DNA of 64,000 bases from Vandiemenella viatica (lineage: Eukaryota; Arthropoda; Insecta; Orthoptera; Morabidae), in assembly GCA_031002005.1 (NCBI GenBank), contig CM061918.1, positions 57,541,478 to 57,605,477 on the forward strand. The letters are read 5' to 3'. The notes under the pieces are model-generated. The model was not told the origin of the DNA and made no database searches. It saw only the letters and a program-made list of their open reading frames with translations. Position numbers and translations under genes: made by a program. This document shows positions 1 through 64,000 of this stretch, one piece after another (positions within the stretch are counted from its first letter, which is position 1; every line of letters begins with the position of its first letter).

Positions 1-1781
1 GAGGGGAAGGGAGGATGTAGAGACACTTATAGATAAGGATGGAGAAGAAGTTACTGACAATTTGAAAAAGGCAGAGACTTTAAGTAACTGGTTCAGAGAA
101 AGCATACAGGAGGGTCTAATTCGGAGAACGAGCTTAACAACACAATTAGAAATGAAGATAGTAAAAAATTTGATATCCATCCTGAGGAAATCATGAAGGA
201 AATAAGAAAGCTGAAAAAACATAAAGGGGCTGGTGAAGATAATATTACTACAGATATCTTAAAGATAGCCAGATGTGACATTGTACCTTATCTTGAAATA
301 TTATTTAAATTGAGTCTAGACACTTGCTGCTTACCACAGGACTGGAAAAGTGCAATAGTAGTACCGGTACATAAGGGAGGGGTGAGAAATAGAGTTGAGA
401 ATTACAGGCCAATCAGTTTGACATCAGTGGTAGGTAAATTAATGGAAAGATTGATATGCAACCACATCAGAAATATATGTGAGGAACGTAATTGGTTTTC
501 AAGCAGGCAACATGGTTTCAGGCAAGGATATTCATGCGAATCTCAGTTGGTGGGATATATGCAAGATATTTCAGATGAAATGGACAAGGGAGGCCAAATT
601 GATAGTGTAGCACTAGATCTGTCTAAGGCGTTTGACAGAGTAAGCCATAAAATGGTAGTAAATAAGGTAAAAACCATTGGAGTGGATAAGAAAGTCATTT
701 GCTGGGTAGAAGAATTTTTAAAAGGTAGAAAAACAGAAAGTTAGGGTAGGAAATGTAGTATCAAAAGAAGTGGAAGTAAAAATGGATGTGCGACAGGGTA
801 GCGTATTGGGACCATTGCTATTCATTATTCTAATGAATAATTGTGTTGACTGTTTACTATCTGAAATTAGATTGTTTGCAGATGACATAATGCTGTATAA
901 AAAATCAAAACGATAGAGGATTGTAAACAGTTGCAGGGTGATCTGGACAGGATATCTAATTGGGTTGGTAAACATGGAATGAAGATAAATGCAAAGAAGA
1001 GTCAGCTTATTAGATACACAAATAAAAAACAAAAGGTTAATTATGAATATAAGGTGGGGAAAGAATTGCTTGCTGAAGACTTCAAATGCAAATATCTTGG
1101 AATTACTTTTGATAACAAACTTAACTGGGCAGGACACATAGGACAGGTGGTAGGAAAAGGTTTCAAAGTTCTGCACTTGTTGGAGAGAGTTATGAGGGGA
1201 TGTACGAGAGAAGTCAAGGAATTGGGTTACAAAACTTTGGTCAGACCATTGCTCGAATATGGTAGTGTAGTATGGGACCCTCATTTTACGTACCAAATAC
1301 AGGAGTTGGAGAGGGTGCAAAGAAGGGCTGCTAGATTTGTTTCTGGAAATTATCCCAGAATGCAATCAGTGACGGATATGATAAAGGAGCTGGAATGGGA
1401 TTCATTGCAAGACAGGAGGAGGATGAGGAGGGTCATGGGAGTGTACAGGGCATATACTGGTGAAGAGGCATGGAAAGATATTGCAATAGGTATGAAAAGT
1501 AGTGCATGGAAGGGAAAATATGACCATGACCACAAGCTGGCACTCGATTTCAGGCACAAGGGTGTAGGAAGATTCTCCTTTTTAGGTAAGGGTGTCAGGG
1601 ATTGGAATGAGTTACCAAGAGAAACGATGAATAATTTACCGAAAACTTTGAAGGAATTTAAAGATAAAATTTGTAGAGGGCAAATGTAGGTGGGTGCAGG
1701 ATAGGGGGAAGATAGCTGTGTAGGGAAATTGCCACCGGAGCCTGTGCTCCATTGCAATTAAATTAAATTAAATTAAATTAA
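1..1781 (+). mobile_element. LINE A copy 1 (CR1/Jockey-type non-LTR retrotransposon), enters from left edge
   Basis: The 3' part of a non-LTR retrotransposon. It runs off the left edge, so the endonuclease region is not visible. Bases 1-190 encode the linker before the RT, with one frameshift near 115. After the stop at 1687-1689 comes a ~60-bp 3' UTR with a GTGCTCCATTGC block, then an (AATTA)n tail to about 1781. The same UTR and tail close copies 2 and 3 (3101-4010, 23261-24146) and a fragment near 57290-57400, which fixes the family's 3' end. The simple-repeat tail in place of poly(A) is seen in CR1-like and some Jockey-group elements; the exact clade is not settled. Confidence 0.93.
193..1689 (+). 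pseudogene. Reverse transcriptase of LINE A copy 1, two frameshifts
   Basis: The RT domain is readable in order: KGAGEDNITTDILK (fingers), NYRPISLTSVVGKLMERL, QHGFRQGYSCESQL, then LDLSKAFDRVSHK (motif A), a QGSVLGPLLF block (motif B) and the LFADDIMLY catalytic motif near 870-900. The C-terminal part continues with KYLGITFDNKLNWAGHI and LVRPLLEYGSVVWDP. A one-base loss near 740 and a small deletion near 903 split it into three frames (193-744; about 742-915; 931-1689), so this copy cannot make an intact enzyme. In function it would copy its own RNA into a nicked genomic target. Confidence 0.92.
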
Positions 1782-1943
1782 ACACACAAATATACACAAT
1801 ATTTCGGTTATTAAACCTTATTCATGTTGGAGAAAATGAGTCATGAGGCTCAGGAGGTGTGCACATGCCGAAGGTTGTTTATTACTCATTTTCTCCAACA
1901 TGAATAAGGTTTAATAACTAAAATATTGTTTATATTTGTGTGT
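1782..1943. repeat. 60-bp inverted repeat (hairpin) next to LINE A tail
   Basis: Arms at 1782-1841 and 1884-1943 are near-perfect reverse complements of each other, separated by 42 bases. The left arm starts directly after the LINE A tail. Each arm contains AATATT flanked by ACACAAATAT-like sequence, which resembles the Penelope-terminus repeats at 32.2, 36.6 and 42.6 kb; kinship is an inference. No target duplication is visible. Confidence 0.85.
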
Positions 1944-3100
1944 TCATGATATATGTTCTTCTCTCTTCGCTGCCTTCAACTTTGGTGAGTGACGAGTCAT
2001 TTTCCTTTTCCTTGCAATTTATATTGCCTAAAGCAGTTTCCTTTTTCCTTAGTTTAATTCTCTATTGTCTCTGTTGTCTATTATATCTGATTTCAATCCA
2101 GCATTTTTCATGTTGTTTTCAGTTTCAGTGAACCTTTTGGGTTTGGATTTTTATTTGTTTAGTAAGGTGAAGATCTGTTTTGTTAATCTATTCTGTATAT
2201 GTGCCCGTAAAATTGCAGTCTTCTTTTCCTCATTATAATTGTTAATTTTTCTGTTTTCGAATATGGTTCTCGGTTTGGTCTTAATTTGTATTCAGCATTA
2301 CTATTACATTTAGGTCCCAGTATTTTTCTCAAGATTCTTCTTTCTATTTTTTACAGTTTTTTAAGATCACCATATCTTGTTAGCTTAAGCGTTTCTGCAG
2401 AATACAACGTTTCTAGTCTAGCATGATAGTGCCTTAGTTTTGAGTTCCATGATAAGGATTTCTTGTTATATACGTTCTTTGTCATATGAAATGCCCTTTC
2501 CATTTTATGTATTCTAGTTTCTATCGCAGTCTTTTATTTTGTGTCACTCGTTATCCAGTCTCCTCAATATTTAAAACAATTTGTTTTAGCTATTGTGCCA
2601 TTGCGAAGTTTAGGATTGTGAGGAGCATCATTGATGTTTGTCATAAACTGTGTTTTTTCAAAAGATATATGTAATCCTACTTTGGCTGCCTGTTTCTGCA
2701 ACTGTTTATTATTAAATTAACAACTTTTTACTTCCCACAAAGCATTGTATTGGAATCTATGGGAAATGAATGTTTTGTATTATCAGGAAGGTATCATTTT
2801 TATAGAAACATATAAAGCAAGTTTTATAATATAGGAAATTATTTGAGATGAGAGTAATGTGATTAATGAAGCTTGTAGTGACAAAAAATTCTCCTGTCCC
2901 TATTTTCACTCTGCTGTTGCAACTACCTAGAGGAAACCACTGATGTTTGCGTGTGGTAGAAGCCTCGAGTCTCCCATTGTGCACTATGGTGTTCGGATGT
3001 TGGTAGCCGTGGGGTGTAGATGTGATGATTGAAAGTGGTCAACATAGGGCATTTTTATATTTCGAAAAAAGTGTCCTAAAAAATCTTTTATATCACCTAG
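1944..3100. other. Unassigned, AT-rich
   Basis: Upstream of or within an early intron of the LRR gene. I see no gene, no convincing open frame and no repeat shared with the rest of the window. Confidence 0.5.
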
Positions 3101-4010
3101 AATTTAATTTAATTTAATTTAATTGCAATGGAGCACAGGCTCCGGTCGCAATTTCCCTACACACCCATCTTCCCCCTATCCTGCACCCACCTACATTTGC
3201 CCTCTACAAATTTTATCTTTAAATTCCTTCAAAGTTTTCGGTAAATTATTCATCATTTCTCTTGGTAACTCATTCCAATCCCTGACACCCTTACCTAAAA
3301 AAGAGAATCTTCCCACACCCTTGTGCCTGAAATCGAGTGCCAGCTTGTGGTCCTGGTCATCTTTTCCCTTCCATGCACTACTTTTCATACCTATTGCAAT
3401 ATCTTTCCATGCCTCATCACCAGTATATGCCCTGTACACTCCCATGACCCTCCTCATCCTCCTCCTGTCTTGCAATGAATCCCATTCCAGCTCCTTTATC
3501 ATATCCGTCACTGATTGCATTCTGCGATAATTTCCAGAAACAAATCTTGCAGCCCTTCTTTGCACCCTCTCCAACTCCTGTATTTGATACGTAAAATGAG
3601 GGTCCCATACTACACTACCATATTCGAGCAATGGTCTGACCAAAGTTTTGTAACCCAATTCCTTGACTTCTCTGGTACATCCCCTCATAACTCTCTCCAA
3701 CAAGTGCAGAACTTTGAAACCTTTTCCTACCACCTGTCCTATGTATCCTGCCCAGTTAAGTTTGTTATCAAAAGTAATTCCAAGATATTTGCATTTCAAG
3801 TCTTCAGCAAGCAATTCTTTCCCCACCTTATATTCATAATTAACCTTTTGTTTTTTATTTGTGTATCTAATAAGCTGACTCTTCTTTGCATTTATCTTCA
3901 TTCCATGTTTACCAACCCAATTAGATATCCTGTCCAGATCACCCTGCAACTGTTTACAATCCTCTATCGTTTTAATTCTTTTATACAGCATTATGTCATC
4001 TGCAAACACA
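3101..4010 (-). mobile_element. LINE A copy 2, 5'-truncated at the FADD box
   Basis: The antisense copy reads from an (AATTA)n tail at 3101-3124 through the GTGCTCCATTGC block into the C-terminal half of the RT. Its 5' end is truncated at about 4010, within or just before the VFADDIMLY catalytic motif. It abuts Helitron-like repeat sequence beginning near 4011. No clear target duplication was found. It is very close in sequence to copy 1, so the family moved recently. Confidence 0.93.
3191..4009 (-). CDS. Partial LINE reverse transcriptase, C-terminal half, frame open
   Basis: The 272-residue frame has no internal stop. It starts at the FADDIMLY motif, so the fingers and most of the palm are missing. 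It continues through LQGDLDRISNWVGKHGMKI, KYLGITFDNKLNWAGYI and LLEYGSVVWDPHFTYQI, and ends CRGQM before the stop. It differs from copy 1 at only a few residues. Without the N-terminal RT half and endonuclease it is a dead-on-arrival copy; the first codon is GTG and no true start is implied. Confidence 0.85.
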   Translation of the reverse strand: MFADDIMLYKRIKTIEDCKQLQGDLDRISNWVGKHGMKINAKKSQLIRYTNKKQKVNYEYKVGKELLAEDLKCKYLGITFDNKLNWAGYIGQVVGKGFKVLHLLERVMRGCTREVKELGYKTLVRPLLEYGSVVWDPHFTYQIQELERVQRRAARFVSGNYRRMQSVTDMIKELEWDSLQDRRRMRRVMGVYRAYTGDEAWKDIAIGMKSSAWKGKDDQDHKLALDFRHKGVGRFSFLGKGVRDWNELPREMMNNLPKTLKEFKDKICRGQM

Positions 4011-4673
4011 TCTTTTTGTCATGAGCCATTTATAGCTCTTAATACTTAATCGAAATCGAGAAATGAGGTATAATTTTGGTCAAATCATATTTTAAGAAAG
4101 AACTTTTTCTACCCTTAAAGGGTAATAATATTCCCTTTGGACACGGCATATTTTGTGAATGGAATTTTTTGGAATTCAGCCCATAAAGGACAAAAATATT
4201 AATATTATCTCTACAACTTGTTTTTTCATTACAAACCATTTATCTCTTCAATACCTAACCGAAATCGATGATGATGTAATGTTTTAAAGATTAAGGTCTC
4301 CAATTATGTAAAATCATAAATGAAGAAATATTTTTTTTGTTTTTTTTTTTTTAATTTGATGCTTATAGGGCTAAAGTAATAACTATGAAGGTTGCATGTA
4401 TGAGACAGTTCAGAGCCAAGTCCCTAGATAGTAGTATCACCTTTCATAGAGATTTCAATAAACTGTTTTTTATACAATAAGTAGCTTTTTGGATATTTTT
4501 TTTTCTGTTAGGGAAACATTTCTATTTTGCTATTGAATTTTAAATGTACCTATTACACTAAATAAATAAAAAATTGCTACAAATGAGACAGTTCTACTTT
4601 TCATTCTATTACAAGCCATGATCCTCACTATTCATCATATTTTATTCGAAAAATTTTCAAACAGGTCATCTAG
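4011..4673 (+). mobile_element. Helitron-like element B, 5'-truncated copy
   Basis: The segment opens inside a GTCAYGAGCCATTTAT repeat unit, carries one to two divergent ~167-bp units, then the unique 3' segment shared with 35790-36242 (CAAGTCCCTAGA, AATAAACTGTTTTT, AATAAGTAGCTTTT). It closes with TTATTCGAAAAATTTTC, about 12 bases, then CTAG at 4670-4673. The hairpin has decayed relative to the copy at 34.3 kb. A Helitron identity rests on the CTAG end with upstream hairpin in sister copies. Confidence 0.6.
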
Positions 4674-5118
4674 CAGTGTAATAAAAACATATACAGTTGT
4701 GGTGTTACTACATATTACTGAGCATACTTGCTGACATGTATTTCACAGATATAGCTGGATCCCCAACTGTGAACAGAAGTAAAGCCAAATAATATAAGCC
4801 ATTGTTAATTTACTTGCTAAAAATATATTTACTACACAAACTAATTGAAACAATACTGAAATAATTTAAAGTTTTAGCATAGATTATTTAAATGCTTTTC
4901 TAAGTGACTTGGCTATAATATACAATCTCTATCACCATAAAATCTTAAATAATGTTGACCTTACACAGGTGTCGCTTAAATGTTTTAAATATGATTTATA
5001 TAAAGTTAGACAATTGGAAATGTTATTCTGAAAGCTGGTAAACTTTCCATACTCGCTGAAAAATTGTTAACAGAGAAGATTAACTTTAAGTTCTGACCAT
5101 GATAAGTTTTTTCTGCAG
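4674..5118. other. Intron sequence before LRR exon 1
   Basis: AT-rich with no coding signal. It ends in a good polypyrimidine tract and acceptor, TTTTTTCTGCAG at 5107-5118. Confidence 0.5.
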
Positions 5119-5429
5119 TTGCTGGAGAAGTTGGTGAACAATTGCAAAAACATCCAGAGATTAACCATTCCAAACACACTACTTGGTGATGAAAATAATG
5201 CAAAGCTTTTGGCCCAGCTGCATCATCTGCGTGCAATGCATATAACATATTGCTCTGCATATAACGATGCTGTTCATTTGTGGCCATTTGCAAAAGGATG
5301 CCCCAATTTTGCTGAGCTGAAAGTAAGCAGTGAGATTCGAGTTGAGACTACAGATTTGCTATATTTCATACAAGTTAGGCAGAAGACACTTACCCACCTT
5401 GTAATGCCATGGACCTGGTACAGCAAGAG
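5119..5429 (+). CDS. LRR gene, exon 1 of those visible
   Basis: 311 bases after TTTTTTCTGCAG and before GTAAGTTCC. Only the frame starting TTG CTG GAG is open, so the upstream intron is phase 0. It encodes NNCKNIQRLTIPN, HLRAMHITYC, FAELKVSSEI and LTHLVMPW, four LRR-like blocks. The last two bases (AG) pair with G of the next exon to make Arg. Confidence 0.8.
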
Positions 5430-8400
5430 GTAAGTTCCAAGGATCACTGTTGCCCTTTAGCAGCATTAGTTTATTTAACATCAATTTTCCTATTTTCCAA
5501 ATTGTTGCTACATGATTCTATTTCAGAACCTGCCTACAACAGAAACTAAAAAAAAGCCTTATTTTTTATTGAGCACTTTTTCAATACCAGTAGTAAACCA
5601 ATAACCAATTTTGTACCAATTACATATGTATATATCTTATTCTTCCATTCCATTGATCTGATGAAGGACATGTGTTAATTGTGCAACCCATGTTTAATGT
5701 GTAATGTGGCATATCTCAACATAAAAAATTTAATTTTTTATATAATTTAAATTTTCTTTCTCAATGAATCCATAAGTAATTAATATAAATGTAAATTATT
5801 TATACTGGAGAAGAATTTATCCAAAAATACCAAGTATAAATTGTGTCAAATTCATACAGGAACAAGTAATAGAACATGAAACATTACATACAGATAAGAA
5901 GGGTGCAAAGATATTACTTGCCAAAAATTTAGACAGGAAATCTGCAATTCTGAAAAAGAAGAGGAATGTAAATATATAATTTTTTCCCATTGAAGAGTCA
6001 ATAAGTCTTACAGAAAACCTAATGTAAGCAAAGACCATGTTATAGATCTTCTAGCATTTATCCTACTATATCACTTTGAAGAGTCCCTTTTATGCTAGAA
6101 AAGCTTACCAATCGATTAACAAGCAATGACCATTTTGCTTTATAAAATTTCTTAATATCTAATAATTAGCCATTAGCCAAATTAACCAAAAATTTACATG
6201 ATTTCTGAACTAATACAGAGCAAGGAAGAATATACCATGGTAAACATAACTGGCATTATTTTCCATGATGTGATTGAAGTATTTAATATGAAATCAACTG
6301 CTGATTCTATTTTAGTGAACAGTTAATTTGACATCAAGTTCAATGGTAAGTTAATGCAAAAATGCTGACAGCGATTTCAAACTGCGTTCCACTCAATGGG
6401 CACACTAAAAGCAAAACTGCATTAACACATTTCCAATATCTTGCCCTTTAATTTATTCACTAATTCTTGACAGTAAATATGTCAAACCACATGACGCGGT
6501 CACGTGACTGCATCTCATGACTCGACCACATGACGTGGTCACGTGACGAGATCGCCTCTGATTTCGATCGGTATGAATGAATAGAAATATTAAAAAATAT
6601 AACTATATATTTGTGTATCTTTTTTACAATAATAATGATAGATGGCACATCTACAGTTGACTTTGAATCAGTAAGTTCAATTTCATGTATTTAGGTGCAG
6701 CAGTTTTTTCAAAAAGTGTACCACAAAGTGTGCACAAATCGCCTCCTAGTATAAGGGCTCGCTTCACTCACCCTAATTATTAAGCTCTATCCATAGAGCT
6801 ACACTTATAATGATCAGCATATTATAATATAATATATTATAATGATCAGCATATAATAGGTTGATATACTCAGTTGTTTTCCATCACATACACATACCAT
6901 ATACCTCAGCTAGAGGCGTGACCATTCATATATAGTGGACAGACCACAATAATGAGGGTTCACTAATGGCAAGTGCCCACCATATGTAACGATAGCGTTG
7001 TATCATCTAAAACAACGTGGCATATCGCTGAAAGGAGAGGTATACGCTGGTTGGCCAGAACAGTCAGGTGAGAAAAAGGTGTGTCGTGATTGGCCGAGTG
7101 ACGTGAGGTGACAGATAGACATTGTGAGGATGGAGTCGAACATGTGCTCGTGCTTCAGGCGGTTGTGTGGAAATGTTCACCAAGCATGAGTATTCGGTTT
7201 TGTGACGTCCATATTCTCGACTATACGGAATAGGAATGTTAAATACTTGTGCTGAAGAAACTGTAGTTCTATGCGCTAATCTGCAATCTTGAATATTGAG
7301 GAAAGTCCAATACGACAATGATCAAGTCTGGTGCCGACATTCTATGTATTGTATTGAAATAAAATGTACAATAAATGCAGTTCTTGAGTTCAGCACTCGA
7401 GTGTTATTAATGAAGCTACCGAAATCCTTATTAAACCATCTATTAAACCATTATTACATTTGTTACATATTGGCTAGTTCTGGAATGAATCAGCTTAAGT
7501 GAGCTCTACACTTGTATGTCTGTGTCGACATGACTGGAGTTTGTAATTTCATAATTCTTGATTGAAATTTAATTTGTAACAATATCAACAAAATTTTGCC
7601 TAGATTTAAGGATTTACTGATATGAGGTAATATTTACCAGTTTGTACCATTTGTTTAAGTTATTTTTTGTATAGACATTATATGGAATGAATACATTCAT
7701 AAATATTATGAACTTTCAAATGTGTGGATAGCTAGGACACATATTGTACATATATCTAAATTTTCAATAAATTCTTTCTTACTTTTTTTTGTTGATAATT
7801 TTGAATATATTGTCTAAACAAGAGTCATTTGTATGTAAGATATTTCATAAGATTTATGTATGAAATTTTTTTAACAATTTAAGAACAGTTAGGTAAGATT
7901 TTTTGAGTTATGAACTTATTTTTGTGGTAATTCTGTCATATTCTAAGGTGTTTTCTCTTGGTGTGCATGTGAAAATGAATGAGAACTGGCAGTTATAATA
8001 GAATCTTCACAAATCGGAAAACTCCACTAGTTTTTTGTGTGTTCACAAGTAAATTTTTTTTGGGCGGGGGAGGGGAGGGGGAGGAGGTGTTACAATGCAG
8101 GTGTTGAAATTCCAGCTAAATAAACCAAATGACAAAATGTGTTGGTCCAGATGTTGATCAGGCTAAGAAGCTGCTGAGCCAGAAGGCTGAGGATAATGAT
8201 AATGTAGGTCGATATTTCAAAGAGTTAAATGAGGAAGGAATCTTTGCACTCCAAACTGTAGATAGAAATTTTGATAGACTAAGAGAGAATGTGATGGAAG
8301 GATCACATGTTACTGGCTAGAGTGGATGGTAGAGGAAGGCAGCTGTAAGGAGCAGAGCCTACTACCAGGATAGTAGTATGCCTTCATCTCCTTAACTTAC

Positions 8401-11400
8401 TTCACACTCGGATAAAGTTCTACCAAAATTCAAACTGTTCAAAATTTTCTAGACCGTGGAAAATACCTAGGATAAATAAACTGCAATGTAACAACAACCG
8501 CCACCTTCCACTATTAACCTCAGGAAAGGAAAGGTATGGTTGTAACTATTACAATAGAAGCACTGTTCAGTTTTAACACATCACAATATTCTTCAAAAAT
8601 TTAAAGTTTCACATTACAGCTGAAAAAGGTAATCAGACAAATCTTTCACAAATGAAAGCAACTTATTAAGTGAGACCAACCGCCAGAGTACCCCTAAATG
8701 ATTTTGAGAATTTACATACTATTTGAAAATGATCTACTTCACCACTGTAACCTAAGATGGCTGCCAGAAAGCGTGGGAGTAGGAACTATTTGCAAGACCG
8801 GGCCCGAGGTAGCTCATGCCAAGGCGCACAACAGGACCACTTATTTTAAAAACCACATTCGACTGCCGGAATGCGGGAAAATTCCCTAATATAATCTACC
8901 AGGACACGTGACACCCAGAATGTAGTGCAGCTAAAATATGTAATGTAGGATTCTCAGAATTTTATATTGTTTAGAGGAGGGGATGGTAAACAACTTTCTC
9001 CTTTATGATATTCTTATAAACTCAACAGTTTGTCTGTAATAAATTAAAATGTGTTGTCACAGCGTGACACTGTTTTCATTGCTGTGGCATAGGCTTCTGT
9101 TGTACCACCATTGTTCAAACGTGTGGCGGGAACACTCTATCTTAAGTTTTAAAACTATTGTCATTTAATTCCCCTGGTTCTCAGTTTTACAACGATTTTC
9201 CAGTCTTCTCTTTAGCTGGTGTACTTGTGTAATAATCAAATTTCTGAAATACCGGTTTATTCTTGGCCAAGCACAATCTTCAACTTTCCAAAAGTTTACA
9301 GTGACTTACTCTGAAAGTAAAGCCTGTTTTGAAAAACGGCTCTTAGCATCGTTTACTGCTATCGTTATTACATGTATTAAAGGTATTTTTATCAACTGAC
9401 TTTGATTGGTTTGACTGTGATAATTAATGTAAGCTGGCAGCATGCCAAATTACATGCAATTAATTTGGAAAGTCATCTTAGGCTTGATTAACTATACAGA
9501 GCTGCTTAAAATTTCAACACGATGTTCAAGAAGAAATTTAGTTTTGATTAAAATATTGGCTGACATCGGAAACTGCTTTAAATGTGTTGTTATTGGTGTT
9601 TGAACATGCCGATTTACTTAACTGCATTTAAAACTTGTGTTTTTTTTTTTTTAATTTGCCTGAAACTATTGATCATGTGTTATTTACTTCAAAATTGAGT
9701 TCCTCCAGGTTGATTATTACTATAAAAGTTTTTTACTGTGCCAAAAAGTGTTGTAAAATGGTCACATTGTCTCGTAACAATATTTAGTGCTTAACAAGCT
9801 GGATTATTGAAGATTGCAGTGATTTAGGGGAATTTAAGGGCTACTATTTATCATTGAAGGTCTATTTAAGGCTGTTATTATATGTTTAGTTCATTTTTAT
9901 ATTTTAAATCACCCCGTAAGTGGCTGTAAGCTGCAGTATCAGATTCTGCATTATACCCATTCTCCATGTCCCGTAGCTGAAGAATAGAATTTAAACAATT
10001 CTGAGGTACCTTACACAGCCATGTTGGCTAAATCAGTATTCACCAAGATACTGTTTGTTTATAGCAATCATTTCTTAGATGTCGTTTGTTTAAGAAGTGT
10101 TCCATACAATGGATAATGTAAGACCCAAAGCTGATACCGGGGCTGTAGTATCACTTTAGTGCCTTAACGAACAGTTCACCTGAATTAAAAGTTCTGTGGA
10201 ACTCAAATGAAATAATTTTAAATTGACCATGTAGCCTTTTTGGATCTCAACTGAAATGCTTAGAGGTCACCACTAAATTTGTTCAAACCACAAACTTAGA
10301 AAAGGTGTCAAGTCTACTATGAAATCACAAGTCTACTTTGCTCAGAAAATTTGAAGTTTATTTTAAAAAAAATCACAAGTTCAAAATTAGCATTATACAG
10401 TTGAGTAGGTGATCGAACAAACGTTTCCAAAACATTGCAGATTGTGGAGAGAAAATTTACCGAACACCCCTTTGAAAATTTTAAAGTTCTAAGTAGACAT
10501 TATATTCTCAGATTACCACACTGATGTTCCAACATGGCCACTGAGATGCGCCAACTTTCAACCGGCTACCTCCCGTTCCGACAAAAATTAAAGCAGGTTT
10601 ACTCACATAGCGCTCCCGAGGTAGAGACAAGATGAAACCGAAAGAAAGAAAGACCACATATTACAAAGTTACTTCTTAGAACATCACTGAGAAAATCATG
10701 TGTGGAGTTGCGCGATTACTTTCCGGCGTACGAGTGAGACAGCGTGAGCTTAATGCACGATCTTTTATAGGCTCCTCGGAGCCTATGACCTTGGGAAATC
10801 TTTCTTTAATTAATATCTCCAAAAGTACAAAATAGTTTAACTCGAAATTTTTACAGGGACTTTCTATTATCATGTTATATCTGTTTTAATTTAATTTATT
10901 ATTCCAAAGGGTTTCTATTGTCTTAAAACTAAAGTCATCACATGACCAACTTAGGGGAATTTTTACGCGCTTCAACAACAATCCACGACAATCTATTTTT
11001 CAAAAACTTAATTACCAGACAAATGCTTAATCACTATATGTTCGTAATCGTCTTAATTAGGGCTATCTACTGATATAAATTTCAAATTAATATTCCTTTT
11101 AATTAAAAAGTTCATTTTTTTCTCTTAATTAAAACTGCTAATTAAACTTTGGCAAATTATTTAATTTTACTACCAAAATATCGGGGACAATGCTGACTAT
11201 AGCTGGTGATAAAAGATCAGTTGTAATTTTACGCGATTTAAAGATATTTAAACCCTTAGATTTTTACTTTTATGATCGCATGTTTCAAATCTTGAACAAA
11301 GCAAAATATCTCTTAAAATAAACGTTTCATGCATGATAAATACACTTTAAAATTATTTTTATGGCGAATTGTCACTGTGGGAAAGATTACAGGGAAATTC

Positions 11401-14400
11401 CTTAAAGTTGACAACTACTTTTCTGTAGTTTCTAAGTCCAGCATAAGTAACTTTACAATCGATTGTTAGGGACAAAGACCGGATACCAGGGTACGTATCG
11501 GCTTGTACACCTAAACTTGAGTTCTTCCAAAATGTTGCAAAAGTTCGAGAAAAGTTCTATAACCATGAAAAACCTTGACGAATGCCAACTGTAACGGTAA
11601 AGACGGTCGCCACTCACAGAATTAACCTCCTGTAAAAAAGGTACTAAATTAGAAATAAAAGTTGTAAGTCAGAATCACTAAAGGATATATTCTTGAAAAT
11701 TTCAATGAGTTTACATAAAAGTAACAGTTAGGTATGGCAATCGGAGTAAATCATTAAGCCGAAGATCACAAGTCATGAAACAGAACAGACTGCTCCACCC
11801 CGAAATGAAAGTAAAAGTTCACATTGGTGAGTCACTTGGTTAAAAATTTCAAAGTTCTACGGTTGGCTACCCCGACAGTCAGCCATGTTTGTTCCGGTCT
11901 CCCATGAGTCCACGCGCCCAACTACCGCTGAATTTGTTCTACCACGAGTAACATCCTAACCCAACCAAGTGTTTCCACGAACTGCCCCAAGATGAGCAAC
12001 CGTCCTACCTTTATCAGAAATTCCCTACTGATCTAAACAACAGGCTATCTAGATTAATTTTTGTTAACGGAGAACTTTCAGAAAATCACAAGAGATAGAG
12101 CATAACGAAACAAGTTTGGTGATATGGTTGGTTTTGTTCTCAGAGCTTCCAGATCGGTGTAAATGATTTATGAAGTTTGATTAATAGGGAGGCTCAATGA
12201 CTTTAAAACTACAAAACGTCACGTCGGGAATATGAATTTGCTAAAGTTTAAAATATCAAGTTTATACTATGTTTAAAGTGTTCCCCAGCCTTTGCTGAGT
12301 TCAGTGGTGTAAAAATCTTTTAAATCGGTTAAGGATGTCAAAAGTTATGGAATTTCTAAAATGTGCTAATTATTTGGTGTTGCAAGATTTTATTCACTTT
12401 TTATTTACAGTTAGTTATGGCCTGAAACTATTTTTAAAACGTATCTTTATTTTATTTAAGTCTTTAGAAAAGTTTTTGGTTCATGAAATATGTTTTCCAG
12501 ATTGAGATTCAAATTACAAGTTGGTTTCTACGACGTCACAGGATTACGAATTTTAACTTACTTATATCTTCTGATTATTAGTTGATGGCTATTCAAGACT
12601 TAGAGAATATTAATCTGCCGGTTATTTAGTTTGTTTAAATCTACTTTTAAAACTCAGAAACTACTTAGATGTGCTGGAATTTATTATTGAAATTAACACA
12701 TGGTGTGATGCTTTAAAAATCATATTTACTGCCCTAAACTTATCGGAAACTGCGAGTTATTGGTGAATTTAATATAAAACGGTGAAATTATTATTATACC
12801 AGTGCTTTAGTGCATCTAAAATGTGTGGAATATTAGTTCTATGGTGGTTTAACCAAATCTGTTTACTTGCAATTATGGAAACCTATGGATTACGCTCATT
12901 TAGGTAAATTTTACAATTTATATTTTATTAGCAACTGTTTATTTATTATTATTATATCCTGTTTATTTACTTTTCTGAACCTGAAGTGTTGTTATCTTGA
13001 TTTTAAACTGTAGTATCATGTATCGAATGTTTACCTAAATTTCGTCGGATTTTAACTGAAGATTGAAAATAGAGAGTAAGGTAGCTTACACGATCTATAG
13101 AATATTTTACTACTAGGGAAACTAGAATTTGCCAAAATTCTAAGGTGCTTACAATAAGTATCTGGGCTACACATCATGCAGCCATTGGACTTGGCGTTGT
13201 ATAATTAGAATATTTATAAAGAGGAAATGAAATGGGGATTGGCAAGAACTTCTGTCTAATTAAGCAGCAAGAGCTATGAGTGATATGTGAGTAAGTGAGT
13301 TGCTGGTGTGCAGCTTTGAGCTTTAACATGCATTCTTATTTTTTAGAAGTGTGATATTTTACTAAAGGAAGTGTAAGTGGTTCGTACTGGGATAAAAACT
13401 GCAATAATCTTGAATAAACTTATGCACTTATTATATTTGAAGTGGTTCTCAGTTATTAAGTAAAAATAGCAATGTGTCATGAATAGAAGTTACATTCTTT
13501 CAAGATATACGGGATGACTGCTTTGTAATTGAAGAACTTGCATACTTACCTGTAAATGGTTACCTTAATCTTACAATCCCCAGACCAATAATGTGCGAAG
13601 TGTTTGCGGCAGTGAGACCTGCAGAGCGCTGACTGGTCCATGCTTACAGAAATGTCGGATGTTATTGTGTCTACTATTGAACCAACACCAGAATCATATG
13701 ATAAATTTACTGCAACTGTGAAAAATTGCTTGGGAAGATCCATCCTCTGTGGTTGCCAGTCATCATATATTCTGGGTCTCACCTCATATCTAGCTGCCCA
13801 GTCCATTGATTATAAATCATTGTTCCAAGATGATCCCTTTGGCAAAAAGACAGTAGAAGGTGGCAATCAACTTATCTCATTTCTAAGTGCAACAAAAAGA
13901 GACCACATTAAAAGAGCTGGACCTGTCAAGAGATAGTCACAAGGCATGGATACTTCTAAAACACCTCAAGAATGATCCATTGAAGATCACTCGTCATTCC
14001 AACATAAATACAAACATAATTGCAGATCAGCTGCTCATGAATGGGGAGGAATTTTAAACAGGTAGATCATCTAAAAAACAAAGAAAAACACACAGAAACA
14101 GTCAGGAAGATATGAAAAACCTCATTAAGCCCTTCAGTTTGTCAGCACTAGAAAAGGTTATTCATGAGTGCAAGACAGGGAATCAACAGGCCTCAATGAT
14201 ATTCGAGAAGAACAAATTAATAATTTTGGATATGAAGCCAAAGATTGGGTTCTGCAGCTCTTTAACAAATGTATGAGAACATATCAAATTCCAAAGGTGT
14301 GGAGTAGAATGAGAGTCATTTCGCTGATGAAACCTGGAAAAGAAGGGTACAATCCCAAAGATTTTAGATCTATAGCACTCTTGTGTCTCCTTTACAAAAT

Positions 14401-17400
14401 ATTTGAATGATTACTTCTGAATCGTATCCAGCCTGTGATTGTTCCTAAACTTATACCATAGCAAGCTGGCTTTTGTCCTGGTAGAAGTTGTACTGGACAA
14501 CTGCTGAGCCTAACACAGTTTATGGAGGATGGATTTGAGACCCATAAGGCCACAGGTGTGGTCTTTGTGGACTTGTCAGCAGCAAATGATACTGTTAACC
14601 ACCAACTACTCCTTGACAAGATCTACAATCTAACAAAGGCCACCAGATTAACCAAGCTCATCACTACTCTTATCCAGAGTACAAAAAAATGGTTTACCTC
14701 AAGGTAATGTACTGGCCCCAATACTTTTCAACATTTATACAAATGATTGGCCATTACATCCAGCTACCAGGAGCTTCATGTACGCTGATGACTTAGCTCT
14801 AGTCTCACAGAGCACAAAGCTTTAAGTTGTAGAAAGAAATTTGTCTGCTGCCCTTTTAGGCCTATCAAGCTATCGTAGGAAAAATCATTAAGATCTAAGC
14901 CTTCAAAAACTGATGTGTGTGCTTTTCACCTAAAAAATAGGAAAGTTCAGCATAAGTTAAAAGTAATTTGGTCAGGTATTGAACTGCAGACATGTAACAC
15001 CCCAATATATCTGAGACTGACACTTGACAGAACCCTCACTTATAAGAAGCACTGCATGAATTGCAAAATGAAGATCTCTACAAGAAACAACTTACTGCAT
15101 AAACTAGTTGGACCACAGTGGGACAGTCAACCACAAACTATACATACATCAGCAATGGCCCTTTGTTACTCTGTTGCAGAATATGCAAGCCCAGCTTGGT
15201 ATTAATCATCTCATACCAAATAGGTGGATGTAGTAGCCATCAATAACACCTATAGACTAGTGACAAGCTGTCTAAAGCCTACCTCAGTTGACAGGCTATA
15301 CCAGGTTTTGGGGATTGCACCGCCCAGTATCCGGAGAGAAGTGCCTGCGAACAAGGAGAGGAAAAGAGTAGAACAGGGAAGCACTCATCCATTGTACAGC
15401 CATACAACACCAACCCAGAGACTCAAATCCAGGATAAGCTTCCCGAGAACATCACGGGAACTAATTGGGTAACCTGAAAAGGAAAAAGTACGGTTGTGGA
15501 AAAAGAAGGTCCCTAACATATCAGGACCAGTTACAGTTGCAGAGTGCTTGCCACCTGGTCACACAGAGTACTGGAACATCTGGCTGTCCTTAAATCGATT
15601 GCAAACAGGAGTGGGCAGGTCCAAGGAAAACCTAGTGATATGGGATTATACTGATGCTACCAGTATTAAGTGCAAGTGTGGTGAGGTCCAAACTATGAAC
15701 CATATGGATGAGTGCTCTATGTGCCCATCATCCTAAAACCAAGAAGACCTGTTTCGAGCAACACCAAATGCATTTCAGATTGCTAACTATGGGGCAAATT
15801 GTGTTCAAAGCTGTTAATTTGTACAATATTTTAATTATATATTTGATGTGTATGATTCGAGAACAATAATAATCTTACAATCTTGTACAACCCAAGTTAA
15901 ATCCTGTACAGTCAAAGTTCTTATTTATAAATTGTTTGGAACAATAACTCCTTAGTTTGCTTGCATGTTGCTACAAACAGTACAAAGACATTTAATGATA
16001 TCACTGCTGTACCTTTTATTGTGGCATGATAACATGCAAGGATAAATTTCAATGAGCTTGCAACAGTGCCATGGTGCTCCCTGTTCTTTCACTCTTATTT
16101 TGGCAGTGGGTAACTCCTTACAGTGGAAATGATTCAGTCAACTGTGGCTATGTAAACAGTGTGCAGCACATGAAGGTGAGTTTGACATTTTGTTGAAAGA
16201 GACCCTTAAATTCCCAGTGGTAGGTAAGTTCATGGAAAAATGTACATCCATGCACATCGGGAATGTCTGTATAGAAAGTTTTTAAATGTTTAAACTGGGT
16301 TTGTGTGTGGCTATTTATATTATTGTCAGATGCCATTTCAAATGAAATGGGCAAGAGTGACCACGCTGATAGTAAGGAATTCAATATCACCAAAGCATTA
16401 AAGCCATAGAATAACTGTGAATAAGGTTATAAGCATCAGTATAATCAGAATATGTCTTTGGAAAGATAATGTATTCAGACCAGGGAATATCATATCAGAA
16501 TATGTGTAAGTGAGGACAGGAAACAATGAAAATGAGCAGGAAAATGCTTTAAGGCAATAAAAAAAAAGGAAGGATAAAGATATACGACCCAACACTTACA
16601 ACAGATGAACATGAAACCTTCCTTAGTTTTATTACCTTTCTGTTTGGTTTTATAGTGGCAATGATCTATATTCTTGTTCATCATAATTTCACTTAATGAT
16701 ACTATGTTACTGACAATTGGATACATTTGCTATAAAATCATCTTAATTAGATCACTGACAGTAGTACCAGGATTATCACAATTTTTAATTTACTTAAACT
16801 GAGCTTCTTGGTCAATCATATTTCTTTAACTACTGAAAATATAGCATCAGTAAAATATATCAGTTCATCTTCATGCATCCTATTTCTAATCTTTAGTATC
16901 AAATTCCATATAACCCACAATGAAATAGTTCAATTAATATTCACTTAACCCATAATTACACCCTGTAGCACAATTACAGCATAATTATAAAGGCTCACGG
17001 CAACTGCACAAGAGTTCATTTGTCCAAATGAACATGTTTTGAGTGTGTGAAAGAGAGAGTGAGATCTATAAGATTTATACCAACACACTATTGCAGAAAT
17101 GACTTGCAATCCAACAGACACAGCAACCACATATTCTTGGCATTAACACTTCATTTTGTAAAGTTACAAATAAAAAATACTGACAACAGACTAACACTGA
17201 CAGCAAGGCTATGTCAGCAAGGATTTGTGTACCTTATTGGCTAATGGTATATGGTACATAAATCACCCTTAACTGTTGGGTGTGGTATACAGGGCAGTGT
17301 ATTATGAAATGAGGATATTCTGTTTGTTGATGCTATATCAGTACTAGTAACACGTAAAACAAATACGTCAGCAACCTATTAATAAAACTGCCTGGTAGCT

Positions 17401-20400
17401 GCCACCATGATCTCCTAATGACCATCTAGTAATAAATTGCAATCAAACTGTACTTCTGAACAATTCAAAATATGCATGTTTCCAATTCAAATAAGCTTTG
17501 AATGATCAACATAACTTTAAATCAATATTTTAGGTTACTCAATTCTCTACGATCTGAAATGGAATAACCGTATCCAATATTTAAATTCTAAAGTCTTCTA
17601 TACATTTAGAATTTTAAAATCAGACACAAAGAAACAAACTATGAAAAGAGCATTCTTTTGTTATTTTCATTATATTCTGGGATTCATCACCAGCTGTATT
17701 AAGTACTTCTATAGATGAGAAGACAGCATTTTGAATAATAACCTAAAGAAAAATATGAGTTTCATGCAATCATTTACTATTTAGATGTATCTTATGGGTT
17801 TTTGTTTTGAAATCAGAATCTATCCACTACTGGCTTGCTAGGCCTGTCGTAGCTTCACCTACAGCTACCGTATCAGTGAAGGAAAGGAATGGACTAAAAC
17901 AAGGAAGTGCCTTATCACCACTACTCTTCATTGTAATCATGGATGAAATAATGCAGAAGGTGGCAGTGAGGATGGGAGAGGAAAACATGAAGGTGATGGC
18001 TTTTGCGGATGATCTGATGATCTGGGGAGGTGAAGAAGAGGAAGTGCAGTGGCAGTTGGATGTATGGACAGACAGTATGGAGGAATATGGCCTGAAATTT
18101 AATGTAAAGAACTGTGAGTACATGCTAACAACTAGGAAAAAGAATAGAGTAGCCCAAGGAATTGTGATGGTAGGGGAACAACTAAAGAAGGTAAACAGGT
18201 TCAAATACTTGGGGAGTGTATTAGAGGAATGTGGAGGAAATGATGTCGAGATAAATGAAAGAGGAAGACAAGCAGAGGCGTTCCTAAGGAGCATTAGAAG
18301 CCTGATATGGAATAAAGAGGTGCCACAGAGAAGCAAGAGAGTAATCTATCAAACGTACTATGTGCCTATCTTAACTTATGCTGCTGAAACGTGGACAATG
18401 AAAAAGCGGGACATCAGCAGAGTACAAGCAAGTGAAATGAAGTTTTGAAGAGGTAGAATGGGAGTCACTAAAATTGACAGAATAAAGAATGAAGTGATTA
18501 GACGCACCATGAAAGAGGAACCCCTACAGGAAAGGGTATTGAGGACCAGACTGAGATGGTATGGACATGTCAAGAGAATGGGGGCTCAGAGAATCCCGAG
18601 AAAGATCCATGAAATTAAGATGCAAGGTAAATGACCCAGAGGAAGACCAAGAGATGGATGGCTGAAAGGAGTAGAGGAGGGTGTATGGAAGAGAGGAGAG
18701 GACTGGAACAAAGTGGTGACAGAGAGGTGGTGGGATGAAAGAAGCCAATGGATAGGCTTGTGCATAATGCAGACCTGGCCAGAGGCCGGAAACTGTTGAG
18801 GATGATGATGTGATGATGATGATGATGTATCTTATGGGTGAAGAATCAGTGCTTTAAAAAAACAGCATAATAAATCATTACTATATAAGAAAAATATTGC
18901 ATATACAAGTATTAAAAAATATAATTTCTTTAAGAGATTAAGCTATTTAATGCACTCCCCCAGTATATACGTTAATGATTTATGCAACATAATAAGGGGG
19001 ACGAAAGATTATTTGCCGATGATGCTATTATTTATCATGAAATCACAACCTGACAGCGCTTTGTTACAAGCCGATATTATGAAAATAATTGCATGGTGTA
19101 AAAATTGGCAGTTGGCGTTAAACACTAAAAAGTGCCAAGTAATGCATGTAAGTAAGAAGATGATATCATTTAGCTTTTAGAATGGTATATTCCACTAAAT
19201 ACCTAGGGGTAACAATTGGTAATAATTTGTCGTGGAATGAGCATATCGAGAATGTAATTGGGACAGCAAATCGTATGCTTCGATTTTTAGGTCGTAATTT
19301 AAAACAATGCACTTTGGAAGTTAAATCGATTGCATACAAGTCACTAGTGCAGCCTCACTTAGAATATTGTTGCTCTGTATGGGGTCCCCATCAAAAGGAA
19401 TTAATGGAGGCATTAGAGATGGTACAAAGAAGAACCGCACGATTTGTGACAGGTATATATAGTTGGAGGTAAAGCGTAAGTGAGATATTGAAGGAGTTAG
19501 GTTGGGAAGGCCTGGAACACAGAAGGCGTTGCTCTCGATGGAAGCTAATTGAAAAATTAATGACTGACATATTTCAGAATGACAGCAAACAAATATTGCT
19601 ACCAGCAACATTCGTATCTCAGAATGACTGTGAAAATAAGATTAGAGAAATCAGGGCCAGAACCGATTCTTTTCTGTATTCATTTTTTCCACGAGCGATT
19701 AGGGAATGGAATAGAACGGATTTACCGGGTGAGTAAACTTAAAATCCGACAGGAGTAACTTTCGATAAAGTACTCCGGCCATCCGGTTTTCCATGGTTTT
19801 CCCAGATCACTGCACGCTAATGCTGGGATGGATCCTCACAATAGCCCATGGGCACCTCCTGCCATATCCCGTATATCCCTTCCAAAGTTAGGTGCAATGC
19901 ACTCTCCGCCAAACACGTTTAGTGAATCGTGGAGTAATAGTAATAGCGTAAAAACATTTTTTAGAATTTAAATTTTTTAGAAATTTTTGGTGTCATACCT
20001 TCAATGCTACCACTTATTCTGAGCAGATGGATATTTCAATATATATATATAATCAAAGGTGCTAGGTGGCAACAAGTGGTGGGTGATGTGGGGGATTGAT
20101 CCTGTAGAAGAGACCCCAAATATCCCCACAGCTACTAATTAGCATAAGAACCTCTTTCTTCCTATTTTTTCCTTGCACACCCCTATTACTAAGGGCTTAC
20201 TACACCTGTGGCTTCAGGGAATACTCTGATTCCTCTGACTATGAAACAAGATTTGTGGCAGCAGGCATGAGCAGTTACAGGATGGTCTAGATTTTTAGAG
20301 TAAACTGTTTGTCTGTGTAAGCATCCTCTTTCATGAAAGACTGCACAAAACTTTTAGTTTTAGCTTCTGTGGTATCACTTGCTATGGTAAAATTCATGCA

Positions 20401-23400
20401 GTTACACTTTCATTTTTCCTTTGTTTTATAGCTTAATAATAATTGCTATAATCATACTGATGATTTGTGCTTGTCCACAGGTGCATATTTCAGAAGCTGA
20501 AAAAGTGCACTTTACTGACACATTTAGAACTGGATGATACAAATGGCAGCCGTGTGTTAGACGATGAGGAAATAGGGGCTTTCACTACACTGGGCCATCT
20601 CTCAACAATCCGTTCTTTGATTGTAAAGAGTTATTGGTTATGTTCAGTTCGAGGGGTCGTGCGAGCTGTCAAGTAAGCATTTTAACTTCCTCAAAACTAT
20701 TGTTTAATAAACTCACCTTAAATTTACTTAAGCAAACATTAAAATATTTCACTTTTTGTTTATCTTCATGTTTTTGTATTTATTTGCTATAATGTGTCAT
20801 AAACAGTGATTGGTTTCTGTATGCTTATCTAAACTGAACTAATGTAGTTGATGTGTAATAGTTGCTGCAATTAAAATGTGGAAGTTCTCAGTTTTTCAGA
20901 TATTCTATTACCATTTTTTCTACATTCTGTCTTGTAGATCTGGTGGACTATCACAGCTGCAGGTGCTTGAAATATATGACTGCAAAATGGAGGATAATTT
21001 TATGGAGGCCATTTGTACAACCTGTGGTGAACTTCAAAAATTGTGTCTGAAATATTGTACAAACCTCAGTGATGATTCTCTGAGGCAATTATATCACCTC
21101 CAAAAGCTTGAAATGTATGTGGCTGGTTTACTAAATCTGATTTTATGAAAATAATATACATTATATATTATTATATATACTAAGATAAAGTAGACCCATC
21201 ACTTACAAAAATGGAAGACAAATTTACTGTGGTCACTAAAAATATTAAACAATTTGTTTGCTTAAAGCATCAGAAGTTGAAGTATATGGCTTGGTTTTCA
21301 CAAGAACCCATGGTCATCAAGGGTGCTCATGTGATTTGAACATGATGATGATTTATACTGAAATATTATTCATGTGTTTACTGTGGCCCTTCTTTATTCA
21401 TCTGTGGTCAGTGTTGGATTTACTTTCCCTGTCCTTCCTTATTTTCAATGTCACTGTCATCCAATTGATTGACTCCCTAAATAAATGACAAACCAAAACA
21501 CAGCTCTGGTCTGATGTATTCAAAACCAACAAATGCACTTTTGGTGGATGCAATGAGACCCCCAATAGACATAATACAGTAATTTATTGACTGTAAATTC
21601 TAAATTGAAACATATGGGCAGTGAACAGTAACCTTATTTACAAATTGGAATACCTAAATAAATTATGCACACATGAGTGATATTGCAGATAAATAATTTT
21701 ATATATTGTTTTACAACTGCCTGCACTAGAAAAAGTTGTATCAAAGTAAAAACACACTGTTCTTGCATTTGTTAACACTTCCAACAGTTCGATAATGAGT
21801 TTGACCACCAACAGTTATCAATTATGTGATATCACACACACTGTTCCTCACAACGAAGTGGCTGTCTTTTCCCATTTCACTGCCTACCTTCACTGTTCTG
21901 AATTATTTAATCAACCCGACACCTCGCTGAACATTACCTCACTATATCCTGTACTAATTAATTCATACTTCACGTTTTGTCAGAACCATGCATAACACAT
22001 GACTTGCCTACCGGCAATAGCGGCCACAACTCCCCGAGTCCTGCTCCAGACTGCCAAAACTTGTCACATGACGTTCCGACACTGATATACCCTGTATACT
22101 TACAACAGGACTAAAAAGTTTCAATTGCAGACACAAAATGTTTATCACTTTCTTAAAAACAAAAAGGACAGAAATCTGTGTATACCATTCAATACTATTT
22201 TGAAGGAAATTATGTTTTGATGTGTCATTTAACGATTATGCTGATGTTGACCACTGAGGAGATATCCGATACAAGAGCCTCAGTTCATGCAAATTTGTAT
22301 GGATGGTGTGAAGAGAGGCAGGGCTATAGATTGCACTTATACTCCACTGAAGCAGTAGCTAACAAGATAATGAAAGCCTAAATATGAATTATACAGCAGA
22401 AATGATGATAACTTTTGAATATGCATTGCTTGCCTTGGAAATGGCAATCCTCATACTGACAGCATCCAAATCTTCCTTACAAGTTGCCACTGAAATGTGT
22501 GCTCTATTCCAATTAAATTAAAATGATTTTAGCTTTTAAAAATAAAGATCAGAAAGACTTCTTGGTGACGAAAATCCTGCATACAACAATAAACTCATCA
22601 GTCAGTCTATACAAAAATGTCTTATTTATGTGGTAAAGACACGTATGGGAACATAAGGAAATGAGGAGGCACTTCAATTAGGAATGAGAACAGCAGGAAA
22701 TGGCAGAAAAAATAAGAAAATAAGGGATTAGCTTCAGATATTACAAACTGCTATAAAAAAGACTAAATAAATTGGTAAATAAGAATAGATTTACACATCA
22801 GCAGATAAGAATAATAATTATGATAGCATCCACCCACAGGCGTAACTATCAGAGAGCTAGGCGGTTCCGTGCACTTGGGCCCCCAAGCGCATCTCAGGTT
22901 ACCCAACCTCAGCTGAGTGGCCCCCTAAAGCTTAGGGGTCCCCATCTGGCCCAAAATATTCCCCCCCCCCCCTCACATACAAGTTTCCTTGTCCTATAAA
23001 AACTTCACGGGTTTCAAGCTACGTCAAAATTGAGCTGTCTGGTGACATTTCGGAAGCTGGCACTGGCACTGCTTCCATTGTCAAGCCCCGCTTAACTTCA
23101 CTGAAGTCTGCTGAACGGTAGTCTACTATATAGCTTGGCAATGGAAGCAGTGCAAGCTTCCAAAATGTCGCCAGATGGTTCAATTCTGACGCGGCTTGAT
23201 ACCCGAGAAGTTTTTATAGAGCTTTGCTGCCTCAAGAACGTACATAGTTATTTTTTATTATTATTTAATTTAATTGCAATGGAGCACATGATCCGGTGGC
23301 AATTTCCCTACACACCCAACTTCCCCCTATCCTTCACTCACCTACATTTGCCCTCTACAAATTTTAACTTTAAATTCTTATAACGTTTTCGGTAGGTTAT

Positions 23401-26400
23401 TCATCATTCCCCTTGGTAATTCATTCCAATCCCTGAGACCCTTACCTAAAAAAGAAAATCTTCCCACACCCTTGTGCCTGAAATTGAGTGCCAGCTTGTG
23501 GTCATGGTCAACTTTTCCCTTCCATGAACTACTTTTCATACCTACTGCAATATCTTTCCATGACTCATTGCCAGTATATGCCCTGTACACTCCCATTATC
23601 CTCCTCATCCTCCTCCTGGCTTGCAATGAATCCCATTCCAGCTCCTTTATCATATCTGTTACTGATTGCATTCTGCGATAATTTCCAGAAACAAATCTAG
23701 CAGCCCTTCTTTGAACCTTCTCGAACTCCTGTATTTGATACTCAAAATGTGGGTCCCATACTACACTACCATATTCGAGCAATGGTCTGACCAAAGTTTT
23801 GTAACCCAATTCCTTTACTTCTCTCGTGCATCCCCTCATCACTCTCTCCAACAATTGCAGGATTTTGAAACCTTTTCCTACCACCTGTCCAATGTGTCCT
23901 GTCCAGTTAACCTTGTTATCAAATGTAATACCAAGATATGTACATTTCAAGTCTTCAGCAAGCAATTCTTTCCCCACCTTATATTCATAATTGACCTTTT
24001 GTTTTTTATTTGTGTATCTAATTAGCTGACTCTTCTTTGCATTTATCTTCATCCCATGTTTACCAACCCAACTAGATATCCTGTCCAGATCACCATGAAA
24101 CTGTTTACAGTCCTCTATCATTTTAATCCTTTTATACAGCATTATCTAAGCTTCCTCAAGTTATGAATATGTCCATCCATCAAGATGATTAATGGCTACA
24201 ATATTTGTATTTATACCTTCAGCTGGAAGGGCCGCTCGCTCTGGTTGGTCAAGAGTGTTGGCTTTATACGCGGCCCGCTGCGGCCACCACTGGCGCCACT
24301 TGCTCCTTCCCGCTTGGATGTGCTGGCGGTCCTAGATGCTGTTGTGTCCACGTCTGATTGGCCGTGACCACTGGTATAATCCATGGTCTGCTGTGGCACC
24401 CGACTGGTGTCATTTGCAGGTGAGGCACACAAATGACACCTGGGACTGATGCAACTGGACAAGTCTGCGATAGAAGAACAAAGGATAGAGTTCGATAAAA
24501 CGGCAGTGCTGGACAGGCCCTCTTCCTTTTGAGACTCGGTCATAACCGAGGCATTGGAGATCCGGCTTAGAGACAACAATGTAAATAGGGATGGCGGGCT
24601 CTTTCTGAGTGAAGCCTGGAAACCTATCATTAGTGATCTCCAACAAGAGCATAGCAGACCCTCACCAGCAAATGACACCAGTTGGGCGCCGCAGCGGAAC
24701 GCAGATTAAGCCAGCGGTCATGGCCAAACAGAAATGTATACAACAGCATCTCGGACCACCAGCACATCCAAACGGGAAGGAGCAAGTGGTGCCAGTGGTG
24801 GCCGCAGCGGCCGCATATAAAGACAACGCTCTTGACCAACCAGAGCGAGCGGGCCTTTCAGCCGAAGGTATAAAGGAGGGTCGATGGGCGGCCAAGCCAG
24901 TTGAGGCAGAGACAGTCAGCTGATTACAACTACAAAATACCTGATGAAGACAGCAGAGTCAGCTGTCGAAACATCATGTTTTTAAACCACCATCCTGCTT
25001 GACATCCAACCACTGCCTGGCTACATATATAGGTTTGACCACAAATCCACTTTCCGAAAGAATAAATGGCCACAAACAGATGGTGTTCACATGGAACCTA
25101 AAGCATCCAGTTGCTAACCATGTCATCACCCATGACTCGGATAATTTCAACCCTTATTTCATGGTCCGTGGCATCAGAGTCCCCCCTTATAGCAGAAGCT
25201 CCTCTGAACTCAGAAGGTGGTAACTTGCCTGCCAGCACAAATTGGGCCCAAGTTAACCACCTGGTCTCAACTTTAGATAATACCTGGTCATTATCATAAT
25301 TGTTTTTACTTATGTTTACCCTTTTTTTTATCCTTTCTTTGCCTCCATCCCCACTATCTATATTGAACCAACACTAACATAAGGTGATGTTTACTTCATA
25401 GAGTCTTCATAGAGTTTAATTTTTTATTTTAGATTATTTTGCTCTTCCCAACAAGAGATAAATATTTATCTATGCTCAGAATCACTGTCCCTCTACTTGT
25501 CCTCTGTTTGAATTTACCCCCCCCCCCCCCCAATTTTCCTGGCCAACAGTCTTTCTGTGAGGCAGTTCTCCCACATCACCCACCTCTCATAATGTTCTCA
25601 TGTTGACAAAGGGCTCATCCCAAAAATTTCTGTAACATTTGTATTTTTGTCTTTTCTGTGTGTATGCGCCCCACATCCATCATCTATAGGTAAGTGGTGC
25701 CTCATTTCCCTATACTAATTTAATTCCATATATAAGAGCCCACACCACAGTTTCAGCCTAGGGACCTACAGATTCTAAATGCGGCCCTGCCTTTTTCCAT
25801 TGTTGGAGATTGGCAGAAAGCTTTTTGACCAAATTTGTTTTTGTTGAAGTGCCACCATATTGGACAAAGTTTAGTAAAATAAGCTCATTTAAATTTTGTG
25901 TGTGGTGTACTGGATAGCCTGACAACCATCTCCAGATGGCAAATACTAGGATTGACTCCACTTTCCACATTAAAACTACACTTGATGCAATATAACTAAC
26001 AGTTGCACAAATGTTGCTCAGTTCACAGATGAATGGCAGTAACCATAATCCACATTTATTTTTTAAGACCAAACTTGGGGGGTGTGGATTAATTTCTGGT
26101 CCTGGTCTTCTTCTACAGTAACCAATCCTGGGATTGGTCTGTGGCGTTCTTTCATTCAGCTCTACTCTCTGCCCTCCTCTTTATATCTACATATCTCCTG
26201 TAGCCAACATCTTCCATTATCTGCTGGATGTATTTTAAACATGGTCTTCCTCAATATCTCTTTCCTTCTATCTTTCCATCCATTGTATTTACAAAGCTCT
26301 CATGTCTTAAGATATATCCAGTTAATATTGTCCTCCATGTTTATATATTCTTCCGTATTTAGTTATACTCTCCTGCCTTCTGAAAAATTTCCGTTTTATT

Positions 26401-27175
26401 AATCTTGTCCCTCCAGCTAATCTTTAACATCACTCTGTAGCACCATTGCTCAAATGAGATTAATATTCTTTTCACATCTATACCAACTGTCCAGGTTTCA
26501 CATCCATACAGGGCAATACTGCAGACATAAGATTTTAGTAGTCTTTTCCTCGTTGTCCAGCTCATGTTATTTGTTGTAAAAATTCGTAACTTTTTGTTGG
26601 GAACTATTACTGCTTGTGCAATCCTGCATTTTATCTCATTCTTGCTTCTTCCAGCTTTTGTGATTTTGCTTCCTGAGTAGGATAACTCTTGCACATCCTT
26701 CAATGTTTCTCCATTAATTTTAATTTTTGAGCTTTTATCTTTACCACATATCATGCATGTCATCTTCGCTTTATTAATTTTCATATTCTACTGATTTCAC
26801 ATTGTTTCCAAAATTTTCTTAGGAACATCTTCATTTTCTGTTACTATCACAATATCATCTGCGAATAGAATCTTATTTACTAGTTTTCCCTGTATCTTTA
26901 TCTCAGCATCAATTTTGTGTCTGATCTTATCCAGTGAGTCTTGAATATAGGCATTGAAAATTAATTGAGACAGGGCACAGCCTTGTCTGACTCCTTTAGA
27001 TAATGGTGCTTCCTCTTGTTTATTTCCATCATTTATTACAGCTGTTTCATTTTTGTAAAGATTCCATATTAGCCACCTATCTCTGTATCGTATACCTATT
27101 TTTCTGAGGATTTCAAACATCTTCCCCCATTTAACATTATCAAATGCTTTTTAAATATCTATGAAACCTAACATG

Positions 27176-27206
<31 letters not shown>

Positions 27207-30200
27207 CTTTCTCTATCCTCTGTTCTAATATTAGCCTCAGTGGAAAATTACTTCCCCTTGCACCTCTCCTCTTCCTGGAACTGAATTGGTCTTATGTTAG
27301 AAACTCTTCTACTTGTTTTTCCATTACTTGTAGTACTACATTGGTGATAATTTTTGATGCGTGAGCTACTAAGCTTACTGATTGGTATAGCTCATATTTT
27401 TTTAGCACGTAGCTTTATTGGTAAGGGAATGATTACATTTTTCTCAAAGTCTGAGGGTATTTTTCCTTTTTTATAAATATCCTGTACTAGCTGGTCCTGG
27501 TATTTGGGTTTTATTGCAGATCCAGCCATCTATATTTAAAATTTACAGGCAGATGCTGTGATGGCTCCTATCTGAAGGTCTTTGGCTGTTCTCTCGCAAA
27601 TTTCTTATCTGCAAATTACTTCCCATTCTTGTGACAATTGATGAGATATTAAATCCCTTTGACAAAATAAGTAAATTACATTAAATTGTCCTTAATAGGC
27701 ATAAATATCAAACTAAAAATTGTAGTTTTTCAGAATTCTAGCTCATTTCTTACAACAAATATATAAATTTTTATTACTCTTTAACAAAACATCACTGTGA
27801 GCAAGATAGGATAAGGTGGTACTTTTTTTATATTAGAACCACTTCAGGAAGAAATACGTAGTAAAATATAAGTGGCTCAGAGATGTTAGCATTCAGGAAT
27901 AACTAGCCCTGTAATTGGCTTTGCCTATGGGTATAATGTTTGCATAAACTCTGATACAACAAATTACACATGTGATAACATTCAACATTAAACTAGATCA
28001 GAGCAATAACATTTCAAAAAAAATTTAATTGTGATTTCAATTTCCTGACACACCTATTTTTGCTGCTGTTATGGCTGGACCTAATGTTCAGCATGAAATC
28101 GGAACCACGGACTATCCAGGTGTACCTCTAATGATTTAGCAGAACTCTTAAAAATTCCTAACCCCACTAGAATTTGTACCGGAAACCCTGAATTGATCAC
28201 AACCCCTCCTTTCCCCCCCCCCCACCTTAACACTCTATTCAACAATGGATACACCATCTTGTCTCAAGTTCTGAGCAGGAAAATTCTTAATCGTTGCTTG
28301 TATATTAACATGACAGTTTTAGTTATTCAGGCTTCCTGGATTAAAGGACATAATATTTAGTGGAAGAGCTACTTTGAATAATTGCTCTCCCTCTTTTTCT
28401 ACTTGAATGAAATTATGTGTGTTGTCTTTAATTCAAGTGGTTCATGTTTGTTTGTATAGGATAGACTTTTCATCCAGTAAAGGCCTGGGTGGAGCTGCAA
28501 TGTCATATGTATCCCAGGTGCCAAAACTGAAGAAGTTATTCCTCGAGCGATGGGATTTGAGACAATTAGAACCTAGCCTGGAATGCATTCTGGATATCTC
28601 CTCTCTGGAGGTCCTCAGCTTTTGCTTCACCCGTTTCTCCTGCAACTTTCCTTTTGACAGGATGCCTGGAAAACTTGTAAATCTCAGGTATGTAACATTT
28701 TCTTCTGGAAGTTGAAAGGCTTCTTGTAAGATCCAAAGCTGACACCAGGGTTGTAGTATCGCCTTGGTGACTTAACTAACAGATCACGTGGATGGAAATT
28801 TGTGTGGAATTTTCATAAAACAATTTGCCTAGTAGAAACTCATCTTAAATGCTTGAAAGTCGCCACTAGATCTGTTTCTAAACCACAAATCTAGAAAAGG
28901 TTCTTCTACTAAATTATAACAGTTCACTTTCAGAAAATATGAAGTTTTATTTTCAAAATCACATTTACTAAAATTTGCATTAAACAGTTGAGTAGGCAAA
29001 TTGAACACTCGTTTCCAAACTATTGTAGATTGTGGAGAGAAATTACCAACCAAAAACCCCTTTTCAGAATTTCAAAGTTCTAACAGACATTATTCTCGCA
29101 GGCTATCACACCAAAGTACCAACATGGCCGCCTAGACGCACCAGCTTTCAACCATCTACCCACCACTCTGACACGAACTAACGCAGATTCACTCACATAA
29201 CACTCCAGAGGTAAAGACAAAGCATGACGGTGGCGGGATCTTATACAGTGATTCCCAAAGCAGCTGTATCACATCTTTTCGATTCCGCAAGATCAAAAGT
29301 GTGTGTAATTTGTTTGACGATCCAGATTATTAAAAGTGTTTAAACTTTGACAAGGTCTATACTTATCTACTAGAAGTCCAACGGCAGTTTAGTGGGAAAT
29401 CAAGAGTGATTAGTTTAAAGTTTTATTTATTTTCCACGTGGTGATACAAATCTCTGAAGTAGGGGATTAACCCAACCATTGGAATTTATTCGGTTTTTCT
29501 CTTAATTTCATGGATCTGCAAGTTATCTGAATAAAATTAGTGTCAAAGGGTTCCATAAAAATTCCTGAGTTTAGTGGTGTGAATTTTACCGAGATTGGTG
29601 GCCAGATAATGAAATTACAGCTTGGACAAGATTTAGTAAATTACGAAATGGTTTTTCGTTAATAACTTTTCTTCTACTGCTTTTATTGAAAAAGCAAAAT
29701 TACCATAATTTTCTTTGAATTAAATTACATATTTTGAAAGTTGTTTTATCTCTGGGGCTAACTTCTATCAGTTGTAATAATTACTAAGTCGAGCACATGG
29801 TTTTATGACGAAATAATCTTTAGAATCTTTATAAAATCTGTTCTACTGCATGAAATGATCTGAAATTAAAATATATGATACTAGATTTTTAGTTCTTTCC
29901 AGAAATCTACTTTTTAGTTCGAAAGCTTACTAGGATTCTGTGATAAAATTCTTAAATGTAACATGCATTCAACAAAGTGTTTAGAAATTTATTTAAGTTA
30001 TTTACACAGCTAGAAACTACGGAATTTTAGTGAATTTAGTTTCTTTTGAATTATGGTTCCTTTAAGATTACTTTGTTTAAAAGTGTTCAGAAATAGTGAA
30101 ATGTTAACGTAACAAAAATCTACTATTCGGGATTTGAATTGTTTTGGATTACCCCTCTTCAGGTTAGTAAAGGTTTCTATACTCTTATAAAAGTTGGTAT

Positions 30201-33200
30201 AGTGTTTTTATTAAATGTTGAGTGACTTTATTGCTTTTAAAATGGTTTAGAAATGATGAAATGCTCATATAGCAGAAGTCCATTGATTACAAGTTGAACT
30301 ATTATTAATTACTTTATTTCAGATTAATGTAGAGTTTCTCTACTGTTATACAAAGTTTATTTAGTGTTTCTATTAAATACTGAAAGTTTTTACTGCATTT
30401 AAAACTGTTTAGAAATAGTGAAATTATCGTATGGCAGAAATTTATTGTTTGAAAACTGATTTAATGTGAATTATCCTATTTCCTTTCAAAATTATGTTCT
30501 CTTACTATTATAGAAAGTTTATATAGGTCTTTTATTAACTATTGTATGTCTTTACTGCTTCTGAAAAGGTTTATTTTGTCAGTTAGGTTATGGTACCGTA
30601 TCAGCTTACTACATAAACCGTCCCTCTCCTAACCTATGTATGCAACGAAAACTATCTGTTGACTAAGACTTTACTTCCTCCCTTATACCTAAGCTAAGGA
30701 GCTAGAATTTACGAAAATTCTAAGGTGCTTACATTATGTTGGTTACTGATTTTTATTAATTGGAAGTCACTTACTGAACATAGATAATTACTAATTGAAT
30801 CAAGGTTCTTTAAGCCATGGTCGCCAGGTTTAGGTATTACTGTTCATCGGGGTTATTAAATGATAAGTTCACACACTTTAGAATGAACATCTACACAAAA
30901 ACTTTATTCAAGTTTATAAAATTATGCATTCACACCGACGGAAAGTACCAAAACCAAAATAATATTTAAACATGGAATCAGACTCCTTTTCCGAAAATGG
31001 CAAACTCGTGGCATAAGAGAGATTGAACTACAAAAACTCCCACGTTCTCTATAGTCCTCTTAACACGCCCACAGTCACTTGCAATTACAGCACTCCATTC
31101 GAAGCAATACATTCAACACATTACTAGTTTCCATTATCCACTTCACCAAGTTTTTCACAATTTCTACGATTAAAACCGAAATGTTCTCACGTCAGAACTT
31201 GACGGAGGTCAACGATCCACTACTCCATACAAAGACAACATTACATTCACTCACAGTGCCGGCCACAGATATTACTGTATGGCCCAGATGTATGTATGTT
31301 CAAAGTCTTCTCTCTTACTTCTTTGGTACATTCCCTCTGACAGATGCAATACTCTGGTTTCTTTCTCTACAACATCCTTAATGTTCCCTGCCCTGTTGAG
31401 CTTACTATAAACAGATATTCTAAGGAATTTTTAATTTATCCCAACCTCATTTTTTTATCTGTATACATAATTAGCTGAATCTTTGCGGCATTTAAAGTAT
31501 ATTCATTTCATTCTTGTCCACCTAGCTTGATCTCCTGTATAGATGACTCTGCATTTGCTCATAATCCTCTCTTGATATAATTCTACAAGTATTCTACAGT
31601 ACTTCACAATCTGTAAACAGCCTAACCTTCGACTAAAGACCAGTAACAGAATTATTCATTCTTATGACACAATTTGGTTACTTTTATTTCCACCATACTA
31701 ATTGTTTTTATTTCAGAATCATAGAGAATAAATAAGATATTATCTGCAATTAATTTGCTCAAATATTGAAATCAGTGCAGTTGAGGATAGAAAAAGTACC
31801 TGCCAATGTGGCTGCGCACATTAACCCTGCAGTAGTTGCGCTCTGAAAAGTCCCATTAGAAATGGCTTGAGTGGACTACATATGTAATCCACGCGACCAG
31901 TGCAGGGTTAAAATGGCACTACATTGATCATACAGGTAGAAGTGGCATAGATTCAAATACAATGCCCTGTGTACCAACCTTCCTGACTGCAGTTTTAGAT
32001 GGTTTTTCAAAATCACATAGGTGAATGATGGGTCAGTCCCAACCCTCCACCTCATAAACTAAAAACTTCACAAACAATTGGATAATGGAAACAAAGAAAC
32101 TGCCATGGAGCACTGAAAATAGATAGGATAGAGAAAAATAAACAGATACCCGTCACTTACCACTGATGAAGGCAAGAGGACGAGACGAACATGTAAAAAC
32201 ACAAAAAATAAACACAAATGCACAATATTTTGACATGGGTCTTACTCATGTGAGAAGCGAGACATATGGCAAAGGGGAAAGATGTGGTCACATCCTGACC
32301 TACCACATGAATGAAACAAATGCGGAACACACAGTATAATTGCTGGGGGTGGGGGGATAAGGTTGTCCAGCGATAAATGTGAAACAAAATAATCTTTGCC
32401 TAGCATAATGCTTCCCCCACAGAATGGATTTCAGCCTTGGTGGATCAACACCTCCAACCTTTTGTGCAGAACCTTCCTTCTTACATCAAAGACACACCAC
32501 ATATTTTGTAGCTTCTGTCAAATGTCCCCAGTCCTCTACCACCAGACTTCCTCCTTGTTTCCATTGATGTAACCTCCTTGTACACCAATATTCCCCACCT
32601 TGAAGGCCTCAGTTCCATTCAACACTTCCTGGATAAGCGCCCTCCAAACAGTCTTCCAAGACCATCCTTTTTCATATCCCTAGCCAACATTACCCTCACC
32701 AAAAACTATTTCTCCTTCAACTCCCAGATTTATCCCCAGATATGTGGTACTGCCATTGGTACCTGCATGGCCCCTTCCTATGCCAACCTCTTCCTTGGCT
32801 GTATGGAGGAAAATTTTCTGTAACAGACCCCACTGTAAAACATGCAGCATGCATCCCGCCACCACTACTTCCTCTAATCCTATCACAGGCCAATCGTTCC
32901 CAATAACAGGACATGCTACATGTGCCACCATTCACCTCACTTACCAACTCACCTGCCTCCATTGCACTACCTACTATATTGGCCTCACCACTCAACAACT
33001 ATCCTACAGGATGAATGGCCACAGGCAAACAGTTTATACTTCCAACCCAGACCATCCAGGACAATTCATGTCAACTTACATGATTCGAACAACCTCAACA
33101 CCTGCTTCACAGTTAGAGCTATTAGAGTTTTTCCAAATACCACCACCCCTTCAGAATTCTGCAGCTAGGAAGTAGCCTACCAACATATTCTTGACACCAA

Positions 33201-36200
33201 ACACACCCCTGGCCTAAACCTATTGTATGTTAAATCTGTCACTTGCTATCTTTCATTTTACTTTACAGTCAGTTATTTATATATCTCTCTTTCATTTTTT
33301 CATTATATATATATCATCAAATATATTATTTCTATAAGGTATTTTTTTGTCACAAGCCTATATCTTCCTTCATACTTAACCGAAATCAATGAATGAGGTG
33401 TCATTTTAAAGCTTATGGTCTCCACTTTGGTTAAATCGTATTTTAAGCAAGAAAGTTTTCAAAATTCGACCCTTAAAGGGCACAAATATAATTTTTTTTA
33501 AAAAATGCTGTTTTCTGTGTTACGAGTCAGTTATCTCCCTGGATACCTATCTGAAACCATTTTATGAAGTATTGTTTTAAAGATTAAGATCTCCGCTTTA
33601 GTGACGTCATATATTAAGCCAGAAAGTTTTCGGAATTCGACCCTTAAAGGGCAAAAGTATCAATATTTTTGCAATGCGTTTTTGTGTCACGAGCGATTTA
33701 TCTCCCTTAATATCTAACCGATATAGATAAATGAGGTATCATATTAAAGAATAAGGTCTCCGCCATGGTAACATTATATTTTAAGAAAGGAATTTTTCGT
33801 AATTCGATCCTTATAGGGCAAAAATGTCACTTTTTCTAAAATGCGTTTTTTTGTATCTCGAGCCATTTATCTCCCTGGATATCTAGCAAAAATCGATAAA
33901 TGAGGTAGGATTATGAGGAGTAATGTCTCAGCTTTGTGACATCGTATTTTAAGAAAGAATGTGTTTGTAATTCAACACTTAAAAGGGAAAAAGTATAAAT
34001 TTTTCTATAACGCATTTTTGTGTCACGAGCGATTTATCTCCCTTGATATCTAACCGATATAGATAAATGATATATCGTATTAAAGACTAAGGTTTCCGCC
34101 GTGGTAACATTATATTCCAAGAAAGGAATTTTTCGTAATTCGACCCATAAAGCAAAAAATGTCAATTTTTCTAAAATACGTTTTTTGTGTTTCGAGCCAT
34201 TTATCTCCCTGGATTTCTCACCAAAATCGATAAATGAAGTAGGAGTATGAAGAATAATGACTGAAATTGGTGACATTATATTCAACCTTACTATTCATCG
34301 CATTTTATTCGCGATATTTTCGCACGGGTCGTCTAGTATATATTATTTCTGTAAGGTATTTTTTTGTCACAAGCCGGTTTCTTCCGTCATACTTAACCGA
34401 AATCAATGAATGAGGTGTCATTTTAAAGCTTATGGTCTCCACTTTGTTCACATCATATTTTAAGAAATGAAGTTTTCGGAATTTGACCCTTAAAGGGCAA
34501 AAACGTCAATTTTTTTAAAATACTGTTTCCTGTGTTACAAGTCATTTATCTCCCTGGATACCTATCTGGAATCGTTTAATTAAGTATCATTTTAAAGATT
34601 AAGATCTCCGCTTCAGTGACGTCATATATTAAGACAGAAACTGTTCGGAATTCGACCCTTAAAGGGCAAAAGTATCAATATTTTTGCAATGCATTTTTGT
34701 GTCACGAGCGATTTATCTCACGTAATATCTAACCGATATAGATATATCAGTTATCATATTAAAGAATAAGATCTCCACCGTGGTAACATTATATTTTAAG
34801 AAAGGAATTTTTCGTAATCCGACCCTTAAAGGGCAAAAATGTCAATTTTTCTAAAATTCGTATATTGTATCTCGAGTCATTTATCTCCCTGGATATCTAA
34901 CCAAAATCGATTAATGAGGTAGGATTATGAGGAGTAATGTCTCAGCTTTGGGACATCATATTTTAAGAAAGAATGTTTTTGGAATTCAACCATTAAAGGA
35001 AAAAAATATAAATTTTTCTATAATGCATTTTTGTGTCACGAGCGATTTATCTTCCTTAATATCTAACCGATTTAGATAAATGAGGTATCATATTAAAGAA
35101 TAAGATATCCGCCGTGGTAACATTATATTTTAAGAAAGTAATTTTTCGTAATTCGACCCTTAAAGGGCAAAAAAGTCAATATTTCTAAAATGCGTTTTTT
35201 GTATTTCGAGCCATTTATCTCCCTTGACAATTAAGCAAAATTGATAAACGAGGTATCATTTAAAAGATTGAGGTCTTCGTAATGTCTTCGATTCCGTTAC
35301 CACATTTTAAGCAAGAAATTTTGAAAAATTCTAACCTTAGAGTGCAAAAATATTAATATTTTTACAACGCATTTTTCTGTCATCAGCTATTTATTTCCCT
35401 TGATACCTAACCAAAATTAATAAATATTAAATTATCCGCTATGGTCACATAATATTTTAAGAAAAAACTTTCTCTAAATTCAACCCTTAAGGGGCAAAAA
35501 TATCATCATTTCTCAAAACTTTTTTTTTTGTTTACCTCGCTTGATAAGTAACCGAAATCGGTAAATGAGTTATTATTTTTTAGACCAAGGTGGCTGCTTT
35601 GGTCACACCATAATTTATAATTAAAGTTTCTGTAATTCGACCCTTAAAGGGCAAAAGTATCAATCTTATTTATACAACGTGTTTTTTTTAGTTACAAGTC
35701 ATTTATCATTTTCGACACCTAGCCGAAATCGATAAATGACATATAGTTTTAAAAATTAAGGTCTCCAGCTAGGTAAAATCATAAATTAAGAAAGAATTTT
35801 TCTGAGTTTGATGCTTGAAGTGGTAGCGCGTATGAGACTGTTCACAGCCAAGTCCCTAGACTGCAGCAGCGGATATCACAGTGATGTCAATAAACTTTTT
35901 TTGTTCAATAAGTAGCTTTTCAGATTTTTTTTTCTGTTATGGAAACACTGTCGTTTTGTTATACTATTCTGATGTAAACATTTTATTCACACAGCAACTA
36001 ATATTTCAGAGATGTTGATGTGTTGTGTGCATTTTGTTCAGGTTGGTTTTAATCTGTTAAGGTCAGTGAAAGTCATAAATACAGAGTAATATGTAATATG
36101 TTGTGAGTATTTTGCTGCGTACCTATTACACTAAATGAAATATTTGCAACAAAAGTACGGTTATACTTTTCATTATATTACAAGCATTCAACCTCACTAT

Positions 36201-38992
36201 TCATCGCATTTTATTCGCGAAATTTTTGCATGGGAAGTCTAGTATATATATATTGAACATTAGGATAGGATAAAAAAACCACTGCTTACCAAAGAAGGGG
36301 ATTCCAGCGGCGTTGGTACACGAAAAAAACACCAACAAACAAAGAATAGAATTTTCGAGCATGACTCAGTAGAAGTGAGATGGCAAGTGGCCAGCAGCCA
36401 ACTGTATATACATATATATATATATATATATTTGTTTTCGCTTATAACTGATCTAAATAAATTATAACAATAACTTTTTGAATTTTGCTAGGTAAAGATT
36501 ATTTTGTTTCACATTTATGGCTGGTCAACCTTATATCCCCACCCCCGGCAATTCTACCACCACGTTGTGTGTTCCACATTTGTTTCATTCATGTAGTAGG
36601 TTGGGATGTGACCACATCTTTCCCCCTACCGTATGTCTCACTTCTCACATGATTAAGGCCTATGCCGAAATATTGTGCATTTGTGTGTGTGTGTGTGTTT
36701 TTACATGTTCGTCTCACCCTCTTGCCTACATCTGTTGTAAGTGATGGGTATCTGTTTATTTTTCCATATCCTATCTCATTTTTCAACTTCAAAAACAAAC
36801 ATGTATCATGCAATGGTTTATTCCCCTATTTTTAATAAATCTTTAAAATTATCTTCACCAGCACCTTCATATTTTTTAGCTCTCTTACTACCCCATAATC
36901 ATTTTTTCTCATTATTAACATTCAATTTATCAGGCCCAACAGGGGCTAGTAATTACTATAGTTGTTTTCCAATACTGTATTAAGTAAATTCTGTTGTTTA
37001 CTGGTTCACCACCTTTTCTTTCCTTCACCCTATTCTTCATTTGAACTCTTCTCCCTCTCTTTCTCCTACACTCCTACACTAGCTTCTAGCCCGTCAAAAA
37101 TGACGGTTTGAACGCCATATTCTAGCAGTTCATTTTATTATTATTTTGCAGTTGGTTAATTATAGGGGATTGTTATTAGATTATGCTAGTGGCCTTGATT
37201 TGATAATGTTCTACACAGCAATACAGTAGTAACTTCTACTGAATTAATGAGGGCAGATGTATAGAACCAATAAAATGAAAAATAAATCAGGAATCCAGAA
37301 ACTTTTGCTATCCATGTTATATCAGTTTTATTCCTAGTCCAGGCACACTTCAGCACGATAGGTACGAACTACGTTCACCCGAATTTATTAATACCTTCAG
37401 TAACTTGGCGCATAAGAAAGCAGTTTAATTAGTTTGTAAAATTCATTTCAGGGTGAATTACGCTGTAATCAAATGTGTTGGTGGGCTTTCTGGTCAACTT
37501 AACCACAACCCTACATTAATATTGCTTTCAAAAATCATAACTTCTACTACTCTCAAATGCGTAGTCAATCGCAAGACATATTGTTTTTAAGCAGTGATTC
37601 CGTTGTAATACAGCCTGTAGACTAACATTATTTTCAAGCAGAAATTAGGTTGTAATACATCCTGGATGGGCATAATACAGTTAAATGTACTACGGAAAAT
37701 ATTTCTACAGGATTCTTACCTTTTACCACAGCAATTCCTGGAAGAATCGTGATCTCCAGTAATACTGATTTATTTACTTTACTTTATTTTACTTTAAATG
37801 ACGGGAAGTATAATATCAAAAATGGATAACTACCATTTATCTTAATGATATATTTTGTGATTCATATATTTTGTGTAAACTTCCTCTGAGTTTTTAATAA
37901 ACTTCATCGTTTCTTATCTCTGGCAAAAAAAATCGTAGGTTGTGTTTTAACCTACAGGTAATATAACGTACACATACAATATCCTTCTCCTTACATGAAT
38001 TTTTACATCTGGTTGTCGTAGATAAATAAAAAGCAATTTGTAAATTTAAACAAACTTACTAATTGTAACTTTGTGTCACATAATTGCCTCGCATTAATTT
38101 TTTTCCCTGCTCTCCGTAGTTCTAATATATCTACTCACTGCTCTTTTGCGGCAATAATATCATTGATATATTTCGAGTGTCATATCGCTTATACTGTAAA
38201 TAGTCATATCCTTGACTGTTTAAATCTAATCAAAAGTTTATATTAAATCTCATTTAATAGTTAACACATGTATCAAAAACTAATGGTCTCATATATAATG
38301 GTAGTAAGAATTTATTTTGGAAAAGCTTATAAGGAGAAACGAATTTAGTCATTTTTAATGATATCTTTTGTTATATGAATACATTACTCTGGTTAGATTA
38401 TCAGAGTATTTGGTTAGGATTTTGCATAAATAAATGCATTTTACTTAAGATCACATAGACTATAATTTCGAAAACGGATAACTGTTATTTATTGACCAAT
38501 ACATCATTACGTTTCTCCGAGTTTTAAATACACTTCACAGTTTCTTACCGTCTGCCGAAAAAATCTTAGGTTATGGTTTAACCTAGGGCTTATAACTGAC
38601 ACAGATAAAATAGCATAAATATTGAATCCCTTCTCTTTACATGGATTTTGGTGTATAACTGATACAAATAATATAACAAACATCAAACACCACTCTCCTT
38701 ACACGAGTTTCTGCATCTAACTGTAGTAAATAAACAAAATGCAACATGAAGGAAGGAATCCAATATGGTGGCTGTTGATTGGCGAGTGACGGCTGTCACG
38801 TGACCGTTCTGTAGCCAATACGTGTAGCAGCTATAGACGACGCACGCAGACGCCAGACACGTTAGCGTTTTTATAATAGGATTCAGTCATCTGATACTAA
38901 ACAGTGAGGTGCAACTTTTTGTATATCTTTTAACCATTCCTCTATTTCTGAATAGGGCGCTAATGACCCAATTGTCGACGCGCCCTAAAAAC

Positions 38993-39030
<38 letters not shown>

Positions 39031-41728
39031 AATAAATAAAAAAAAAAAATCTATTTCTGAAGTACTCAGAAATGCGAATTTGAACCTCTTCTCTCTCTCT
39101 CTCTATCTGTGTGTGTGTGAGCATGTGTCCTAGCAATAGCTGCTTGTGAGAAAGAAATTTACACGGGGTTGTTGCAAACCTATCAGTATCAACTTTAACC
39201 GTGGTCTACCTTGCATAACTTCCGTTTGTGCTCTGCTACATTAATTTGGTTGCCACCTGGCTTAACTTAAACCCAAAGCTAGGAGAGGTTATAGATAATA
39301 AAAGTCACTGGTATATTCTGGTGGATATTCTCTGTATTCTTAAATGTTAAGAAAAGCCACAAAACTGAATTGTCATCAGACGATGTTTCCAAAGCCAAAT
39401 TTCAGTTTTGATTAACTGATCAAGCCAGACCAAACCCCATTGTTCAAAGCACAAATAACTGATGCATGGAAGCAAACAGAATTTCATCGCATGCCCTGAA
39501 AGTTAAATATTTCTGCCAAAAACTGATACTTTGATACGCCAGCACACCACGTAGAGTAAAATGCCACCTCTAAGCTATACAGTAACGCTCTAACTGAACC
39601 TGGCCGATTAGGGATGAGGAAAAATCATCACTGCTATATATAGAAATCCCTGTGAGAATGCTAAGACGTATGGGTTCCCACCAAAGTAGTCTGATAAACT
39701 GATCAGATATCATGGGCTAGGCCACATCATTTATTGGATAATTTATCTAAGCGTTCGGTTGTTATACTCCAGTCTTCTTCAGAGATATTGTTTATATTTG
39801 TGTTCTCATAGCAACCGTTGCCAAGCATCGCAGAGGAAAAGGCCGCTATCTTCGTTGATGTTGTTGGAATTCCTTAAGATTTCTGCTGTCGAGGCCACCA
39901 CTGGTCTTCTCTCCACAGCAGCCTTGTGTCTTGAAATTTTATTTTTATACCCGGTGTCAATAGCATGGCGAACAATGGCAGATTTGTCGCTGTTGTTATA
40001 TCTGTAGTGGCGGATATGTTCTTTAAGTCTCTCCAATGTATACACTGCCACAGCTGCAGGGGATTTCATAAACACCCGTAAGCTGGTGTGGGTGTAATTT
40101 GTATTTTATCCTGGATAATGACTTGCCGAGTTTGCAGTGAGCTTTGTATATGAATCGTACCTCCACCCGCTTAAACAGTTTCCCAATCCGGTCAGTGATG
40201 CCACGTATGTATGCAAACTCAGCCAGTCATTATCCAGAGTAAAAGACAAATTACACCCTCACCAGCTTACGGGTGTTTACGAAATCCCCTGCAGCTGTGG
40301 TAGTGTATACATCGGTGAGACAGGTCGCTCAGTGGCTGAGAGACTTAAAGAACATATCCGCCACTACAAACATAACCACAGTGACAAATCTGCCATTGTT
40401 TGCCATGCTATTGACACCAGGCATTAAATAAAATTTCAAGACATGAGGCTGCTGTGGAGAGAAGACCAGTGGTGGCTTCAACGTGTGAAAGAGGTGGTAG
40501 AAATCTTAAGGAATTCCAACAACATCAAAGAAGATAGCAGCCTTTTCCTCTGCGATGCTTGGCGATGGTTGCTATGTGAACATAAATATAAACAGCATCT
40601 CTGAAGAAGGCTGGAGTATAACAGCCGAGAGCTTAGATAAATTATCCAATAAACGATGCGGCATAGCCCGTAAAGCTTAATTCGTGTACAAAGACAGCCG
40701 CGGAAGACTTAAGAATGATCAGATATCAGTTTCTCAATCTTAAAGGTTGTGTAAGACTCATGGCCTTGATGACTTAAAAACATTCTTATCATTCTAAAAT
40801 TCTGACAGTAGCTAGATCTTCCAAAAAGTGTTACTTTTGATTATTATTAAAAAAATTTTTTAGGTTAAACAGTTTGGCCCTAAAAAAAAATATATATATA
40901 TATATCATTTTCTGAACTTCCCAAACCCTGTTAATAACTCTAACAATTTTGCAGTTACAAACCCGAAATAACTATCATTTAGTTTCTAATGAACTGCTAT
41001 TTCATTTGTTATCAAACAAGGCATGTTTACTATTTTCAAAAGGATGAAATAAAATTCATCAACCAAAAATAGAATTTAACTAATTTTCTAAGTTATGGAT
41101 GTTATCAATCTAAAAGTGGCTTTAAACAATTCTACCTAATAAGCAAATTTGAAGTCTCTAACTGCTTTCTTTTATTTATTACTTTTTTTGTAAACTTCAC
41201 CAAGTGAATTCTTGAGGCTGATACAACAGAAAATACTATCTTGTTCAAATGCTTTCTCAAAACTATGAAATCCTGATTTCTAGCTTGAGTTAACTTAGTA
41301 ACTTACTTTAAAAATGATATGCAATGTTATTCAATTTATCTCACAGTTCTGAGAACTAATTTTGTTATATAATTACAAAATTTTTCGGTTACCTGACATG
41401 CTGTTAAGTGATAATTCCTTTCTCTTTCTATGTTAGGTTAGATATATTAAGTGCCAAGATCTTTTCATGGTATCTTTTATATTCCTCATTCTGATAGTTT
41501 GTTTTTAGTGTCCAAACATTGTGAAGGCCTACATATTACAGTGAATAAAAAATCTGCTTTTGTGTTTTTTTCAATAGGTTACTGAAAGTGACATCCTGTG
41601 AACTGGATTCAATCATATTGGATCAACTGAAGGAGCAGATGCCAGGCCTTCAAATTGATGATTCTAAGGATATTTTTGAAGATTTGTTCAATTACGTTGA
41701 AAGAATATCGAAAATATTTGGAGAATAA
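5119..41728 (+). CDS. Leucine-rich-repeat (F-box/LRR-like) protein gene, 3' part, five exons
   Basis: The exons 5119-5429, 20481-20672, 20938-21114, 28460-28687 and 41578-41728 join into one frame of about 352 residues ending in TAA. All junctions show AG acceptors and GT donors, and the four introns are phase 2. The protein is a chain of about 12 leucine-rich repeats (for example HLRAMHITYC, LLTHLELDDT, LQVLEIYDC, LQKLCLKYCTNLSDDSLRQL, LKKLFLERWDL, LEVLSF, LRLLKVTSC). The CxxL-type repeat around CLKYCTNLSDDSL is the cysteine-containing form of FBXL and AMN1 proteins. FBXL proteins recruit substrates to SCF ubiquitin ligases, so a substrate-recognition role is inferred. No F-box is seen here; if present it is encoded left of the window. 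A further exon could hide in a large intron. Confidence 0.82.
5430..10116. other. Large intron 1, first part, unassigned
   Basis: No host exon is recognised. Noted items: a pair of CACGTG repeats at 6487-6547, a duplicated ATTATAATGATCAGCATAT block around 6803-6855, and a more GC-rich, NNTATA-poor stretch at 6900-7300 with frames that match nothing I know. A 63-residue frame at 8129-8320 (NEEGIFALQTVDRNFDRLRE) is unrecognised and not called. Confidence 0.4.
6487..6547 (+). repeat. Direct repeat carrying palindromic TCACGTGA
   Basis: Two 22-base copies at 6487-6508 and 6526-6547, 39 bases apart, differ at one position (GACGCGG versus GACGTGG). Each includes GTCACGTGAC, a canonical E-box (CACGTG). 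A regulatory role in the intron is possible but unsupported. Confidence 0.6.
10117..13153 (+). mobile_element. 3.0-kb TGTAAG...CTTACA element, copy 1 (possible solo LTR)
   Basis: Starts TGTAAGACCCAAAGCTGATA and ends AATTCTAAGGTGCTTACA. Flanks are ATAA at 10113-10116 and ATAA at 13154-13157, fitting a 4-bp target duplication. The same start and end bound 28725-30733, and the first ~550 bases of the two copies align closely. TG...CA ends, a TATA-like CTTTTATAGG near 10763 and the lack of any coding frame suggest a very long solo LTR or a non-autonomous LTR element. A DNA transposon with short TIRs is the alternative. Orientation is that of the LRR gene. Confidence 0.6.
10762..10786 (+). promoter_or_regulatory. 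TATA-like box with adjoining 20-bp palindrome
   Basis: TTTTATAG runs into a palindrome at 10767-10786 (ATAGGCTCC, TC, GGAGCCTAT). It lies ~650 bases inside the TG...CA element where an LTR promoter would be expected. The second copy has CTTATACAG at the matching place but has lost the palindrome. Confidence 0.35.
13158..13545. other. Intron sequence, unassigned
   Basis: AT-rich, with no feature seen. Confidence 0.4.
13546..15872 (+). mobile_element. Jockey-group LINE relic, pol region
   Basis: A decayed element whose frames follow each other in the right order: the end of the endonuclease/linker (DWSMLTEMSD; DDPFGKKTVEGGNQLI, 13630-13930), RT fingers to palm (14168-14707), and the thumb and C-terminus (14915-15736). 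It ends in a short ATAATAAT tract near 15865. The linker wording and the C-terminal CKCGEVQTMNHMDEC knuckle-like motif fit Jockey-superfamily pol proteins. It sits in sense orientation in intron 1. Confidence 0.85.
14168..15736 (+). pseudogene. Jockey-type reverse transcriptase, multiple stops and frameshifts
   Basis: Visible blocks are FRSIALLCLLYKIFE, QAGFCPGRSCTGQLL, VFVDLSAANDTVNHQLL (motif A, normally AxDxVxH), GNVLAPILFNIYTND (motif B) and FMYADDLALV (catalytic YADD, near 14776). Then come YLRLTLDRTLTYKKH, YSVAEYASPAWY and the C-terminal cysteine/histidine block. Stops at 14408, 14459 and 14823, plus several frame changes, make it inactive. It is older than LINE A judging by the number of lesions. 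Confidence 0.85.
15873..17783. other. Intron 1, unassigned
   Basis: No host exon, no shared repeat and no terminal repeats found. Short open frames here look like chance. Confidence 0.4.
17800..18823 (+). mobile_element. RTE-like LINE, 5'-truncated, with 16-bp target duplication
   Basis: Flanked by GATGTATCTTATGGGT at 17784-17799 and 18824-18839, an exact duplication that sets both borders. The 3' tail is a short (GAT)n run that merges with the duplication. The coding remnant (17807-18797) shows GLKQGSALSPLLF (motif B) and MAFADDLMIWGG (catalytic ADD), the FKYLGSVLEECGG block, YAAETWTMKKRD, then RLRWYGHVKRM and GRPRDGWLKGV near the C-terminus. That ending is typical of RTE/L2-type endonuclease-RTs. 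In-frame TGA codons at 18446 and near 18630 disable it. A second copy lies at 56222-56841. Confidence 0.92.
18910..19945 (+). mobile_element. LINE B (CR1/Jockey-type), 5'-truncated, with 3' UTR
   Basis: RT fragment: IYVNDLCNII, a frameshifted RLFADDAIIYHE at about 19005-19040, then DIMKIIAWCKNWQLALNTKK, STKYLGVTIGNNLSWNEH, LVQPHLEYCCSVWGPH and a C-terminus FFPRAIREWNRTDLPGE ending at 19736. The 3' UTR (19737-19930) ends in AATAGTAATAG. The same UTR, in antisense with a longer (TTA)n tail, forms the right edge of the window. Part of this UTR (CCATCC...TTTTCCATGG...GGGATGG) is shared with the SINEs at 57055 and 59740. Confidence 0.9.
19946..20480. other. End of intron 1
   Basis: AT-rich, with an (AT)n run near 20039-20050, leading to the acceptor TTGTCCACAG at 20471-20480. 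Confidence 0.5.
20481..20672 (+). CDS. LRR gene, exon 2
   Basis: 192 bases between CACAG and GTAAGC. The first base completes Arg from exon 1 and the last two start Lys, so it is a symmetric phase 2-2 exon. It encodes LKKCTLLTHLELDDT and LSTIRSLIVKSYW, two LRR-like blocks joined by an acidic loop (LDDEEIGAF). Confidence 0.85.
20938..21114 (+). CDS. LRR gene, exon 3 (cysteine-containing LRRs)
   Basis: 177 bases between CTTGTAG and GTATGT, phase 2-2, only 265 bases after exon 2. It encodes LSQLQVLEIYDCKM, CGELQKLCLKYC and NLSDDSLRQLYHLQKLEM. This is the clearest match to the FBXL/AMN1 repeat consensus. Confidence 0.88.
21115..22993. other. Intron 3, first part, unassigned
   Basis: No exon or terminal repeat is identified. 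At 22844-22980 a GC-richer patch starts CAGGCGTAACTAT and ends in a C-run; it resembles one end of a hAT-type element but has no partner end. Confidence 0.4.
22994..23221. repeat. Inverted pair of hammerhead-like terminal segments
   Basis: Arms at about 22994-23085 and 23132-23221 are diverged reverse complements around a 46-base centre. Read outward, each arm gives a GGAAGC...GCTTCC stem, (G/A)AAA, and ~40 bases later a GACGyrGCTTGAwACCCG end near TTTTTATAG. This is the same layout as the segments at 24.9, 43.4 and 58.5 kb, though the CTGATGA core has decayed (TTGACAA or TTGGCAA). Likely a non-autonomous Penelope-related insertion. Confidence 0.6.
23261..24146 (-). mobile_element. LINE A copy 3, 5'-truncated near the FADD box
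   Basis: Antisense: tail TTATTTAATTTAATTGC at 23261, the 3' UTR, then an RT fragment (23378-24142) from MLYKRIKMIEDCKQ through RVMRGCTREVKEL to LPKTL. A TAA replaces a Lys codon at the C-terminal end (about 23375-23377). It begins just after the FADD codons, close to where copy 2 is truncated. Divergence from copies 1 and 2 is modest. Confidence 0.92.
24213..24890. repeat. Long inverted repeat of promoter-region segments
   Basis: The left arm at about 24215-24345 is the reverse complement of 24740-24890. Both carry the GAGCGAGCGG...GAAGGTATAAA block. The left copy, read in antisense, stops a few bases after its TATA box, whereas the right copy continues into the hammerhead-like core. The ~390-base middle (24346-24740) has no recognised content. 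Confidence 0.75.
24869..24906 (+). promoter_or_regulatory. TATA box plus initiator-like element
   Basis: TATAAA at 24869-24874 and CCAGTTGAGG with its A at 24899, 30 bases downstream. The same spacing occurs at 58434/58464 and, within a base or two, at 43365/43397. Conserved spacing across diverged copies is the support. Confidence 0.55.
24941..24980 (+). ncRNA. Hammerhead-ribozyme-like motif
   Basis: CTGATGA at 24941-24947, one extra A, a six-pair stem II GACAGC/GCTGTC around loop AGAGTCA, GAAA at 24968-24971, and a possible stem III ACA-TCA-TGT followed by T as the cleavage-site base. Canonical hammerheads need CUGANGA, stem II and GAAA in this order. The extra A before stem II and the weak stem I are departures, so self-cleavage is unproven. 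Penelope-like elements are known to carry hammerheads. Confidence 0.5.
25001..25720 (+). mobile_element. Penelope-like element 3' part with GIY-YIG fragment
   Basis: The frame 25005-25223 shows ATYIGLTTNPLSERINGHKQ, the YIG...R...H portion of a GIY-YIG endonuclease domain of the Penelope type, which nicks DNA for target-primed insertion. The GIY half and the RT are absent. The ~500-base 3' region includes a C14 run near 25518 and AAAGGGCTCATCCCAAAAAT near 25608, then CATCATCTATAGGTAAGTGG near 25690, resembling other Penelope ends in the window. Confidence 0.7.
25721..26074. other. Intron 3, unassigned
   Basis: No feature recognised. Confidence 0.4.
26075..27545 (-). mobile_element. L2/RTE-like LINE, coding region, antisense
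   Basis: Read from 27545 to 26075 it gives IPSDFEKNVIIPLP, a QFSSRKRRG block, then DI*KAFDNVKWGKMFEIL (motif A, one stop), GVRQGCALSQLIFNAYI (motif B), ILFADDIVIVTEN (catalytic ADD near 26870), YGCETWTVGID, WCYRVMLKISWRDK, then GYILRHESF and a GRPCLKYIQQIMEDVGY-like C-terminus. It is a different family from the RTE-like copy at 17800. Stops and frame changes make it a fossil. A 26-base T run at 27179-27204 (A run in the element's sense) lies inside the coding region. Confidence 0.88.
27546..28459. other. End of intron 3
   Basis: No element recognised, except a C-run at 28215-28225. It ends with the acceptor TTTGTTTGTATAG at 28447-28459. Confidence 0.45.
28460..28687 (+). CDS. LRR gene, exon 4
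   Basis: 228 bases, phase 2-2, between GTATAG and GTATGT. It encodes GGAAMSYVSQVPKLKKLFLE, LEPSLECILDISSLEVLSF and PGKLVNLR. Two full LRRs are visible, separated by a longer Cys/Phe-rich insert (FCFTRFSCNFPFD). Confidence 0.87.
28725..30733 (+). mobile_element. TGTAAG...CTTACA element, copy 2 (2.0 kb)
   Basis: Starts TGTAAGATCCAAAGCTGACA, only 37 bases after the exon 4 donor, and ends AATTCTAAGGTGCTTACA. The first ~500 and last ~25 bases match copy 1 at 10117-13153; the middle is about 1 kb shorter and hard to align. Flanks are TTCT and TTAT, at best a degenerate 4-bp duplication. No coding frame. Same orientation as the gene and as copy 1. Confidence 0.6.
30734..31249. other. Intron 4, unassigned
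   Basis: Holds TGGCGACC in antisense near 30820 (ATGGTCGCCAGG), a string also used as a tRNA primer site by some LTR retroelements, but no LTR pair supports that reading. Confidence 0.35.
31250..31620 (-). mobile_element. Old, degenerate LINE A-related RT fragment
   Basis: The antisense frames, broken many times, parallel LINE A: QLIMYTDKK, LEYLFIVSS, TGQGTLRML, YCICQRECTKEVREKTL against the family's QLIRYTNKK, KYLGITFD, WAGHIGQVV and RVMRGCTREVKEL. The alignment spans ~120 codons with no long open frame, so it is far older than copies 1-3. Confidence 0.65.
31825..31907. mobile_element. piggyBac-type MITE, 83 bp, TTAA target sites
   Basis: Flanked by TTAA at 31821-31824 and 31908-31911. Terminal inverted repeats of 16 bp, CCCTGCAGTAGTTGCG and (reverse complement of the right end) CCCTGCACTGGTCGCG, match at 13 of 16 positions. 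CCC-starting ends inside TTAA are the signature of piggyBac insertions. Too short to encode anything. Confidence 0.75.
32040..32400 (-). mobile_element. Penelope-type terminal repeat, antisense
   Basis: Antisense to 36490-36795, which it matches over most of its length (GTAAGTGACGGGTATCTGTT, ATATTGTGCATTTGTGT, CATATGTCTCGCTTCTCACA, and CTAGGCAAAGATTATTTTG at the border near 32400). The same motifs make up the palindromic insertion at 42467-42742. It abuts, head to head, the Penelope RT that follows. Confidence 0.7.
32401..33240 (+). pseudogene. Penelope-like RT fused by deletion to GIY-YIG endonuclease
   Basis: Bases 32430-32822 encode the RT palm in fragments: FLLVSIDVTSLYTNIPH (motif A), ITLTKNYFSFNSQIYPQ, then GTAIGTCMAPSYANLFLG, the Penelope-typical motif before the thumb. 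At MEENFL (32820) it jumps in another frame to HCKTCSMHPATT, the Cys motif before the endonuclease, then TYQLTCLHCTTYYIGLTTQQ and MNGHRQTV, the GIY-YIG domain. The catalytic-DD block and RT thumb are deleted. The product could neither copy RNA nor be intact. Confidence 0.85.
33328..34336 (+). mobile_element. Helitron-like element B, copy with six ~167-bp repeats
   Basis: Tandem units of about 167 bp, each with a GTCACGAGCYATTTATCTCC start, CCGAAATCGATAAATGAGGT, TTAAGAAAG and a CCCTTAAAGGGCAAAA end. It closes with ATTCGCGATATTTTCGC, 12 bases, then CTAG (34333-34336) followed by T. A hairpin 10-12 bases before CTRR is the Helitron 3' signature. The 5' end, TATTATTTCTATAAGG near 33325, lacks an obvious TC start, so a Helentron-like or other origin is possible. 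No coding frame. Confidence 0.65.
34337..36242 (+). mobile_element. Helitron-like element B, longer copy, head-to-tail with the previous
   Basis: Begins directly after the CTAG of the preceding copy. The first six units repeat that copy's order at a ~1017-bp offset, then about four more units follow, then a unique 3' segment (35830-36180) and TTATTCGCGAAATTTTTGC ending in CTAG at 36239-36242. The unique 3' segment is shared with 4400-4673 and 60006-60185. It is a non-autonomous element with no coding frame. Confidence 0.65.
36243..36489. other. Spacer with Penelope-end-like sequence
   Basis: Contains CACTGCTTACCAAAGAAGGG, CACGAAAAAAACACC and AGAATTTTCGAGCATGACTC, reminiscent of Penelope termini in antisense, then a (TA)n run at 36408-36431. 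Confidence 0.35.
36490..36795 (+). mobile_element. Penelope-type terminal repeat, sense
   Basis: The inverted partner of 32120-32400, about 4 kb away. It carries TAGGTAAAGATTATTTTG, CGAAATATTGTGCATTTG, a (GT)n run near 36682-36698, GTTTTTACATGTTCGTCTC and GTAAGTGATGGGTATCTGTT. No coding part adjoins it on this side. Confidence 0.65.
37079..38881 (-). mobile_element. Helitron A, 1.8 kb, non-autonomous
   Basis: Read on the - strand it starts TCCTATTATAAAAACGC at 38881, preceded by A, and ends with hairpin CCGTCA-TTTT-TGACGG, then GCTAGAAG, then CTAG at 37082-37079 followed by T. TC start, hairpin plus CTRR end and insertion between A and T are the full set of Helitron hallmarks. Inside, two diverged direct repeats lie about 640 bases apart (37840-38040 and 38480-38750). 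No Rep/helicase frame. GTCACGTGACCG occurs near 38796. Confidence 0.78.
38953..39049 (+). mobile_element. 5'-truncated SINE or LINE tail with 12-bp target duplication
   Basis: TCTATTTCTGAA occurs at 38941-38952 and again at 39050-39061. Between them lies TAGGGCGCTAATGACCC, GTCGACGCGCCC, then ~50 bases of nearly pure A with TAAA interruptions. The GGCGCTRATGACC...GCGCCC ending before poly(A) is a common insect retroposon 3' end. Only the last ~45 non-A bases were inserted. Confidence 0.85.
39062..39699. other. Intron 4, unassigned
   Basis: (CT)n then (GT)n microsatellite at 39088-39118. Otherwise no feature. Confidence 0.4.
39713..40715. mobile_element. Inverted pair of truncated Penelope-like 3' ends with 13-bp target duplication
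   Basis: TGATCAGATATCA flanks the unit at 39700-39712 and 40716-40728. The left half (39713-40138) is antisense and the right half (40139-40680) sense, so the two GIY-YIG ends are head to head. Outer ends match: GATAATTTATCTAAGC and CTCCAGYCTTCTTCAGAG in one orientation, the complements in the other. Both contain the CTGAAGA...CAGCC hammerhead-like motif (40602-40630; antisense at 39762-39785, more decayed). Inverted 5'-truncated insertions are typical of Penelope. Confidence 0.88.
40137..40427 (+). CDS. GIY-YIG endonuclease fragment of a Penelope-like element
   Basis: 96 residues: CSCGSVYIGETGRSVAERL contains the YIG and the catalytic Arg helix (GRSVAERLKEH), preceded by LTGVYEIP, the GVY (GIY) strand. 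It is followed by SDKSAIVCHAIDT, the usual next block. The domain nicks target DNA for insertion. The frame ends early at a TAA near 40425; beyond it the rest of the C-terminus (RRPVVAST, EILRNSNNI) continues in another frame. The antisense sister at 39806-40075 lacks 21 bases spanning IGETGRS. Confidence 0.85.
   Translation: MSFVYESYLHPLKQFPNPVSDATYVCKLSQSLSRVKDKLHPHQLTGVYEIPCSCGSVYIGETGRSVAERLKEHIRHYKHNHSDKSAIVCHAIDTRH
40729..41577. other. End of intron 4
   Basis: AT-rich with an (AT)n tract near 40890-40905. Ends in the acceptor TGTTTTTTTCAATAG at 41563-41577. Confidence 0.5.
41578..41728 (+). CDS. LRR gene, terminal exon with stop
   Basis: 151 bases. The first base completes Arg from exon 4; then LLKVTSCELDSIILDQLKEQ, an acidic stretch DDSKDIFEDLFNYVE and TAA at 41726-41728. 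The last LRR strand (LRLLKVTSC) crosses the splice junction. The short acidic C-terminal tail caps the repeat array. Confidence 0.85.
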
Positions 41729-42452
41729 TGAGAGATTTAGGATAAAAAAGAGAATGATTGGGTGACAACTCAAATGCTTGTCTCTGTTTTCTCGTGTGTA
41801 ATCCTGTATATTCAGACTCACTAATCTTTATTATGTTTATGTACAATAATACTAACCAAATGTGTGTCTACAGTAATATTGTACTTTATCAAGCTTCCTA
41901 GGAAATGTGATCTCTTTATACAGTACTCAAAACACTATCTAGTGAAATCTGAAAATCATAAAATTAATAGGCCTACCATAAATAACAGTTTGAAATTATA
42001 ATAATTAACTTTCTGATATCCTGGACTGAAATAGCAGGTTTAAATAATTATTCAACTGATGAATGTTGACTCAGATTCTGACAGTTTTCAAACAGATTTT
42101 TAAGATCAACATCATAAAACCTAATACTCTTTTACTGTTGAGGAACCAGATTATTCTATAAAAGATTTTTTTTTTCAATGTAATTGAACAGCCTTTGTAA
42201 ATCTACACTTAAACAAGTTTTAGAGCTTGGAGTATTAAACGCAATCTTGGCTCATCACTTGTTTTGTTTTCAGCAAGATCAGAAATGTTTTTACAATATA
42301 CTGTGTGAAGCATGTGCTGAGTTAGTTCAATAGTTTCCACTCTCACAGCGACATCAAGAATACCTTTTAGATTAGTATGTAATTTCAAACATTACACATT
42401 CGTATAACTGATTTTAAGAGTAAAAAATCCATGTATCTGAGTTATAGGTTAC
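41729..42452 (+). other. 3' UTR and downstream flank of the LRR gene
   Basis: No canonical AATAAA is seen in the first ~450 bases after the stop; the poly(A) site cannot be placed. No repeat recognised. Confidence 0.4.
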
Positions 42453-42466
42453 ATCTTAAGCACTTA

Positions 42467-42742
42467 AAATAAGATAGGATAGGGAAAATAAACAGTTACC
42501 CGTCACTTACCACAGATGAAGGCAGGAGGGCAGGATGTGGTCACATCTTTCCTCCTGCCATATGTCTCGCCTCCCACATGACTAAGACTAAAGTCGAAAT
42601 ATTGTGCAATTCGTTGGTTTTTGTGTTTTTACGTGTCTCGCCCTCCTGCCTTCATCTGTGGTAAGTGACGGGTAACTGTTTATTTTCCCTATCCTATCTT
42701 ATTTTCAGTGCCTCGCAGCAGTTTCTTTGTTTTCTTTATCCA
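42467..42742. mobile_element. Palindromic Penelope-terminus insertion with 14-bp target duplication
   Basis: ATCTTAAGCACTTA flanks it at 42453-42466 and 42743-42756. Arms at 42467-42531 and 42640-42704 are perfect reverse complements of 65 bp; a 108-base centre holds GTCGAAATATTGTGCA and TTTTTGTGTTTTTACGTGTC. The arms match the ends of 32120-32400 and 36490-36795. It is an inverted terminal-repeat-only insertion with no coding sequence. Confidence 0.88.
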
Positions 42743-42886
42743 ATCTTAAGCACTTATTGAATCCTGTTTGCTTTTTACTGTGTCTATATTGTCATATTTT
42801 ACGGTCTTCTCCATGTATAACATTCAGAATCCTGTATATCGTCCAGTTCTCACTATTTCATGATGTCTAATTCTCATAGCTGTACT

Positions 42887-43121
42887 CAGGGCCGCATTTA
42901 TGCTCTGTGGGCCCCTAGGCTATACACATGGTGCAGGCCCCTGTTGGCAGTGGCCACGGCTGCCTCCGGCAATGGTTGCTTAAATTCAAAATTCGGTCCA
43001 AAAACAATTAATGGGTGAGCTTTTTTTTCCATCTCTACTACTGGCCCAGGCAGGAGACCCTTGGTTGTTGTGCGGGCCCCCAGGCTATAGCCTATGTAGC
43101 CTATGCTTAAATGCAGTCCTG
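42887..43121. mobile_element. hAT-type MITE with exact 8-bp target duplication
   Basis: GCTGTACT at 42879-42886 and 43122-43129. Terminal inverted repeats CAGGGCCGCATTTA and (right, reverse complement) CAGGACTGCATTTA, with further matching sub-terminal TAGGCTATA...GGGCCC blocks. 235 bp, no coding capacity. 8-bp duplications with CAG ends are the hAT signature. Confidence 0.92.
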
Positions 43122-43286
43122 GCTGTACTATAAGACACTTCATTCATTCAAACTCACCATACGCTTTCCAACTTGAAGATCAATTACTTTATTCCTATGA
43201 TAGGCTCCTTTCACTATTTTAACTTTATCTTCACTCTTCCATTTTAATTAAGTAATTTATTCAAATCCTGATCCCATTACATAAAA

Positions 43287-43560
43287 CTGCCCAACACTTT
43301 GGAGCGAGCCCCCACCACTTCTATCGGAGCGCCGCAGCAGGAGTGGAGGGGATGGGACGCATGGTATAAATACTGACACGGCCAGACCGGCTCAGCAGTT
43401 GCGTCCTGGACTACACGCCTCACGCCGACCAGCTGACACAACCTGAAGATGATGGCACGTTACGCCGTTGAAAATTCGTTCATCCACGACCAATTGATCT
43501 GGCCGCATGCCTGAGAGATTTTCTAGCATCATATTCGCTGGGAAAACCTACGATTACACA
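43287..43560 (+). mobile_element. Penelope-like terminal segment with TATA and hammerhead-like motif (second subfamily)
   Basis: GC-rich upstream part, TATAAA at 43365-43370, initiator-like GCAGTTGCG with A at 43397, CTGAAGA at 43443, then after ~40 bases CCAATTGATCTGGCCGCATG and CTGAGAGATTTT. The layout parallels 24869-25000 and 58434-58580, but sequence identity is low, so this is a distinct subfamily. Confidence 0.5.
43443..43475 (+). ncRNA. Hammerhead-like motif, diverged
   Basis: CTGAAGA (43443-43449), TG, stem ATGGC/GCCGT around ACGTTAC, then TGAAAA. The core order is kept, but two bases separate the core from stem II and the GAAA is offset by a T. Probably inactive. Confidence 0.35.
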
Positions 43561-44029
43561 ATTAATGTTCCAGCTTGAATTACATAATTAGGGGGTTCCC
43601 AATAAAATCTTCTATATTCAACATGAGATTAGGGTTGGAAACTGAAGCTTCTGGGAGATTATTTTGTTAAAATCTTTGTGCTACTTAGGAGTTATGCCAA
43701 GTACTGGATAACTACATTGTATAGGTGTTTGAATGTATTACTGCAAAATTCATGGAATATAGAGACAATTATGATCGCTTATACCAATGCCCTCTTTTAT
43801 AGATAATAGCATACCACATACCATCATACTGTAATTTTTCTATCTGGCTATCACAATATGAAAAAAATACAGTCTTTCTCAGTGACTGATATTAATATAA
43901 TGTTCTATAGGAATGACTGCATGATCACCTTTTGGCCTTACCATATTCTGCTACTGCAACATCATGAGTTGGTAAGTTTCTGGTCAACACCGAATATAAA
44001 AAACAGTCTACACTCCTTTGATTGCTGTT
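43561..44029. other. Intergenic, unassigned
   Basis: No feature recognised. Confidence 0.4.
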
Positions 44030-44327
44030 AATGTACAATAGCCTTTACGAATGCAGAAAGAAAAACATTGGCCAGACTACGCATTACCACTTTTGGGAAC
44101 ATACCCAATACGTCCATCTGGGACAGAGGGAGAAAGTTCAGTGGTGCAACATTGCCTTGATTTGGTGCATAGCTTCGACCTTGACTCCATCTAGTTGCTA
44201 CATTGAACCTGAAGCTTCTGTGGAAGTATTTTCACTGCAGTGGTTGAAATTTGTCTTGTGTTCAGTCTCGTCAAGCAAGATTATGGTTACCAACTAATTG
44301 AAGCCTGGTTTCCCTTTATTCCGAAAG
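44030..44327 (+). pseudogene. Penelope-like GIY-YIG endonuclease C-terminal fragment
   Basis: Fragments in order: KKNIGQTTHYHFWEHTQYV (decayed YIGxTGRS...H), then after a frameshift QHCLDLVHSFDLDSI, FTAVVEICL and QDYGYQLIEAWFPFIPK. The last two match the habitual C-terminal wording of this subfamily (EAIEI... and RDxGYxLsxAW). The catalytic Arg position has been lost. It is a different subfamily from 40137-40427. Confidence 0.72.
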
Positions 44328-45125
44328 TACAACAATAATGTTTCAATTTGTAAACTCCTTGCTAGGTAATCTTCCATTATTCCAATTTCTGTAAGACAAG
44401 CTGTTAGCTGTGGGTTAAATAAACAACACTGTCTGTACTTTAACATTAAGAATGGCCGTTGCCATTCAGACAATGTGGTTGTCACACAATTGAAATACAC
44501 CTGAAATGTGAAAGGTATGAGCAAATTAAAACACATTACACAGTTTACAGTTCCATGAGAAATTATAATCTTCAAAAAAGTTGTTCTACAAAAGTTCGGT
44601 ACCCGATTCAAAGTTTTTTAAACAGGATATCAGTCTAACAGTTCCATTGATGATTGCAAGTTCAACACATACATGGGAGACTACCATCTTCCCCCTTATT
44701 AGGATGAAAGTGACCCTATTGCATACTAAATCTTGCTGTTAACACCTAACATGAGGCGACATGGTTCCACCAGTTACAAGTGGACTGGCTCACACAAGCT
44801 GACCTTTATGAAAACTGTCAAAAGACTCCCCATCACTCTCTATTTATCAAACCGGTTAACTTTCTACTTTGAAAATTAATATCTAAGTAAGTACCCAGCA
44901 TTTAGCATTGTGATTAACATATGTGCCTTCAGGTAGCTTTTTCTACTTGTTTTAACTTAGCTTAAGCCTCAAGGAAGCTTCTATAGAATTTATTAAAAAT
45001 TCTTTGGCGTCATCAACCTTGGAGACTATTCCAATAATGTGTCTACAATAACTCTAGAAAATTTGATTTATCTTGTCAAAGTCTTAAAAATTCTAATGAA
45101 ACCAATTTTAACCTTCTTGATTTTA
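44328..45125. other. Intergenic, unassigned
   Basis: No coding or repeat signal recognised. Confidence 0.4.
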
Positions 45126-45850
45126 TCTATCCTGCAGTCGACACCATTTAACCGATTACCATGAAAGTTGAAACATTTACGTATTTTTTCATGGAGAAGG
45201 TTCTGACAAAACAAAAATTCAAAAAACACCCCCTTGCCCCCTTTACCAGTTGATTTTTAAACAAATCCACAGTTTTTATCCGATTTCAACAGAACTTTTC
45301 ATACTTATAATTTAAAATAAAGAGAAAAATACTGTCAACTTTTTGTTTGCCAAACCAATCCGCTCTCCTCATATACACCCACTCAATTTTTGTCAATATT
45401 TTTTACACAAAGCTACAGATTTTGACCAATCACTATGAAAGTTAGCAAATTTATTTATTTTTTAATGGAGAAAGTTTCTGAACAAAAAATTTCAAAGACC
45501 CTACCCTGTCCCTCTATACACCCCTACATTTTTATCCGATTTCGATAAACTTTGCATATATAATCTTTAAAACAAAGAGAAATATCTTGTCCACATTAGT
45601 TTTACAAAAACCCAATCTCTCTCCCCCTTTACATTCCTTAATTGTTGTCAATGTTCTTTATACAAAGTTACAGTTTCTATCCAATTTTGAAGGAATTTTG
45701 CACAAGTATACTTTAAAACAAGCAGAAAAATACTGCCTTCATTAGGTTTACAAAAGCCCATCCACTTTCCCCTTTACCCCCCACCCCTTTTAATTTCCAG
45801 TGTTCTTTATAGAAACGCACAGTTTTAAATCCCATTAAAATAAATCCAAC
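45126..45850. repeat. Degenerate tandem repeats, ~115-150 bp units
   Basis: Five loose units with recurring CTACAGTTTTTATCCGATTT, GAAxTTTTGCATAxxTATAxTTTAAAA, AGAGAAAAATACTG and C-rich CCxCTTTACCCC blocks, at about 45160, 45265, 45410, 45527, 45662 and 45812. One related unit lies at 55600-55740. Spacing is irregular. Possibly the inside of a non-autonomous element; no ends found. Confidence 0.55.
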
Positions 45851-46545
45851 TTTAATAAGTTACACTAGAATATTCATAAAATAAATGTGTTCTAATGTTT
45901 TAACACGCTACATCAGATTTTAGCTTGGACCCCAAGCTTAAACATTGTGAAAACCAATCAAAACTTCTTATTTTCTGCATGATGCTGGAACAAACGGATA
46001 TATTCCAGATACATTTATGTATGTGGTATGTATTAATGTGCGGATGGTAGATGTTTTGCCTATCAATCAGCATCTTTAACATATAATATGGTTAGGTTGA
46101 AATGCGGCCTGGACCAAAATGTAAACTGATTATTCTGTATAACAGCATACAATTCACCCTGTACTGGGAATTGTTAGGGTATATCAATGTTTAGTTTACT
46201 TCTGGAAATAGATGGTGCCAAATTAATGAAACTTGATATGCATGATTCGCATTGGGAATATAAAAATAGTGTACAGGTAAATCAATCCCGATTAGATTGG
46301 GCAATGCAAGGTACTCTGCTAATTGATGTATAAAAATCAATGATATATTTCAATGTGCAATATTAACTCTTATTTCTCTTAAGGAAGGAATTGTATGTTG
46401 TGATTTAGAATGCATTGTGCTATTACCCCTCCATGCTTTTTTTCTTTTGTTAGAATTGTTGTGGGCAATAAGAGTCAGCTGACCACCATTGCCAATGACG
46501 AGATTTCTCACTGTACTTTGAATAAAAACCATTTTTATTATTTAA
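45851..46545. other. Intergenic, unassigned
   Basis: No feature recognised. Confidence 0.4.
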
Positions 46546-47368
46546 ATGCCGAACGTGCAAACTAGGAACACTAAGAAGGCTGGCTGGTTCACTGACAAGC
46601 TGGAAAAAGCTATGCATCATATAGAACAGCAGGAATATTCGGTCAGGAAAGATGCTAAAGTATATAGCATCACATTTTCAAGTCTCCAGAAGAGATATAG
46701 TAAGAAATCTTAATCGGAAAACTATATTTACTGCTGAAATGGAAAAGAAATATTAAATATAAAAAATATGGCAAGTATTTTCTATGGTTGTACTGCTAAT
46801 CAGATAAGGAAAGTGGCATTCGAACATGCAGAAAGTTTACAGTTAAAACACAACTTCAACAAATCCTCTAAAATGACTGGGCGAGATTGGTTAGAAGTAT
46901 TTTTAATACGAAATAAGATTTCTGGAAGAAAGCTGGATGCGACTAGTTTCAACAGAATTACCACATCCAACAAAGCAGAGGTGGAATTGTTCTATAAATT
47001 GTTGGAAGAACTAATGGAGAAACATAAGTTTGTCCAAAAAGAATTTATTCAACTGCGATGAAACAAGAATTTGAACTGTCCAAGGAAAAATAATACCTGC
47101 TACCAAGTTGGGAAAGAGGGGAATACAACACCTTGTTATAGGCAATGAAGGCAGCTAGTAGATTCATTCCACCAGTGTTCATCTTTCCAAGAAAGAGACT
47201 GACCACACTACTTGAGCAGGGTGACCCAACAGGTGCTTTGCACAAGTGCTCAGATAAAGGGCCCTTTCCTGGAAGCCAAAGCAACCACATTTATATACTA
47301 GCTGCTACCTGCGAATTTGTAAGCGTGGACCTGGACTTAGAATTTCATTGCCAAAATTTGATATAGAA
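46546..47368 (+). pseudogene. pogo/Tigger-type transposase, broken
   Basis: From the ATG at 46546: KLEKAMHHIEQQEYSVRKDA, the psq-type helix-turn-helix that binds transposon ends, up to a TAA near 46711. Next, 46768-47061 carries the CENP-B-type second helix domain (SKMTGRDWLEVFLIRNKIS) and KFVQKEFIQLR. A frame change leads to FNCDETRI, the first catalytic Asp, and SRFIPPVFIFPRKRL followed by GDPTGALHKCSDKG (47145-47250). The later catalytic acids are not seen. Terminal repeats were not found. Confidence 0.85.
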
Positions 47369-49193
47369 AGCTGTTAGTAATGTAACAACACCTGGTCGGC
47401 ATAATATGACAGGTTAGCCATAACTATATCATTCTACCGTCGAACCTGTCTCCTGAATAGAATCAATTTCCAACATTTTTAAAAACAGAAAAACCAATGA
47501 AATGCGGGGATGTGGAAAAAGGGGTTACGGGAGGAGGAAGGGTTTAACTCGGGGCATCTTTATTTTGGATTGGTCTTCTCTTCTTTCTTCAGCATGGGCA
47601 GCATTGGTTCTAATAACTTAAGCTGCTCGTGCTCTTCTAAAGCTACACCTTAAACAGGTTTACTCCCGCAAGGCATGTAAAAAAAGAAGACAAAATAAAC
47701 TGGTGCCAGAAACTTTCGGGCAGACACAAAGTAATAGTACAGTGCAAAGGAAATCGAATTCGATACTAAATAATAAGTTTTGTCTCTAAACGAAATTTAC
47801 TAACAAATCATACACTAACAGACTACGCGAGAAGCACAGATTAAGCAACCGATGTAACAATACAGACTAACACACTCAACCGTCCATCTGTCACCAATCG
47901 ATATGTTCTTAAAATTTCGTGACTAAAACTGTTATCCATACCAATAAAAATGTCGTTGGTCCTTCTTACAGATACAAAGTATTTCCTTGTCAAATTCCAT
48001 CAATATTGGTGTATAATACTTAGTCATTTAATCGACAAAACGTGACAAACTGAAAGAGAACTACTTCTCCATTTATAATATTATTAGTGCAGATCACACA
48101 CTGTCTGCGAGAGAAACAATACCGAGTGACCAAAGTAGCGTAAAATAGTGTACACCTACATCATTGCTAGACCACCTACGATTTTCCACGAATTGCACTC
48201 CTAAATTTGTGATATCTACAGTTTACCATTTAGACGACCCGATGTCACTTTCCTCTCGTCGACAGAGTGTTCCATTTAGACGACCCGTCGGCCGGCCCGA
48301 TCTGGTAGGCTACTGCCGTACTAGCGGCCTACCACTACATGTGTAACCGTCTTGCTCGGAAATTTGGACGTTCCATTCAATACTAATAAAATTAGTTAGT
48401 TACAAATTTTATTAAAGTTCTAATATTTAAATTTAATATGTATGGCTCCATAATCACAAATTCTTGTTGTTACCCTGACAGTTTGACATTGTGCTAAAAG
48501 CCTAGGAAAAAGAAAAAAACGACGTGTGTCAAACAATTATATTTACAAAGACATATGTTCAGTCAGTTTAGACTCTTAGATGTGTTGGATGGTGAAGATT
48601 TCCATAATTTCTAAAATGCCTCATTTCTCGAGTCTTTGTTATGATGGAGGGCAATTGATGTTAGGGTTGCCAACCATACTGTATTATAAAGTATCATATT
48701 TTATTTTTGGCTGTTATACTTTTTCCTTCGAATAAAGTATACACCACATGTAACTGAAAGTTCGTCTGCTAGTTTCACAACCGCTTGCAAGAAAAAGTAC
48801 CTATCGGTCAGCGATTTTTTGCTCGCATCCTTTGATCGGTGTAATTATCGCTTCGGAGTCAAAGCAATAATGGCGGACCATTCATATTGTTCTACTACAG
48901 ACGACATGTGTCCGCTCGCCGTTATTTCTGAACGGAATCATAAAGTATGCGGAAATAATTAATTTTTGGTAAACTATTAGCCTACAATTCAATTACTTTC
49001 CAAACTACATGTTAGTGCTTATGACGAAACAAAATAAATGCAAGATGGTGGGAAAGGAGAAACAGAGCGTCCATAAATTTAAAAATGAGTATTTTTTTTT
49101 TTTTTTTTTTATTTTTTTTTTTTTTTTTTTTTAACACTAGATGCAGAATGTGGCTCCAGCTGTAGGCTAACACTGAAATGAAACCATCAATTA
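47369..49193. other. Intergenic, unassigned, with T-runs
   Basis: No gene. At 48231-48300 the string TTTAGACGACCCG occurs twice, 40 bases apart. At 49090-49133 two T-runs (about 20 each, split by one A) may be an antisense poly(A) tail, but no SINE body or duplication is visible. Confidence 0.4.
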
Positions 49194-49607
49194 ATAGTTA
49201 GTTCAGTAAGCCGGAAAATATATGTATTTAAGGCAATAAATAACAAAATAATTTTTTTTCCTTTATACACTTTTTATTTTCCTCTTCAAAAGACAAATAT
49301 ACTTTATTTTTTTCTAAATAAGTTGGAAACTCTATGTGCGGTGTCCCATAAAAATCAATAATTATTTTTATTCATTATCGGATGAATACATCTCAAAATA
49401 ATAGTTAGTTCAGTAAGCCGGAAAATATATGTATTTAAGGCAATAAATAACAAAATATTTTTTTTCCTTTATACACTTTTATTTTCCTCTTCAAAAGACA
49501 AATATACTTTATTTTTTTCTAAATAAGTTGGAAACTCTATGTGCGGTGTCCCATAAAAATCAATAATTATTTTTATTCATTATCGCATGAATACATCTCA
49601 AAATAAT
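49194..49607. repeat. 207-bp tandem duplication
   Basis: Copies 49194-49400 and 49401-49607 start ATAGTTAGTTCAGTAAGCC and differ at about four places, mostly T-run lengths and one GGATG/GCATG change. Very recent or homogenised. Confidence 0.93.
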
Positions 49608-49821
49608 AGAAAACGGGTAACCAGACAGTGTGGGCACAAACGGGTGAGGCTATACACGGCCAGTTTTCAGGGCAGAGTGGTGGGGGCCCAACTTATCCCC
49701 ACCCTTTGCCCTAAATGGAATTTCCATCCAACCTCCCTGCCTGGTCTCGCAGCAATAACGTGACCAGAAGCTCAGTTAAGATGACCCGTTTTCAGGGCTG
49801 AAGGGGCGTGGCCACGATTTA

Positions 49822-50364
49822 GGGACCATCAGGCATGTTGAGAATGGATTTCGATCTCCTTCATATATGCTGAAGGGTCTGTGTTATAGCCGTTTCTTGT
49901 GCCCTAGTTTTTAAGATATTAGCATGCAAAAAGACAAAAAATTCTAAATGTCGTCTATATACTAAATTATTGCACCCTGTTATCAAATGGCAGCGTGGTA
50001 TTTTGATAGGGTACTAGCTTCATAATTTTCTGACTCGAGTTGAAATCCCCGCAGAGTCTAATATTTTTATTTATTTTTATCTTCAGAAATTGTTAACTTT
50101 GACTTTTTTATTTTGTGTAACTTCATTTAGATACTTTTATTACGTGAAATAATATTGAAAACATAGACCACGCTATCATTTAATAAAATAGGGCAATAAT
50201 TTAGTATATAGATGACATTTAGAATTTTTTGTCTCTTGGCATGCGAATAACTTAAAACCTAGGGCGCATATGGAAAAACGACTATTCCACAGACATATAT
50301 GCTGTGTACCCTTCAACATATATGAAGAAGATCGAAATCCGTTCTTAACATGTCTGATGGTCTC
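49822..50364. mobile_element. Long-inverted-repeat (foldback) element, ~543 bp
   Basis: Ends GGGACCATCAGGCATGTTGA and (right, reverse complement) GAGACCATCAGACATGTTAA. The arms, about 150-180 bp with small differences, also share GAAGGGT...CTGTG, GTGCCCTAG and TAAATTATTG blocks. The centre (about 50000-50180) is AT-rich. No target duplication or coding frame; superfamily unknown. Confidence 0.8.
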
Positions 50365-50802
50365 CAGGTTTGTATTCGGTGTTGGTATTGTCTGCCGTTA
50401 GTGAGCTATTTTTGTAGAACGTGTGCATGTATCTTATCAGCAAAATCGCACTGTCGGTGAGTAATTTAACTCTCGGCTCATGTAAGTTTGTTTTGCTTTC
50501 TACTGAATGATAATATGCAAATGTGACAAGGATGAAACAAATAAGTGTATGAATCCGTAGTTTAGACAAGAAGAATATTTCTGTCATGGATATGTCTCTG
50601 TCAGATATAGGTAACTAACTCCTCATGTGTTCCTTAAATCGACATCAATTTGGGACATATATTCCTCAATAAAAATTGAGCTTCAATCATAAACTGAACG
50701 AATCTTTGAGCCGTTTACAACAATTTTTATATGCTAGGACGTGGCATTATGGACCTAAGATTAACGCATGCGCATGGTGTGTCGGTCTTCGGTACATATG
50801 AT

Positions 50803-51050
50803 CAGGGGCGGATCCAGGATTTTGGTTTGGGGGGGGGAGCTTGAGTCGGCTATGGGGTGGTCTTTATAGCCTTCTCGGGCCTCAAATCTGTAGAGCTAAA
50901 AAAAAATTTAAAAAATAAAAAAATAGTCTCCAAAAATTACAATGTCGCGGGTGGATCTAGATACTTTGGGGAGGGGGGGGTCCTTGAGACCTTGGTGCTT
51001 TTTGGGGGTGGGCTTCAGCCCCCTAGCACAGCCCCCTGGATCCGCCACTG
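50803..51050. mobile_element. hAT-like MITE, CAGKGGCGGATCCAGG ends
   Basis: Starts CAGGGGCGGATCCAGGATTT and ends CCCCTGGATCCGCCACTG, a terminal inverted repeat of about 16 bp with one mismatch. 248 bp with G-rich arms, no coding frame. The flanks do not show a clear 8-bp duplication, so the insertion is old or recombined. Confidence 0.75.
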
Positions 51051-51290
51051 CCGAGAACTGACTTTACACCCATGCAACCTCTTCTGGGTCCGGAATTGTT
51101 TCCTCTTCAACCAGGCCACTTCTGTTAATATTTCTCTTGATGTACTTTGCTAAACTCTTAATATTTTCTGACCTTGATGTTATTTTATGGTTATGGAAAA
51201 TGTGTCGGCTACAAGAACAAAATGTGTCAGCTTTGGAAACCTGTAATTCATTGTCGACTATAAGAATAGGTGCATAGGTTCATATATATA

Positions 51291-52586
51291 CACGGGTGCG
51301 GCAAAAAGATGTGACGGTTTTAAAGGAAAAACAACATGAAAAATAAAAGTGATACAAAATATTTTATTGCTTATTACAGAAAGGTGTTCATGTAAATTAA
51401 TGAAAATAACATCAGAACAACCAATTTCATCCGTTTAAGATGTGAAGATAACGTCCTTCAAATGACATCCGTCTTTTGACCAAGCATTCCTCCAGCCTTG
51501 CACTGAAGCTGTTGAACACCTGCTCTAACATCGAACGATGCTGGTTGGCGATTTCTTGGCCTTTGGCTTCTTTCAGTTCGTCTCATGTGCGAGATTTGTT
51601 TGTGTAAGGTCTGGAGAGCGAGCTGGCCATTCAATGTACCCAAAACGCGAGATCACTCTACCGCAAAACTTGCTTCTCTAAACGTCCATAACCTCATTGG
51701 CTGTATTGGCAGTTGCTTCATCCTGCTGGAACCATATCCTCCTGCGCACTAAACCATTTCTCTTACGTTCAGGTATCAGGAAGTGTTTCAACATCATCAA
51801 ATAACGTTGCAAATTAACCGTAACAGTTCGACCACCCTCTTCAAAGAAGTATGGCCCAATCATACACCTTTTCGCTACACCACACCACACGGTAACCTTA
51901 GGACTATGCAGAGGACGTTCATACAGTTTTTCCGGATTTGTAACAACCAAGAGGCACAACGAAAGTTCTGTTTGTTTACATAACCATCCAGATGTAAATG
52001 TGCCTTGTCGTTCATCATTAAAATTGTTTCATCAGTCAACATCGCAATCATTTCTTCTGCAAATGCTTTACGCTAGTCATTAGGCTTTAACTGCGGGACA
52101 ATAGCCACTTTTTACGGGTGGAAGTGCAGATCGAGACGCAATATTCGTCTTACTGAGTGGTCAGACGTATGCAAAGCAGCAGCTTGTTTACGGGCCGACC
52201 GCCGAGGACTGTCTTCCACATCTTCTCTTGATTGATATTCTCTGGCATCCAGGCTTATCTTGGATGGCTTGTCGACTTCTTTTTTAATGCTGAACCGATA
52301 GCTCTGAAGGTACTCACCCATAGCATAATTCTGTTACGAGTTGGGACTCTTCCTCTTGGACCCACATCAAAACGTCTACGTAACTGCCGCTGAGCAGCAA
52401 CGCAGGAATCGCAACTTTTAAAAAACGCCTCGACAACAAAATCACAGAACTCACCCGACCACTGCTCCATGGTTACTACAAATGTCCACGTGTGAGCTAT
52501 GGCATGCACCTATCCCCACCACCCTCCACCATCTACTCGCTCGACAATACGGCGGCGAAAACCATCAGATCATTTTGCCGCACCCC

Positions 52587-52587
<1 letters not shown>
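51291..52587 (-). mobile_element. mariner-like DNA transposon, ~1.3 kb, both ends present
   Basis: TIRs: GGGTGCGGCAAAA...GGTTTT at the left (about 51294-51325) and its complement at the right (about 52555-52585), ~29 bp with a few mismatches, inside TA dinucleotides (51289-51290, 52588-52589). Length fits mariner-family elements. The transposase runs on the - strand. A (TA)n microsatellite follows the right end. Confidence 0.88.
51427..52470 (-). pseudogene. mariner/IS630-type transposase, frameshifted
   Basis: Starts MEQWSGEFCDFVVEAFFKSC with a helix-turn-helix region. Frames then change at about 52265 (KKEVDKPSK...SPRRSARKQ), and the DDE core follows: DETILMMNDKAHLHLDGYVN (first Asp), VTVWCGVAKRCMIGPYFFEE, RRIWFQQDEATANTA (second Asp), then RSPDL (third) and RYLHILNG before TGA at 51427-51429. 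At least four frame breaks; not functional as it stands. Confidence 0.87.
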
Positions 52588-52619
<32 letters not shown>

Positions 52620-52620
52620 C
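52588..52620. repeat. (TA)n microsatellite
   Basis: About 15 TA units immediately after the mariner right end. mariner targets TA, so the run may have been the target. Confidence 0.9.
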
Positions 52621-53279
52621 ATTCAAAATTTGCCAGCAACTGATGAAATAGAATATTCATGAAGCAGAAAATTATTTTAAAATACATTGTTATTAATAGT
52701 GTGAGACTTTGAATATGGGCAAAAAATATTAATGTGTTCACAAAATTGGTGCATCTACCTTATTTGTCAAATGATTAATGAAAATATTAAAAAATACTTC
52801 TAGGTGCTTATGAAAATTATTTTTAATGCTAATTCTACACTATTTAAACAATAAAACTCAACACCTGCAAAAATATTATTTTCGCATCACACATAAAAGA
52901 ACAGTAACAATTTTTTAATTAAAATTACGTTATTACTAATAAAGTATAAGTTATCTCATATTTCTTACTAAGACTACACGTACAAATAAATTATTATCTC
53001 ATTGATACTAATGGATTATGTTTCAATTAGCTGTTAGTACCAAGAAGTGAAAAAGCCTGGAGGAATTCATACATCTAAGAGGAAACGTGGATTTTAGTAA
53101 TGGAAAAGCAAAACAAGCAAAAATTGATGCAGTTCAGACTATATCTGGATCCATCTTGAAATGTGTTACAAAACTGATGATATCAAAAGAAAATGATTCT
53201 GACCGTGATACAAGAAATAAATTAATTGTAGTCAGCTTATCTTTACTGGGCAAAAAAGATGCTAAAGAAACAATCTACA
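52621..53279. other. Intergenic, unassigned
   Basis: AT-rich. A 66-residue frame (53087-53287) matches nothing I know. Confidence 0.35.
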
Positions 53280-53910
53280 TTACTTGAGAGATGTGTCAGA
53301 TTGGAGTATACTCGTTCTTGGTACTCTTTGTATAGAGATCATTAAAAAAGGAAGCGATTATTTCCAAAACAGAAACCACTGTCCGAATTCTCCATGAAAA
53401 TTTGGGTATGAACAAGGTCAGTGCACGTTAGATTCCCAAAATTCTGTCTGCAGTGCAGAAAGCAGAATGAGTGAACTGTGATCCAGAGATTTTGAAGCTG
53501 TGGGAAAAGAGGAAACATTCATTTCTGAATTCCACTTTCACTGGTGATGAGACCATGGTCCTGTAGTAGGATCCTTTATCGAAAAGAGACTCAATTGAAT
53601 GGCGCCAAGTGGGGGAATCTCCGGCAAGAAAGAGTGCCAGTCGAGGGATGTTATATTGAAAAGTAATATACATATTTCATTTATTTGAATGTCCTTTCCT
53701 ACTTAGACCGGGTACATTTGGACCTGCCTTACGAAAAATCATAGGACTTCAATATTTCAACAGAATAAAGAATTTGCTGTAAAAAACAAATCTCCGGTGA
53801 AATAGCCACTAATACAGAACTCTCAATGAGAACTTAAAATCAAAAGGAAATGTTGGACTGGCTTAACCAATTCAACACCGAACTGAACTAGATCAAAATC
53901 CGTTCGAAAT
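53280..53910 (+). pseudogene. Second, decayed mariner-like transposase fragment
   Basis: Frames in order: ETTVRILHENLGMNKV, SARxIPKILSAVQKAE, VNCDPEILKLWEKRKHSFL, FTGDETMVL (first catalytic Asp, GDETW in active enzymes) and SIEWRQVGESPARKSASR. These follow the mariner wording R(W/L)IPR..L...QK..R, TGDETW, and S.EWR..GSP.PKK. Many stops. A LDQNPFE string near 53890 could be the last catalytic block. Ends not found. Confidence 0.65.
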
Positions 53911-55599
53911 ATAATCTCATTGTTTGAGGTTCTAAATAAAAATAATTTTCTTTCGCCGAGCAGGGAAGTTAAAAATAGCTGTTTCCAAATTTAGTGGTTT
54001 TCATGATGACTTATTTGAATCAGAACTTCACAAACAAATATGAAGGATGAGAAAGCATTTGAAAGAAGAATCTGTTACCATTTCAGTAACAAGTGATTGG
54101 GTAGCTTGGGACTTTTTAAAAACTATCGTGGAATCTTATGGTCGCCCTATAGTTATTTATGACAATTTGCGTAAAAGTTGCTATTTGTGAGTGCAGCTTT
54201 AGTAAATTAAAATTAATCAGAAATTACTTTGGGGAAAAAGTGATCAATACTTGCCATGTTGACTATCAAACATAAAACAACTCAAAACTTATTTGTAAAC
54301 AACAATAAATGTTTATTCATCCAAATTTTATAAAAATAATATTTTATACTTATAGGATATTATATTTTACTTGACATTGAATTTTTGTTTCCATGGGGTG
54401 ACACCATCAACTTCCACGCAAATTAACTAATCAAAAACAAAAAAAAGAAGCAAAACCACTTCATTGATTTTGTTATAAATAAGAAGTTATTTAAATTTAT
54501 TGCTCCGGCTAAAACTTATTACAGTTCGGCACTCGGCAGACTGAGACTATTATCTGCGGTTTCCTCGCCAATGTCGCTATTTGGGTGAGAGAGCGCCTTC
54601 GAATTTTAGTGCACTTTTATAACGTGGGTTTTTACAGTAAGTCAGCACAGCGGTAGACACGCTAGCCCCTCTGTCTTCACACAAAACACCTCAAATCACA
54701 CTTGTGCCCGTGTACACATAAATACCCTATGACTCTGCACTGGTCGCCTCTTGCCGGCTGCCAGTTAGTCTCAATGACCTCTCGCCTCGAGGTCCATCGG
54801 ACGAGTCCCTCTCACCAGCATTACCGTTTGCCTTCACATCTTGAGAGACCCCTGGACATCGGTTCTGCCAATCCAGTCTCATCTCTGGCTTTGCCATCTC
54901 CGGATATGTCCAGACATGGAAAAAATGTTACAAAAAATAGTAACTAATCTTGTTATCAGAGAGTCACAGTCGTCCCCACACACACATGACCTCTCTTCAC
55001 TCAGACTCCTCCTGATTGGCCGCGAGTTTGTTTCGAGGAATTGCATTTTATCGGCATTTTACCTGGCTTTTTCATTGTTCGTGAGAAAATGCCAACACGC
55101 CGTGTATGCATTTCGCTACGGTCTGTCTCCATAAATCCGCGCAAACTTTAAATTGTCATGACTGCACAAATTACTACTGTGGGTGTTGGAGCCACATAAA
55201 TATGCCACTCTGAGAGAAAGGTCTCTACTTGGGCTACTACTGGGTGACATTTGACGAGGGTCGGACCTCTTTTTAGGGGCACAATGCCACGCTGGTTTTC
55301 CTGGAAGCTGGCTGAGTGTCGACCGCTGGGCCACCCGTGTTACTGGCAGTTTGCAGCCACAAACAATAATTTTTTATCTGCTGCATATAACCACACTAAA
55401 AAATAATGTAATTGTGATGTTATCATACTATTACAATCTCGAAAATGGTGGGAAAATTGGAAAAACTATACAACACTATTCTTAGAGTAAATAACATTTC
55501 CTGTTAAACAGCGTTGAATCGATTCTGATCTGGCAATTGCTGACCAAGAAATTCGAACTTGAATTTTAAAAATGATTTAAAAGTTTTTTTGGCAACGTA
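53911..55599. other. Intergenic, unassigned
   Basis: No gene. 54632-54665 (CAGTAAGTCAGCACAGCGGT) loosely mirrors the complement of 55310-55345 (CAGTAACACGGGTGGCCCAG), possibly the decayed ends of one insertion. The GC-richer interior (54540-55340) carries frames with no recognisable product. Confidence 0.35.
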
Positions 55600-55745
55600 C
55601 AAATCTACAGATTTTATTCGATATCGAAGGAACTTTGCGCACATATGCTTTAAAATAAGTGAAAAATGATATTTAAATTTTGTTTACAAAACTGCACCCG
55701 CTCACCCTACACCTCCCTAGACTAATTTACAACTACTCCAGTTTT
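55600..55745 (+). repeat. Single unit of the 45-kb degenerate repeat
   Basis: CTACAGATTTTATTCGATAT, GAACTTTGCGCACATATGC, TTTAAAATAAGTGAAAAATG and the C-rich segment parallel the units at 45126-45850. Confidence 0.55.
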
Positions 55746-56221
55746 TTCTTCTTCATGTATTTCTAAAATGGTGTGGAAATCTGCCAAAATGCATGGTGAT
55801 GGATAATTTTCTAACAATCCGATAAAAAAGGGAAAACAGAATTTTCAAATCCTGCTCTCGAGCAACACTTGGTAAAGTTGGTACTCTGCTTTTGCGGAAG
55901 ATGGTAAGACCAAAAATATTGTAATCCCAAGGCACCAGAATAAACTTTTTCCAATTAAATTTATACATAAAAACACATTTTTTATTTTTTTTGTACATGC
56001 AAATGTGAATGCTTTATGTTTGTATACCCACGTAGAAAAGAAACAAAATGGGCGTTGTAGCGCATGCTGGGCAAAGCTAGTGATGTATAAATGCCAGTAT
56101 ATACGTCGTAAGTATTTTTGCACAAGAAATAACTGAATGGAATGTAATTGATGACCTTGGCAGCAAACTGGCACTTGATTTCAGGGAGTGTGGTAAAAAT
56201 AGATTTGTAGTTTAGGGAGTC

Positions 56222-56841
56222 ACGTCATCATCATCCTAACAGTTTCCAGCCTCTGGCCGGGTCTGCTTCATGCACAAGCCTCTCCATTTTCTTCTTTCAT
56301 CCCACCACCTCTCTGTCACCACTTTGTTCCAGTCCTCTCCTCTCATCCGTACACACTCCTCCACTCCTTTCAGCCATCCATCTCTTGGTCTTCCTCTGGG
56401 TCGTTTACCATGCATCTTAATTTCATGGATTTTTCTTGGGATTCCCTGAGCCTCCATTCTCTTTACATGTCCATACCATCTCAGTCTGGTCCTCTCTAAT
56501 CTTTCCTGCAGGGGTTCCTCTTTTATGGTGCGTCTAATCATTTCATTCCTTATTCTGTCCATTTTAGTAACACCCATTTGACCTCTTAAAAACTTCATTT
56601 CGCTTGCTTGTACTCTGCTGATGTCCCGCTTTTTCACTGTCCACGTTTCAGCAGCATAAGTCAAGATAGGACATAGTGTGTACGATAGATTACTATCTTG
56701 CTTCTCTGTGGCACCTCTTTATTCCATATCAGGCTTCTAATGCTCCTTATAAATGCCTTTGCTTGTCTTCCTCTTTCGCTTATCTCGCCTTCATTTCCTC
56801 CACATTCCTCTAATACACTCTCCAAGTACTTGAAACTGTTG
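56222..56841 (-). mobile_element. RTE-like LINE copy 2, 5'-truncated
   Basis: The same family as 17800-18823. In antisense from 56841: FKYLESVLEECGGNEGEI, SIRSLIWNKEVPQRSK, a frame break near 56661, then TYAAETWTVKKRDISR and RLRWYGHVKRMEAQGIPRK ending EAGNC at 56236, with a short GATGATGATG tail. This copy keeps LRGQMGV where the other has a stop. Confidence 0.9.
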
Positions 56842-57044
56842 TAACAAATTATCAAGCAAGACGCTAAACAATTTACCAGAAATGTATTATCTTGGTACTC
56901 TGGGTGGAGGCGCGTCGATTTATTAAAATCTAACGTTTCAATCATCGTGCTGTGGCTTTCATCAGACGATGTATGAAATGTTACTAATTCAACATGGATA
57001 CAAAACTGATGAAGCAAGATAATAAATATAGAGACCACGGAAGC
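56842..57044 (-). mobile_element. Hammerhead-type terminal segment, antisense
   Basis: Antisense reading: CGTCTGATGAAAGCCACAGC, ATGATTGAAACGTTAGATTT, AATAAATCGACGCGCCTCCA, CCCAGAGTACCAAGATAATA. Close in order to the antisense segment at 63452-63530 (CCGAAGAAGGCCACAAAATG, GAAACGTTGAATTT, GACGCGGTTCAACCCGG, ACCAAGATTAC). Stem II is weak here. Confidence 0.5.
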
Positions 57045-57054
57045 TTTCAGAATC

Positions 57055-57289
57055 TTTTTTTTTTTACTTATGGCTTTACGCCTCGTCGACGTCGAGGTCA
57101 TTAGAGGCGGGATGAAAATGGGAACTAGGAACGGGAAGAAATTCGGCCCTGGCCTTTTGATGGAAGCAACCTGGAGTGATTTGGGGAAACCATGGAAAGC
57201 CTAAATCTGAATGAACGTATGGGGATTCGAACCACCATCCTCCCGAATGCGAGACCAGAGCATTAACCACTCACCCACCACGCTCTGTT
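57055..57289 (-). mobile_element. tRNA-derived SINE with intact A and B boxes
   Basis: Antisense. From the right: GAGCGTGGTGGGTGAGTGG (A box TGGGTGAGTGG), CTCGCATTCGGGAGG, GGTTCGAATCC (perfect B box), then the core CATTCAGATTTAGG, TTTCCATGGTTTCCCCAAAT, CACTCCAGG, and an oligo(A) end at 57055-57063. Imperfect 10-bp duplication TTTCRGAATC at 57045-57054 and 57290-57299. Transcribed by RNA polymerase III and mobilised by LINE enzymes. Confidence 0.88.
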
Positions 57290-57400
57290 TTTCGGAATCA
57301 ATTTACCAGAAACACTGAAGGAATAAAATAACAACAAAGTTTTAAAGTAGGTGTGTTTCAGGGACCATGTGCTCCACTGCAATTAAATTAAATTACATTG

Positions 57401-58060
57401 TTGAGTTTGGAGATGGATTAAATTATGTGAACAGAAAAATTGGCGAAGTACTTAGGCTATGACTTTAAATAATGTAGTGAAATTTCGTGCAGTCTTTGGT
57501 GAAATAGTTTTCTGTTGGTTACGCAATCAGCCTGGAGAGTCGGACCAGGTGGAAATCGATCCATTCTAGTGTAGGTACTTCACACACACAACGATATCTA
57601 TGCCAGCTCAAGGTGGGGTCAAGAGCCTGTAAAAATCAGACTGAAATAAAGGTGAGTTAAACCAATTCAGATAAAAATTGACGGTAAAGAAAACAGGAAA
57701 GTCCCAGCGTTAAAAGAGCCTAGGGTAGAACTTCTGTTTAATATAACGTATTTGACAGAGGCTGGCAGAGTAGTGTGACTTTAGAGAAGAGTCACCCAGC
57801 CCCTGATTGGAAAAGCCATCTGGGCCTCTTTGTAGCCTGGGCCTTTAAAACAAAGGGCTGACGAATAATAGAGTTACTACAGTGAAAAATACCTGTAAAT
57901 GCAATTATCATCTGAAGTAAATGTGAGGCATTTAGTGCATAGAAAGTACTGCGTGAATATTCTATAATGTGCTCACAAACTCAATGTAGTTTCTTATAAC
58001 TTGAAGTCTCCACGGTGTTGGTGTTGCTCATTGTAGGCTGAGTGTTTTCCTTCCAAGCAG
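57401..58060. other. Intergenic, unassigned
   Basis: No feature recognised. Confidence 0.4.
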
Positions 58061-58585
58061 ATTCGCCAAGAAACACTCCACCGCCAGCAAATCCGGGCGG
58101 GAAGGAGCAAGTGGCGCCAATGGAGGTCTTTTTTTTTCCGCTGCCTCTATGACTGTTGTTGAAGTACCACCACCTTTGTTAGTCTAACTTCTTGGTGTCA
58201 ATTGGGTGTTGTTTTGGGGACACATTTTTATTTCACTTTTAGGGGGAAAATGGCTATGGACGCCGTATGCGTCCTTATATTAAAACCCCCTACTGGGTTC
58301 GTGTTGTCAGTTGGGGATCATCGCCGTAATAAGCTGTGTTAGCAACTGGACGATTTTCCCCAACTGCCGCAGCGGTCCATCTATAAGCCAACACTCTCGA
58401 CCAACCAGAGCGAGCGGGCCTTCCAGCTGAAGGTATAAAGGAGGTCCGGTGGGCGGCCATGCCAGTCGAGGCAGAGACAGTCAGCTGAGAACAAATACAG
58501 ATACGTGATGAAAACAGCAGTGTCAGCTGTCGAAACGTCGTGTTTTTACACCACCATCCGGCTGGACACCCGAGAAGATTTTGTT
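58061..58585 (+). mobile_element. Penelope-like terminal segment with TATA and hammerhead-like motif, interrupted
   Basis: 58070-58122 and 58361-58580 align to 24745-25000 (GGGCGGGAAGGAGCAAGTGG; GACCAACCAGAGCGAGCGGG; GAAGGTATAAAGGAGG). The ~238 bases between (58123-58360) are an insertion starting with a T9 run and ending CCCCAACT, of unknown type. TATAAA at 58434, initiator-like CCAGTCGAGG with A at 58464, end motif GGCTGGACACCCGAGAAGAT near 58560. Confidence 0.62.
58505..58545 (+). ncRNA. Hammerhead-like motif
   Basis: GTGATGA (C to G at the first core base), stem ACAGC/GCTGT with loop AGTGTCA, GAAA at 58532-58535, possible stem III ACG-TCG-TGT. Stem III differs from the 24.9-kb copy at two bases while keeping a pairable G:U, but the core change argues against activity. 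Confidence 0.42.
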
Positions 58586-58880
58586 GTTAACACTCCACTA
58601 TTCGACATTCGATAACAGACATTGCTATTGGAAACATGGATCTGCACTTCCCACTCCTCTCGTGTAAATGTTTCTTATTGCAATCAACTTTTCAATTACA
58701 ATTACTGATTCAAAGTCAAGATTCAATTATATATCATCAATGAACCATTTGAGGCCAATGCTATTAACCTATTAAACTGAACCAATTCGAGTGAGGGAGA
58801 GAATTATTTTATTGGGCCTTAGTAGGATGAAAATTGGTAATAATAATCAATACACACCAGTCATAATCATATGTATTATT

Positions 58881-60185
58881 TCTAAAAGGTGTTTTTTTTC
58901 TTCTCAGAAACCATTATCTCCTTTCATACCTAACTGAAATAGATAAATGCGGTATCATTTTAAAGATTAAAGTATTGAATGTGGACACATCTTATTTTAA
59001 GAAAGTAATTTTTCTATATTCAACCTTAAAAGGGCAAAAATTTCAATATTTCTATAATGCGTTTTTTTTTTGGTCACGAGAATTTTTTATCTCGCTGGGT
59101 ACCTAACCGAATTTGATAAATGAAGTATTTTAAAGATTAAGATCCCCACTTTTGTGAAATCATATATTAAGAAAAGAATTTTTCGGGATTCGACCCTTAA
59201 AGAGCAAAAGTACCATTATTTCTACCACGCATTTTTGTGTTACGAGCCATTTATCTTCCTTGATATCAAACTGATATAGAAAAATAAGATATCATTTTAA
59301 AGTCAAGGTCTCCGTTTTGGTCGCATCATATTTTTAAGAAAGCACGTTTTTCGGAATTTGATCCTTAAATGGCAAAAGTATCAATATTTCCATAACGTAT
59401 TTTTTGAACGAGCTATTTTTCTTCCTTGATATCTAACCAGAGTTGAAAACTGAGGTAATATTTTACAGATTAAGGTCTTCGCTAAGGTCAAATCATGTAT
59501 TTAGAAAGAAATTTTTCGGAATTTGACCCTTAAAGGACAATAGTATAACTGTTTCCATACCGTATTATTTTGTCATGAGCCATTTTTCTCCTTTGATACC
59601 TAACCGAAATGAGGTATCATTTAAAATATTTAACTCTCCACTCAGGCAGCATTATAAATTGGGAACGATTTTTTTTAAAAAAAGAAAAAAAAAAAAAAGA
59701 AGAAGTAATAACTAGGAATGTCTCGGGTATGAGATAGTTTTTTTTTTTCCCCATTCCTCCCAGCTGAAGGCTGGGAGGCGGGCTGCTGGAGAGTCACAGG
59801 AGACTCTTTTCAGCCAAACTATACTACGGGGAGGGAGGGGGGATGGAAGGTCGGCCGTGGCCTTGTAGGGAACCATCCCGGCATTCGCCTAGAGTGTCTG
59901 AGGGAAACCACGGAAAACCTCATACAGGATGGCCGAACCGAGTTTAACCCCGGTCCTCCCGAATGGCAAGTGGCAGTGCGAAATCGCACTGTCCAAGCCT
60001 CGGTGATGAGATAGTTCAAAGCTTAGCCACTAAATAGCATCACATACCACAGAGATATAAATAAACTGCTTCACTGGCGTCGGCTTTTGTTACAAAGTAA
60101 CAGGTGATACAATTAAGATGGTTCTTCTTTCACAACCAACCTTACTATTCATAGCACTCGAGAAATTTTCACACGCGTCATCTAG
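58881..60185 (+). mobile_element. Helitron-like element B, copy at 59 kb, with SINE inside
   Basis: Starts TATTATTTCTAAAAGG, carries about five diverged ~167-bp units each with a CCTTAAAGGGC-type box, then the 3' segment split by a SINE, and ends ACTCGAGAAATTTTCACACG, TCATCTAG (60182-60185) followed by T. The hairpin has decayed. Older than the 33-36 kb copies. Confidence 0.62.
59740..60005 (-). mobile_element. tRNA-derived SINE inserted in the Helitron-like element
   Basis: Exact 11-bp duplication ATGAGATAGTT at 59729-59739 and 60006-60016. Antisense: head CACCGAGGCTTGG with a decayed A box, CATTCGGGAGGACCGG, GGTTCGGCC (B-box region changed), then CATCCTGTATGAGG, TTTTCCGTGGTTTCCC, GCCGGGATGGTTCCCT, GGCCACGGCCGACC and an oligo(A) tail. 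Same family as 57055-57289 but a longer 3' body. Confidence 0.9.
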
Positions 60186-62389
60186 TAATATTTAGAGTTA
60201 CAATTCACTCAAACACATGAGAAGTGCGTACAACTATTAGCTGATGCAAAATAATAATATTATGCTAGTTCTGTCGAACTACGAGATACAAGGAAGTGCC
60301 TATCCTGTGTAAACCAAAAATCTGACGATTGACAGCAGCTAACTGATGTGGTGATCAGACGTTCGAGTAATCCTGTTTCGTCTACTGTCTACACGCCTTT
60401 ATTCACCAACACTGACGTCATAATTGTGTTGTTTATGAGGTAGTGTTTTTGTTATTTGTTGCTGTGAAAAGTGCTTGAATTATTTATTATATCATCATCG
60501 TTAAGATCTCTATATGTAGTTGCTGATTCACTGCAAAACTTCCTCCTTTTTTCATATTCGACCATCGAAAAACTATTCAACATTACCGTTGCTTTCAATC
60601 ATATTACTTCTCGTATAGGAAACTGTTTAAAAGGCCCTGAATTGGGTTGCTGATAGCTGACCATTAATCGCAAACAGCTAAAGATGTGTGCAAGGCTGTG
60701 AACGCGGCAAGTCGCCACTAGCTACCTTTTTCTCAAAGCGATTCAAACCATTTTGTACCCCATTTTCTTCGGTCATATTGATGCTACATGACTCAAAATT
60801 TTACTGTACATAGATATCAGAAAACTTAGTAAACATACTAAATTCAATTTCGTTATTGTTATGTTGTTCATAGGCAAATTTCACCGATTTTGTCACTTAC
60901 CCACTCACTCACAGACTGACGATCATCCCAACTCTAAGGAACTTCACGTTTTTGGAGAAAGCAGAAATTTGGTACAAAGATAAAATTTTACCTCTATATT
61001 ATACAAACAGTCTGAAACTCGTAAATTTCCTTATCTACCCCTAATGTGAAATCGCCTTTTACCCTAATAAGTTTATATACGGTGCCTCAGATTTTCATTA
61101 CAGACTTAACTAATGTGGTAAATGTTACTTCCTCTCCTTACTTTTGAAGTTAGTTAAATTCAAAAAAAAATTCTACCACGCTATACCAACACTAAAAGTC
61201 TACTCTATTTCGAACAGTCCTAGAAACAAGTAATTTAGTGCACATTGTAACAGCTCTCAAACCTAAAATTAAATGGAATTGTATTTTATGAATCATTTGT
61301 AGTAAGCTAGAGTTTGGTTGAATATGATCCTGTATGTTTGTTTCACAATTAAGTGTAATTCAGTGTATATAGACTTTGTTTTATGATAAGAAATTATTTA
61401 AAGGTCATTTAATATGTTTAAGAACCGAATTGTGCAAGAGAATTCCTTAAATATTCGTAATTTCAAGTATTAATGCAAGTTACGATGTCTAAAGGACAAT
61501 TTGCTACAGTTTAAAATGATTTCTGTGAATAATTTTGTGTTTAAGTATCTTTAATTTCCATTTACGACCATTTTGTTTTGATTGTATAAGTTTATGAATT
61601 AATTCTGATTGTTTTTAATACGTTTCAATTGTTTAAGTATTGTCAATGTTCGAGAAATATCTGGCGGAAGCTTTTGAAGTGTTCTAGAAATTTCGGTGGA
61701 GTTTATATAAAGGGATCATCCAAGTCAGAGTAGTAGTTAGTTTTTCAGCATAGTTTTTCACCTTGTTTCACCGACTAAATTTTACGACCGCCAAGAACAA
61801 TATTATCTGTGGAAGACATGTTGTATGCAATTGCTGGATTTAATGTATTCATGTAACCAGTATCGTTGACGACGCGTTTAAGAAAATAAACATGTATAAA
61901 TTGACCTTTATCGTGGACTGATTATTTATCACATTAATTGAACCACCAACAATCTACCAACATACAATGGAGAAGGGTTTCTCAAACTCATAGCTCCACA
62001 TAAACCTATGAAATTTTCCAAACTATGGCGAACGCCCTTAAAAGGCTGACATTTTATTCTTTATTTATTCAAAAATAATATTTTTTTTCTAAAAGAAAGT
62101 AGTAAAGTCACAAAAGTCAATGTGTTATTAATTAATTTGATAAATGGGCTTTTTTCTTGTTCAGTCGATTTTAGTAGCAATTTTGCTCATTTTCAATCTT
62201 AATTCACCATGTTGCGTGTTACACTCTCAAGCTACCCAGTCAGCCGCTATAGCATAAATCTTGTCGCAAAACCCCTACATTTAATTAGCGAACCCCTAGG
62301 CTTTCGCGTACCCCACTTTGAGAAAACTCAGCAGTGGAGCGCCGATAATCTGAACTAACAGGGAAAAAAGATGGTTCGGATTTTCGATT
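60186..62389. other. Intergenic, unassigned, possible LTR-like piece
   Basis: No gene. 60880-60960 (CACTCACTCACAGACTGACG) resembles the middle of common insect non-autonomous repeats. 61690-61900 has TTATATAAAGGG (about 61700) and AATAAACATGTATAAATTG (about 61886), spaced like the promoter and poly(A) signal of an LTR, but no partner LTR or TG...CA ends could be fixed. Confidence 0.35.
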
Positions 62390-63449
62390 TGTCTACATCT
62401 ACATCCATACTCTACAAATCACAAACATTGTGGGTGGCAGAGGGTGCTAAGCACCAATCCTAAATCCGCATATTCCAATCCCGAATAGCACGAGGATAGA
62501 AGGAATACATAAAAGCATCAGTACGGCATCTTATTTCTCGAATCTTATCCCTCCAGTCATTGCGATCTAAATAGGTTGGTGGAAGAAGTATTTCATGGCA
62601 CTCGTAATTTAAAGATTTTCGCATATTCTCCAATAAATTCAAGCGCAATCTGTCTTCTGTCTTCCAAACTATCCCAGCCCAATCTATGTATCAGTTCTGT
62701 AACGCTATCTTAAGGGCTGTAGCAACCAGTCACGAATCGAGCGGCTCTCAAGTACAACCTCTCCACTGAGTCGATCAGGCCCTAGCGATACGGATCCCAA
62801 ACTCCACAACAGTAATCCAGATGCGGACGGACTAGTGTTTTATACGCTATCTCCTTTATATGATGATTACAGTTCCTCAAAGTACGACCTATCATTCGCA
62901 ATTTAGAATTAGCTTTGCCTAAGTCCCATTTCATGTTGCTTTGTACTATCACCCCCAGATATTTCAGGGAATCAACCGTGTCAACAGCTGAATTGTTTAT
63001 TTTGTACTGGTGAGTAAACTAATTCTTTTTGTTACCTATTCGCAATGCCTTGCACTTTTTGCAATTAAGTGTAAGCTGAAATTTACGGTACCAATCGGAA
63101 ATAGCATCCAAATCGCGCTGAACTTCTAAGCAATCGTCAGAGCATCTTATTTCCATATAGATAACTGCATCGTCGCAAACAATCGCAACCAGCATCTGAC
63201 ATTGTCGCCGAGATCGTTTATCAATATTAAGAAAAGAAGACATATTACACTTCCTTGAGGAACCACCGAAGTAACATTTATCTAAGGAGAGGCTTCCCCG
63301 TCAACAACGACAAAGATCGACCAGTTAGAAAATCACGTATCAATTTGCAAATATGATCCGGTATACCGTATGCTCGAATCCTCGCTAAAAGTTTGTTGTG
63401 TGGTACAGAATCAAAAGCTTTCTGAAAATCCAAGAAAACTGCATCAAGT
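62390..63449 (-). mobile_element. LINE C (CR1/Jockey-type) with ATGTAG tail, 5'-truncated
   Basis: Antisense from 63449: AVFLDFQKAFDSVPHNKLLA (motif A), GIPDHICKLIRDFLTGRS, a decayed catalytic box VCDDAVIYMEI (normally FADD), DLDAISDWYRKFQLTLNCKK, then YLDRNDWRDKIREIRCRTDA and FYPRAIRDWNMRI (62460). 3' end GGTGCTTAGCACCCTCTGCC, then GATGTAGATGTAGAC, the repeat tail. Several frame breaks. Confidence 0.9.
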
Positions 63450-63451
63450 AA

Positions 63452-63745
63452 TCTTGGTTTCCGGGTTGAACCGCGTCAATTTGTCGAAATTCAACGTTTC
63501 TACCATCATTTTGTGGCCTTCTTCGGAGTACTGTCATGGCTGACAGACATCAATTACCTGGTAACGAACAGTAGTCCCAGTTTATGGGGACATTTGTGCG
63601 CGATTGGCGCATCTCCTTCCATATTATTTAGTGGTGGTCCTTACGAGTGTATTGCATATTTGGATCTTGTCACATCCGGTGATTTTGTTCTTGATCAGGT
63701 AAATTTTACATCAGTGGGGGTCGAGGAGTTTCCTTGGCCATCTTA
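63452..63745 (-). mobile_element. Hammerhead-type terminal segment, antisense
   Basis: In antisense CCGAAGAAGGCCACAAAATG, ATGGTAGAAACGTTGAATTT, then GACGCGGTTCAACCCGGAAA at 63450-63535. The upstream remainder (63536-63745) lacks the TATA block seen at 24.9 and 58.5 kb. Core bases are diverged (CCGAAGA for CUGANGA). Confidence 0.45.
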
Positions 63746-63750
63746 AAGAG

Positions 63751-63790
<40 letters not shown>

Positions 63791-64000
63791 TCCGCGATTC
63801 ACTAAAAGTGTGTGGCGGAGGGTGCATAGCACCTATCGAGAAGGGTTATGGTTTGGAAGGGTTATAAGGGATATGGCAGGAGGCGCCCATGGGCTATTGT
63901 GAGGAACCATCCCCGCATTCGCGTGGAGTGATCTGGGAAAACCATGGAAAACCCAGATCAGGATGGCTGGAGTGCTTTATCGAAAGCTACTCCTGTCGGA
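63746..64000 (-). mobile_element. LINE B 3' UTR with (TAA)n tail, runs off the right edge
   Basis: (TTA)n at 63750-63789, then the reverse complement of the LINE B 3' UTR at 19737-19930 (TCACTAAAAGTGTGTGGCGG, CCCATGGGCTATTGTGAGGA, AAAACCATGGAAAACCCAGA, GAAAGCTACTCCTGTCGG). The coding part lies beyond the window. Confidence 0.92.

Follow-up and report, generated by a model that had tools for sequence, protein, structure and literature searches.

The hammerhead ribozymes of Penelope-like elements (PLEs) are described as a minimal type in which helix III is lacking or minimal (PMC6155905, PMC7761336), a feature also found in the sequences analyzed here, and PLE hammerheads without stem III that possibly act as dimers have already been published (PMC7761336, PMC6155905). 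Those reported by Cervera and de la Pena (2014) and Lunse et al. (2017) are also of type I, have almost no stem III and lie in pLTRs, a likeness to the present motif that is drawn from the descriptions in citing papers and not base by base. According to a 2020 review, what PLE hammerheads do is unknown (PMC7761336). The Penelope pLTR of the rotifer Adineta vaga is described with a TATA box followed by an Inr-like site, an inverted pLTR, target repeats, an optional tail, and both 5'-truncated and solo pLTR copies, as here (PMC3846280). The Poseidon element PAc of Anolis carolinensis carries a hammerhead at the pLTR/ORF junction; its ORF starts at the ribozyme, the cut falls 26 nt inside it, and in vitro cleavage depends on the protein of the element and insertion proceeds without cleavage (PMC11167929). 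In the plus-strand hammerhead of the viroid CChMVd, one extra residue, an A (A10), stands between A9 and G10.1 and moderately lowers the trans-cleaving rate, a C or G at this position being far worse and a U better (PMC3705267).

Here the analysis covered a window of 64,000 nucleotides from the insect Vandiemenella viatica (contig CM061918.1, positions 57,541,478 to 57,605,477 of the forward strand), for which a sequence-only reading had proposed that a TATA box, an initiator and hammerhead-like bases follow one another in fixed order at three loci; the positions of all three were confirmed in the sequence. As a whole, the loci are best explained (probability roughly 0.93) as pLTRs of endonuclease-type PLEs with a promoter and a hammerhead that would overlap the start of the ORF. 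The loci at 24.9 and 58.5 kb share 86.5% identity over 208 aligned positions (24801-25007 vs 58366-58571) and form one family (family 1), with the following features:

24210..24425, minus strand: inverted partial pLTR on the 5' side of the copy A insertion, 86.6% identical to the reverse complement of 24660-24874
24428..24631, plus strand: C-terminal PLE ORF end, past the GIY-YIG motif, with one in-frame stop
24660..25007, plus strand: pLTR copy A of PLE family 1, which ends a 5'-truncated insertion and was aligned with 40 further copies
24869..24874, plus strand: TATA box of copy A, as read in the sequence
24898..24902, plus strand: initiator-like CAGTT of copy A, predicted start A24899, 30 nt from TATA
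24935..24981, plus strand: minimal type I hammerhead of copy A, with stem I 24935-24940/24976-24981, core 24941-24947, extra A 24948, stem II 24949-24954/24962-24967, GAAA 24968-24971, positions 15.2-17 at 24972-24975 and predicted cut after 24975
24944..24982, plus strand: putative PLE ORF start of copy A at the ATG in CTGATGA, stopping after MKTAESAVETSCF
58080..58586, plus strand: pLTR copy B of PLE family 1, in which about 240 bp between 58126 and 58366 do not match
58434..58467, plus strand: TATA box (58434-58439) and initiator-like CAGTC (A at 58464) of copy B
58499..58545, plus strand: hammerhead of copy B, with stem I 58499-58504/58540-58545, core GTGATGA 58505-58511 (C3 to G), extra A 58512, stem II 58513-58518/58526-58531 with one mismatch, GAAA 58532-58535 and CGTC 58536-58539

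The first bases of TATAAA lie at 24869, 43365 and 58434, and the A of the CAGTY-type initiator at 24899 and 58464, each 30 nt past the first T of TATA, and at 43397 in the 43.4-kb copy, 32 nt past it. The core reads CTGATGA at 24941, CTGAAGA at 43443 and GTGATGA, with C3 changed, at 58505. The 24.9-kb copy does have the full CTGATGA and the six-pair stem II (24949-24954/24962-24967) ascribed to it; stem II comprises six pairs including a closing G.U at 43.4 kb (43451-43456/43464-43469) and five pairs at 58.5 kb. Of the "one or two extra bases" that had been reported before stem II, one is the form of the families and two is only apparent, the 58.5-kb copy seeming to have a second owing to its broken first pair of stem II. 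The stem I arms are AAATAC/ATGTTT (24.9 kb), AAC/GTT (43.4 kb) and AGATAC/GTGTTT (58.5 kb), and a short palindromic stem III is also present, the bases after GAAA being able to pair between two molecules. Stem I and the palindromic stem III are additions to the earlier description of the motif. In copy A, ACAT replaces ACGT and the basal pair of stem I is a C.A. The hammerhead of copy B is predicted to be inactive; in the PAc ribozyme, activity is abolished by C3G and likewise by G8C (PMC11167929). Both window copies of family 1 are old insertions with broken ORFs, as is that at 43.4 kb.

A strict structural scan of the window (requiring stem I, a core with at most one mismatch, GAAA and a dimer-type stem III, and allowing 0-2 bases ahead of stem II and 0-1 behind it) gave matches at 24941 and 58505, compared with 0.027 per window on dinucleotide shuffles and two or more matches in 0/300 of them. 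A relaxed scan returned 24941, 43443 and a new site at 40601, each with exactly one extra base (shuffles: 0.045 per window, three or more matches in 0/200), and no match when set to zero or two extra bases. A candidate at 58907 on the minus strand, given by a looser first scan of the window, was dropped, the stricter scans giving it no support. A chance resemblance of unrelated promoters would fit the count of bare CTGANGA..GAAAC in the window (2 vs 0.66 expected, with 12/100 shuffles having as many), which is within chance, but the structural scans against shuffles, the family copies and the genome-wide counts are all contrary to it. The general pattern CCTGANGA...GAAACGTCG occurs at 8,297 places in the host genome (14 in the reversed control), and because of the genome-wide counts this explanation can be regarded as already refuted, its remaining probability being practically negligible.

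A search of the 3.72-Gb host genome with family 1 gave 50 matches when the best 40 of 1,953 candidates were scored. For both this family and family 2 (40 of 2,549) the best candidates were scored first, so that the copy statistics lean toward well-preserved copies, and identical sequences were counted once in the family alignments and form counts. Family likeness of copy A ends at 25007, about 15 nt before the common end of the family. At 19 of the 39 family-1 ends listed, a 32-nt tail CATCGATACGCCGGGAAAGTCTCCACTCACAC precedes the flanking DNA (one of the 19 is shortened and one cut by the end of the locus); the other 20 go directly into unlike sequence after GAAGATTTTGTTG. The tail is of 31 bp in Adineta vaga vs 32 nt here, and the word "hammerhead" is absent from that paper (PMC3846280). 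A second pLTR match in opposite orientation, giving a head-to-head arrangement, was found in 15/30 family-1 loci, and the window unit 24210-25007 follows the same plan of inverted partial pLTR, ORF end and pLTR. Flanking repeats of 10-15 bp are clear, without a shuffle control, in 7 of 13 units (L136, L138, L143, L145, L146, L147 and L153); the A-rich repeats of L134/L139 (the same place, both among the 39 listed ends) and of L140 are doubtful, that of L125 has 7 bp, and none was found at L141 and L152.

The coding remnants beside the pLTRs are of PLE type. In the window the end of the ORF (VITEALEIRLRDNNVNRDGG...) precedes the pLTR, and the piece at 24428..24631 shows a 77% match to the same ORF region of L148 (E 2e-31); a database relative, P0010, matches 24215-24646 (E 7e-12). 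The window's own 87-aa piece gave no match in a database search and Pfam. RT or GIY-YIG motifs precede the pLTR in L129, L135 and L148, and a GIY-YIG endonuclease after the RT (GIYSIPCECGKVYIGQT) can be read in L129/L148. Pfam gave no GIY-YIG match on the protein pieces, the NCBIfam group I intron endonuclease model scored E 4e-4, far under its cut-off, and the RT piece of L135 slightly missed the cut-off of Pfam RVT_1 (E 1.9e-6; 28.2 vs 29.6 bits). A database search with the 201-aa piece of L129 gave 463 relatives at E <=0.001; among the 120 of them listed, nearly all carry PF26215, several RVT_1 (PF00078) and one, P0056, GIY-YIG (PF01541), and those named come from a cockroach, termites, damselflies, beetles, moths, butterflies and echinoderms. 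Judged by these PLE relatives, the host is probably an insect.

With these 120 relatives and one own piece as tblastn queries (threshold 1e-5), PLE protein was detected in 23/30 family-2 and 12/30 family-1 loci, the own piece being the best match in 3 of the 23 and 9 of the 12, respectively. The window's own 43-kb locus has its PLE protein match downstream of the pLTR. The family-1 C-terminus was found in 14/30 loci (E <=0.01), and PLE matches also precede the pLTR in L184-L186, as in L184 where a chain of protein matches runs from 1593 down to 476 and is followed by the pLTR at 345-124. The three longer stretches read hold 5'-truncated copies. The features of EN-containing PLEs, namely an RT, a GIY-YIG after the RT, and pLTRs with inverted copy, tail and target repeats, could thus all be recognized in these sequences.

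The lead given by the sequence-only reading toward PLEs with hammerhead and promoter was right; its "small self-processing retroelement family" is not supported, the loci being pLTRs of protein-coding PLEs and the copies read being 5'-truncated or short. A related explanation, a non-autonomous retrozyme-like family in which pLTR and hammerhead move alone as a self-processed circular RNA, draws on 7 of the 13 family-1 units (two of the 13 being the same place), which are head-to-head pLTRs of just 306-512 bp that leave hardly any space for an ORF, and on the loci of the general hammerhead pattern, where PLE protein was recognizable with the queries used in only 4/30 and missing in 26/30. We consider it very improbable: many copies have the ORF end immediately ahead of the pLTR, PLEs are known to occur as solo pLTRs and in 5'-truncated form (PMC3846280), and the stable helix III that most type I hammerheads of invertebrate retrozymes are described to have (PMC7761336) is missing here. 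An animal retrozyme in the proper sense (non-coding tandem repeats with a canonical type I hammerhead) was rejected, as the copies adjoin PLE ORF ends and are without the canonical stem III.

The 43.4-kb locus belongs to a second family, and the relaxed scan led to a site within a head-to-head unit of a third PLE-like family:

43290..43530, plus strand: pLTR of PLE family 2 and downstream end, from 36 aligned genome copies
43365..43400, plus strand: TATA box (43365-43370) and initiator-like CAGTT (A at 43397)
43440..43480, plus strand: hammerhead of family 2, with core CTGAAGA 43443-43449, extra T 43450, stem II 43451-43456/43464-43469, GAAA 43470-43473, ATTC 43474-43477 (AATT palindrome) and a stem I of three pairs only
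44031..44335, plus strand: PLE coding relic downstream of the family-2 pLTR (tblastn P0024, E 3e-9)
39714..40669, plus strand: head-to-head unit of the third PLE-like family, with coding remnants in both arms and inverted repeats I4, I7 and I9
40597..40638, plus strand: hammerhead-like site of the third family, with core CTGAAGA 40601-40607, extra A 40608, stem II 40609-40613/40622-40626, GAGA 40627-40630 in place of GAAA, GCTT (AGCT palindrome) and stem I ATCT/AGAT

The family-2 search of the host genome gave 43 matches among the best 40 of 2,549 candidates scored, of which 36 copies were aligned and 4 partial matches left out. The 43.4-kb site retains the core, GAAA and AATT, and a G.U closes its stem II. 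In the third-family unit, tblastn matched P0019 at 40215-40574 on the plus strand (E 8e-32) and P0048 at 39812-40223 on the minus strand (E 3e-23). A DNA alignment of the 43-kb and 58-kb pLTRs was not significant, with 157/500 shuffles equally good. The two families are linked by the N-termini of their ORFs, which align both as commonest-letter peptides (0/2,000 shuffles as good) and as one literal peptide pair (2/2,000).

The TATA box and initiator fit a pLTR promoter, as judged from motif and spacing. Among copies that extend far enough upstream, TATAWA is present in 34/36 of family 1 and 26/31 of family 2, the A of CAGT stands 30 nt from TATA in 28/34 family-1 and 32 nt from it in 21/26 family-2 copies, and the distance from TATA to the core is 71-72 nt in 31/34 and 78 nt in 23/26, respectively. 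As the copies of a family share their descent, the spacings and motifs they have in common are not independent evidence. Between TATA and the Inr-like site there are 20 bp in Adineta vaga vs 23 (family 1) and 25 (family 2) here (PMC3846280).

Motif scoring of family 1 used 39 of its 41 copies, two of them the window's own; two incomplete copies were left out. The minimal type I order of CUGANGA, stem II, GAAA, a U-H cleavage site and stem I is complete in 25/39 copies. Taken singly, the core is intact in 34/39, all six stem II pairs are present in 33/39, GAAA in 37/39, at least 5 of 6 stem I pairs in 37/39 and ACGT in 28/39, many of the changes being of the CpG-decay kind. The general pattern leaves stem II, and stem I beyond its first pair, free to vary, so that their pairing provides an independent test. 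The first 30 places matching it were taken as partly overlapping loci and gave 40 motif rows with 25 distinct forms; in 18 of the 25, three or more stem II pairs are contiguous and a single extra base is present (A in 12, C in 6), and the other 7 have fewer than three such pairs.

Covariation of the stems, the absence of which had been set beforehand as speaking against a hammerhead, was found between forms at several pairs of both stem I and stem II, in shuffles that ignore relatedness among the 25 forms. In stem I, pairing is kept at pairs 2 and 3 in 21 and 18 of the 25 forms (11.0 and 10.8 expected; 0 and 2 of 2,000 shuffles as good), and with one extra base, stem II pairs 2, 4, 5 and 6 hold in 22, 21, 18 and 18 of 25 (19.2, 12.0, 11.5 and 13.3 expected; 11, 0, 1 and 2 of 2,000 shuffles as good). 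There was no covariation signal at stem II pairs 1 and 3, which hardly vary (597 and 442 of 2,000), or at stem I pairs 4-6 (123, 1,734 and 208 of 2,000), and in the wrong register of two extra bases the fourth pair was also above shuffles (2 of 2,000). Judged by its bases, the motif is a type I hammerhead of the minimal kind, in which stem III is palindromic and stems I and II covary in part.

The Rfam hammerhead models, including Hammerhead_1 (RF00163), gave no match in the window or in eight family loci, and a search of the whole host genome with the Rfam family found none among the 73 scored of 420,721 candidates, with none in 14 control genomes either. The lack of a model match had been named in advance as counting against the ribozyme; it did occur, yet loci with intact motifs (L125, L128, L144 and L148) score nothing too, and the Rfam miss therefore says little. 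In its best single-strand fold, the 24.9-kb copy has core bases paired and forms no hammerhead (z -3.45), and the folds of the other two window copies are no better than shuffles (z -0.24 and 0.44). In a pattern scan of viral contigs, none of 123 loci (1.01 Mb) passed the structural scan; the three stretches inspected are phage-like.

The extra base before stem II is a regular part of this hammerhead. It is an A in all 39 scored family-1 copies, and throughout the genome one base between CTGANGA and stem II was counted at 6,570 places vs 21 with none (reversed controls 0), when stem II was set to open with GNC and close with GNC and stem III to ACGT; family 2, with its extra T, lies outside this count. 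Given 6,570 vs 21, the extra base is the standard form of the ACGT class and not decay. The suggestion of "a decayed hammerhead or a variant fold" accordingly fails for decay as the cause of the extra base; later damage is found besides in single copies. CChMVd has the extra residue in a single viroid ribozyme, whereas here several families of retrotransposons in one genome regularly carry it. For PLE hammerheads, no fixed extra base was described in the literature consulted, in which the primary papers on the minimal form are represented through citing papers; newness is not claimed.

Stem III consists of two positions between A15.1 and U16.1, which are palindromic in the commonest forms, with ACGT in family 1 and AATT in family 2. 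Matches in which 15.2 is not C number 6,210 (reversed control 62); these include AGCT at 2,315 (control 3), AATT at 1,414 (control 0) and ATGT, the CpG-decay form, at 355 (control 2), and 2,126 are none of the three. Palindromic tetramers that differ on both sides may fit a stem III formed from two ribozymes, the 2,126 of 6,210 being unassigned in this respect.

The ribozyme and the beginning of the element's gene also seem to overlap. The family-1 frame from the ATG of CTGATGA spans the ribozyme into the tail in many copies (L128: MKTAESAVETSCFYTTIRLDTREDFVASIRRES), and in family 2 the ATG consists of A9, the extra T and G10.1 (L155: MMARYAVENSFIHDQLIRPHSREIFKHQIRRENLRLH). This putative ORF start rests on the open N-termini in many copies, on the likeness between the families and on PAc. 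As the apparent ORF begins in the ribozyme, cleavage would fall about 30 nt inside it; in the window's own sequence, the cut is predicted to lie 32 nt inside the ORF for family 1 and 29 nt for family 2, vs 26 nt in PAc (PMC11167929).

This overlap raises the explanation that the hairpin is kept as code for the N-terminus of the protein or as a translation or packaging signal, with the ribozyme being dead or incidental. The stem-loop does read in frame (MKTAESAVET, MMARYAVENS), an extra base lowers the activity of the viroid ribozyme (PMC3705267), and PAc cleavage needs protein while insertion in vitro proceeds without cleavage (PMC11167929). Against this, stem I covaries at pairs 2 and 3 although its 5' arm precedes the ATG, as stem II does at pairs 2 and 4-6, stem III comes in three palindromes (ACGT, AGCT and AATT), and 34/39 family-1 copies retain an intact core, part of which lies outside the ORF; this explanation is unlikely.

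Under the reading as pLTRs of PLEs with promoter and hammerhead, RNA polymerase II would start at CAGTY about 30 nt past TATA, and about 40 nt further downstream the RNA would fold into a type I hammerhead. With only two palindromic positions of stem III beside A15.1/U16.1, two ribozymes, in tandem copies or in two molecules, would have to pair to cut. The ORF would start at the ATG inside the ribozyme (A6-U7-G8 in family 1; A9, extra U and G10.1 in family 2), and since the cut would fall about 30 nt into it, message and cleaved RNA would be mutually exclusive. Located as in CChMVd, the extra base may keep cleavage slow, and such slow, dimer- or protein-dependent cleavage may keep the message usable, while the ribozyme could trim tandem transcripts or act on binding of the element's protein as PAc does in vitro.

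This finding adds an abundant member to the published PLE hammerheads, and the TATA/Inr arrangement of the pLTR is likewise published (PMC3846280). Tentatively, and with rather less than an even chance of being right, a distinct form of hammerhead can be proposed in which a fixed extra base (A, C or U depending on family) acts as a brake, stem III is a palindrome formed only in the dimer, and the start codon lies in the core. Two further points are held jointly with this proposal and with equal reserve: the RNA might be translatable until two pLTR ribozymes or the element's protein meet, at which point cleavage ends the message, and the insert might be a general PLE trait converging on the A10 of the viroid. 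It is worth noting that a very abundant hammerhead form was missed here by the Rfam models. The host genome contains thousands of copies in several families, which vary in the extra base (21 places without it), in the palindrome of stem III and in the overlap with the ORF, and such natural variation would make the idea of a "brake" and the switch between message and cleavage directly testable with natural sequences.

A fourth hammerhead-like site of the window (40597-40638) is carried by a third family resembling Penelope-like elements (PLEs; unit 39714-40669), where it lies directly behind the coding remnant; the minus-strand mirror copy of this family near 39.8 kb is more decayed than that site. 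The window also contains:

32551-33175, GIY-YIG-type coding remnant, matched at 32551-32811 by the database relative P0012 (E 4e-9)
88-1689, 3191-4018 and 23378-24145, three related RT copies (RVT_1)
17759-18797 and 56236-57200, two copies of a second RT lineage, in inverted orientation
33321-35800, loose array of AT-rich repeats of ~167 bp
58875-59682, second, shorter array of such repeats, 23 kb from the first

The GIY-YIG-type remnant matched Pfam GIY-YIG at E 0.007, under the cut-off, and no window-scan match was a hammerhead-like site adjoining it. The three related RT copies were 92-98% alike over the portions compared in the repeat search; the two second-lineage copies are 91-92% alike.

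There were two sub-threshold Rfam miRNA matches. The first is a weak one, of a palindrome at 1781-1944 to mir-587 (28.7 bits against a gathering threshold of 80); this palindrome appears to be no miRNA but a short inverted-repeat element. The second, at positions 2071-2154 of L136, one of the host-genome loci with a family-1 unit, lies between head-to-head PLE copies (mir-549, 53.9 bits, E 3.6e-9, gathering threshold 93) and is probably their palindromic junction.
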